Position numbers and translations under genes: made by a program
DNA from: Candidatus Campylobacter infans
GTDB taxonomy: Bacteria > Campylobacterota > Campylobacteria > Campylobacterales > Campylobacteraceae
Reading direction: 5' to 3'
Assembly: GCA_009827235.1 (NCBI GenBank)
Contig: SPMW01000011.1
Coordinates: 1-44,149, forward strand
Length of the DNA stretch: 44,149 nucleotides
The notes under the pieces: generated by a model
Databases searched by the model: none
What the model was told of the DNA's origin: nothing
Seen by the model: only the letters and a program-made list of their open reading frames with translations
In this document: in pieces, positions 1-44,149 of the stretch
Position numbering within the stretch: the first letter of the stretch is position 1
How the letters are laid out: every line of letters begins with the position of its first letter

Positions 1-3
1 TTC

Positions 4-216
4 AAAAAATTTTTAATGGTGGCAAATTGCGGAAAAAAATTAAAAATTTTTTAGCATTAAACAAAATTATTTCAATATTTAAGATTAATTAGAAAAGTAA
101 ATGAATATCGCAAAAATCGAAAATTTGCGAAAACATAATTTTATAAAATCATTATTACTACAATATTTTATGGCATTTATTATCCGCAATTTGCCACATT
201 GCATTAAAAATTTTTT
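4..216. repeat. Nested inverted repeats upstream of virB2
   Basis: Three copies of related arms are visible. Bases 4-33 and 183-216 form a 30-bp inverted repeat, interrupted in the right arm only by four extra bases (198-201). Its 15-bp GC-richer half, GTGGCAAATTGCGGA at 19-33, is perfectly complementary to 183-197. Bases 4-17 also pair perfectly (14 bp) with 39-52, which ends in T6. The two pairings compete for the same left arm. The 39-52 hairpin could be a weak terminator for a gene to the left. The longer pairing encloses about 150 bp, giving the outline of a miniature element (213 bp), but only three bases of left flank are visible. The right arm ends 37 bp before the virB2 start. No tRNA, and no convincing gene apart from a leader-less extension of virB2, is seen in 1-253. 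Confidence 0.75.
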
Positions 217-253
217 TCAAGTATTATCCCAAAAATTTTTCAAAGGAACAAAA

Positions 254-562
254 ATGAAAACAAAACTTCTAGGCAAATTTTTAGCAGTTTTTGTAGCTCT
301 ACAAACTTTTCTTTTTGCAAAAGGTAACACTAATATCGCCGATAAATTAGCAACAGATATTAATGCTGAGATTGAAAATGTTGGTAGCAGTATTGCTAGC
401 GTAGTAAATACAATTTCAGCCACATTGGGAATTATTTGGATAGTAATAATGCTCTTAATGGCATTTTTTGCTATGGAACAAATTAAACAGCACGCAAAAT
501 TATTAGTTGGTGCTTTAATTGTGATTGGTGCCGTCTATGGCTTATCATCTGCAATGATGTAA
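254..562 (+). CDS. virB2: VirB2-like T4SS pilin precursor
   Basis: A 102-residue protein with a basic N-terminus and hydrophobic signal (residues about 5-22, ending LFAKG). A polar stretch follows, then two closely spaced membrane segments (about 55-77 and 81-99) separated by a short basic QIKQHAKL turn. This is the layout of VirB2/TrbC pilins, which are cleaved and assembled from the inner membrane into the conjugative pilus. The ORF is open further upstream to 101, but only the ATG at 254 has a good ribosome site (AAGG at 244-247), and the upstream extension lacks pilin features. It is the first gene of the virB operon. The segment GIIWIVIMLLMAFFAMEQ recurs almost unchanged in the mosaic ORF at 857-1105. 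Family assignment is by architecture. Confidence 0.85.
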   Translation: MKTKLLGKFLAVFVALQTFLFAKGNTNIADKLATDINAEIENVGSSIASVVNTISATLGIIWIVIMLLMAFFAMEQIKQHAKLLVGALIVIGAVYGLSSAMM

Positions 563-599
563 AAATTTTAGAAAATATTTATAAAAAAGTAAAAACAAA

Positions 600-845
600 A
601 TGGCATTTATTTCAAAATATTTTATAGATTTAACAAAAAAAACTAAAATTAAAGGGCTAACTACAACAAGCTGGCTTGCTCTTATAATTTTAGGATTTAT
701 TAGCTGGTTTTTTTTAGTTTTATATTCAATCTTTGTAATAATCTTTTTGTATTGCTTTTTTTTCACATTAGAATTTTTTGATGAAGACATTTACAAAATT
801 TTTGGCTCTAAGTTTAAAATAAAATCAAATAAATTTTATGCATAA
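600..845 (+). CDS. virB3: VirB3-like T4SS inner-membrane protein
   Basis: An 81-residue protein with a short polar N-terminus (FIDLTKKTKIKGL), two adjacent hydrophobic segments (about 24-58) and a polar tail FFDEDIYKIFGSKFKIK. This corresponds well to VirB3, which has a short N-terminus of the F-K-G-x-T-R-P type, a membrane hairpin and a C-terminal D-D-x-x-(F/Y)-R-x-(L/F)-G motif. VirB3 works with the VirB4 ATPase at the inner-membrane base of the channel. Its position directly between virB2 and virB4 supports the call. Residues 21-45 (TTTSWLALIILGFISW and on) recur in the ORF at 857-1105. I see no strong ribosome site before the ATG. Confidence 0.75.
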   Translation: MAFISKYFIDLTKKTKIKGLTTTSWLALIILGFISWFFLVLYSIFVIIFLYCFFFTLEFFDEDIYKIFGSKFKIKSNKFYA

Positions 846-856
846 AAGGTAAAAAA

Positions 857-1105
857 ATGGGTGGATTATTTGAAAATAGTAACCAACAAAGCAAGCTTAA
901 CATCAATAAAAATGTAGTGAATATAATTTCAGCAATATTTGGAATTATTTGGGTAGCAATAATGTTTTTAATAGCATTTTTTGCTATGGAACCTACAACA
1001 AATTGGCTTGCTCTTATGATATTAGGAATTATTGGCTGGGCTTTTTTAGTTTTAATTTCAATAAAAATTTGTATGAATTTTGGCTCTAAAATTTTAAAAA
1101 GGTAA
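857..1105 (+). CDS. Mosaic small membrane protein assembled from virB4, virB2 and virB3 segments
   Basis: An 82-residue ORF that looks like a patchwork of its neighbours. Its ribosome site, start and residues 1-20 (MGGLFENSNQQSKLNINKNV) match the start of VirB4 (MGGLF, then QQSKLNINRTV) with the intervening VirB4 residues missing. Residues about 22-45 (NIISAIFGIIWVAIMFLIAF) match the VirB2 first membrane segment. Residues about 46-70 (TTNWLALMILGIIGWAFLVL) match VirB3, and the NFGSKILK tail resembles the VirB3 end. DNA similarity is high by eye (bases 941-991 against 429-480 differ at about five positions). It is intact, has a ribosome site (AAAGG) and lies in the operon, so it may be made as a two-segment membrane protein. 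It may instead be a by-product of duplication and internal deletion. No function is known to me. Confidence 0.8.
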   Translation: MGGLFENSNQQSKLNINKNVVNIISAIFGIIWVAIMFLIAFFAMEPTTNWLALMILGIIGWAFLVLISIKICMNFGSKILKR

Positions 1106-1108
1106 ATA

Positions 1109-3565
1109 ATGGGTGGATTATTTCATTTACTTTTTAAAAAAAATAGCAATAATAACAAAAAAGAAAGCAACGAACAACAAAATAAAACGCAACAAAGCAA
1201 GCTCAATATCAATAGAACTGTTGATAAAATTTTGACATCTTTTCAGCCAAAAGTTTATTCAATGGCAGAAGAAATGAATATTTGCGCGAAAATTAGTGAA
1301 GAAGTAATTGCAACACAAGATGGCAACCTAGCAATTGGATTTGAATTATTAGGAACTAGCTATGCAGCACTTACGCTAGAAGAAGAAGCGCAACTAATTC
1401 AAAACAAAGTCGAATTTTTTAACAAAATAAATAGTCAATTAGAAATAAATATCGTAACTGAAAAAAAACTAAGCAAATCTACAAGCATATTAAGAAATAG
1501 CACAAACGAATACGCAAACGAAATTATAAAAAAATATGGCAGCTTTAACCAAGACATATACAACATAAGGTATTTTTTAATAGTATCTACCACAAAAAAA
1601 ATCTTAACAGGCTCGCTTGAAAGTTTTAGAGATAAAATTACAAAAGAGCAAAACGAAGAAAACACGCAAGAAAAAATTTATCAACAAAAATATAAATTAC
1701 TTATAGATTTTCAACAAAAAATATTCGGCGAACTCAGTATGTTTAGACCACGAATTCTTAGTAGTGATGATTTAATAAATTTTTATGCAAGCTATGCTAA
1801 CGCCGATGAAACTAATTTAAAATATACATACGAAATTTTAAGCGATTGTTTTATTACAAGCAATGCAACATTTTATAAAAATTATATTTTACACAACACA
1901 AACGAAAATAAAGAAATTTATTCTTGCTTTATTAGTATAAAAGCTTATGAAAGCGAAAATATTAGCTCTTTGCTTACTTCAAAGCTTTTAAGATGTCCTA
2001 TTGAATACAGCGTATTTTTACATTTAAGGGCATACAATAAAGAAAAAGCAATTAAAAAAATTAGAGAAACTTCGGCTTTTTCAGCTGAGATAGTAAAAAA
2101 TGAATTAAGCGATTTATTAGAATTAATAACAGCTGATAGAGAAAACTTAATAGAAGTAAGTTATAGTATTTATTTGAAAGCTGATAGCCAAAAAGAATTA
2201 AATGAAAATGCTAATACAATTATTAACATTTTAAAGCTTCAAGGCCTCTCAGTAGTTAGAGAAGACTTGAACCAAAAAGCACTTTATTTTTCATTTTTTG
2301 CTAGCCGTGGAAATTTAAACGCCCGTAAAAAAACGCTAAAAACTAGCAATTTATCTACTATTTGCACTTTTGAAAAAGAAATCACAGGCTTTAATAAAAA
2401 CGATTGGGGCGATGAAGCAGTAACAACTTTTAGACACTTAAATGGAACGCCATTTTTCTTTAATTTTCATTGTGAAGAAAACGCAGATAAACCGCTAGGA
2501 CATACGATGATTATTGGTGGCTCAAGCAGTGGTAAAACAACGCTAACACAATTTTTAATGTGTAATTTATTCAAGTATGATATTGACATACTAGCATTAG
2601 ATAAGTTAAATGGTATGTATGCTTTTACTAATTATGTTAATGGCACTTATAGCACTAGCGATGATTTTAAAATAAATCCATTTAGCTTAGACCCAACACC
2701 AGAAAATTTGGCTTTTTTAGAACAATGGCTTAATACTATGGCAGGCCTAAGCGATGAAAACGCAGAAGAAAAAAGAATTATCCAAGAAACGCTAACACGC
2801 GTATATAATAATAAAGAAACCAAAGACACCATACAATTAACAAATTTTATAGAAAGCATAAGTAGTGGGGAAAGTAGTAAAGAATTAGCAAATTTGTTAA
2901 AAACAAAATTTAATCTCTACAAAGATAGTATTTTTAATAATAGCCAAGACGCTTTAAATTTTACTCAGCAATTAAGCGTGATTAATATGGACGGCTTAAC
3001 AAATTCAAACAAAACAAATAGCGCGCTTTTAGCACTTTATATTTTTCATAAACTAAAAAATAGGGCTAAAAATGGCGTTAGAAGAGGCTTTTTTTGTTTT
3101 ATTGATGAATTTAGGGACTATGTAGAAGAAGAAAATTTACGAAATAAAATCGTTGAAGCAGTATTAGAAGCACGAAAAATTGGTGGGGTTATGTGCTTAG
3201 CTTTTCAAGATATATCAATTTTTGACAAACTTAAAGACGCTCAAAATTTCTTAGGCAATATGGCTAATTTTATTATTTATCCAACAACCAGTGCTGGCAC
3301 GCTTGAAATGTTGAAAAGCACAATTGGACTTACTGAAAGTGAAGCTAAATTTTTACAAGAAACTGATATGAGAGCAAGAAAAGTGCTTTTAAAATCACCT
3401 ATTAGGCAAGAAAGCGCAGTATTAGATGTAAATTTAATGCGTTTAGGCAATCATTTAAAAATCTTTTCTAGCTCTGCAGACAATGTAAAATTAATTAAAC
3501 AATTAAAAGACCCACTCAACCCACAACAAAATTGGCGCGAGCAATTTTTAAACCACAAAGGATAG
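1109..3565 (+). CDS. virB4: VirB4 T4SS ATPase
   Basis: An 818-residue VirB4/TrbE/CagE-type ATPase, the energy-supplying core component at the cytoplasmic base of the T4SS. The N-terminal half (about 55-400) is the CagE/TrbE/VirB domain. Walker A is GGSSSGKTT at residues 470-478. A Walker B-like segment GFFCFIDEFRDYV lies near residue 665, followed by ARKIGGVMCLAFQD, typical of VirB4/TraG-type motors. Length is normal for the family. The start at 1109 has AAAAGG upstream and lies 3 nt after the mosaic ORF. Residues 6-28 are an N/K/Q-rich insert absent from the otherwise matching start of the mosaic ORF. Codon use and AT content resemble the rest of the element. Confidence 0.95.
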   Translation: MGGLFHLLFKKNSNNNKKESNEQQNKTQQSKLNINRTVDKILTSFQPKVYSMAEEMNICAKISEEVIATQDGNLAIGFELLGTSYAALTLEEEAQLIQNKVEFFNKINSQLEINIVTEKKLSKSTSILRNSTNEYANEIIKKYGSFNQDIYNIRYFLIVSTTKKILTGSLESFRDKITKEQNEENTQEKIYQQKYKLLIDFQQKIFGELSMFRPRILSSDDLINFYASYANADETNLKYTYEILSDCFITSNATFYKNYILHNTNENKEIYSCFISIKAYESENISSLLTSKLLRCPIEYSVFLHLRAYNKEKAIKKIRETSAFSAEIVKNELSDLLELITADRENLIEVSYSIYLKADSQKELNENANTIINILKLQGLSVVREDLNQKALYFSFFASRGNLNARKKTLKTSNLSTICTFEKEITGFNKNDWGDEAVTTFRHLNGTPFFFNFHCEENADKPLGHTMIIGGSSSGKTTLTQFLMCNLFKYDIDILALDKLNGMYAFTNYVNGTYSTSDDFKINPFSLDPTPENLAFLEQWLNTMAGLSDENAEEKRIIQETLTRVYNNKETKDTIQLTNFIESISSGESSKELANLLKTKFNLYKDSIFNNSQDALNFTQQLSVINMDGLTNSNKTNSALLALYIFHKLKNRAKNGVRRGFFCFIDEFRDYVEEENLRNKIVEAVLEARKIGGVMCLAFQDISIFDKLKDAQNFLGNMANFIIYPTTSAGTLEMLKSTIGLTESEAKFLQETDMRARKVLLKSPIRQESAVLDVNLMRLGNHLKIFSSSADNVKLIKQLKDPLNPQQNWREQFLNHKG

Positions 3566-3569
3566 ACAA

Positions 3570-3695
3570 ATGAAAAAAGCAATTTTTTTAGCAATTTTAG
3601 GTGCATTAATTTTAAGCGGGTGTGGCTCAAAAACAATAGAGCGCACAAGCCCTTGCGCTTGCTATGATGTAAAAACACAAATTAAGGTTATATGA
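3570..3695 (+). CDS. virB7: VirB7-like small lipoprotein
   Basis: A 41-residue protein. A short basic start and hydrophobic signal lead into a perfect lipobox, LILSGCG, with the lipidated cysteine at residue 18. The mature part, only 24 residues (CGSKTIERTSPCACYDVKTQ), has two more cysteines at 29 and 31. VirB7 lipoproteins anchor the outer-membrane core and bind VirB9, sometimes through a disulfide, so the extra cysteines are suggestive. It lies 4 nt after virB4, preceded by AAAGGA, and its stop overlaps the virB8 start (ATGA), indicating translational coupling. Position between virB4 and virB8 and size fit VirB7. The assignment rests on these features, not on sequence homology. Confidence 0.8.
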   Translation: MKKAIFLAILGALILSGCGSKTIERTSPCACYDVKTQIKVI

Positions 3696-4348
3696 TGATA
3701 CTTAACGAGCCAAAAAAAGACCCAAATTTTCTTTTTAAATTAGAAAGAAATATTAAAGCTTATATGCTTTATATAATTATGATTTTAGGTGTATCTGTAA
3801 TATTGTTAGCAGGTGCCATTATAGCAATAGCCCCACTAAAAGAAGTTAAGCCATACTTAATGTTTTTTTCAGATGGCGATACAAATTTTGTAAAAGTAAA
3901 ACCAGCAACATTAGATGTAAGAAGTGATTTAGCTTTATTAAAAAGCATTCTAGCAGGCTATGTAAAAAATAGAGAGAAAATAAATCGCATAGATGATATA
4001 CAACGCTATGAAACTACAAGAATTCAAAGCAAAAAAGAAGTATGGGTAACTTTTCAAAATATTGTAAAAAATCCAACCAGTATTTATGCTACTTCTAATA
4101 TAACACGCGAAATAAGAATAGTTAATGTGTCAATTTTACAAAAGAACATAGCACAAGTAGATTATGTAGCAACAGTAAATAACATCACAAAAAGCAACAA
4201 AGATGAAATCACCAAGTGGCGTGCTACATTAGAATTTGATTTTAAAGAAGTTATGGATACTTACAATAGCACAATCAAAAATCCAACAGGTTTTCAAATT
4301 TTAAAATATGCCGTAGAAAAAGTAGATGATTTTGTAAAAAAAGGATAA
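3692..4348 (+). CDS. virB8: VirB8 T4SS inner-membrane assembly protein
   Basis: A 218-residue bitopic protein with a short cytoplasmic N-terminus, one membrane segment at about 24-47 (LYIIMILGVSVILLAGAIIA) and a periplasmic domain of about 165 residues. The order and spacing match VirB8/ComB8, including the APLKEVKPYLMFFSDGDTNF stretch just after the membrane and a periplasmic region reading SDLALLKSILAGYVKNREKIN. VirB8 nucleates the inner-membrane complex and contacts VirB9 and VirB10. Two tandem ATGs (3692 and 3695) are possible. AAGG at 3684-3687 spaces better with the second, but the first gives the ATGA overlap with virB7. It is followed closely by virB9. Confidence 0.93.
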   Translation: MMILNEPKKDPNFLFKLERNIKAYMLYIIMILGVSVILLAGAIIAIAPLKEVKPYLMFFSDGDTNFVKVKPATLDVRSDLALLKSILAGYVKNREKINRIDDIQRYETTRIQSKKEVWVTFQNIVKNPTSIYATSNITREIRIVNVSILQKNIAQVDYVATVNNITKSNKDEITKWRATLEFDFKEVMDTYNSTIKNPTGFQILKYAVEKVDDFVKKG

Positions 4349-4351
4349 TAA

Positions 4352-5451
4352 ATGAAAAAAATATTTTGTTTAAATTTACTAGCTTTTTCTTTATACGCAA
4401 ATACAGGCGAAAGTATATTTGCAACAAACCAAGAACATAATCCACAAAATATAATAAAAAGCTCAATTGCCGTAAATTCTAATTCTAATTACGCTCAAAA
4501 TTCAGCGCAGGCATACGAGCAAGCAGAACAAAATTTAGCACAAGAATTCGAACAAATAAGACAAGCACAAGAAGAAATAAAGCAGTTGCAACAAGGCAGA
4601 AAAAGCACAAATAATAGCAAAAATAATAGCGAAGATGAAATAAGCGCAAATGAATTAGAATTAATCAAACAAGCTATGAGAAACCAAGATTTAAAAGCCC
4701 TACAAAAGAATTTTTTTAATAAAAATTATAGCGGGTTTGAAAATACAAGCGAAATAGAATTTCAGCCAAACAAAACGCACAAAATTCGCACCCGTTTTGC
4801 TATGGCAACAACGCTAATATTCGATAGCGACATTGATAGTTTTATTGTAGGCGATAAAAATTTTAAAGCAGAAGCAGTGCCAAACACGCCAAGCGCACTA
4901 GTAATCAAGCCACTTTTAATAGGCATTGATACAAGCCTTACAATTTTTACAAAAGATAAAAACATACACACATTTTATCTTTACTCAACAGATTATAAGA
5001 GCAAAGATAATCCTAAATTTTTAATTCACATAAAAAGCAATAATCAAGCAACGCAAGACAACGCAGAGCAAACAAACGATGATTATTTTGTGATTAAAGA
5101 CGGCATAGCCGAAGTAAAAGTAAAAAAAAGTGATATAAACGATAATTACACACAAAAATATAAAAAGGCAAATTCGTGGTTAGTTGCAGAAGAGATATTT
5201 AGTGATAAAAAATTTACTTACTTTAAATATAGCAAAGATAAATTACCACAAATTCCTACCATATTTGCCGTAATTGATAAGCAAGACAGCCCAATTGAAA
5301 CTAGAACGATTGGCGATTATATCATTGCTGAAACTACTAATCCAAAATTTACTATTAAAAGTGGCGATAGCTATATATGTGTAGAAAACACACAAAAACA
5401 AACAAGAACACAAAATAAAGCAAATTTTAACACTACAAAAAGCGAGCAAAA

Positions 5452-5455
<4 letters not shown>
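4352..5455 (+). CDS. virB9: VirB9 T4SS outer-membrane core protein
   Basis: A 367-residue secreted protein with a signal peptide (residues 1-16, cleavage near LYA-N). A Q/E-rich, probably coiled segment at about 45-115 is followed by the VirB9/CagX/TrbG domain (about 125-345). Recognisable parts are the first beta region with IDTSLTIFTKDKNIHTFYLY and the C-terminal lobe with PTIFAVIDK, then DYIIAETTNPKFTIKSGDSY. VirB9 forms the outer-membrane core ring with VirB7 and VirB10. It is longer than many VirB9 proteins because of the coiled N-terminal insert. The stop overlaps the virB10 start by 4 nt. Nothing suggests damage. Confidence 0.93.
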
Positions 5456-6564
<1,109 letters not shown>

Positions 6565-6584
6565 TCATTACAAAGGAAAAACAA

Positions 6585-6806
6585 ATGCAAGAACAAAATG
6601 TAGAACAAATCAAAGCACAAATCAAAAAACAAGAGAAAGCGCGCATACTTCAAGGCAAACAAAATAGCGCAATAGAAAAACAATTAAAAAAATTCGAAGT
6701 AATCGAAAAGAAGTATAACAAAGAAAAACAAAAGCTTTTAGATTTAGTAGAAAAAAGCAAAGGCAATTTTAATAACGACAGCGACAAGGACACTAAAAAT
6801 GGCTGA
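6585..6806 (+). CDS. Small coiled-coil protein of the virB operon, unknown
   Basis: A 73-residue, highly charged K/E/Q-rich protein with no membrane segment and no signal. Heptad-like spacing of I/L/V from residue 6 to 60 predicts one long coiled coil, followed by a short N/D-rich tail. It has a good ribosome site (AAAGGA) and overlaps the virB11 start by 8 nt, so it is probably translated with VirB10 and VirB11. Its place between virB10 and virB11 suggests a cytoplasmic partner of one of the motors, but this is inference from position only. It is not convincing as VirB5, which is exported, because it lacks a signal peptide. Confidence 0.75.
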   Translation: MQEQNVEQIKAQIKKQEKARILQGKQNSAIEKQLKKFEVIEKKYNKEKQKLLDLVEKSKGNFNNDSDKDTKNG

Positions 6807-7788
6807 AATCACATTAGTATTAAAAAATATTCTAAGCAAATTAGATAAGTATTTAAGCCTGAAAGCAAACGAGCTTATTTTTAACAAAGCCGGTGAAATT
6901 TTTGTAGATTATGGCAATAAATGGGAAATTATCAAAGATGAAAGCTTAACAGCCGATTTTTTAAATGATTTTTTAATAGAGCTTGCAAATAGAAGAAATC
7001 AACAATTTAATACAACGCATTGTCATCTATCGTGTGAATTGCCAGAGCCATATTTGCGTTATAGAGTGCAAGCACAGCATAAAAGCTCATTATTTAATAG
7101 TGATATAGCTATTTGTATAAGAATACCTAGCAAAAATCAATATCCATTAGAGAGCTTTATTTTAAGCGATTTATGCATTAAGCAGGGCTGGACTTATGAA
7201 AAGTTAAAAGAGCTAATACATCAACATAAAAATGTGTTAGTTAGTGGCGGCACAGGCACGGGCAAAACTAGCTTTTTGAATTCTTTAATGAGTGAAATTG
7301 ACAAAGACGAAAGAATAGTAACTATTGAAGATAGCCAAGAGCTAAAAATTGACAATATCAACAAAACTCAATTAGCAGTGCCAAAAATAGCCAATGAAAA
7401 TTACAGCTACCAAATCGCAATAGATAATGCAATGCGTTTGCGCCCAGACAGGTTATTTTTAGGCGAAATTGACATTCGCAACACTTTTAGCTTTTTGCGT
7501 GTGAATAATACAGGCCACACAGGCAATCTTAGCACCCTGCACGCCAATTCGCCAAAAGATGCTATTAAAGCCATAATCACTAACACAATTTTAGGTGGTG
7601 GTTTGGGTGGCAATGTAGATAATAAAACTATAACAGATTTAATTATTACAGCAATAGATTATATTATACAAATTCAAAGAGTAAAAAATCAAAGAATAAT
7701 TACAGACATTTTAGATTTAAAACAATTTTTAGCACAACAAGCTGAAACTAAAACAGCTACTAGAACAACCAAAAGAAGCAAAAAATAA
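6799..7788 (+). CDS. virB11: VirB11 T4SS traffic ATPase
   Basis: A 329-residue hexameric ATPase of the VirB11/PilT/GspE superfamily. The N-terminal domain (about 1-130) is followed by a RecA-like core. Walker A GGTGTGKTS is at residues 150-158, and an acidic Asp-box-like segment RIVTIEDSQELKI is near 173-185. A Walker B-like segment, RLRPDRLFLGEI, carries the conserved glutamate of GEI. The His box reads GHTGNLSTLHANS. All expected motifs are intact and length is normal. VirB11 acts with VirB4 and VirD4 to switch between pilus assembly and substrate transfer. The stop overlaps the next ATG by one base (TAATG). Confidence 0.95.
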   Translation: MAEITLVLKNILSKLDKYLSLKANELIFNKAGEIFVDYGNKWEIIKDESLTADFLNDFLIELANRRNQQFNTTHCHLSCELPEPYLRYRVQAQHKSSLFNSDIAICIRIPSKNQYPLESFILSDLCIKQGWTYEKLKELIHQHKNVLVSGGTGTGKTSFLNSLMSEIDKDERIVTIEDSQELKIDNINKTQLAVPKIANENYSYQIAIDNAMRLRPDRLFLGEIDIRNTFSFLRVNNTGHTGNLSTLHANSPKDAIKAIITNTILGGGLGGNVDNKTITDLIITAIDYIIQIQRVKNQRIITDILDLKQFLAQQAETKTATRTTKRSKK

Positions 7789-8171
7789 TGAAAAAAGTTT
7801 GTAGGCATCATTTTTATTTAAACCAAGATGATTTAGAAATTTTAAACTCAATCATTGCAACTACAAAACTAAGCAAATCGGCAGTAATTAGACATTTAAT
7901 TCGCAGCAAAAAATATATTCAAGCAGTTAGAGAAATACAAAATTTTAACAAAACTAACGAAGAGTTTTTAAACCAATTAAAGCGCATAGGCGTAAATATA
8001 AATCAAGTATTAAATTTTTTAAAAAAGAGTATAGGCACGCAAGATGAAAACACAAATTCTTTGATAGAGCAACTAAATCAAGTTAATAAAAAAATAGATG
8101 ATTATACAAACAATTCACAAACTTTAATGCTAAGCATAAAACCAAAAAAATATAAAAGCGTAAAGGAGTAA
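7788..8171 (+). CDS. MobC-like relaxosome accessory protein
   Basis: A 127-residue basic protein. Residues 8-40 (HFYLNQDDLEILNSIIATTK, then LSKSAVIRHLI) have the beta strand-helix-helix pattern of ribbon-helix-helix DNA-binding proteins. A later segment, LKRIGVNINQVLNFLKK, has the G-x-N-(I/L)-N-Q signature typical of MobC/relaxosome accessory proteins. Such proteins bind near oriT and help load the relaxase. It lies between virB11 and virD4, overlapping the former by one base and 2 nt before the latter. No relaxase is in the window, so its partner and oriT presumably lie to the left. The family call is by motif; the DNA target is unknown. Confidence 0.75.
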   Translation: MKKVCRHHFYLNQDDLEILNSIIATTKLSKSAVIRHLIRSKKYIQAVREIQNFNKTNEEFLNQLKRIGVNINQVLNFLKKSIGTQDENTNSLIEQLNQVNKKIDDYTNNSQTLMLSIKPKKYKSVKE

Positions 8172-8173
8172 TA

Positions 8174-10086
8174 ATGCAAAAAACTATCAGTCCATTAAAA
8201 TGGTGTTTTATTTTTTTAACTAGTGCCGTTTTAGGTGTAATGATTTTTTATTTGTCAGTTTATTTCATTTTTAAGCCTGATTTTTTAAACACACTAAAAG
8301 TAGCACATAATATTTTAAATAATCTTGGCAACGCCCATTTAAAAATCAAAGCTTATTATCCAATTTTTTATGGCCTGCTACCTATGATAATAACACTTAT
8401 TTGGTTTTTTATGCCTAGAACTCAAACCAACGAAACTTATGGTAACGCAAGATTTGCAACTAAAAAAGATTTTAAAGAGCTTGGAATTTCAAATGATAAT
8501 GGCTTGATTTTAGGAACTTTTATAAATAAAAATAGAAAAAATGAAGTTATCGGTTTTGATTTTATAAGAGCTAACAAACCATTAGCAACATTAGTAGTTG
8601 CGCCCCCTGGGCGTGGTAAAACCGCAGGTATTATCATACCAAATCTTTTTACTATTAAAAATTCTTGCGTGGTATTTGATATTAAAGGTGAATTATTACA
8701 AAAAACCGCAGGTTACAGGCAAGAAATTTTAGAAAATGAAGTGCAAGTATTTAGCCCTTTTTCTTGGGATAATACGCTATTTTTTAACCCCTTTGATAAT
8801 TCAATAGTTAAAGATATGCAATACATTCATATCAAAAAATTAGCAGAGCAAATAGCTAGCACAATTTTTGTAGGCGAAAAAGGAAAAGAAAACGACCACT
8901 GGGTAGTATCAGCAAAAACTATGTTTGTATTTTTTGCCGAATACTTTTTACAAAAAAACAAGCACACAACACTAGGCGAATTAGCACAAGCACCAAAAGC
9001 CGATTATTATGATAAATTAGACCCTGAAAAAGAATTTTTTAAAGAAGTTAATAAATATGATGAACACGAAAACGACAAATGGTTAGGTAGAGATTATAGC
9101 AAAGATACTTTTAAAACTTGGCTAAAAGAAGTAAGCGCAGACGAAAGCTTAGATGATAATACAAGAAATCAAGCGCGCGCTTATTCAACAGCAGCAGAAC
9201 AAGAATTTGCAAGCATAAAATCAACTTATGATAGTTTTATGAAAGTATTTACTAATCCGCAAGTAGCAAACGCAACAAGCAAAATGAGCTTTGCTTTTAA
9301 AGATTTAAGAGAAAAAAAATTATCACTTTATATAGTAATTCAAACAGAAGATATGGAAGTGCTAGCACCATTAGTAAGAATTTTTACTGAAACGCTATTT
9401 AAAACTTTAATGAGTGGCGAAGAATGCTCTGATCCAAATAAGTTTATTTATTGCTTTTTAGATGAATTTGTGCGCTTTGGAAAAATGCCATTTTTGCTTG
9501 AAGCTCCCGCACTTTGCCGAAGCTATGGACTTATACCTGTTTTTGTTACTCAATCTTACGAACAAATCAAAAAATATTACGGCGAAGATGATTTAGCAAT
9601 TATTACAGCTAACGCAGGCTATCAAACAATATTTGCTATGAATACCACAGCAGACGCAAAAAAATTAGTGAGCTTATAGGTGATTTTACTAGAACTAAAT
9701 CTAGCGTTAGTCAAGGTAACTTAGATTTATTCAAAAACAATCAAAGCATAAGCAAAGAGGGCTATAAATTAGTTACCGAGCAAGACATTAAAAATCAAAA
9801 AAGCGAAGATTTATTAATCCTAGTAGGCGGATTTTTAAATAGACCTATAAAGTGTAAAGTGCCTTATTGGTTTAAAAATCCAGACTGGGTAGATGCAGAC
9901 AAAAAAGAATTAAAACAAGTTAATAATAAGGAAGAAGATAATGCAACAAGTAACAAGAATAATAATACAAACAATAACGCGAACGATAACGCTAATAATA
10001 GCACAAAAGATAATGCGAACGATAATGCAGAAAATGAAAAACAAAACAAAATAAAACTTGAAGATTTAGGAATAAAAACAGCATAA
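8174..10086 (+). CDS. virD4: VirD4 coupling protein, split by a -1 frameshift at an A7 tract
   Basis: VirD4/TraG-type coupling protein linking the relaxosome to the channel. Two N-terminal membrane segments (about 10-35 and 60-76) precede a RecA-like motor with Walker A APPGRGKT at 143-150 and a Walker B region near FIYCFLDEFVRFG. The initial frame stops at 9677-9679 (501 residues, ending KKLVSL). The minus-one frame continues without a stop from base 9664 to 10086 and reads ISELIGDFTRTKSSVSQGNL, followed by a plausible VirD4 C-terminus and an N/D/K-rich tail. The junction is the A run at 9658-9664, in slippery phase A AAA AAA. One added base restores a single 637-residue protein. Possible causes are a homopolymer sequencing error, a real mutation or phase variation, programmed -1 frameshifting, or transcriptional slippage. 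Ribosome site AAGGAG is at 8163-8168. Confidence 0.9.
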
Positions 10087-10190
10087 AAAAATCAAAATAA
10101 GGGGGCATACAATGAAAACTTAGTTATTAAAATTTTATTATAAAGCAAGCATAAAACAACAAAATAGAAAAAATATTTATAGGGGTTTAA

Positions 10191-10397
10191 ATGACAAACA
10201 CAGAATATTTACAAGCATTAGAAGCTAAAAGAGAAAAAGATTTAGGTGAATTAGGCCAACAACATTCAAGCAGCCAAATTCTAAGCAATGATGAATATAA
10301 AGAATTAGCTAACAAAGAATATTTAAAGCCAAAAAATCAAATATTTTTTGACGCTAACGATGTTAATGATGAAGCAGAAGCAATGGATTTGCAATAA
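10191..10397 (+). CDS. Small acidic hypothetical protein
   Basis: A 68-residue soluble acidic protein (MTNTEYLQALEAKREKDLGE and on) with no signal, membrane segment or recognised domain. It is preceded by AGGGG about 5 nt before the ATG, which supports translation. It lies in the cargo stretch between virD4 and the ArdC-N-like gene. The 104-nt gap before it contains a strong ribosome site (AAGGGGG at 10099-10105) followed by a three-codon ORF (ATG at 10112, stop TAG at 10121-10123), possibly the remnant of a lost gene. Function unknown. Confidence 0.6.
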   Translation: MTNTEYLQALEAKREKDLGELGQQHSSSQILSNDEYKELANKEYLKPKNQIFFDANDVNDEAEAMDLQ

Positions 10398-10411
10398 AAC
10401 TTCATACACAC

Positions 10412-10435
10412 ATTCATAGATAAAAAACTATGAAT
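10412..10435. promoter_or_regulatory. Hairpin in the leader of the ArdC-N-like gene
   Basis: An 8-bp perfect inverted repeat, ATTCATAG (10412-10419) and CTATGAAT (10428-10435), with an 8-nt A-rich loop, sits in the 69-bp gap before the gene at 10467. No T run follows on either strand, so it is not a classic terminator. Downstream there are two similar purine-rich sites containing AAGGACAA, at about 10437 and 10456. The second is the likely ribosome site. A role as operator or mRNA-processing signal is only a guess. Confidence 0.4.
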
Positions 10436-10466
10436 TAAGGACAAATTTTTAAAAAAGGACAACATT

Positions 10467-11348
10467 ATGGCAACAAAAAAATCAAACACACAAACCAAGC
10501 AACAAGTTGAAGTAGTTGATAAAAAAGAAAGTGCTACCAAGTTTAAAAGCTGGGAGCAGAAGAATAATTTTGAAAGGCTAGAAAGTATAAATAGCTATAA
10601 TCGGATGATTATAGCGACAAATATAAAACAAGCCAGACAAAATGGAAATCAACCATTTTATGGCATAGATATGCAACTAAAAGATATAGATGCAACTATG
10701 CCTTATAATCCAAGCAACGGCAAGCCCTTTGGTGGAGAACTCTCAATGATAATGAGAGCAGACGCCCAAACGCGTGGCTATGAAAGCGCAGAGTATATAA
10801 CTATGAAACAAGCCAACTTTTTAGGCGGTAAATTGCGACAAGAACAAGACGAAAAAGGCAAATTGCTATTTAACGAAAATGGCACTAAGAAATACCCCAA
10901 CGGAGTGAAAAGCGCTTATATGGCTGAGTTTGAGTATAAGCCAAAAACCAACGAAAACGGAGAAATAATTCAAGCGAAAGACAAAGACGGCAAGCCAAAA
11001 TTTGATAATCGTGGCGAAATAGTGCCAGTAATGGAAAAAATCGCCCTAAAAGAGCCGAAGTTGGAAACGGTAACATATTATCATATTAGCGCATTTGACG
11101 GCATAGATAATGCCAAGCTACAAAAAAGAAATATGAATGTAGTAAATGAATACCGCAAAGAACTACAAGGCCAACAAAATGATTATAGGTCTAATCTATC
11201 GCATTTAGGATTAGCACCTAAAACCCAAAAAGATTTGGAGAATTTTTTAGATAGTCAAACCAAAGGTAAAGATTATCAAGCTATCCAACATACAAATATA
11301 AGAGAAGTGCAAAACGAACTAAGCCAAAGCCAAGGCAGAAGTTTTTAA
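10467..11348 (+). CDS. ArdC N-terminal-domain antirestriction-like protein
   Basis: A 293-residue soluble protein. Residues about 77-135 show the pattern of the ArdC N-terminal domain (ssDNA binding): MPYNPSNGKPFGGE, then RGYESAEYITMKQANFLGGK. This resembles the usual NP-x-(T/S)-GK-x-(Y/F)-x-G and (W/Y)-x-T-x-x-QA-x-x-x-GG motifs. Classical ArdC has a C-terminal zinc peptidase-like domain with HEXXH; none is present here. Instead residues 140-230 hold a polar insert and a conserved-looking TVTYYHISAFDGID segment, followed by a Q/N-rich tail. ArdC-type proteins coat incoming single-stranded DNA and protect it from host restriction, so a location in a conjugative element makes sense. Domain call is good; antirestriction activity is inferred. 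Confidence 0.75.
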   Translation: MATKKSNTQTKQQVEVVDKKESATKFKSWEQKNNFERLESINSYNRMIIATNIKQARQNGNQPFYGIDMQLKDIDATMPYNPSNGKPFGGELSMIMRADAQTRGYESAEYITMKQANFLGGKLRQEQDEKGKLLFNENGTKKYPNGVKSAYMAEFEYKPKTNENGEIIQAKDKDGKPKFDNRGEIVPVMEKIALKEPKLETVTYYHISAFDGIDNAKLQKRNMNVVNEYRKELQGQQNDYRSNLSHLGLAPKTQKDLENFLDSQTKGKDYQAIQHTNIREVQNELSQSQGRSF

Positions 11349-11387
11349 ATCTTTTTAATGTGTTTGTCGTTTAGCTAAATAAATATT

Positions 11388-11420
11388 ATGTGCGCTAAAT
11401 AGTAAATGTTTAGCGCATAT
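11388..11420. promoter_or_regulatory. 12-bp hairpin just upstream of the 11434 gene
   Basis: TGCGCTAAA (11391-11399) and TTTAGCGCA (11409-11417) are perfectly complementary. The stem extends by a G-T pair and two A-T pairs to 11388 and 11420, with a 9-nt loop. It lies 3 nt before the ribosome site AAGGA (about 11424) of the next gene. Only four T residues follow, so it is at best a weak terminator of the ArdC-N-like transcript. It could equally be an operator or a structure controlling translation of the downstream gene. Confidence 0.55.
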
Positions 11421-11433
11421 TTTAAGGATATGA

Positions 11434-11700
11434 ATGTTAGAAGATTTTTTAAAATTTTTAGGCCTAGATAATAACACAAAAGATAACATACAAGATAATG
11501 CAATAAATAATACAAAAGATAATATAAAAGATAATAATACACAGCATAAAATTTTAGAAGTAGAAAACGCAAATTTTGAAGAAATAGTAACAACCAAAGA
11601 AGAAAATGGAAAAATCATTAAAGAAATCACAAAAATTAAGCCACTTGATAAAAAAACAGCACAAATAACAAAACAAATCATAGAAATTACAAGGTTTTAA
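11434..11700 (+). CDS. Small N/D-repeat hypothetical protein
   Basis: An 88-residue acidic protein. Residues 13-35 are tandem N-T-K-D-N-I/A-type repeats (NTKDNIQDNAINNTKDNIKD), followed by a K/E/I-rich segment. No signal or membrane segment and no recognised domain. The repeat is similar in sequence and codon pattern to the tail of VirD4 (residues about 590-625, N-S-T-K-D-N-A-N-D-N-A), suggesting a shared slippage-prone repeat or a common origin. It lies 1 nt before virB6 and has the ribosome site AAGGA. It may be part of the secretion operon, but its function is unknown. Confidence 0.65.
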   Translation: MLEDFLKFLGLDNNTKDNIQDNAINNTKDNIKDNNTQHKILEVENANFEEIVTTKEENGKIIKEITKIKPLDKKTAQITKQIIEITRF

Positions 11701-11701
11701 A

Positions 11702-12868
11702 ATGGCAGTAGAAACAGCAGGCAAAGTTATCTCTAATTCGTCTTGGATTGATGAAATCCAAGGCGTAATGCAAAATCAGCTTAGCTCATTACTAGAAAAT
11801 ATTTTTAATAGTGTTAGCAAAATTATCCACGGGCAAGCTTCTTATACAATTGTGGGTTTAATTGTGTGTATTTGGCTATTAAAACAGCTCCGCACAGGCT
11901 ATCCTACACAAGATGAATTATTTTCAGCTGGCAAATGGATTATTGTAACTTGCTTTGTATTCGCAGCATACGCTAGCTATGATAATTTTACAACAATTTT
12001 AGGTTGGTTTTATTTGCCTGCAAGTTGGGTAATCTCAGCTATGAATGATGCATTAGGCAATCAAATCGGCAACAGCTTAGCCCAAACAATTACAAATTTG
12101 ATGAATAGTGTATCTCTTATTTGTAGCACTATGCTAGAAAAAGCTTATGAAGCAAGCAAAAGTGATGTTTGGTTTGTTGGAGATGTAGCAAATATATATA
12201 TAAAAATAATTGTGGCAATAACTATGTTCCCTACTTATTTTTTTGCGTTTATGTATTATATATTATGTTTTGCTATTGCGGCAATAGTAATAGCAAGTGT
12301 ATTTATAGCTATGTTAATTTTATCATTTGCGCCTTTGGTAGTTTGCTTTTTAAATATATCTTTTTTAAAGCCTTATTTTTTCTCTTGGCTAAAATTATTC
12401 ATTACATATTCATTATTTGCGCCTATTGCTTTATTTGTAACAGCATTAGCAAGCAAGCCAATCGCGGATATTCAAAGTATGTCCCCAGCTGAATTAGGAA
12501 ATATTTACCTTGAGGGCAGGCAATGGGATACATTTTTAGTGCCTACATTATGCGCTTTTCTTTGCATATTTTTATTAAGAAAAATCCCTGTTTGGATAAG
12601 CCAAATTTTAGGCGTAAATAATTTAGACGGAGGTGGCTCAAATGTAGGCTCTGCAGCAGTAGGCATGGCAGGTAAATTAGCTGGTGTAGGTGCTGTGGGC
12701 GCAGTAGCTGGGCGCGTAGCAGGCACAGGTGCTTTAAAAAACGCTCTTGGCAGTATGGGGCAAAGCTTGCCTGGTGGTAGCACAATTGCAAGTATTATGA
12801 AAAATGCAAGGGAGGCAGGAAAAGGAGTTACAAATTCTAGTGGAACATCAATACCAGGTGGCTTATAA
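11702..12868 (+). CDS. virB6: VirB6 T4SS polytopic inner-membrane protein
   Basis: A 388-residue polytopic membrane protein with about six hydrophobic segments between residues 55 and 300. These include SYTIVGLIVCIWLLKQL, a cluster around 155-235 and a last segment FLVPTLCAFLCIFLLRKIP. A Gly/Ala-rich C-terminal tail follows. Topology, size and the central periplasmic loop fit VirB6/TrbL, which forms part of the inner-membrane pore. In many systems virB6 lies between virB5 and virB8; here it is displaced behind virD4 and three cargo genes, so the operon has been rearranged or interrupted. It is the only VirB6 candidate in the window. Confidence 0.88.
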   Translation: MAVETAGKVISNSSWIDEIQGVMQNQLSSLLENIFNSVSKIIHGQASYTIVGLIVCIWLLKQLRTGYPTQDELFSAGKWIIVTCFVFAAYASYDNFTTILGWFYLPASWVISAMNDALGNQIGNSLAQTITNLMNSVSLICSTMLEKAYEASKSDVWFVGDVANIYIKIIVAITMFPTYFFAFMYYILCFAIAAIVIASVFIAMLILSFAPLVVCFLNISFLKPYFFSWLKLFITYSLFAPIALFVTALASKPIADIQSMSPAELGNIYLEGRQWDTFLVPTLCAFLCIFLLRKIPVWISQILGVNNLDGGGSNVGSAAVGMAGKLAGVGAVGAVAGRVAGTGALKNALGSMGQSLPGGSTIASIMKNAREAGKGVTNSSGTSIPGGL

Positions 12869-12913
12869 AGCTTAAAAAATATAAATATAAAACACACTAA
12901 CAAAGGATATAAA

Positions 12914-14878
12914 ATGCAAAATTCAGTAATCATAATTGAAAGCCCAAATAAAGAGGCAAAAATAGCTCAAATTACAGGCGCAAAAGTATTTGCCACAAAA
13001 GGACACTTTAAAACATTAACTAAGCTAATCGTAAAAGATTATCAAAGTTACGAACCAGAATTTGAATTTAAAGATGATAAAGCAAAATTTACTATCAATA
13101 AAATTATAACCGAATGTAAAGGCAAAGAAGTAATCATAGCAACCGACCCCGACCGCGAGGGTTATGGAATTGGTTATTTATTTTATGAAATGGTAAAAAA
13201 TCAAGCTCAAAGCGTAAAAAGGGCTGAATTCCACGAAATTACAGAAAGTGGCATTAAAAAAGGACTTGATAATGCTATCCCCTTTTCATCATCTAATTTC
13301 AATGAATTTAGTGCCTTTAAAGCACGCGCCGTAGGCGATAAATTAGTGGGCTTTATTTTAAGCCCAAAATATTTACAAATAAGCAAGGATTATAATGTAT
13401 CCGTTGGACGCGTGCAAACGCCTGCTTTATCTTTAATCGTTAAAAGAGAGCTAGATATAAAAGAATTTAACGAAAACGCAGAAAACAAAAAAATAGATTA
13501 CAAAATAAAAGTAAAATTATCTAAAAATGGCGTAGAATTTTATGCCATCAATGATAATATTTACCAAAGCATAGATGAAGCAAACGAAAAGATAAAAAGC
13601 CTAAATGAAATCAAAAAAGCCAAAGTTTATGGCGTTGATAAAAAAGAAGCGCAAATAAAACCAAACGCGCCATTTAGGACAAGTCAATACCAAGAAGCAG
13701 CGAATAAAAAATTTGGCTTTTCTAGCGAAGTTGCTATGGCCTTAGCACAGAAATTATTTGAAAAAGGCTTAATTACTTATCACAGAACAGATAGCAATAG
13801 TTTATCTACTGAGTTTTTAAATGAAGTAGAAAATAAGTTTAAATCTTGCCAATGGTATGAAAAAAGAGAATATAAAGCAGGCAATCAAAGCCAAGCCCAG
13901 GCGCACGAAGCTATAAGAATTTCGCACATACACGATTTTAGAGAAATAGAAAACATAGCGCAAAAAGAAAGCCTAAGTGATGATGAAATAAAGGCTTATA
14001 CTTTAATTTATACTAACTCCCTTTTAAGTCAAGCAAAAAATGCTATAAATGAAAATTTTACTTATGATATAGACATTAACGCACTTAGCTTTAAAGCAAA
14101 AAGTAGCAAAGTAATTTATAAAGGCTTTAAAGGCGTTTTTGAGAGCTTTACTGATGATGAAAACGAAGAAACGCAAGATGAAATAAAAGAAGTAAGCAAT
14201 TTAGAATTACAAAAAGATGAAGAGCTAGATATTTTAAGCTTTGAATTACAAGAAGTAAAGAAAAAAGCACCTAGCAAATATAAAGAGAGTAATTTTATTA
14301 GCTTACTTGAAAAAGAAAAAATAGGCAGGCCAAGCACATATGCTACATTTTTGCCAAAGCTTTTACAAAGAGAATTCATACAAATTGTAAAAAAAGGTAA
14401 AAACAACGAAATAGTAGCCACGCAAAAAGGCATAAATTTTATAGAAAGCCTTAGAAATAATGGTGATGAGTGGATAACTAAAAGCGAATTCACAGCTCAA
14501 ATGGAAGAGGTTTTAGATGAAATTAGCGCGGGCAAGCAAGAATACCTAAATTTTATCAAGCCTTTACACGAAAAGCTTGGAAATGTAGAAGTAAAAGAAC
14601 AAGAAAAGAAAATAAGCCCGCCAAGCCCAAAACAGCTAGAATTTGCTAAACAATTAGCGCAAAAAACAGGCTTAGAATTACCAAGCAACATAGAAGAAGA
14701 CTATAAAATTTGTAATGAATTTATAGAAAAGGCAAAAGCACAAGTGCCACCAAGCCCAAAACAAATAGAATTAGCCAAGAAGCTAGCAAACGATAAAAAA
14801 GTAGATTTACCAAAGAATTTTGAAAAAAGTTTAGAAATATGCTCTAAATTCATCGATAAACACATTAAATCTAAATAA
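12914..14878 (+). CDS. Type IA DNA topoisomerase with C-terminal tandem repeat
   Basis: A 654-residue TopA/TopB-family enzyme that relaxes or decatenates DNA through a 5'-phosphotyrosine. The Toprim domain has IIESPNKEAKI near the N-terminus and D78-P-D80-R-E82. The active-site tyrosine is Y289 in LITYHRTDSNS, and a conserved RPSTYATFLPKLLQRE segment lies near residue 475. There are no zinc-finger cysteines at the C-terminus. Two copies of a repeat of about 43 residues, starting SPKQLEFAKQLAQKTGLELP and SPKQIELAKKLANDKKVDLP, end the protein. Topoisomerases of this type are common cargo of conjugative elements and may help process transferred DNA. It differs from a chromosomal TopA in its short tail. 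Ribosome site AAAGGA. Confidence 0.92.
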   Translation: MQNSVIIIESPNKEAKIAQITGAKVFATKGHFKTLTKLIVKDYQSYEPEFEFKDDKAKFTINKIITECKGKEVIIATDPDREGYGIGYLFYEMVKNQAQSVKRAEFHEITESGIKKGLDNAIPFSSSNFNEFSAFKARAVGDKLVGFILSPKYLQISKDYNVSVGRVQTPALSLIVKRELDIKEFNENAENKKIDYKIKVKLSKNGVEFYAINDNIYQSIDEANEKIKSLNEIKKAKVYGVDKKEAQIKPNAPFRTSQYQEAANKKFGFSSEVAMALAQKLFEKGLITYHRTDSNSLSTEFLNEVENKFKSCQWYEKREYKAGNQSQAQAHEAIRISHIHDFREIENIAQKESLSDDEIKAYTLIYTNSLLSQAKNAINENFTYDIDINALSFKAKSSKVIYKGFKGVFESFTDDENEETQDEIKEVSNLELQKDEELDILSFELQEVKKKAPSKYKESNFISLLEKEKIGRPSTYATFLPKLLQREFIQIVKKGKNNEIVATQKGINFIESLRNNGDEWITKSEFTAQMEEVLDEISAGKQEYLNFIKPLHEKLGNVEVKEQEKKISPPSPKQLEFAKQLAQKTGLELPSNIEEDYKICNEFIEKAKAQVPPSPKQIELAKKLANDKKVDLPKNFEKSLEICSKFIDKHIKSK

Positions 14879-14890
14879 AGGTTTAAAACG

Positions 14891-15271
14891 ATGAAAATTC
14901 AACTAATGCTAGACTTGCAAGGTGAATTTATAAAAGTTACAAACAATAAAGCAAAAACTATTACGATAGCTACTTTAAGATTTTGTGATAAAAAGAATGC
15001 GTTATATGATAATTGCTGGGAATTAAAAACTACAAGAAACGCACAAAGCAAGATAGATAGTATTATTATTCAAGCTGATACTAAAAAATTAAATAATGCA
15101 GAACTTACCAAAATTTTACAATATTTTAAAAATGATTTTGGCATAGGTGATAAATATTGCGAACAAAAGCTAATCATTAAAGTTGAATGCGATGATTTAA
15201 TTTTAAATGTGATTGATGATGATATTATGGATAATTTAGATAGACACGAAAAAAAAGAGGTAGCCGTATAA
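14891..15271 (+). CDS. Hypothetical soluble protein
   Basis: A 126-residue protein with no membrane segment or signal and an acidic C-terminal third (LNVIDDDIMDNLDRHEKK). The N-terminal region MKIQLMLDLQGEFIKV and alternating hydrophobic residues suggest a mainly beta fold. It starts 12 nt after the topoisomerase gene with AAAGG upstream, so the two are probably cotranscribed. I recognise no family. A role in DNA handling with the topoisomerase is possible but unsupported. Confidence 0.65.
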   Translation: MKIQLMLDLQGEFIKVTNNKAKTITIATLRFCDKKNALYDNCWELKTTRNAQSKIDSIIIQADTKKLNNAELTKILQYFKNDFGIGDKYCEQKLIIKVECDDLILNVIDDDIMDNLDRHEKKEVAV

Positions 15272-15273
15272 AT

Positions 15274-15294
15274 AAAAAAAGGGGCAAAAGCCCC
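15274..15294 (-). terminator. Rho-independent terminator acting on minus-strand transcripts
   Basis: GGGGC (15281-15285), loop AAAA and GCCCC (15290-15294) form a perfect GC stem. Read on the minus strand the stem is followed directly by seven T residues (15280-15274), which is the full terminator layout. On the plus strand there is a hairpin but no T run. Since all neighbouring genes are on the plus strand, it would stop antisense transcription entering the element or serve an unannotated minus-strand RNA. Confidence 0.6.
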
Positions 15295-15322
15295 GGGTGT
15301 TGCTTGGAAAACAGAAAGGAAA

Positions 15323-15366
15323 AAAACGCGTAGAAACAAGAAAGAGAAATTATAGCCACGCGTTTT
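15323..15366. repeat. 9-bp inverted repeat in the pre-integrase intergenic region
   Basis: AAAACGCGT (15323-15331) and ACGCGTTTT (15358-15366) are exact reverse complements separated by 26 nt of purine-rich sequence. This lies within the 128-bp gap between the genes at 14891 and 15400, next to the GC hairpin at 15281. The similar strings AAATTATAGC and GAATTATAGC (about 15346 and 15374) also recur here. The arrangement could be a binding site for a regulator or recombination-directionality factor, or part of a small structured RNA. The sequence alone does not decide. Confidence 0.5.
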
Positions 15367-15399
15367 CAGGTTTGAATTATAGCAAAAAAGGATATATTT

Positions 15400-15639
15400 A
15401 TGCAAGTAAATTTTAACAAAACTATTAAAAAATTTTTGATTTGGTTTTTTTTAATAAACATCGCAGGCATAAGCTTAGTATTTGCATTAGAATATTTTTT
15501 TGGGTTTAAAAATAGCATATATGAAATTGTTAAGCAAAGAGATACATTTAAAATCATAGAAATTTGCACTACATATATTTTTCTTAATATTATGCTATAT
15601 AATATTATTAGTTTTACAAAAAAAGACACAAATTTTTAA
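15400..15639 (+). CDS. Small two-segment membrane protein, unknown
   Basis: A 79-residue basic protein with one strong membrane segment at about 14-35 (LIWFFLINIAGISLVFALEY) and a second at about 55-72 (TTYIFLNIMLYNIISF). Preceded by AAAAGGA about 7 nt before the ATG. It lies just upstream of the integrase on the same strand. No family recognised. Small membrane proteins at such positions in mobile elements sometimes act in entry exclusion, but nothing in this sequence shows that. Confidence 0.55.
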   Translation: MQVNFNKTIKKFLIWFFLINIAGISLVFALEYFFGFKNSIYEIVKQRDTFKIIEICTTYIFLNIMLYNIISFTKKDTNF

Positions 15640-15660
15640 CACTTAACGAAAAAATTATGT

Positions 15661-15666
15661 TACAAT
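15661..15666 (+). promoter_or_regulatory. Possible promoter -10 for a leaderless integrase mRNA
   Basis: TACAAT at 15661-15666, preceded by TG two bases upstream, sits 6 nt before the integrase ATG at 15673. No ribosome site is visible before that ATG. If this -10 is used, transcription would start at or next to the A of the ATG, giving a leaderless message. This is a weak prediction from spacing only. Confidence 0.35.
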
Positions 15667-15672
15667 TTACGA

Positions 15673-16809
15673 ATGAAAAAGTTAAAGAAATCTCAAAATC
15701 TCTATATTAGAGCCAATATCATACAAATTGACTACCAAAAAGACCAAATCCGCATAAGAAAAAGCACGGGCTTAAAATACTCTGGGTTAGCTTTTCAATT
15801 TGTAAAAAAGAATTACGAACGCTACTTAATCAAAGGGGCAGAAAAGCAGCTAAAAAAAGAATTTCAAGCCCTAGAAGATGAAATAGTTATTCAAAAATTA
15901 AACGCGCAAGAAAACAACAAGAAAATCGAAAAAACACCTGAGCCTTATTCTTTTAAGGCAATATTTGAAAAAGTAAATAATGAAAAAGCTTTTTTAAAAA
16001 ATTCATCAGTTGCGACATATAAAAGCATAAGCAAACATTTACTCAATTTTTTACACTCTAATAATATTTATTATGTAGCAGATTTTACGCGCGAGCATTG
16101 CCAGCTTTTATTAAAATATTTATTAGATAATAACAAAAGCAGCGCTACAATTAATATATATTTTATATTGCTAAATAATGTGCTTACTTATGCGCACGAA
16201 AACAAAATAATAAGCGATAATCCATTTTATAAGCCTAAAATGCGACAAATCGCAAAAAAAAGCGAATTTAAGCCATTTACACTTGATGAAGTAAAACTTT
16301 TATTGAAAAATGCCGATGGCGATTTAAAACTATATCTTTTTATTGCGTTTTTTACAGGCGCAAGAATAGGCGAAATTCTAGCACTTACTTGGAATAATAT
16401 TGATTTTGTAAATAATGAAATAAATATTCATCAAACATTAGCATTAAATGGTGTTTTAGATACCCCAAAGACAAAATCATCATTTAGAACTATTGATTTA
16501 TTGCCAACATTAGCAAATAAATTAAAAGAATACCCCCAAGATAATAAAACTATAATTAAAAGCAGACGCACTAAATTAAACCAAGAATTTCAAGCTCTTT
16601 TAGCAAAATTAAATCTGACACCACGCAGACTTTATGATACAAGGCATACTTTTGCTAGCATTATGCTTAGCAAAGGCGAAGAGCCTATGTGGGTGGGTTG
16701 CAAAATGCTAGGACATAAAGATTTGAATGAAACTTACAGAAGCTATGCGAAATATCTGCCAAGAGAAGTAAGACAAAGAGCAAAATTTTTAGAAAATGAA
16801 ATGTTTTAA
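15673..16809 (+). CDS. Tyrosine recombinase (integrase) of the element
   Basis: A 378-residue phage-type integrase. A basic N-terminal arm and SAM-like core-binding domain (about 95-190) precede the catalytic domain (about 200-365). Catalytic residues visible are R231 in FTGARIGEILALTW, R324 in LYDTRHTFAS (a tyrosine stands where HxxR integrases have the first histidine, as in several integrase groups), H348 in MLGHKD and the nucleophile, most likely Y358 in RSYAKYL. The catalytic parts are intact. It is the last gene of the element before chromosomal-looking genes, as expected for an integrase next to an attachment site. It has no evident ribosome site. Confidence 0.95.
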   Translation: MKKLKKSQNLYIRANIIQIDYQKDQIRIRKSTGLKYSGLAFQFVKKNYERYLIKGAEKQLKKEFQALEDEIVIQKLNAQENNKKIEKTPEPYSFKAIFEKVNNEKAFLKNSSVATYKSISKHLLNFLHSNNIYYVADFTREHCQLLLKYLLDNNKSSATINIYFILLNNVLTYAHENKIISDNPFYKPKMRQIAKKSEFKPFTLDEVKLLLKNADGDLKLYLFIAFFTGARIGEILALTWNNIDFVNNEINIHQTLALNGVLDTPKTKSSFRTIDLLPTLANKLKEYPQDNKTIIKSRRTKLNQEFQALLAKLNLTPRRLYDTRHTFASIMLSKGEEPMWVGCKMLGHKDLNETYRSYAKYLPREVRQRAKFLENEMF

Positions 16810-16853
16810 AAATAGCAAAAAGACATAAAATATAAGCAAAAATTAAAATATAA

Positions 16854-16936
16854 AATGTTATAATGTGATTAATGTATGCCTTAAAGGCACATATAAATAA
16901 TAAAAAAAGCAAGATTTTAAAGCGCAATGTTATAAT
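16854..16936. other. Candidate right boundary/attachment region with an 11-bp direct repeat
   Basis: The 120-bp gap between the integrase and the first chromosomal gene contains AATGTTATAAT twice, at 16854-16864 and 16926-16936. The second copy overlaps the 3' end of the CNNM gene. A small palindrome, TGCCTTAAAGGCA (16877-16889), lies between them. No tRNA or tmRNA end was recognised. The element junction must lie near here because gene strand and content change, but which bases form the att core cannot be decided without the other end. The TATAAT cores may instead be promoter-like by chance in AT-rich DNA. Confidence 0.3.
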
Positions 16937-17961
16937 CTATCAATATAATTTTTTTGAAATTTTTTAGCGCGTTCTTTGGCTAGTTTTTGCATATCACTTA
17001 CCTTATCGAACTCATCCATAATCTCTTCGCCCAAAAGCGTCTCAATCACATCCTCAAAAGTTACAACACCAAAAAACTGCCCATAACGATCCACAACCAC
17101 AAAAAATCTCTCATTTTTTTGAATAAAAAGACGCAAAAGATTAAGCGCATTTAGATTATAAGGCACTATAAAAACAGGGCGAATAAACTCAGCCATCTGG
17201 CGCGATTTATCACACAATGCTTGATTTAAAATTTCAGCCGTTTCTACAATGCCAATGATGGTTTCACCAGCAAATACAGGCGCGCGCGAAAATGTAAAAA
17301 TATGCTTGGATTTTACTATTTCTTCGATTTTATCATCGTGTTTTAATGAAAACACCACGCTTCTAGGCGTTAAAATATCGGCTGTTTGATAGTTTTTAAG
17401 ACTTAATAAATTTGTAAGTAATTTCATCTCTTTTTCATTTATACAGCCGCCATCTTTGCCTAGCTCGCTAGCAGCTAGCACCTCATCACGCGTGATCTTT
17501 CCCTTATGCCCAAAAGAAATAAATTTTATAATGATTTTAGCGATAAAAACAAAGGGCTTTGTAATTTTTAGCAAGTAGTGATTAAAAACAGCCACAAAAG
17601 GCGCTAAGTTTTGCCAGTAGGTTGCGCCTATGGTTTTGGGTAAAATTTCAGTTAAATAAATAAGCGCCACAGCAAAAATGCTAGATGCTAAAAATTGATA
17701 CTGCTCCCCATAAAGCGCGCTTATTTCTATGCCAAAGCCAGTAGCACTGCCTGTAACGCTAAATGTATTTAGCACTAAAATCGCGCCTTCTGTATCATCG
17801 ATATGGGATTTTTGATATTGTAAATATGCTCCAATTTTTGGGTGTTTTTTGGCATAGCTTTTTACAAAACTTGGAGTAGTGCTTAAAAAAGTAGATTCTA
17901 AAATCGAGCATAAAAAACTACAAGAAATAGCCACCACGCAATAAATTACAAGCAAGGTCAT
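16930..17961 (-). CDS. CNNM/CBS-domain membrane protein (HlyC/CorC family), copy 2
   Basis: A 343-residue protein. Residues 1-185 form a CNNM (DUF21) transmembrane domain with hydrophobic segments near the start, at about 60-110 and at about 125-150, including the typical TEILPKTIGATYW. A CBS pair at about 195-320 follows, with ILTPRSVVFSL and FGVVTFEDVIETLLGEEIMD. Family members act in magnesium or cobalt homeostasis or are called hemolysin-like. The C-terminal transporter-associated domain of longer CorC proteins is absent. It is the downstream member of a tandem pair, starting inside the stop of the previous gene (ATGA overlap), preceded by GGAGAG. It ends next to the integrative element. 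Confidence 0.88.
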   Translation of the reverse strand: MTLLVIYCVVAISCSFLCSILESTFLSTTPSFVKSYAKKHPKIGAYLQYQKSHIDDTEGAILVLNTFSVTGSATGFGIEISALYGEQYQFLASSIFAVALIYLTEILPKTIGATYWQNLAPFVAVFNHYLLKITKPFVFIAKIIIKFISFGHKGKITRDEVLAASELGKDGGCINEKEMKLLTNLLSLKNYQTADILTPRSVVFSLKHDDKIEEIVKSKHIFTFSRAPVFAGETIIGIVETAEILNQALCDKSRQMAEFIRPVFIVPYNLNALNLLRLFIQKNERFFVVVDRYGQFFGVVTFEDVIETLLGEEIMDEFDKVSDMQKLAKERAKKFQKNYIDRL

Positions 17962-19046
17962 TTACGCTCTCCATTTTGTAAATTGCCTACGCCAAATACC
18001 GCATTTATCGTATCTTCAAGACTTACAATGCCAAGTAATTGCTTATTTTCATCTATTACGCCCACTAAATGCTCCCTACAAATCACAAAAAATTTTAAAA
18101 GCGCCATCACTTGCATATTATCTCTAACAAAACGCATATTTTTGGCTATTGATTTTAGCGTGGATTTGTCATTTATATTTTGGCTATTTTCAAGGGGATT
18201 TACTATGCTTAAAATTTCATTATTTGTAAGGCTAGGCGTTTGGTTTAAATTAAAATTTTGAGTGTGAGGATTTAGCTCATCTAAACTCTCATCTGTTAAG
18301 TTTGCTGCTAAAATGCTTTGCCTAAAAACAAGAGAGTTTATTTTATTTGTGTTAGGATTTATTAGCGGAATGCGTGAGTATTTGTGAGCTTGTATTTTTT
18401 GTAATGCTTGCTTGATGTTTTCATTTTCATCAAGGGCAAAAATTGCGCTTTTTTTTGTCATTATATCGCGCGCTTTTAGATTAGATTGTGCCATTAAATG
18501 CTCTAAAATTTCCATTTCTAGCTCGTCAATCGTGCCGCCTTTTTGGGCTAGTTCCATAAGGGCTAAAATTTCATCTTTGCTCATTTTTTGCACTTCATTT
18601 TGCCTAAAAAAGAAAGTAGTAATGCGCGAAATATAAACAAAAGGATAAGCGATATAATAAAGCACTATCAAAAAATAACTAGTCGGCAAAATCAGCCTTT
18701 TCCAATACATTGCCCCAAGGGTTTTAGGCACGATTTCACCGATATAAAGCACGCTTAAAGTCATAATCGCTGCTACCACGCCTTGAAATTTATCGCCAAA
18801 AACAGCCACAAACTGCGCGCCAACGCTAGCTGCGCCTACTGTATTTGCTATGGTATTTATCACCACGATTGCGCCAATTGAATTATCAATATTTATTTTT
18901 AAGTGTTTTAAAATTTTGCCTGCTTTGCTTAGTTTTGATGCGCTCCGCACAAAAGCAGGCGTGGCAGAAAACATCATTGCCTCGCACACAGAACAAACCA
19001 TAGAAATACCAAGAGTTAAGCAAAAATAAACAAGCAATAAACTCAT
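17958..19046 (-). CDS. CNNM/CBS-domain membrane protein (HlyC/CorC family), copy 1
   Basis: A 362-residue paralogue of the next gene, with the same CNNM domain (about 1-180, including GEIVPKTLGAMYWKRLILP) and CBS pair (about 190-355). The CBS pair is split by an N/L/T-rich insert of about 55 residues near 245-300, absent from its partner. It ends with LLGIVSLEDTINAVFG. I chose ATG 19046, which has GAGG upstream, over the in-frame TTG at 19049. The two proteins are translationally coupled and may form a heteromeric transporter. This is a core-type gene pair. The 112-bp gap upstream (19047-19158) shows no gene. Confidence 0.87.
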   Translation of the reverse strand: MSLLLVYFCLTLGISMVCSVCEAMMFSATPAFVRSASKLSKAGKILKHLKINIDNSIGAIVVINTIANTVGAASVGAQFVAVFGDKFQGVVAAIMTLSVLYIGEIVPKTLGAMYWKRLILPTSYFLIVLYYIAYPFVYISRITTFFFRQNEVQKMSKDEILALMELAQKGGTIDELEMEILEHLMAQSNLKARDIMTKKSAIFALDENENIKQALQKIQAHKYSRIPLINPNTNKINSLVFRQSILAANLTDESLDELNPHTQNFNLNQTPSLTNNEILSIVNPLENSQNINDKSTLKSIAKNMRFVRDNMQVMALLKFFVICREHLVGVIDENKQLLGIVSLEDTINAVFGVGNLQNGERK

Positions 19047-19158
19047 CAAAACCTCAAAATTTTAAAAAATCGCCATTCTAACTAAAAATAATTTAAAAAA
19101 CTTTTTTATAATTAAAATTTATGATATTTAAATGAATATTTGAAATTTTAAATGCTTT

Positions 19159-19929
19159 TTAAATGCTCCAACGAGGTAAGATTCGCGTTTTACCCTCAAT
19201 TTGTGCTAGTATAAACTCTTTTTTAAAAAGATTATAAAGATTTTGTTGATTTAGGATTTTTTGCGTATCTCCATAAATATAGCCTTGCTCGCCATTTAAA
19301 AGCAGGCTTTGATGCGAAACCATAAAAACATGATCAGCATAATGTGAGCTAAAAATCACACAAATGCCTTGATGATTTAGCCTAGATATTAAAGATAAAA
19401 TTTCATCTTGATGCGTGGTGTCTAAAAATGATGTTGGTTCATCCATTATCAAAAGCTTTGGTTTTGAAATAATAGCGCGCGCTATTAAAACTAATTGCAT
19501 TTGCCCTCCGCTTAATTCATCGATTTTTTGCTCTAATAAATGCTCGCACCCTGCTAAAATCGCTGCTTGGCGCGCATCTTCAAAATCTTTTTTGCTTGGA
19601 GTGTTAAATAAACCAATGCTGGCATTTTTGCCAAGCATTATCATATCTACCACCTTAAAAGCAAAGGCTGGCTTTTCGCTTTGTGGGACATAGCCTATTA
19701 ATTTTGCTCGCTCTTTTAAACTTAGCTCTTTGAAATTTTGTCCGTTTAAAATAATCTCTCCACTTTGTAAGGGCAAAAGCGATAGCAAAATACGAAGCAA
19801 AGTGCTTTTGCCTATACCATTTGGCCCTAAAATCGCTAAGGTTTGACCTTGATTTAAATTAAAATTTAAATCTTTTAAAATAACTTTTTTGCCGTAATTA
19901 AAATTTAAACCCGAAATACTTAAAACCAC
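19159..19929 (-). CDS. Metal-chelate ABC transporter ATP-binding protein (FecE/BtuD type)
   Basis: A 256-residue ABC ATPase with Walker A GPNGIGKST (35-43), signature LSGGQ (138-142), Walker B LLIMDEP (158-164) and the switch histidine in SSHYADH. It powers import of an iron-siderophore, heme, cobalamin or similar chelate from the periplasm. It starts with GTG at 19929, overlapping the permease stop by 10 nt. No ATG lies near. It is the last gene of the minus-strand uptake operon. Its substrate cannot be told from the ATPase. Confidence 0.92.
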   Translation of the reverse strand: MVLSISGLNFNYGKKVILKDLNFNLNQGQTLAILGPNGIGKSTLLRILLSLLPLQSGEIILNGQNFKELSLKERAKLIGYVPQSEKPAFAFKVVDMIMLGKNASIGLFNTPSKKDFEDARQAAILAGCEHLLEQKIDELSGGQMQLVLIARAIISKPKLLIMDEPTSFLDTTHQDEILSLISRLNHQGICVIFSSHYADHVFMVSHQSLLLNGEQGYIYGDTQKILNQQNLYNLFKKEFILAQIEGKTRILPRWSI

Positions 19930-20882
19930 TTTTTAGCCTTTTTTATCATAATTATGGCTATGCTTGGTGCGCCCACAATCGCTGTGATAATGCTTAGTGG
20001 GATTTCGGCTGTGGTGATGCTTCTTGCTAGCGTATCAGCAAGCATTAAAAATATCGCACCTAAAATCGCACTCATAGGCACTAAAACAGCGCAATTAGCA
20101 CCATAAATCAGCCTTGTAATATGCGGGATTAAAAGCCCTACCCAGCCTATTATTCCGCTTACACATATACTAACACTTGTAATAAGAGTCGCAAGCAAAA
20201 CAATCACCACGCCAAACATTCTACCTTGCCCTAAAAATACAGCATGCTCGCTTGAAAGTGCTAAGATATTGATTTTCCATGCCACACAAATAAGAATAAT
20301 AATGCCAAATAAACTAACAGGCGCTAAAATCCCCAAATCACTCCAACTTAGCGAGCTCAAAGATCCCATAAGCCAATACACTATACTAGGCAATTTTTCT
20401 TCTGTATCTGCTGTGTATTTAACCAAAGAAATAAGCGCATCAAATAAGGCCGAAATGATAATGCCAGAAAGCACTAACATTAGTTTTGAGTTTTTATTAG
20501 TAAAATATCCTAGCAAATACGCCAAACAAACAGCCATCACGCCACCACTAAATGCGCCAAAACTAATCCCTAGCGAAGTAAATGAAAATAAAATACAAAT
20601 TATCGCCCCAAAGCCAGCCCCGCTTGCTACACCTAAGATATTTGGGCTAACTAGCGGATTTTGAAATATAGCTTGAAACACCACGCCACTAATACTTAAA
20701 CTAGCACCAATTAATCCAGCTGCTATAAGCCTTGGCAAGCGTAATTCATAAAAAATCACATCAAATGTTTGTTTATCATTCACATAATAATTATAAAGCT
20801 CATCTAAACTAATGCGCCCACAAAATAAGCAAAAAACTAAGGCCAAAATCAAAAATAATATAGCAAAAAAATATTTTCTCAT
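19920..20882 (-). CDS. FecCD-family ABC transporter permease
   Basis: A 320-residue highly hydrophobic permease with about nine or ten membrane segments. Typical FecCD/BtuC landmarks are LRLPRLIAAGLIGASLSISG near 47-66, GVASGAGFGAI near 82-92, SGIIGWVGLLIPHITRLIYG near 240-260 and the C-terminal GAPSIAIIM. It forms the inner-membrane channel for a metal chelate, with one gene serving both halves of a homodimer. It starts 8 nt after the binding-protein gene and overlaps the ATPase gene. Confidence 0.93.
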   Translation of the reverse strand: MRKYFFAILFLILALVFCLFCGRISLDELYNYYVNDKQTFDVIFYELRLPRLIAAGLIGASLSISGVVFQAIFQNPLVSPNILGVASGAGFGAIICILFSFTSLGISFGAFSGGVMAVCLAYLLGYFTNKNSKLMLVLSGIIISALFDALISLVKYTADTEEKLPSIVYWLMGSLSSLSWSDLGILAPVSLFGIIILICVAWKINILALSSEHAVFLGQGRMFGVVIVLLATLITSVSICVSGIIGWVGLLIPHITRLIYGANCAVLVPMSAILGAIFLMLADTLARSITTAEIPLSIITAIVGAPSIAIIMIKKAKKWF

Positions 20883-20890
20883 AAGATGGC

Positions 20891-21940
20891 CTAAAAATTA
20901 TAATTACTTGAAATTTTATTTTCATCAACGCGTAAAATTTCATTTATATCACTAGCTTTTAAATCATAGCCATATAAAATTTTATAGCCCTTTTTCATCT
21001 CATCTATTAAATTAAAATTTCTAGCAAAATCCTCTCCATAAGCCAAAATGCCAAGCCAAATCCAAGCAAAATGCGATTCAGCAGTGGGCGGATCCCATCT
21101 ATCGCCACCAAATGGTATTTTATAAACTCGTTTATTTTTAACAGCAGAAATATTTTTAAATAAAGCATTTTTATAAATATCTTTTGGCATAAGCAAATCA
21201 AAGCTACTAAGTATGATAATATCAGGGTTTGAAGCTATTAGTTGCTCAGTGCTTATGATTTTAGAACCTTTAAAATTTACGGCATTTTGTGCGCCTATGA
21301 GATTTATGGCATAATGCTGATATGTGCCTTCTCCATTAGCCACAAAACCATTAGCGCGCCCATAAAAGGTTAAAATTTTTGGGCTTTTTGCGTGAGGTTT
21401 TGTAACAACATAAGATTTTATGCGCTCAAAAACGCTTTTTCTATGACTTAAAATTTCATCTACTCTTTCTTTTTTATCATAAGCATTGCCAAGCAACTCA
21501 AACCATTCAAGCGCGTTTTCTTCGTTGCCTCTATAATTTATTATGGCTAAATTTATACCTGTTTTTTTAAGTGGCTCTACTATATCGCTACTTGTGTGTC
21601 CCCATTGCAACGCAAAATCTGGTTTTAATTTAATCAACTCTTCTACATTTGGGGTAAAATCCGCACCTATGCCGCTGGTGCTAAGATTTAGCGCGCTTGG
21701 GAAAATCCGCCCTAAAATATGCTCACTTAATGCTTTTTTGGCTGTTGGGTTTATGGTGATTAAGCGTTTTGGGCCAGCATCTATGGCTATTGAAAAGCTA
21801 GCATGTGGGATTGGAAACATAGCCACGCGTTTTGGGGGTTCATTTAAAATCACCATATTATCGTTTTGATCTTTAAAGCTAATTTGTTTAGCACTTAATA
21901 AAACAAAACTAACACATAAGACAAAAATTGATTTTTTCAT
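20891..21940 (-). CDS. Periplasmic metal-chelate-binding protein (FecB/BtuF type)
   Basis: A 349-residue class III binding protein with signal peptide MKKSIFVLCVSFVLLSAK. The N-terminal lobe reads NMVILNEPPKRVAMF, and TPNVEELIKLKPDFAL is the usual stretch before the hinge helix. The C-terminal lobe has IIILSS and FGGDRWDPPTAESHFAWIWL. Without a lipobox it should be soluble in the periplasm. The GG-x-RWDPP segment is reminiscent of a subgroup near nickel, iron or molybdate binding proteins, but I cannot fix the ligand. It overlaps the end of the frameshifted GATase-like gene by 4 nt. Confidence 0.9.
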   Translation of the reverse strand: MKKSIFVLCVSFVLLSAKQISFKDQNDNMVILNEPPKRVAMFPIPHASFSIAIDAGPKRLITINPTAKKALSEHILGRIFPSALNLSTSGIGADFTPNVEELIKLKPDFALQWGHTSSDIVEPLKKTGINLAIINYRGNEENALEWFELLGNAYDKKERVDEILSHRKSVFERIKSYVVTKPHAKSPKILTFYGRANGFVANGEGTYQHYAINLIGAQNAVNFKGSKIISTEQLIASNPDIIILSSFDLLMPKDIYKNALFKNISAVKNKRVYKIPFGGDRWDPPTAESHFAWIWLGILAYGEDFARNFNLIDEMKKGYKILYGYDLKASDINEILRVDENKISSNYNF

Positions 21941-22550
21941 ACTTTTAACCCTAATAGCCTATTTAATAAACCCTCGCCAAATTTACTAGCATTTGGCATA
22001 AAATAACACCCGTGATGAAAAAACGGATCAAGACTAGTAAGAATTAGCCGTCCGCCACCAAATTCACACTCTTGATAAATACTAACCTCATCATTTAGTT
22101 TTGATTTTATAGCAGATTTTGCCCCTTTTAGTTTTTTGTATCCGCCATGAAAATGCCAAAGCAAATTTTGAAATTTTATGTAGTTAAAAAGCTCGTGGTT
22201 TTCATCATCTTGGCATATTTGGATATCATTTTTATTTTATCTAGCCACCACCAAAAATCAAAAGGCAAATCCACAAACTCCACCCCATCAAGCCAAAGCT
22301 CAGGATCATTGCGCCCACAAACTACTAGCGTGCGCCCGCTTTTTAAAAAATTTCTAAATATTTCTTTATGCAAGATTAAATGCCTAGGCACTAATGAATC
22401 ACTAACTAGCAAAATATCACCATCATTTACTTCATCTGCTTTAAGCTGTGCTAAATACGCGGTTTTATAAAGATATTTAACAAAAGCACCTTTAAATAAA
22501 CTTGCTAAATTATAATAAGTTCCGCTGTGTAAGGCTATTATTTTATTCAT
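21937..22550 (-). pseudogene. GATase-like protein 2, frameshifted
   Basis: Two pieces of one gene. The first frame runs from ATG 22550 (or 22553, tandem ATGs after AAGGGGAG) to a stop at 22176. The second frame continues from about 22229 to 21937 and reads NDIQICQDDENHELFNY, then LLWHFHGGYKKLKGAK, to the end. The shift lies at an A5 run on the minus strand (plus-strand T5, 22229-22233). One extra A gives a single 204-residue protein, almost the same length as the 201-residue upstream partner. The two share general layout, with FLKSGRTLVVCG against FLENGGRVLFNG and a final GGGRLILTSLDPF against GKGKIYAHAGVD. They look like class I glutamine amidotransferase/ThuA-type folds without an obvious catalytic cysteine. 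Real inactivation and sequencing error are both possible. Confidence 0.75.
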
Positions 22551-23148
22551 CATCTCCCCTTAAATATGCTATTAAATTCTCTATAAGTTTTGGCGTATCA
22601 TTTGCGCTAGCTGCTATGTGTAAATCCACGCCTGCGTGGGCGTAAATTTTACCTTTGCCAAAATCAAGCTCCCAATCACTTGGCACGCTAGCTTGCTTGA
22701 TGGCTGTAATGATTTTAGCTTTAAGTGGCGGCGGGTTTTGTCCTCTTGAATAAAACCCAGCAACGCCGTTTTTTTCATTAAAATTTCTAATATCTAAATC
22801 TTTGTAAATTTTATGAGGGTTTATAAGGCTTATCATAAAATCAGGGTATTTAATATGCTCTACTGGCTCATAAATTTCAAGCATAGGCAAAAATTTCTTT
22901 TCTACATGCCCATTAAATAGCACGCGCCCGCCATTTTCTAAAAACTCGCACAAACGCCCACTAAGCTTGCTAAGTAAAATTTGATCCACACCACCACTTA
23001 GTATAATCCCCTTATATTCATTAAAATTTACATTTTCTAAATCATACTGCCATATAAAATCTAAATCTTTTGATTTTGTTATATCAAAGCCGTTCATACC
23101 GCCACTTGCGGATAGATCATTAAAATAAACAAACAAAACATCTTTCAT
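22543..23148 (-). CDS. GATase-like protein 1 of the uptake operon
   Basis: A 201-residue soluble protein with a flavodoxin-like pattern. MKDVLFVYFNDLSA opens it, YKGIILSGGVDQILLS follows, then LCEFLENGGRVLFNGHVEKK, and it closes with a GKGKIYAHAGVDLH strand. This is the shape of class I glutamine amidotransferase-like or ThuA-like proteins, but the nucleophile cysteine elbow is not seen, so catalysis is doubtful. It lies 8 nt after the TonB-dependent receptor gene and overlaps its paralogue downstream by 8 to 11 nt. Cotranscription with receptor, binding protein and ABC genes implies a part in handling the imported ligand or sensing it. Function unknown. Confidence 0.7.
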   Translation of the reverse strand: MKDVLFVYFNDLSASGGMNGFDITKSKDLDFIWQYDLENVNFNEYKGIILSGGVDQILLSKLSGRLCEFLENGGRVLFNGHVEKKFLPMLEIYEPVEHIKYPDFMISLINPHKIYKDLDIRNFNEKNGVAGFYSRGQNPPPLKAKIITAIKQASVPSDWELDFGKGKIYAHAGVDLHIAASANDTPKLIENLIAYLRGDDE

Positions 23149-23156
23149 CTTAACCC

Positions 23157-25241
23157 CTAAAAATCAGCCTTAAAGCCAACTTTAAAATTTCTACCAGCAC
23201 TTAAAAGCGGATTTGTAATAGACACAGGATAATCTGCATTTTCCCAAGATAAAGCAAGCCTATATTTTTTATCAAAAATATTCTCAACAGCAAAATTAAG
23301 CTCAAAATTTTCAAAAGTGGCAATTTTGCCAAAGCTTTTGCCAAAATAAATATTATGCACTACATAGCCAGCTTTTTGTCTTTCTTGGCTTTCATCGATT
23401 TTATTTTTGCGCATCGCCCACGCGCTTGTGTATTGTAAATATGAATTATTTAAAATTTCAGGCTCATAATTTAAGCCAACCATGCCATGAAGTGGCATTA
23501 TTGTTCTTAGATTTTTATTATTTTCCTTGTCCTTGCCTCTTTGATAGCTTACATTTGTGCTTAGTTCTAAATTGTTTAAAATATTATAAGCTAGTTCAAG
23601 CTCTACGCCTTTTATGCTGGCTTTATCTAAATTTTGATTTTGATATGTTTTCATACCTAAATAATCAGCCACGCGCACATTATCTTGGATTAAATCTTTA
23701 TAATCGCTATAAAAGCTTGTTATACTTGCTCTTAAATAATCATTTTGAAATTTCAAGCCAAGTTCGTAATTTATGCTTTGCTCTGGTTTTAAATTATTAT
23801 TTGGGATACTCATTGTTGTCCCATCTAGGCTAGCTATTGGCTCGATTTCATTAGCGGTTGGATTTCTAAAAGCACTGCTTATATTTGCTATTAGTTTAAT
23901 AGAATCCATTATAGGATAGCTAGTGCCAATAGCCCAGGTAAGTTTTTTGGTTTTTACCCCGCCATCTTGATATAAAGATTTTAAACTCTCATCAACACTG
24001 CTTATATCCGAATCGCTCTTAAAATGGTCATAACGCAAGCTAGCACTAAGCAAGGCTTCATTATCAAATCTATACTCAAATAAGCCAAAACCAGCTAGAT
24101 TGAGTTGCGTGTGATCTATGCTTGTGTTTTTTCTTGCCCCGCCACGAATACTTTGCTGGGTAGAATCCCAAATTTCATGGTAAATATTTATGCCATAAGT
24201 TTGTGTTAAATTCTCTCCTTTATATTTAGCCACAATCTTAGAGCCTAGCACCTCTGGGCCAACTACATAATTATTTACAAAAGCATTTTTGCTTAAATCT
24301 GGCACGATAAATAAATTTGTATAAATTTCTCTAGCAAAAACACTTGCATCAAGTTCAAAATTTTCAAAAATTTCACCATTATAATTAAGCGCTGCGTATT
24401 TTTCCCAAAGTGGCATTTGGCGCACTATTTTATTAGGCACGCCTTTTGCGGTATTGCCAGCACCAGGACTTGGCACAGAACCACCTGGCATACCACGCTT
24501 AGTAGTGCCATATCTTGCTTGTAAGCCGATTCTATGGCTATCTCCCCAGCTATAACCTGTATTTAAATCAAAAGATTTATATAAATAATCAGAATTTGGC
24601 ACCTTACCCTCTGGCGTTTTATAATCCCTGCCATAGCGATAATTTAACCCTAGCAAAAAATCAAAACCATGCCCTACAAAGCCTAATTGTAATCTATTTT
24701 GCATACCATGATTTACGCTTGAAAAATTTGAGCTAAAATAATTATTACTTAATGCAAAGTCACCAAAAACATCTCCACTTGCTCTTTTGCTAACTAAGTT
24801 TATAACCCCACCAAAACTATCCGTGCCAAATACCGAGCTAGCAGGGCCTCGCACAATCTCTAATCTTTCAAATTGATCAGGATCAAACATTGTATATTCT
24901 AAAACAGGCCTACCTTTCCATCTAAGCCCATCTATAAAAGTAGGCACGCGGTAATCGCCAGCACTCATTCCACGAATCACAGGCTGGCCTGAATCCATAC
25001 CATCATTTACCATACCAACGCCTGGCTCTTGGGCAATCAATTCTAAAACATTCTTACCAACGCTTTTTTGAATGCTTTGCTCGTTTATTATAGATAAGCT
25101 TTTGCTTTCATCTATTAAGGATTTTATGCTTTGTGAGCTTGGAGGTGCTTCTGTGCTTACTAGTATTTCTTTAAGCATTTCATCAGCAGCAAATAAAGAA
25201 CAAGTTGCCATTAAAGACGACATAAACAGGGCTTTTTTCAT
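23157..25241 (-). CDS. TonB-dependent outer-membrane receptor
   Basis: About 694 residues. Signal peptide MKKALFMSSLMATCSLFAAD is followed by a TonB-box-like EILVSTEAP. The plug domain (about 40-155) contains GVGMVNDGMDSGQPVIRGMS and FERLEIVRGPASSVFGTDSF. A 22-strand type barrel ends in aromatic phenylalanine (NFKVGFKADF). A typical receptor motif near residue 460, AFRNPTANEIEP, resembles those of heme and siderophore receptors. It imports a metal chelate across the outer membrane using ExbBD-TonB, encoded nearby. It is first in the minus-strand operon and divergent from the AraC gene. Tandem ATGs exist at 25244 and 25241; AAAGGA spaces better with the second. Ligand not identifiable. Confidence 0.94.
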   Translation of the reverse strand: MKKALFMSSLMATCSLFAADEMLKEILVSTEAPPSSQSIKSLIDESKSLSIINEQSIQKSVGKNVLELIAQEPGVGMVNDGMDSGQPVIRGMSAGDYRVPTFIDGLRWKGRPVLEYTMFDPDQFERLEIVRGPASSVFGTDSFGGVINLVSKRASGDVFGDFALSNNYFSSNFSSVNHGMQNRLQLGFVGHGFDFLLGLNYRYGRDYKTPEGKVPNSDYLYKSFDLNTGYSWGDSHRIGLQARYGTTKRGMPGGSVPSPGAGNTAKGVPNKIVRQMPLWEKYAALNYNGEIFENFELDASVFAREIYTNLFIVPDLSKNAFVNNYVVGPEVLGSKIVAKYKGENLTQTYGINIYHEIWDSTQQSIRGGARKNTSIDHTQLNLAGFGLFEYRFDNEALLSASLRYDHFKSDSDISSVDESLKSLYQDGGVKTKKLTWAIGTSYPIMDSIKLIANISSAFRNPTANEIEPIASLDGTTMSIPNNNLKPEQSINYELGLKFQNDYLRASITSFYSDYKDLIQDNVRVADYLGMKTYQNQNLDKASIKGVELELAYNILNNLELSTNVSYQRGKDKENNKNLRTIMPLHGMVGLNYEPEILNNSYLQYTSAWAMRKNKIDESQERQKAGYVVHNIYFGKSFGKIATFENFELNFAVENIFDKKYRLALSWENADYPVSITNPLLSAGRNFKVGFKADF

Positions 25242-25299
25242 CATTTATCCTTTAAGATATTTTTTAGTATTTTTTTTGAGTTTTTTCAAAAAAAATTGC

Positions 25300-25305
25300 T
25301 ATAAT
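25300..25305 (+). promoter_or_regulatory. Likely -10 box of the AraC-type regulator promoter
   Basis: TATAAT at 25300-25305, preceded by TGC and a strongly T-rich then A-rich upstream stretch, fits the Campylobacter housekeeping promoter, which relies on the -10 box and periodic T tracts. It would give a leader of about 85 nt to the ATG at 25396. The 151-bp divergent intergenic region (25245-25395) must also carry the receptor promoter, whose -10 I could not assign with confidence. Confidence 0.55.
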
Positions 25306-25395
25306 AACAGAAATGATAAGCTTTTTCAATATTAAAAATAACCAAAATCGAAGTATTTTTTACCAAAAAAGAATTTCTAAATTTTAAGGCTTATA

Positions 25396-26259
25396 ATGTT
25401 TGCTAAAATCAACACAAACAATAACACCAAAAACGAAATTTTAATAAATCAAAGCCATATCCAAATAGAAAAAGGCATTCAACTCTACATAAATAAAATT
25501 GATACTAAAAAAGATAATTTAATTTTTATAAAAAATAATTTTTGTGGGCTTAGCATAAGTATTACTTTTAGCGGATTTTGGCATTATCAAAGCCATAATT
25601 ATGCTTTTGTAATTTTATCTCAGGCTGGTTATAGCGCATTAAACTACATAAATAATGATTGTGGCAAGATATTTTTAAAACAAGGCAAGCAAATCCAAAA
25701 CATCACAATTAATATAGAAAATAAAATTTTATTAAAATATTTATCTTGTAAAATTTATGAAAAATTAAAATTTTCACAAACCATCGCCAATAAACTTAGT
25801 TCAAACTTTATAGCCATTACCACAAAAGAACTTCTTAGTGCTAATAAAACCAACGAGCTTTTTATAAAAGCGCGCGCTTATGATTTAATAGCTTATGAAC
25901 TAAAAATGCTAAATGATAGTTATAAAGAGCCTAATTTAAATAAAGATGATATCAAAGCCTTAAATTCTGCCATGCAAATTTTAAAACAAAACTACAAAAA
26001 TCCACCCACCATACAAAGCCTAGCGCGCAGTATTTGCATAAACGAAACCAAGCTAAAACTAGGCTTTAAACAGCTTTTTGGTATGACCATTCATGCAAGC
26101 ATAACACAAACTAGAATGCAAGAAGCAAAGCAATTAATTAGCCAAAAAGAATTAAACCTAGCTCAAATTTCAAAAGAGCTTGGCTACAAACAACAACACA
26201 ATTTCACCACGGCTTTTAAAAAATATTTTGGCATTAATCCTAGCAAGATTAAATTTTAA
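25396..26259 (+). CDS. AraC-family transcriptional regulator
   Basis: A 287-residue regulator. The C-terminal AraC DNA-binding domain (about 190-287) has two helix-turn-helix motifs: PTIQSLARSICINETKLKLG, followed by FGMTIHASITQTRMQEAKQL, then LAQISKELGYKQQHNFTTAF with the conserved KKYFGINPSK ending. The N-terminal 180 residues are a poorly conserved ligand-sensing region with no recognised fold. Divergent orientation from the TonB receptor operon and proximity to exbB-exbD-tonB suggest a PchR-like activator that senses the imported chelate. The regulatory role is inferred from position. Confidence 0.9.
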   Translation: MFAKINTNNNTKNEILINQSHIQIEKGIQLYINKIDTKKDNLIFIKNNFCGLSISITFSGFWHYQSHNYAFVILSQAGYSALNYINNDCGKIFLKQGKQIQNITINIENKILLKYLSCKIYEKLKFSQTIANKLSSNFIAITTKELLSANKTNELFIKARAYDLIAYELKMLNDSYKEPNLNKDDIKALNSAMQILKQNYKNPPTIQSLARSICINETKLKLGFKQLFGMTIHASITQTRMQEAKQLISQKELNLAQISKELGYKQQHNFTTAFKKYFGINPSKIKF

Positions 26260-26329
26260 CCACTGCCCCAAAAAATATTTGTGTTAAATTTTAAAGCTTA
26301 TTTTGATAGTAAATTATGATAATAAATCT

Positions 26330-26370
26330 TATAATATTTTGGTAATATTTATCATTTTTATGATAATATT
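26330..26370 (+). promoter_or_regulatory. exbB promoter with Fur-like palindrome
   Basis: TATAAT at 26330-26335 is a good -10 for the exbB operon. Just downstream, AATATTTATCAT (26344-26355) and ATGATAATATT (26360-26370) form a near-perfect inverted repeat with one extra base in the left arm and a TTTT centre. The ATCAT/ATGAT halves and AT-rich character resemble Fur operators. The site overlaps the predicted transcription start, where repression would be effective. Another GATAAT-containing stretch lies just upstream (about 26316-26323). Iron control is a reasonable inference, not shown. Confidence 0.5.
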
Positions 26371-26393
26371 TCGCATTTTTTTAAGGAGTTGTG

Positions 26394-26849
26394 ATGGAAT
26401 TTTTTGAGTTTTTAAGTAAGTATATTGACCATATAATCATTGCTATACTTGCTTTTATGAGTTTTTTGGTTATGTGGTTTAGTGTGGAGAGGGTTTTATT
26501 TTATATGAGCGCAAAGCCTAAAAATTACCCTAGCAAAAATGCCTACGAAGAGGCTTTAAGCAAAAATCTTACAATTTTATACATAATTTATTCAAATGCG
26601 CCTTATATCGGGCTTTTAGGCACGGTAGCTGGCATAATGATAACTTTTCACGATATGGGTTTAAGTATGCAAGCAAATGGCGGTGGCATCGATACAGCAG
26701 CCATTATGGTAGGTCTTTCTTTGGCATTAAAAGCCACAGCGCTTGGATTATTAGTAGCAATTCCTACGCTAATGATTTATAATGGCTTTATTCGCAAGGT
26801 AGATGTGCTTTGCTCTCGCTTTGAAGATGAAATAAAGGCAAGAGCATGA
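26394..26849 (+). CDS. exbB: ExbB, TonB-complex proton channel subunit
   Basis: A 151-residue, three-membrane-segment protein of the short epsilonproteobacterial ExbB type (MotA/TolQ/ExbB family). The family hallmark APYIGLLGTVAGIMITFHDM lies in the middle, followed by AAIMVGLSLALKATALGLLV. It builds the proton channel that drives TonB. I chose ATG 26394, 5 nt after TAAGGAG; a GTG three bases earlier is too close to the ribosome site. The stop overlaps exbD by 4 nt. Confidence 0.95.
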   Translation: MEFFEFLSKYIDHIIIAILAFMSFLVMWFSVERVLFYMSAKPKNYPSKNAYEEALSKNLTILYIIYSNAPYIGLLGTVAGIMITFHDMGLSMQANGGGIDTAAIMVGLSLALKATALGLLVAIPTLMIYNGFIRKVDVLCSRFEDEIKARA

Positions 26850-27226
26850 AATTGCCAAAAAAAGATGGCTTAAATATAGTTCCGTTTATAGATATTATGC
26901 TAGTTTTGCTAGCTATTGTGCTATCAATTTCTACTTTCATAGCACATAATTCTATAAAAGTAGATTTGCCAAGTGTTAAAAATGCCGCCAAAGAAGATAA
27001 ACAAGATAAGGTTGAAATTAGCATAAATGCAAACTCGCAAATATTCATAGCAAATGAGCGCGTTTTTGAAAATGAGCTTAGCCAAAAATTACAAGATATC
27101 AACCCACAAACCCTAATAATTTTACGCAGCGATAAAGAGGCACATTTTGAAAGCTTTGTAAGCGTAATTGATGCTCTAAAACAAAAAGAGCATAAAAATT
27201 TTGCCATATTAACGGAGCAAAAATAA
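26846..27226 (+). CDS. exbD: ExbD, TonB-complex subunit
   Basis: A 126-residue ExbD/TolR protein with a short cytoplasmic N-terminus, one membrane segment (about 13-33) bearing the essential aspartate in VPFIDIMLVLLAIVL, and a periplasmic domain with VDLPSVKNA and a C-terminal LRSDKEAHFESFVSVIDAL. The aspartate carries protons for energy transfer. Overlaps exbB (ATGA) and ends on the first base of the tonB ATG (TAATG). Confidence 0.95.
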   Translation: MKLPKKDGLNIVPFIDIMLVLLAIVLSISTFIAHNSIKVDLPSVKNAAKEDKQDKVEISINANSQIFIANERVFENELSQKLQDINPQTLIILRSDKEAHFESFVSVIDALKQKEHKNFAILTEQK

Positions 27227-27864
27227 TGAAAAACAATTTAATAGGCTTTTTTATTTCTTTAATTTTACACTCTATCTTGCTGATTTTTTTTATACAATTT
27301 AACACACCAGCCCAATTAACAGCCGCTCAAAATGAAAAACTTAGTCATATTTCATTAAATGATTTTATGCCAAAATTAGAGCCTAAAAATGAAAACCTAC
27401 CAGAAGAAAACGAAATAGTAAAAGAGCAAATAGTAGAAAAAATAGTTCCTAAAAAACCAAAGCAAAAACCAAAAATCCCACAAAAAATCAATAAAACAGA
27501 GCAAATAACCAAGCAAGACCAAAACGCCACCCCAAGCGAACAAACTCCAACCCAGCCAACAAGCCAAGCACCCACACAAGATAAAAACCAAGATGAAATT
27601 TTTGCTAAAATCGGTCAGCTAATAGCCCAATACGCCATCAAAAGATACCCAAACGATGCCAAAAAACGCCGCCAACAAGGCCTAAGTATCATACAATTTA
27701 GCTACAAAAAAAATGGCATTGTAGATAATATAAAAGTAATCTCTGGCAAATATGATAGCCTAAATAACGCCGTAATCAAAGCCATAGAAAAAACAAAACA
27801 TAAATTCCCAAAAATCAACGCCGATGTTGTCTTTGAAGTGCCAGTAAGGTTTGAATTAAAATAA
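27226..27864 (+). CDS. tonB: TonB energy-transducing protein
   Basis: A 212-residue TonB with an N-terminal anchor (about 5-24), a long periplasm-spanning region rich in Pro, Lys, Glu and Gln (about 45-125) and a C-terminal TonB domain (about 135-212). The last contains AIKRYPNDAKKRRQQGLSII and ends with VVFEVPVRFEL. It links the ExbBD proton channel to outer-membrane receptors such as the one at 23157-25241. Last gene of the exbB operon, with convergent genes downstream. Confidence 0.94.
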   Translation: MKNNLIGFFISLILHSILLIFFIQFNTPAQLTAAQNEKLSHISLNDFMPKLEPKNENLPEENEIVKEQIVEKIVPKKPKQKPKIPQKINKTEQITKQDQNATPSEQTPTQPTSQAPTQDKNQDEIFAKIGQLIAQYAIKRYPNDAKKRRQQGLSIIQFSYKKNGIVDNIKVISGKYDSLNNAVIKAIEKTKHKFPKINADVVFEVPVRFELK

Positions 27865-27871
27865 AATTTGC

Positions 27872-27989
27872 GCGCGTAAATTTTAAAATTTATGCGCGTA
27901 AATTTTAAAATTTGCCACTTTTGCGCTTTCAAAATTTTAACTTAAAATTTATGCGCTTTTAAAATTTTGAAATTTGCGCGCAAAAATCA
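27872..27989. repeat. Tandem AT/GCGC repeat in a convergent intergenic region
   Basis: The 125 bp between tonB and the convergent amidotransferase gene is built from a 22-bp unit. GCGCGTAAATTTTAAAATTT occurs exactly at 27872-27891 and 27894-27913, with degenerate copies containing GCGCTTT around 27923 and 27954. The outermost parts form an inverted pair (TTTGCGCGC near 27868 and GCGCGCAAA near 27975). The whole could fold into stems usable as a two-way terminator, or it could be a variable minisatellite. No gene is seen in it. Confidence 0.65.
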
Positions 27990-29120
27990 TTAAAAATCTT
28001 GGCCGACTTTAAATAATCTAACATATCTTCCACCCACTTTTTTAAATAATTTTTTATTAACCCAGCCATCTACAACCTCGTAAAAATATTTCTTACTTAT
28101 GCCTAAATACTCGCACGCATATTCAATGTATTTGTCCGCGCATAAGCCATCGTATTTTTCTACCATTTTAATGCCTTCTTCGCGGCTCATTCGACCTTCT
28201 CTTATATCAAAAACAACATCATCATGCGCTCTCCCAAAGCCATTTTTAAGATATTTAAGCATTTCATTAGCAATCATCAAATCATCATCAACAGACGAAA
28301 ATATCCTATAACGCCCAATATCTTCTGGCTTATCATCATATCTGCCACGCATTCCCCTTGCTATGGAGTAATCCGCATTATAAACGGGCGAATATTCTTT
28401 TATGTAATATTGTAAAAATATAGCCCTAAGACCTTTGGCTTTAATTTCATCAAGGGACGGGAATTTATAAATATTTAATTTTGTCTTATCAATGCCATCA
28501 ATCTCCCAAAGCTTGGCATCCATCATATCTTTATTGGTTTGTGTGTAGATGATATTAAACCAATTATCATCTGGTTTAGCATTATTAGTTCCCCAAACCA
28601 AATCCCCATTTTCTCCCATTACAATAAGCGGGATATTAAAATTTAGAGCTGTTTTAGTGAGCATAGAAAAGCACATTTGCTCCAAAGGCTTACAAATATG
28701 GCCGTATTTTTCAAATGAATAAAGGGCTAATTTTTTGCCAATTAAAGGATCAGCCCAAAATTGTAATAAATCATAGCCCATATTTCTTAAATTATGTATA
28801 TTATGCTCGCCGTTTTTGCTGATTGGCTGGCAAAGAACATTTATTAATAAAACATTAGCGTTATAATTTTCTTTAATATAACCAGCCAAAAAAGTCGAAT
28901 CTTTCCCGCCACTTACGCCAATACAGCAATCATACATACTGCCATTATCCTTTGCTTTTTGCTTGGCGGTTTTTATAATCAAATCAAGCTCTTTTTTTCT
29001 TTGATCCCAGTTGATTGTTTTTAAGCTATCATAATACCTACACCCGCCACATATGCCCTGCTCGTCTAATTCCATGCCATATCTTGTATCCATAGACATA
29101 CAACGCTTACAATATTTCAT
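27990..29120 (-). CDS. N-acetyl sugar amidotransferase (PseA/WbpG family)
   Basis: A 376-residue ATP-dependent amidotransferase of the adenine alpha-hydrolase type. Zinc-binding pairs CKRC (4-7) and CGGC (24-27) are followed by the PP-loop SGGKDST (70-76). The middle has EHNIHNLRNMGYDLLQFWAD and the conserved GENGDLVWGT. Relatives convert an N-acetyl group of a nucleotide-activated or nonulosonic sugar to an acetamidino group in flagellin glycans or O-antigen. I chose ATG 29120, preceded by AGGAG; the TTG one codon earlier is unlikely. It overlaps the GNAT stop by one base and ends the sugar operon. Confidence 0.88.
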   Translation of the reverse strand: MKYCKRCMSMDTRYGMELDEQGICGGCRYYDSLKTINWDQRKKELDLIIKTAKQKAKDNGSMYDCCIGVSGGKDSTFLAGYIKENYNANVLLINVLCQPISKNGEHNIHNLRNMGYDLLQFWADPLIGKKLALYSFEKYGHICKPLEQMCFSMLTKTALNFNIPLIVMGENGDLVWGTNNAKPDDNWFNIIYTQTNKDMMDAKLWEIDGIDKTKLNIYKFPSLDEIKAKGLRAIFLQYYIKEYSPVYNADYSIARGMRGRYDDKPEDIGRYRIFSSVDDDLMIANEMLKYLKNGFGRAHDDVVFDIREGRMSREEGIKMVEKYDGLCADKYIEYACEYLGISKKYFYEVVDGWVNKKLFKKVGGRYVRLFKVGQDF

Positions 29121-29638
29121 CAATTCTCCTTTATTAAAGCGTATTGTATAACATCGTTATATTTGCCGTTTTTGTATTGAGCGTCTTTAAAAACACCTTC
29201 TTTTTGAAAGCCTAATTTCTCTCCAAGTCTTTGCATTCTAATGTTTTGTATGTGTGTGCCAAAGTAAATTCTATGTAAATTTAACTCATCAAAAGCTCTT
29301 TTTAAGAGTATTTGGCTTGCTTGTGTGGCATAGCCCTTGCCCCAGAATTTTTTTTCGCCAAACAAAAAGGCTATTTCGGCGCTGTTGTTTTGATAGTTTA
29401 TGTTTTGTAATGAAATGTTGCCAATATGTGTTTTATCCAAATAAACAGCATACACTTCGCATTTAGGGTTATTTTGGACGGAATTTATATACTCCACAGC
29501 CATTTGCTTTGTGTAAATGCTCTCGCCGTGGCTGTTAAACTCACACACTTCTTTGTCATTAAGCCAGCCTACATACGCATCGCTTAAATCATCTAATGAC
29601 AGCGGTTTGAGCTGTAAATTTTCACTTTTTAAAAGCAT
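29120..29638 (-). CDS. GNAT-family N-acetyltransferase (RimJ/PseH-like)
   Basis: A 172-residue GNAT enzyme. The acetyl-CoA site is visible as FWGKGYATQASQILLKRAFD (about 98-117), followed by LNLHRIYFGTHIQNIRMQRL and GFQKEGVFKD, the usual end of the fold. In this operon context it probably acetylates the amino sugar made by the DegT aminotransferase, like PseH in pseudaminic acid synthesis, though similar folds also acetylate protein N-termini. Coupled on both sides by overlapping start and stop codons. Confidence 0.85.
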   Translation of the reverse strand: MLLKSENLQLKPLSLDDLSDAYVGWLNDKEVCEFNSHGESIYTKQMAVEYINSVQNNPKCEVYAVYLDKTHIGNISLQNINYQNNSAEIAFLFGEKKFWGKGYATQASQILLKRAFDELNLHRIYFGTHIQNIRMQRLGEKLGFQKEGVFKDAQYKNGKYNDVIQYALIKEN

Positions 29639-30966
29639 TATATCTTTCCTTTGTAGTTTTTTAAATCGTCTAAATTTTGTGCCACCTTAATAAAAGCGTT
29701 AATTACATCATCTAAATCTTTTTTACTCATTCCCGGGCGCATATATTCGTGGGTTATCAAGGTATTGTGATACAAATCCTCCACAACAGGGCAAATACCT
29801 TGTGAGTAATCATAAACTCTTTTGTTTTCTTTTTGCGCATAAGTCCAAGGAAAGCCTTTTAAGCCATAAGCGATTTTGTTTTGAAACAACGGGGACAAAT
29901 AAAGCGGTTTGAGATAGCCGCACCCGATTTTTATGCCCTCTGCTTCTCTTAATTCTATTGGCATAAGCTCAGCACAAAGGGCTTTAACGAAAATATCTCT
30001 ATGCACGCCTGCCTTGTCTTTGTCAAATAAAAAAGTATGCGCATAATACGAATGCTCTGCGCCGTCTCTAAGCTTTTGCATGGCCAAAAAAGGAAGTTCT
30101 TTTAAATTTTGCTCCAAATAAGCAATATTTTGCCTTCTTTCAAACACTAAATTTTCAAGCTTGCCAAGTTGTTCATTAGCTATGGCGGCTTCGATTTCTG
30201 TCATACGAAAGTTAAATCCAAACATATTGCTTAAATTTTTATCGCCCTTTGCCTCGATAACAGCTTCTGCGTGATTTCTTATAAGTCTTAATCTATTTGC
30301 TAGCTCTTCATCATCAGTAACTAAAATGCCACCTTCGCCTGAATGAATGTGCTTGTGATAATTAAGCGAATAAATGCCAATATCGCCTAATGTGCCTGCA
30401 AATTTGCCATTTAGCTTGGCATAAGGGGCTTGCGCGCTGTCTTCTATGATTTTTAGATTGTGCTGCTTAGCTAATGCGTTGATAGCATCAGCATTGTAAG
30501 GCTGTCCAAAGATATTTACGACAATGATGGCTTTTGTTTTGTCGGTAATTTTTTGTGCTATGGAATTTACATCTAAACAAAAACAATCCTTTTCAACATC
30601 CGCAAAAACAGGGATAGCATTGTAAATAAGCGGAGCAGTAGCACTTGCGCTCATCGTATAAGGTGATACGATGATTTCATCAAATGGTTCAGTGCCAATA
30701 GCCCCAACCGCACAATAAAGCGCAGAAGTTGCTGAATTTACCGAAATGGCATATTTAGCACCAAAGAATTTAGCCCATTTTTCTTCTAGCTCTCTTACTT
30801 GTGGTCCGCCAAAAAAATCATCGTGCCAGCAACCTAAAAATTTTGAAAATATAGAAGTTTCAAAAACTTTCATCACCCTTTTTAATTCTTCTTCGCCTAT
30901 GGGTTTGTAAGCGGGGAATTTGTCTTTTCTAACCTTTTGCCCGCCCAGTAATGCTAATTTTGACAT
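29638..30966 (-). CDS. DegT/DnrJ/EryC1 sugar aminotransferase
   Basis: A 442-residue PLP-dependent aminotransferase. The N-terminal part has FFGGPQVRELEEKWAKFFGA and AISVNSATSALYCAVGAIG. The cofactor aspartate is in IIEDSAQAPYA, and the Schiff-base lysine is K205 in SLNYHKHIHSGEGG. The C-terminus is longer than the usual 370-390 residues. These enzymes transfer an amino group to a keto sugar nucleotide, consistent with a path to an acetylated and amidated sugar. It overlaps the upstream gene by 13 nt. Confidence 0.92.
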   Translation of the reverse strand: MSKLALLGGQKVRKDKFPAYKPIGEEELKRVMKVFETSIFSKFLGCWHDDFFGGPQVRELEEKWAKFFGAKYAISVNSATSALYCAVGAIGTEPFDEIIVSPYTMSASATAPLIYNAIPVFADVEKDCFCLDVNSIAQKITDKTKAIIVVNIFGQPYNADAINALAKQHNLKIIEDSAQAPYAKLNGKFAGTLGDIGIYSLNYHKHIHSGEGGILVTDDEELANRLRLIRNHAEAVIEAKGDKNLSNMFGFNFRMTEIEAAIANEQLGKLENLVFERRQNIAYLEQNLKELPFLAMQKLRDGAEHSYYAHTFLFDKDKAGVHRDIFVKALCAELMPIELREAEGIKIGCGYLKPLYLSPLFQNKIAYGLKGFPWTYAQKENKRVYDYSQGICPVVEDLYHNTLITHEYMRPGMSKKDLDDVINAFIKVAQNLDDLKNYKGKI

Positions 30967-31970
30967 AATCTATCCTCAATAAATTTAATAATATTTTCAG
31001 TAGCATTAAAATTTAAATCTACATTTTTATACACACAGCTATTAAATTTTAATGCCCTTTGTAATTCATTTTTTAGAGTAATTTCATCATTTATAAATGG
31101 CAAGATTTTTCTTTTTGTTAGAATAAATTTATTAGGATTTGTTTCGTATTTTTGGTAACTTAGCGCGCTTTTATTTACAATAATACTTTCAAGCAATACC
31201 ATTGAAGTTATAGAAACGATTAAATCTGAAATTTTAATGGCTTGTAATGAGCTTATATTCTTAATTATAGTGCCCCCCCCCCTAGCGATTTTTTCAAACT
31301 TATCTAATTTTTCGCGCGGATGGGGTTTGATTAGCAATCTTGCATTATCGGGGATATGCTCTATTAAATCCTTTAAGCATTCTAAGCCGTAGTTATTTGT
31401 ATGTGGCTCTGATGCCCATAAAATAAGCTTTTGCTTGCCTTTTAGCAAAGAAGTTCTAAGCCCACTTACATCAAGGGCATCAAAGCAATCTTTAATATAC
31501 CTAAAATGCGGATTGCCTAATGGATACATAAGCTCTTTTGGCACGCCTTGTTTGCTTGCTTCATCTTTGGCGTAAGTATCCATTACTATGAGAAAATCTG
31601 GCAAATAATCAAGCTCATTATATCTTTTGTTTTTGGCTAATTCTTTGGTAGAATACTTGGTAAATCTATTATAATTCACCCAAAAATCAAGTATAGCTAG
31701 GCACAAAATGCCGTGCTTGTGAGCAGATTTTCTCAACTCTTTTTCTGTCATATCTTTTGCGCTTGTGCCTGTGATGATGAAATTTGGCTTGACATTTTTT
31801 ATTAACTCATCTGTATTGCCCGCATACTCAGCGACATTTGGCAAAATAAAAAGCGCAGGACCCTTGCCATATATAAAACACTCAAAGCCTTTTGCCATCA
31901 AAGGCAAAATCAAAGGTTTAATGGCATTTGCACCGCCAGGATCATGTGCGAAAAACAAAATCTTACGCAT
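30954..31970 (-). CDS. GT-B-fold surface-sugar transferase-like protein with phase-variable G10 tract
   Basis: A 338-residue protein with two Rossmann-like halves: MRKILFFAHDPGGANAIKPL at the start and a C-terminal half with LIKPHPREKLDKFEK and SDLIVSITSMVLLESIIVNK. This resembles GT-B glycosyltransferases, epimerase-like and capsule transferase proteins that bind a nucleotide sugar in the C-terminal lobe. The G10 run (minus strand; C10 at 31273-31282) encodes ARGGGT at about residues 229-234, next to the KPHP motif. In the given sequence the frame is open (ON). Gain or loss of one G would truncate the protein. It is the second gene of the sugar operon. The exact reaction is not identifiable. 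Confidence 0.7.
   Translation of the reverse strand: MRKILFFAHDPGGANAIKPLILPLMAKGFECFIYGKGPALFILPNVAEYAGNTDELIKNVKPNFIITGTSAKDMTEKELRKSAHKHGILCLAILDFWVNYNRFTKYSTKELAKNKRYNELDYLPDFLIVMDTYAKDEASKQGVPKELMYPLGNPHFRYIKDCFDALDVSGLRTSLLKGKQKLILWASEPHTNNYGLECLKDLIEHIPDNARLLIKPHPREKLDKFEKIARGGGTIIKNISSLQAIKISDLIVSITSMVLLESIIVNKSALSYQKYETNPNKFILTKRKILPFINDEITLKNELQRALKFNSCVYKNVDLNFNATENIIKFIEDRLCQN
31273..31282. repeat. C10/G10 homopolymer (phase-variation tract)
   Basis: Ten consecutive C on the plus strand, or ten G in the coding sense of the gene at 30954-31970. It is by far the longest G/C run in this AT-rich window and lies inside a surface-sugar gene. Campylobacter genomes use such G tracts as slipped-strand switches. 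The ten-base state keeps the frame open. Confidence 0.85.
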
Positions 31971-32877
31971 ATTTTATCGCCTTATATCCATCATCAAGCG
32001 TGCATAATAGCTTTTCATTGCCATTTAAAAAAGCTATTATGTTATCAACCGCATTTGCCATAGCAAAATCCAAATCAGTTTTATAACTTTTTTTGGGCGC
32101 AAGTGTTTTATAGCCTTTGAATTTATCATTATCTTTAACGCTATATATCTCAATCAAAAAGCCACTATCAAGCATTCTTATGCGTGCTTTTTCAAACAAT
32201 AAATCAAGCTCAAAAATCGTGTAGTTGTTACAATCGCACCCATTTATCACTACTTTTTTGTTATCTTCAAAGGTTAAAATCACGCTCTTTGTCGCATCAT
32301 CATCGTAAAAATCACAAAAGGCATTAAAAGTACTACTTTCTTTTATTTCACCAAGCAATAAATTGAGCAAATTTATAATATGTGAGCCATTATGTATAAA
32401 GCCTTTTGTATAAAAAGCACTGCCGCATTGATACTTGCCAAATTCATTATTTTTGATTTGATGGGCTAAATTTTGAAAGCTTTTTGAAAAGTTGCGAGAA
32501 TAATTTACTAAAATAGGGATTTGAATCTGTTTTAAAATTTCAATCTCTTTTTTATCCTTACAAACAGGCTTTTCTAAAAAGATGATTTTGGGTTTTAGCA
32601 AGGTTGCCACCTTTGATGCCATTTGCGCGTGGTATTCATCTGGGACACAAATGCTTACTATATCGACATTTCGCGTTTCATTTAATGAGTAAAGGCATTT
32701 TGTGTTCCATTTTTTTGCCATAAACTGGGCTTTTTTCTCATCAATATCATAAAAGCCTAGTAAATCAATGCTTGAATTTTTTACATAAGCGTGCGCGTGA
32801 GTAAGGATATAATCATCATTTATATCATCAAATCCACCAGCAATTTGCCCAGCACCCACAATCAAAGCATTATACAT
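31963..32877 (-). CDS. Gfo/Idh/MocA-family sugar oxidoreductase
   Basis: A 304-residue NAD(P)-dependent oxidoreductase. The N-terminal Rossmann fold has ALIVGAGQIAGGFDD, the next strand ends GFYDIDEKKA, and IVSICVPDEYHAQMA and IIFLEKPVCKDKKE follow. The EKP lysine is typical of the family. Relatives such as WbpB oxidise a sugar nucleotide and supply the keto group used by a DegT aminotransferase, which fits the downstream gene. I chose ATG 32877, preceded by AAGGAT. The reading frame is open further upstream into argS, but that part is a shadow. It overlaps the next gene by 8 nt. Confidence 0.88.
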   Translation of the reverse strand: MYNALIVGAGQIAGGFDDINDDYILTHAHAYVKNSSIDLLGFYDIDEKKAQFMAKKWNTKCLYSLNETRNVDIVSICVPDEYHAQMASKVATLLKPKIIFLEKPVCKDKKEIEILKQIQIPILVNYSRNFSKSFQNLAHQIKNNEFGKYQCGSAFYTKGFIHNGSHIINLLNLLLGEIKESSTFNAFCDFYDDDATKSVILTFEDNKKVVINGCDCNNYTIFELDLLFEKARIRMLDSGFLIEIYSVKDNDKFKGYKTLAPKKSYKTDLDFAMANAVDNIIAFLNGNEKLLCTLDDGYKAIKYA

Positions 32878-32908
32878 TTTATTATCCTTGCTTTTAGCAC
32901 AAAGCCAG

Positions 32909-34507
32909 CTAGTAATTTTGCATACGCTCTTTTGCCTTGATCCCAAGTAAAGATAAGCCCACGCGAATACTAAGCCCAACAAGAGCAAAAAGCTTTAAAA
33001 GTGCCTTTTCATCATCGCTGCCAAGGACTCTGTTTTCATTATAAAATTTATGAAAACTAGCTGAGAGCGCTTTTAAATAATCAGTAATTTTATGTAAGGC
33101 GCGCGAGTTTAGCGCATCATTTAAAATTTCATTTAAACAAAGTGCTTCATATGCTAGATCTTGTGCGTTTTGATCTAGCTTGCTAAGATCAGCAAATATC
33201 ACATCATTTTGGCTGATATTTGCCTTAGCAAAAACTTGATTTATGCGCGCGTGAGCGTAATTTACATAAAAAATAGGGTTTGAGCTATCTTGCTTTTTAA
33301 GCGCGTCAATATCAAACTCCAAGGGACTAGTATTTGCCTTAGAAATAAAAATATATCTAAGCGCCTCAGCACCGATACTTGCTGATATTTCGCTCATCAA
33401 AATAGCCGTGCCACTGCGCTTACTGATCTTAAAAGCAGCCCCATCTTTTAATAAATTAACCATTTGCATTAAAATAACTTCAAGCTTATTTTCATCATAG
33501 CCTAAAAAATGTATGCCGGCTTTGATTCGCGCGATATAGCCGTGGTGATCCGCACCCCAAATGTTTATATAATGATCATAGTTTTTATGAAATTTATATT
33601 CATGGTAGATTATATCGCCAGCTAAATAAGTAGGACGCCCATCTTTACGCACGACCACGCGATCCTCGTCATCGCCTAGTTCGCTACTAGCTATCATTTG
33701 CGCCCCATCTTTTTCATACATTTTTGAGCTTTTACTAAGCAAGGCCATAACAGGCTCTAGGCGTGGATATAACGCCTTTTCACTAGCCCATTCATCAATG
33801 CTAATATTTACATCTTGTAAATCATTTTTAATAATTTCAAGCACTAAATCCTTGCCAAACTGGGCTAATTCAAGCACCCTATTTTCATCATAAAAAATTT
33901 CTTTTCCAAAATGCTCCAAAGCCTTTGGAATAATGATTTCATCGATATATTCGCCTCTATAATACTTACTAGGATACTCAATATTTTCATTAAAAAGCAA
34001 TTCTTTTGCGCGCAAAGCAACGCTAATGCCAAGCAAATCTATTTGATTGCCAGCATCATTTATATAATACTCAGTATGAACATCATGCCCTAAATACCTA
34101 GCTATACGCGCTAAACTATCGCCATAAACAGCCCCGCGCACATGCCCTATATGTAATGGTCCTGTGGGGTTTGCGCTTATGTATTCTATATAATATTTTT
34201 CTTTTTTAGAGTTATTTTTGCTGGCAAAATTCTTATCCTCTTTTAAAGCAGATTTTGCAATCTCATCTAAAAATTTGGCACTAAGTTTAAAATTTACATA
34301 CCCGCCAAGCGCGCTAACGCTGTAAAGTTCGCTATTTTCTAGCTTTTTAGCAAGATTTGTGGCAATGATATTTGGAGTTAATTTTTGCTCTTTTGCTAGG
34401 GCAAAAACAGGCATAGCATAATGAGCAAGGGCTTTATTTTTTGGCTTTTCAAGGCTTGGAGTAAAACCTAAAATAGGCGCAATTTGTGCTATTAAAGCAT
34501 TTTTCAT
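32909..34507 (-). CDS. argS: Arginyl-tRNA synthetase
   Basis: A 532-residue class I aminoacyl-tRNA synthetase. The N-terminal Add-1 region leads to SANPTGPLHIGHVRGAVYGD (HIGH motif near residue 120). The KMSKS equivalent is weak (KISKRSGTA), as common in ArgRS. The C-terminal DALR anticodon domain contains YAHARINQVF and the final VGLSIRVGLSLLGIKAKERM. Start ATG 34507 overlaps the tatA stop (TGATG); the ORF could open one codon earlier at GTG. Essential core gene, and the last of the conserved fliR-to-argS block. Confidence 0.97.
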   Translation of the reverse strand: MKNALIAQIAPILGFTPSLEKPKNKALAHYAMPVFALAKEQKLTPNIIATNLAKKLENSELYSVSALGGYVNFKLSAKFLDEIAKSALKEDKNFASKNNSKKEKYYIEYISANPTGPLHIGHVRGAVYGDSLARIARYLGHDVHTEYYINDAGNQIDLLGISVALRAKELLFNENIEYPSKYYRGEYIDEIIIPKALEHFGKEIFYDENRVLELAQFGKDLVLEIIKNDLQDVNISIDEWASEKALYPRLEPVMALLSKSSKMYEKDGAQMIASSELGDDEDRVVVRKDGRPTYLAGDIIYHEYKFHKNYDHYINIWGADHHGYIARIKAGIHFLGYDENKLEVILMQMVNLLKDGAAFKISKRSGTAILMSEISASIGAEALRYIFISKANTSPLEFDIDALKKQDSSNPIFYVNYAHARINQVFAKANISQNDVIFADLSKLDQNAQDLAYEALCLNEILNDALNSRALHKITDYLKALSASFHKFYNENRVLGSDDEKALLKLFALVGLSIRVGLSLLGIKAKERMQNY

Positions 34508-34719
34508 CACGCATTCGCCTCTGTGTTATTACCTTTGTTTTCTTGTTTTGGAGCGTTATTTGCTGTGATTTGCTCGCTATTATCATCTTCCATTTCTTTT
34601 TTAAAGCTTTTAATGCCTTTGCCTACGCCTTTTGCAAGCTCAGGTATTTTCTTAGCCCCAAAAAGCAAAACCACAATAGCCAAAACCACTAACCAATGCC
34701 CCATACTAAAACTTCCCAT
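34507..34719 (-). CDS. tatA: Twin-arginine translocase subunit TatA
   Basis: A 70-residue TatA with a single membrane segment ([15 protein letters not shown], about 8-22), the [20 protein letters not shown] hinge and amphipathic helix, and a polar Q/N/E-rich tail. It forms the pore-like assembly that exports folded proteins. It starts 2 nt after gmk (ribosome site AAAGGATAG) and is coupled to argS. Confidence 0.95.
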
Positions 34720-34721
34720 AT

Positions 34722-35336
34722 CTATCCTTTATTATTCCAAATTTTTAAAAACTCATCAGCTTTGATATTCGAGCTTTTAAGACAAATTGATATAAAAATA
34801 GCCCTAAGCTCGTCATAAGCTTTATTTACATCATCGTTTATGATGATATAATCGTATTTATCTATATACTCCATTTCTTTGCTTGCATTTTTTAAACGCT
34901 CCTTAATGCTTTCTTGCGTTTCGCTGGCTCTATTTTTTAGCCTGTTTTCTAATTGTGTTGCGTTTTTTGTGGTTAAAAATACAGAGGTTATTTGCTTGGC
35001 GTATTTTTTTTGTGCCAAAAAATATCCTTGCACATCTATATCAAAAACGACTATTTTATCATCATTTAAGGCTTCTAAGACGGGCTTTAAACTAGTGCCA
35101 TAATAATTACCATGCACCCTAGCCCACTCTAAAAATAAGCCATCTTTTATATCTTTTTCAAACTCTTCTAAGCTTATAAAATGATAATTTACCCCATCTT
35201 TTTCACCAGCTCTTGGCGAGCGCGTAGTAGATGAAATAGAAAAATACACATTACTAAACTCAGCAAACAAGCGCGATAGCACCGTGCTTTTACCACTACC
35301 ACTAGGCCCTGATAGCAATAAAATTTGCCCTCGCAC
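34722..35336 (-). CDS. gmk: Guanylate kinase
   Basis: A 204-residue GMP kinase with P-loop GPSGSGKST (10-18), GMP-binding [20 protein letters not shown] near 33-52 and the lid region [15 protein letters not shown]. It converts GMP to GDP. It starts with GTG at 35336, sharing one base with the TAG of the preceding gene (TAGTG), so it is translationally coupled to the acidic repeat protein. Length is normal. Confidence 0.96.
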
Positions 35337-38300
35337 TACTTATCCTCAAAACTTATATTTATCTTAATATTTAAATCTTTTAAGGCTTCTTTGATTGTTG
35401 AGTTAGCTAATGTCGCGCCAAGAGTTTGGCTAAGTTTGGTGCTTAACTCATCTTTTGCCTCGTCTAAAACCCTTTCATTTGCGGCTTGTTGTGCTTGATT
35501 TGCTGCTCTTTCGTAAATATCTGCGGCTAGATCTAATTCTTTTTCATCAAGGTTCGTGGCTTTTTTAGATGCTTTGATTTTACTTGCAAAACTAGTAAGC
35601 TTAGACTGGCTTTTTTGCGCTACATCTTGCGTTGATTGATTTTCATCTTCTTTTAGCGCATTTGCTGGCACATTTTCATCTTCTTTTATAGCATTTTCAT
35701 AGACATTAGCCACTTCATCAAGCTCGCTTATTTCATCTTTTATGCTTGGTTTTTGGCTTAAAATTTGCGCGCTTTCTTTTGGCAATTCATCATCTAAAAT
35801 ATTGCTTTGTGGATTAAAATTTATTACCTCATCAGTGCTAGATTTTTCATCCGCCTTGCTTATTTCATCATCTAAGCTTGGTTCTTGGCTTAAAATTTGC
35901 GGGCTTTCATTTATTGTTTCATTATCTAAGTTAGATTTTTCATCAGTTTTATTTACTTCATCATCTAAATTAGATTTTTCATCAATTAAGCTAGTATCTT
36001 GTAAAGCAAAATTCATATCTTTATTTGCATTAACATCAAGCTCGCTTATTTCATCTTTTATGCTTGGTTCTTGGCTTAAAATTTGCGGGCTTTCTTTTGG
36101 CAATTCATCATCTAAAATATTGCTTTGTGAATTAAAATTTATTGCCTCATCAGCACTAGATTTTGCTTCACGCTTGTTTATTTCATCATCTAGGCTTGGT
36201 TCTTGACTTAAAATTTGCGCACTTTCTTTTATTTCATCTTTTGGCTTAAATCTTAACTCTCTTTTAATTTTAAGTAACTCTAATTCTTCTGAATCATCTG
36301 GATGAACCTCTAACATTTTAGGCTCAACTTCTAATGCTGGCCTTTTGAGCGCAGGCTGTATATCATCGTCAAACCTTAATCTTATCACCTTGCGCTGTGG
36401 CTCAGACTTTGTTATTTCAGGCTCTGCTATTTTTGGCTCAGGCTCTATTACTTTTGGTTCTGGTTCGATTATTTCAGTTTTAGGCTCTGTTATTTCTGGC
36501 TCTGTGATAGCAGGCTCAGGCTCGATTATTTCAGTTTTAGGATCTGTTATTTCAGGCTCATGCTCTGCTACTTCTGGCTCTGCTACTTTTGGTTCAGGTT
36601 CTGTTACTTCTGGCTCTGCGACTTTTGGTTCAGGTTCTGTTACTTCTGGCTCTGTGATAGCAGGCTCAGGCTCGATTATTTCAGGCACAGGCTCTGTTAT
36701 TTCAGGCTCAGGTATGCTCTCACCTAATGCGCTAGCTAAATCTCTTTCTTTAAGTTCTAAAAATTCATCATCCAATAAAGCCAAATCTAATTGATTATTT
36801 GCTTGCTCTTTACTTTTTGTGTTAGCTTTTAAAATTTCATCTTTTTTCTCATCTGCATTTTCATCGATGATTTTAAAATCCATATTATCCTGCGTGGTTT
36901 CATCTTTTTTTAGATTTTCATCAACGCTAAATTTTAAATTTTCATTTGCTTTTTTATTTAAAATTTCATCTTTTTTCTCATCTGCATTTTCATCGATAAT
37001 TTTAAAATCTGCGCCATTTTCTAAAACTTCACCTTTTAACATTTCATCATCACTAGATTTTAAAATTTCATCTTTTTTCTTATCTGCATTTTCATCGATG
37101 ATTTTAAAATCTGCGCTATTTTCTAAAACTTCACCTTTTAAAATTTCATCATCGCTGGAATTTAAAATTTCATCTTTTTCGGGTTCATTTTGATTATTAA
37201 ACATCGAATTACCAAACATTTGATATTGTCCTTGATCGCTTATTGATTCAGTTAAATCTTGCTCTTGCGTGCTCGGCGCATCGGCTTTTGCTTCGTCTTG
37301 CCCAGCTTCATCTATTTTGCTTAGTTGCTCGCTAGTATCATCATTTAAGCTAATATTTAATTCATCTGCCGTATTTATATCGCTTTTTTGTGCTGTATCA
37401 TCGCTAAATTTTATATCATCTTTTACGCTTTCATTTTGCGGTGTTTGGTTCAAATTTAGCTCTTCATCGCTAATTGCGCCATTAAATTTTAAGTTTTCAT
37501 TATCAAAGCTATTTAAATCAGCCTTAGCATTTTGGTTGTTTTGATCGGTAAAATCATCATTTGCGCTGTCAAAATCTAGCTTGCTAGATGTGCTTTGATC
37601 GCTTTGGCTTGATGCTTGGTTGTTGATATTATCTGCTTGTTTATTCTCGCTTAAATTATCAATTTCATCGACCATCAAACTCAATTCATTTAATTCTTTT
37701 TCTTTTAATACATCACTGCTTGATTCTTCATTTTTGCTTGAATCCTCATCGCTTAGGTTTAAAATTTCATCGCTTAAGCCTTGATTAGAAGGCGCTTGCG
37801 TTGGCGTATCATCAAGGGTTAAACTATCGCTTAAAGTTAGGGATTTTTCATTTTTATTCAAATCTTCATTAGAAAAATTGAGCGTATTTTGCTTAGGCTT
37901 ATCATCTAGTTTAATCTCGTCCATATCGTCTAAGTCTGGTATGATAGCCTCTTGATTTTGTGTATTTTTATCCATCAGGCTAAACTCATCAAAATTAGAA
38001 TCGCTTGCTTTATTGCTAATATCAGCAAAATTATCTTTTGATAAATCTTTTGGTTTTTCTTGTGTGGTTTTAATGCTTGTTTTATTTGTGATTTTTTGGA
38101 TACATTCTACAAAATCAGTCGGTAAAAACGGCTTTTCAAGCATATTCTTACCAACCTTTTTTTCAAAATTTCTAGGCACCAAAAACAAAAGTTCTTTACC
38201 ATAAGGCGTATAATCTGTATTTGGGTCTATTAACTCACTATCGCAAATAAAAATATCAGCGCATTTGCCAGATATTTGCGTAATACTAGCTATTTCTTCT

Positions 38301-38380
38301 AGTTCATAGCCCATTTTTTCTAAGCTTAATTTCGCCAAGCGCGATACAACCGGGTTGTGATTTAGCAAAAATACTTTCAT
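35336..38380 (-). CDS. Giant acidic repeat protein with receiver-like N-terminus
   Basis: A 1014-residue, very acidic protein with no signal or membrane segment. Residues 1-100 look like a degenerate response-regulator receiver: [20 protein letters not shown], then a strand ending [11 protein letters not shown], and a lysine in [20 protein letters not shown]. Residues 100-930 are low-complexity D/E/S/N/K sequence with internal repeats: three copies of [10 protein letters not shown](K/E)KKDEIL around 410-530, a Glu-Pro tract (about 550-660) and two long copies of an ILSQEPS(L/I) unit with SNILDDELP. The last 80 residues ([20 protein letters not shown] and on) form an A/E/K-rich helical domain ending INISFEDK. 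A similar highly acidic protein lies between fliR and gmk in C. jejuni. Function unknown; a scaffold or regulator is possible. Confidence 0.8.
35731..37170. repeat. Internal DNA repeats in the acidic protein gene
   Basis: Three kinds of repeats are visible. A 115-bp unit starts at about 35731 and recurs with few changes at about 36052, with a partial copy near 35865. A Glu-Pro coding tract at about 36410-36715 is made of short units rich in GGCTCTG and TTATTTC. A unit of about 50 bp starting AAAATTTCATCTTTTTTCT recurs at about 36831, 36960 and 37062. Lengths are multiples of three between copies, so copy number can change without breaking the frame. Confidence 0.75.
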
Positions 38381-38430
38381 ATAAAATCCTCTAAGTCCTA
38401 CAAAAATTTTGGCATTTTAGCGAGTTTAGC

Positions 38431-39201
38431 TTAAAAAAACAAAAAAGGCAAATCATTCATTACTGCTGTAATTAAGATAGTAAAAAGCTTGATAATGGCC
38501 GAAAGAATCGCTATTAACACAGCAAAGGCTACGGCAATTTTAATAGGAAAACCAACAACTAATAAATTAAATTGTGGCATAGTTTTCATTAACATTCCAA
38601 AAATAAAATCAGCCATCAGCGACACAGCAAGTATAGGAAAAGCCAAAATAAAGCCAAACAAAAACATATTCACCACGCTTTTGGCGATGTAGCGAAGTAA
38701 ATTTTGACTAGGATAAAACGACCCAAGTGGCATAATTTGCGCGCTTTTTGCCAAAAACTGCAAAATCAAATGATGTCCATCAAACAATAAAAATGCCGTC
38801 AAAGCCATTAGCGTAAGAGTATTTGAAATCAGCGGAGTAGAAACGCCAGATTGTGGATCTACCACGGTTGCCATAGAAAAGCCCATAATCATAGAAATTT
38901 GCTCGCCAGCCAAACTAAGCGAAGCAAAAACTATATTCAAAAGCACGCCAGCGCACAGCCCAAATAACAATTCAGCTATGCTTTCAAGCACTAAATATTC
39001 AACGCTTAGCCCGCTTAATTCAACCCTTGGCGTCATCGGCAGCAAAAACATAGCCAAAATCAACGCTAATGAGCTTTTAACGACCACAGGGATTTGCATA
39101 TTGCTAAAAAACGGAAAAAACACCATCAACGCGCCCGTTCGCACAAGCAATAAAAAAAAAGTTACAACATTACCTTGGGTTAAGTATTCTATAAATTCCA
39201 T
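38431..39201 (-). CDS. fliR: Flagellar export apparatus protein FliR
   Basis: A 256-residue polytopic protein with about six membrane segments. FliR-family landmarks are VRTGALMVFFPFFSNMQIPV near the start, AGEQISMIMGFSMATVVDPQ near the middle and a C-terminal NLLVVGFPIKIAVAFAVLIA. It forms the export gate with FliP and FliQ. No strong ribosome site is seen before the ATG. The 262-bp gap upstream (39202-39463) is AT-rich with many AAATTTTAAAATTT-type palindromic strings and no gene. It separates fliR from the frd operon. Confidence 0.95.
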   Translation of the reverse strand: MEFIEYLTQGNVVTFFLLLVRTGALMVFFPFFSNMQIPVVVKSSLALILAMFLLPMTPRVELSGLSVEYLVLESIAELLFGLCAGVLLNIVFASLSLAGEQISMIMGFSMATVVDPQSGVSTPLISNTLTLMALTAFLLFDGHHLILQFLAKSAQIMPLGSFYPSQNLLRYIAKSVVNMFLFGFILAFPILAVSLMADFIFGMLMKTMPQFNLLVVGFPIKIAVAFAVLIAILSAIIKLFTILITAVMNDLPFLFF

Positions 39202-39463
39202 TTTTGCGATTTAAAATTTTATTGATATGGGCGAAATCTTAGCTTAAAAAACTTAAAATTTACTGCTTACACGCTTAAAATTTTAAAATTTTCTAATAAA
39301 TTTTATAAATTTTGATGAATTAAATTTTAAAATTTTGAATGATAACAAGCATTGTGCGGTGGTTTTTAGCTAAATTAATCTAGCATTAAATAAAAAATTT
39401 TATTAAAAGCAAAACTTCAATTTAACTAAAAACACGCACAAAATAAAATATTTAGCGCAAATT

Positions 39464-40183
39464 TTATTTAACTAGCGCTAATTTTCTTCTCATATATGCG
39501 ATTTTGCTTTGTAGAGGCAAGTGTTTAGGGCAGTTATCCTCGCATCCTAGCAAACTCATACAGCCAAACACGCCATTATCATCGCCTACAAGCTCGTAAA
39601 AATCCTCATCGCTTCTATCATCAAGCGGATCTACTTTAAACCTAGCCACGCGGTTTAAGCCCACAGCACCGATAAAATCAGGCCTCATAAGTGCTGTACC
39701 ACAGCTTGCTACACAAATTCCACACTCAATACATCTATCAAGTTCAAATGTTTCTTGTGCTGCATCAGGATCTACTTTTTCTTCTAGCTTGCTAATATCT
39801 GTGGCGGTATTTGAATGAATCCAGCTCTCTACCCTTTTGCTCATTGCGTTCATCCAATTACCAGTATCTACGCTCAAATCCTTTAAAAGCTTAAACGCAG
39901 GCAATGGCATAAGCTCAATCACGCCACTTTCATAGTCTTTTGTAAGGGTTCTACACGCAAGCTGAGGACGACCATTTACTACCATACCGCAACTCCCGCA
40001 AATCCCAGCACGGCACACAAAATCAAAACTAAGCCCCGGATCAAATTTTTCTCTAATTTGATTAAGCGCGATAAAAAGCGTCATACCATCGGTTTCTTCT
40101 AATTCATACTCGGCAAAATGTGGTTTGCTGATTTTGCTTAATGGATTGTATTTAAATGCTCTGATTTTTATTTTTCTACTCAT
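39464..40183 (-). CDS. frdB: Fumarate reductase iron-sulfur subunit
   Basis: A 239-residue iron-sulfur protein. The N-terminal [2Fe-2S] domain reads [19 protein letters not shown] with the later LACRTL cysteine. The C-terminal clusters use [18 protein letters not shown] and [10 protein letters not shown]. It passes electrons from the FrdC hemes to FrdA. I chose ATG 40183 ([14 protein letters not shown]), which overlaps the frdA stop by 8 nt. The longer ORF beginning inside frdA adds only seven residues and is less likely. Confidence 0.96.
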
Positions 40184-42164
40184 AGCCAATTCCTGCTCTT
40201 TCATTTAATGCTTTATATTTTGGTTGAAGTTCATAATGCATTAGGGCATCTTGAATTTCATGTCTTGATTTACCTTCGGCTTCTAATTTTGCTCTTAGGT
40301 TATCTACTTCTTCTTGCCTTTTTGCTGAAAGTGGATTTTCTATTATATTGCCCTTAGCACCGTATCCGCGGAATGCTGGCGGGATTTCCATTTTCATTAT
40401 ATCAAGCTCTTCATATTCTATTATAGGCTTGGTATCGCCTTCTTTCCAGCTTGTTAGCGTGCGCTTACACCAATTTAAATCATCGCGTTTTGGATAATCC
40501 TCTCTATAATGCGCCCCGCGACTTTCTGTGCGTAAATAAGCACCCCAGGCTATACATAAAGCAATTTTTAGCATTTTTGGCACGCGGTAAGCTTCTTCAA
40601 GCTCTGGGTTGCCATAAAGCTCTTTATTTTGCAATTTGACATTTGTGCTTTCTTTATATAACTCTTCAAGCTCATCTACTGCTTTTTTAAGTCCTTCGCC
40701 TGTGCGGAAAATCGCCACATGCTCCCACATAATATCTTTCATTTTATTTTTAATTTCAAAAACATTATATTTACCATCTTTATTTAATAAGCTTTGTAGA
40801 TAATCTTGCTCTTGGTTGATGAATTTTTCTATGGTTACGGTTTGGATATCGACTTGTTCGCTAGCGCAAAATTGAGCAAAATAATCCCCCACGATCATAC
40901 CAGCTACTACCGTTTCAGCCACAGAATTACCACCCAAGCGGTTAAAGCCATGCATATCCCAGCACGCAGCCTCACCAGCTACAAATAAGCCTTTTAGTGT
41001 AGGGCTTTCACCTGTTGGCTTAGTGCGAATTCCGCCCATAGAATAATGCTGCATAGGTAGCACAGGCGCCCAGCCTTTTGAGCCTTCATCAGCAGGATCG
41101 ATGCCGTTGAAAATTTTGCAAATTTCTTGCACATCACGCAAGTTTTTTTCTATATGTTCGCGTCCTAAAATACTAATATCTAGCCATACATGCTCGCCAT
41201 AAGGACTTTTTACACCCTTACCTTTTCTAATATGCTCCATCATTCTACGGCTTACGACATCGCGGCTTGCAAGCTCTTTTTTCTCTGGCTCATAATCAGG
41301 CATAAAGCGATAGCCATCAACATCGCGCAAAATTCCGCCATCCCCACGACAACCCTCAGTTAGCAAAATGCCACTTGGCACGATAGGGGTTGGGTGAAAC
41401 TGCACCGCTTCCATATTTCCTAGTTTTGCTATGCCAGTTTCTAGCGCAATAGCAGCACCGATACCCTCGCAAATTACAGCGTTTGTAGTGTGCTTATAAA
41501 CTCTACCATAGCCACCTGTTGCAATTAAAGTGCCTTTTGCTACATAAGCTGTTAATTCGCCAGTTACTAAATCGCGCACCACAGCACCATAACAACGATT
41601 ATTTTCGTGTATTAAAGCTATGGCTTCTTTGCGGTCGTTAATTTCTACATTGCGTTTTAAAGCCTCATTTGCTACACCAAAAAGCATAGTATGGCCAGTA
41701 GCATCAGCTGTATAACAAGTGCGCCATTTTTTTGTACCACCAAAATCACGGCTGTGGATAAGCCCATGAACTTCATCTTTTTCTTCTATGGTGGTTTTTT
41801 GTGCGTTTATGATAGCACTTCTTTTGCCTTTTGTAATGCGTGTCCAAGGCACGCCCCAGCTAGCTAGCTCGCGTATAGCCTTTGGTGCTGTTTGAGCAAA
41901 CATTCTAGCTACTTCTTGATCACAGCCCCAATCGCTACCCTTGACAGTATCCATAAAATGCACATCTTCATTATCGCCTTCGCTCATTTTTGAATTACCT
42001 AGGCTTGCTTGCATACCGCCTTGTGCGGCAGCTGAGTGGCTTCTTTTAACAGGACAAAGGCTTAAAACCACGGTGCTAAGCCCAGCCTCACCAGCTGCAA
42101 CAGCTGCTCTAAGTCCAGCCAAACCGCCACCTATTACTAATGCGTCATAATATTTTACATTCAT
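40176..42164 (-). CDS. frdA: Fumarate reductase flavoprotein subunit
   Basis: A 662-residue flavoprotein. The FAD fold opens with [19 protein letters not shown], and the covalent FAD histidine is H43 in [17 protein letters not shown]. Catalytic-region landmarks include [20 protein letters not shown] and [16 protein letters not shown]. It reduces fumarate to succinate as a terminal step of anaerobic respiration on the inner face of the membrane. The frdC-frdA-frdB order with overlapping starts fits the epsilonproteobacterial operon. Confidence 0.97.
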
Positions 42165-42937
42165 ACTCTTACTCCGTCATTATTTATATGTAAAATTTGG
42201 GCTTTTTCCCAGTTACCGGTTGAGTAATTGTGATAGCCGATTTTTAAAAATGCTGCCAAGCTAGCTAAGCCTAAAACTATAAACACGGCACTTACTACCC
42301 ATTTTGCTGTTTTTAGTTTTTTGCGGCTTGCTTTGGCATCTTTGCCCTCAAACCAGCCCCATTTCACACAAAGCCTATATAAACCAATACTACCATGAAG
42401 CTCAACACTAAGAAGTAAAACCAAATAAAACAACCACATAAAATGGTTAAAAACCCTTTGAGAGCTTAAATCTGCGCTTATTTTATCGCCATTTGTAATG
42501 ATGATGATTAAGTGAGCTGAACCTAAGAAAAACATTATAAATCCAGTACAAGCTTGTATCCACCAAAGCGTGGTGTCTTCGTGCTTCATTCTGCTTGCGT
42601 GAGCGCGATAAATTTGCCATTGTCTGAAATTTATAGGCATTTTTCTCATACCCAAAGCTGCGTGTATAAAAAACACAATCAAAACACAGGCTGCTAAAAA
42701 GCTAGTAATGTAGCTCATCATCGGTGAATCTGCGATAAATCTTAGCTCCAATAAATGCACAATATAATCAAATGCATCCTTACTAATTAAAATCGTAGCG
42801 ACAAAACACATATGAAGCCACATAAATAGCCCAAGAAACAGCCCTGTGCCACTTTGAATAAGGTCGAGTTTGGCAGGGATTCTGCTTTTTCTACCATCAT
42901 CGCCTATGCCAAGAAACCCTTCAATTTGCTTATTCAT
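42161..42937 (-). CDS. frdC: Fumarate reductase diheme cytochrome b subunit
   Basis: A 258-residue membrane protein with five membrane segments, the first with [17 protein letters not shown], later [20 protein letters not shown] and [20 protein letters not shown]. Histidines in these segments fit the two b hemes of the Wolinella-type quinol:fumarate reductase, which is longer than the enterobacterial FrdC. Start ATG 42937 follows AAAGGAGAG at ideal spacing; the ORF extends upstream without a ribosome site. First gene of the operon. Confidence 0.95.
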
Positions 42938-42971
42938 AAGCTCTCCTTTGTAAGATTTGAAAATGGCCGGC

Positions 42972-42977
42972 ATTATA
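42972..42977 (-). promoter_or_regulatory. frdCAB promoter -10 box
   Basis: Read on the minus strand, TAGTATAATGCC contains a perfect TATAAT at 42977-42972, about 35 nt before the frdC ATG. A TTGGCA-like string lies 15 nt upstream, but Campylobacter promoters rarely depend on a -35 box. It is the only good -10 in the 149-bp lgt-frdC gap. Confidence 0.65.
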
Positions 42978-43086
42978 CTACATCTAACTTTATGCCAACA
43001 TTAAAATTTTAAGCAACAAAAATTAAATAATTATATAATTAGCTTATTATTATTTCATAAATTTTAAAATTTTAAAATTTGCTGGA

Positions 43087-43917
43087 TTATTTGAGTTTTG
43101 CGCCCTTAATTCTTAACCACACAAACAGCCAAATACCAAAAGCAAACATAATAATTGAAAGAATTTGCCCCATACTTAATCCAAATGCTACAAAACCAAT
43201 ATTTGCATCAGGCTCTCTAAAATACTCGCACGCAAAACGAGCGATAGTGTAAAGCACGGCATAAATTGCTATCAATTCACCATCGAATTTTTTATATTTT
43301 TTATATAAAAGCAATAAAATAAAAAGCACAAGCCCTTCTAAAATCGCTTCATAAAGCTGGCTAGGATGGCGCGCTATGCCATCTACAAATATCGCCCACG
43401 GCGTGCTTTGAATGTTTGTGATGCGCCCGATTAGTTCTTGATTTAAAAAATTGCCAACGCGCCCAAAAAAATAGCCAAGCGGCACGCTAATGGCGCATAA
43501 ATCCAAATATAGCATAAGATTTTGTTTGTATTTTTTAGCAAAGCATAAAGTAGCGATTATAAAGCCAACAACTGCGCCGTGATAACTCATACCACGAATT
43601 CCCACAAACTCGCCATTTATATTAAAAGGATTAAAAATTTGCCAAGGATGCGTTAAATAATAGCTAGTATTATCATCGTAAATAATAATATACCCAAGCC
43701 TAGCGCCTAAAATTACTCCAATTTCTACCCAAATAAAAAAATTATCAAGCATATTAGAGCTTATGGCTAGGTTGCCACGGCGAACAAAATACTTTGCCAC
43801 GCCAAGAGCTACTAAAAGCGCAAGCACATAACAAAGCCCATACCAATGCACCTTTAAACCAAACAATGAAAAAGCCACAGGATCAAAATGCGAATATATA
43901 TTGTTCCAAAAATTCAT
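43087..43917 (-). CDS. lgt: Prolipoprotein diacylglyceryl transferase
   Basis: A 276-residue polytopic enzyme that adds diacylglycerol to the lipobox cysteine of lipoproteins, such as the VirB7-like protein in this window. Signatures visible are [31 protein letters not shown], the Lgt motif [17 protein letters not shown] and [14 protein letters not shown]. Length is normal. ATG 43917 has AAGAG upstream. Core gene. Confidence 0.96.
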
Positions 43918-43983
43918 AAGCTACTCTTTTAACATTTTGATAAAGCGCAATTAAAATTTCATCTTTTTTAGGCTTAAAAATAC

Positions 43984-44149
43984 TTATTTTTGTAAATCCT
44001 CATACATTTTTTCCATAGTTTGAGCATCATTTGTGCTTGCTTCATCATTTAAAAATGAAGTATCTTGCTCGATTGAGTTTATTGTTATTTTATCTTTTGT
44101 CATACTAAAAGTTGCCATGTAGCCATCGCCAGATGCTTTTAACATACCG
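43984..44149 (-). CDS. C-terminal part of a hypothetical protein (cut by the window edge)
   Basis: On the minus strand an open frame enters from the right edge and ends with TAA at 43986-43984, giving the last 54 residues: GMLKASGDGYMATFSMTKDK, followed by ITINSIEQDTSFLNDEAS and a tail ending MEKMYEDLQK. The gene lies 66 bp upstream of lgt on the same strand. The start is outside the window. The domain is not recognised; the short beta-like segment and acidic helical tail tell little. Confidence 0.65.
   Translation of the reverse strand, partial: GMLKASGDGYMATFSMTKDKITINSIEQDTSFLNDEASTNDAQTMEKMYEDLQK

Follow-up and report, generated by a model that had tools for sequence, protein, structure and literature searches.

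The ORF between virB3 and virB4

What is the small ORF that separates virB3 from virB4 in a transfer operon of Candidatus Campylobacter infans, how might it have arisen, and does its product have a role? The ORF occupies positions 857-1105 on the forward strand of the window, the 44,149-nucleotide stretch of DNA analysed here, between virB3 (600-845) and virB4 (1109-3565). It is intact, starts with ATG and encodes 82 amino acids, with homologues in the protein clusters P0001-P0003. Its neighbours lie on the same strand. The pilin gene virB2 (254-562) has Campylobacter homologues and a TrbC/VirB2 Pfam match below cut-off (E 3.5e-4), and virB3, whose VirB3 Pfam match is also below cut-off (E 0.029), matches CINF_0616 of Candidatus Campylobacter infans at 99%. 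The ATPase gene virB4 matches PF03135 above cut-off (E 1e-30) and TIGR00929 below its cut-off (E 7.9e-144).

A first-pass annotation, made from the DNA alone, had described 857-1105 as a mosaic of virB4, virB2 and virB3. Indeed, alignments to all three genes exceeded shuffled controls at both the protein and the DNA level. In local protein alignments against 2000 residue shuffles, the mosaic scored 101 with virB2 (shuffle maximum 60), 87 with virB3 (shuffle maximum 60) and 58 with the first 80 residues of virB4 (shuffle maximum 55), the last being the weakest of the three. With a second seed, none of 500 shuffles equalled any of these scores. The DNA matches, judged against 1000 triplet shuffles, comprised 79 ungapped bp between 914-992 and virB2 401-479 (score 108, shuffle maximum 38), 70 ungapped bp between 993-1062 and virB3 661-730 (score 90, shuffle maximum 40), and a match with small gaps between 873-929 and virB4 1179-1232 (score 54, shuffle maximum 42). 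The virB2-like and virB3-like blocks are in frame and abut at 992/993. As a control, virB2, virB3 and virB4 were compared with one another and showed no resemblance above shuffles. Segments from at least two neighbours, each above chance, are thus present, as expected of a chimera formed by tandem duplication. Among the 13 direct-repeat families in the first 17 kb, the mosaic matches make up three of the four longest, with identities of 87% (D2, the virB2 segment), 86% (D3, the virB3 segment) and 77% (D4). An early estimate of about five differences over 52 bases of virB2 was right within one base: 429-479 and 942-992 differ at 440, 444, 452, 454 and 460.

The alignments divide the locus into four parts. 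The virB4-like part (834-913, gapped alignment to 1086-1219) holds the virB3-end, ribosome-site and start region plus the first ~19 codons, and is 54 nt shorter than the corresponding region of virB4. The virB2-like part (914-992) corresponds to the first helix of the mature pilin, and the virB3-like part (993-1062) to the first membrane segment of VirB3 only. The stretch 1063-1123 aligns with gaps to 731-871 and represents a remnant of the virB3 tail together with the old virB3-virB4 joint; 448 gap placements score equally here, so that the breakpoints are inexact. The mosaic had been credited with the VirB3 hairpin and tail, of which the first segment and remnants of the tail are present, while the second hydrophobic segment is largely missing. 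Its last codons overlap the ribosome site of virB4. Judged by these alignments, the ORF is a three-parent chimera of virB2, virB3 and virB4 pieces.

Probable origin by tandem duplication

The pieces follow one another in the order virB4 start, virB2, virB3, virB3-virB4 joint, virB4, the order expected if the duplicated unit stopped within the 5' part of the gene that follows. This order would result from a single tandem duplication, from mid-virB2 through virB3 to about codon 38 of virB4, followed by trimming, an origin to which we give a probability of roughly 0.85. Such a duplication would have placed a second joint of virB4 start and virB2 middle ahead of virB4. An in-frame loss of ~181 nt would then have joined the helix from virB2 to the first one from virB3, and ~80 nt would have been lost from the virB3 tail of the copy. 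The 54-nt difference between virB4 and the virB4-derived part of the copy may be a gain or a loss. Duplication of virB2-virB3-virB4 with internal recombination had been proposed at the outset, and the alignments and direct repeats strongly support it. Assemblers can be misled by short repeats, and the mosaic might in principle be an artefact of this kind; we rejected this as scarcely credible, since the repeat copies are 13-23% diverged rather than identical and other records hold allelic forms and a diverged homologue. The locus offers a clean view of a gene after its birth from three adjacent genes, with the parents, the joints and a less-changed allele still readable.

No tRNA genes were found in the window, and the search for a repeat common to the left end and the integrase-side stretch returned one unconvincing 12-bp match.

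Homologues and distribution

The chimera occurs in three protein clusters (99%, 93% and 67-71% identity), with eight member sequences in P0001 and one each in P0002 and P0003. All are open, as predicted proteins must be: a protein database can yield intact ORFs only, and broken mosaics are invisible there. The joints are alike in all three clusters, and a single origin, common to at least one diverged lineage, is therefore likely from the sequences. P0003, 71% identical to the window mosaic, has the same virB2/virB3 joint and the same SKILKR end, and these agreements made an independent origin unlikely despite one additional residue at its virB4/virB2 joint and four in its tail. P0002 differs from the window at four positions of the VirB3-derived part and carries the VirB3 residue at all four. 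Three of these residues, S49, I54 and S60, are probably ancestral because P0003 has them too; the fourth, F58, could reflect gene conversion or chance.

Neither the 398 genomes sampled across the order nor 153 genomes of a related family yielded a full-length copy of the mosaic. In these genomes virB3 usually abuts virB4, the undivided arrangement expected of relatives without a mosaic. Among 39 relatives' loci in which an ORF of at least 300 aa follows virB3, 32 have the two overlapping or separated by no more than 15 nt; in seven further loci the stretch retrieved contained no ORF of that size. The remaining seven of the 39 have unrelated small ORFs in the space before the large one. The suggestion that related T4SS loci carry a series of such chimeras found no support in these seven roomy loci: when each of their nine small ORFs (at least 30 aa) was compared with the virB2, the virB3 and the N-terminus of the next ORF of its own locus, none of the 27 comparisons showed similarity (lowest p 0.054). 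The mosaic protein had no match at E<=1 among plasmids, and no viral contig carried VirB4 or a match to the mosaic alignment. A VirB4 search of genome contigs gave four Helicobacter loci, at 32-41% identity.

Predicted product and topology

The ORF had also been taken to encode an intact small membrane protein, and a two-helix membrane product is likely from its hydropathy and a low-confidence structure model (helices 3-44 and 50-81; mean pLDDT 68, pTM 0.35). Lysine and arginine number two at the N-terminus, none in the loop and four at the C-terminus. The product is probably an inner-membrane hairpin with no signal peptide and both ends cytoplasmic, a predicted topology in which both helices are turned round relative to their VirB2 and VirB3 parents. 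The mosaic would have its own duplicated ribosome site, with virB4 following immediately. Searches of Pfam and NCBIfam gave the mosaic no family match above cut-off, PHROGs gave none at E<=0.1, and no solved structure resembled it at E<=1.

The first-pass annotation had offered a variant pilin or a substitute VirB3 as functions. The mosaic contains the first helix of each: residues 20-45 match the first helix of the adjacent VirB2/TrbC pilin (PF04956) except at 7 of 26 positions, and the first membrane segment of VirB3 (PF05101) is retained with 6 of 22 positions changed, together with the tail remnants. Unlike a pilin, however, it lacks a second helix and a basic loop, shows no signal peptide on inspection by eye and gives no TrbC match at E<=1. 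Unlike VirB3, it has lost the second helix and the lysine-rich start and gives no VirB3 match at E<=1. Full-length virB2 and virB3 moreover adjoin it. Both roles were rejected as very improbable.

Selection on the mosaic

The branch leading to the mosaic carries 12 replacement and 2 silent changes, and its evolution is near neutral. Membrane character was nonetheless retained somewhat beyond the expectation from drift. From the parents to the window, helix hydropathy was equal or higher in 1.4-5.1% of neutral runs, and the corresponding test for new charges was not significant (P 0.071-0.095). From the window to P0003, none of 18 helix replacements introduced a charged residue (2.3-3.0% of runs; P 0.023-0.030), and the hydropathy test was not significant (P 0.085-0.156). 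Two of the four tests thus gave values below 0.05 (about 0.04 and 0.02); since no correction was made for the four tests, the case for selection is modest. Selection, if any, would preserve membrane character and not exact residues. The best-conserved parts of P0003 are the start (2 of 21 residues changed) and the last six residues (unchanged), both of which overlap ribosome sites.

Accessory protein or tolerated debris

Two readings, each tentative, have equal weight. We lean, barely, towards an accessory protein of the inner membrane, under weak selection and belonging to the VirB2/VirB3/VirB4 module; that the ORF is tolerated debris is equally likely. According to the latter, the trimmed duplicate is kept open for the passage of ribosomes from virB3 to virB4 and the protein itself is idle: to reach virB4, ribosomes leaving virB3 would require a frame that stays open up to the virB4 ribosome site and stops there. 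The excess of replacement over silent changes, the conservation of P0003 at its ribosome-site-bearing ends, the tight spacing behind virB3 in relatives, the retention of the stop and ribosome-site arrangement in the mosaic locus and the two non-significant membrane-character tests all favour debris. Against it stand the two tests below 0.05 and the fact that the frame is still open in a 29%-diverged copy; coupling, moreover, would be restored by deletion too. If the protein is idle, the locus exemplifies the long persistence of an open by-product in an operon.

As a dispensable accessory, the protein would be located in the inner membrane alongside VirB2, VirB3 and VirB4, where it would modulate pilin recruitment or VirB3-VirB4 assembly. 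This specific function, which we infer weakly, is doubtful. Helix 1 of R388 VirB3 is a proposed binding station for VirB2 in the passages cited (PMC9259494); a docking role of the mosaic is weakened because the predicted topology reverses both helices relative to the parents. The virD4 ORF of the mosaic-bearing element is frameshifted, an observation counted against the accessory reading.

A more far-reaching reading, which we regard as improbable, is that the conjugation machine has built itself a new regulator of the inner membrane from its own parts, one that would act at the site of pilin recruitment as a self-made brake or as an exclusion factor and that two lineages of Campylobacter elements share. 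Such a protein would combine the first helix of the pilin with the VirB3 helix thought to dock it, in reversed topology, and use the VirB4-derived start as an anchor. If the protein works, it would illustrate how subunits of a transfer machine can give rise to its regulators or exclusion factors.

Entry exclusion or self-inhibition as such, in which a piece of the machine blocks a second incoming or competing machine in cells that hold the element, is if anything slightly less probable. The mosaic is a small predicted inner-membrane protein within a transfer operon, fast-changing and seen in one sequence group only. TraS-type exclusion proteins are likewise small inner-membrane proteins of transfer systems, the TraS of F being located in the inner membrane (PMC12624023). 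However, we found no sequence relation to TraS-type proteins, and the database searches identified no family, with the limit that Pfam, NCBIfam and PHROGs may not hold every exclusion family. The mosaic also derives from the pilin and VirB3 rather than from a known exclusion target, and related operons lack it.

Likeness to known systems

Pilin genes are also multiplied in the T4SS of Anaplasma phagocytophilum, which, in the sections cited from PMC3556328, has 8 to 15 virB2 paralogues depending on the strain, encoding pilins with a signal peptide and two helices; the mosaic, in contrast, is a single gene joined from three parents. The operon shares its gene order (virB2, virB3, virB4, virB7, virB8, virB9, virB10, a small ORF, virB11) with the Campylobacter coli plasmid pRM1875_35kb and a Campylobacter jejuni plasmid, but in each of these virB3 and virB4 are separated by 9 nt, with no gene in the gap. 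Both virB2 and virB3 are annotated as hypothetical on these plasmids.

A chimeric ORF built from its three neighbours

The first-pass annotation described the 82-aa ORF at 857-1105 (the mosaic) as pieced together from the neighbouring virB2 (254-562), virB3 (600-845) and virB4 (1109-3565). Protein alignment bore this out, with scores of 101 against VirB2, 87 against VirB3 and 58 against the N-terminal 80 residues of VirB4; the best of 2000 shuffles reached 60, 60 and 55, respectively. With a second seed, none of 500 shuffles scored as high against any of the three, and the same alignment test found no similarity among virB2, virB3 and virB4 themselves. At the DNA level, 79 bases of virB2 (401-479) match 914-992 of the mosaic without gaps, and 70 bases of virB3 (661-730) match 993-1062, also ungapped and directly adjoining the virB2-like part. 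Gapped matches link 834-920 to 1086-1228 (ribosome site, ATGGGTGGATTATTT and QQSKLNIN) and 1063-1123 to 731-871, the latter running through the next start codon. The VirB3 part had been read as membrane hairpin plus tail; the alignments contain remnants of the tail, but only a single helix in place of the hairpin. No virB2/virB3/virB4 chimera is described in the available excerpts of the open-licence PMC literature, including PMC7892663, PMC6968651, PMC12624023, PMC4822827, PMC3556328 and PMC9259494.

The pieces lie in the order expected from tandem duplication of a unit spanning 401 to about 1219, at a time when the mosaic was not yet there. The second copy would open with the virB4 start fused to mid-virB2 and close at virB3-virB4. 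Loss of 480-660 in this copy would have joined virB2 to virB3 in frame, and about 80 nt would have been lost from its tail, where the breakpoints are approximate because the gaps can be placed in 448 equally good ways. The virB4-derived part falls 54 nt short of its counterpart in virB4, which fits both loss in the mosaic and gain in virB4. The last codons of the mosaic (KR, stop) cover the former ribosome site of the old virB3-virB4 joint; five relatives likewise have a ribosome site at the virB3 stop.

Distribution of the mosaic

Three protein clusters matched the mosaic in a protein search (E<=0.1): P0001 (99% identity, 8 member sequences), P0002 (93%) and the 87-aa P0003 (67% by BLASTP, 71% in alignment). 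P0003 shares the virB2|virB3 joint and the final six residues with the mosaic, and is longer by one residue at the virB4|virB2 joint and by four in the tail.

Genomes were searched in two sets without a known mosaic carrier: an even sample of 398 from the order to which G001 belongs (the genome with a Helicobacter suis locus), and the 153 that make up the family of G238, a genome with a 67% identical VirB3 that is taken to be near Campylobacter. Matches occurred in 13 of the 398 (E<=0.01) and 12 of the 153 (E<=0.001), none spanning residues 1-82. The best (genome G013, 5.3e-7) is virB2, since it covers only residues 19-59 and lies 61 bases before a virB3 match. Matches starting before residue 16 (3-59, 9-76, 11-79, 13-79) hold stops; a longer stop-free match, in genome G279 (residues 20-79, E 0.0057), lies within a 210-aa frame.

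VirB3 relatives were found in 27 of the 398 genomes (E<=1e-4) and 19 of the 153 (E<=1e-10). Downstream of virB3, 39 of 46 loci have an ORF of at least 300 aa (putative virB4) within the fetched stretch. The gap is at most 15 nt in 32 of these, some overlapping by up to 17, and 93-409 nt in the other seven, although these counts are not independent, several loci being from one genome or near-identical. No mosaic origin was found for the nine small ORFs in the seven wide-gap loci. The related plasmids C. coli pRM1875_35kb and one from C. jejuni have 9-nt gaps at this joint. A tblastn search of plasmids with the mosaic gave no match at E<=1. In two related loci, virB3 is separated from the next large ORF by a short hydrophobic one (L068, 1744-1899, 51 aa; L070, 1780-1920 after turning to the minus strand, 46 aa); the two are alike by eye and neither resembles its own neighbours.

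Near-neutral change and modest evidence of selection on membrane character

The mosaic differs from virB2 by 7 replacement and 3 silent changes over 26 codons, and from virB3 by 8 and 2 over 22. Changes were polarised by majority over 13 (virB2) and 18 (virB3) distinct segments from 25 relative loci, leaving out segments below 45% identity or identical in DNA. This placed 12 replacement and 2 silent changes on the mosaic branch and 3 and 3 on the parents, an assignment that is rough at third positions. Evolution on the mosaic branch is near-neutral.

Membrane character was compared with neutral simulation in four tests, each with three base compositions. From parents to window, hydropathy was as high in 1.4-5.1% of neutral runs (1.6-4.7% in a repeat) and no new charge arose in 7.1-9.5%; from window to P0003, the values were 8.5-15.6% and, for no new charge among 18 replacements, 2.3-3.0%. 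Uncorrected for the four tests, these values are modest evidence of weak selection on the mosaic for being a membrane hairpin. The chance of no stop arising was 21-30% and 12-21% for the two steps. A protein database shows intact ORFs only and would miss decayed copies. In P0003, 2 of 21 N-terminal residues changed, compared with 18 of 48 in the helices (Fisher p 0.02); the ribosome site, function or conversion by virB4 could each account for the slower N-terminal change.

Predicted product and possible role

AlphaFold2, run on a 4-row alignment, predicted helices at 3-44 and 50-81 with low confidence, and the charges suggest that both ends are inside and the loop outside. The stretch lost from the mosaic included the VirB2 basic loop and the lysine-rich VirB3 start; if both parents have their usual topology, this loss means that the mosaic helices would be reversed relative to theirs. 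VirB3 itself is described as having two inner-membrane helices (PMC12624023), and in R388 co-evolution suggests that VirB2 binds at helix 1 of VirB6 and helix 1 of VirB3 (PMC9259494). In the mosaic, the first pilin helix is linked to a segment that, by order, corresponds to VirB3 helix 1. An accessory modulating pilin recruitment would thus be the most concrete functional idea. The reversed topology and the near-neutral replacement both argue against a close fit, and it is equally likely that the mosaic is tolerated debris coupled to virB4 translation.

The surrounding element

Over its first 17 kb, the window resembles an integrated element carrying a VirB-type transfer operon. After virB2, virB3, the mosaic and virB4 comes a small lipoprotein-like ORF (by eye, from about 3570; the place of virB7 in the related C. 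coli plasmid), followed by virB8, virB9, virB10, a small ORF, virB11, a weak NikA/MobC-like match (7788-8171) and virD4, and then by an ArdC-N-like protein, virB6, a topoisomerase and a tyrosine integrase. At the protein level, virB3 shares 99% identity with CINF_0616 of Candidatus Campylobacter infans. For strain 19S00001, PMC7892663 reports a chromosome of 1,754.5 kb and a 'putative integrated phage' that includes a T4SS conjugative transfer system and is probably the element seen here; a word search of the available text on the organism in PMC6968651 returned no T4SS terms. A Pfam scan of 20 ORFs in 1-16809 recognised no relaxase; because both related plasmids have theirs 5' of virB2, on the opposite strand, one may sit just left of the window.

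The coupling-protein gene virD4 (8174-10086) is frameshifted in this sequence: its ORF ends at 9679, and what is probably the C-terminal part, recognised by eye from an Asn-rich tail, follows in the next frame. Mutation, a phase-variable run or a sequencing error would explain this. Similar Asn/Asp-rich arrays of a 12-nt repeat (family D1) lie in the virD4 tail region (9923-10062) and at 11468-11535 in the ORF 11434-11700. The virB2 database entries P0040 and P0042 (153 aa) place the start upstream, equivalent to 101-562; a ribosome site and signal peptide, both by eye, favour 254. The AT-rich stretch 5' of virB2 is flanked by a 15-nt inverted repeat, GTGGCAAATTGCGGA (19-33 and 183-197), a possible operator or transfer-origin element.
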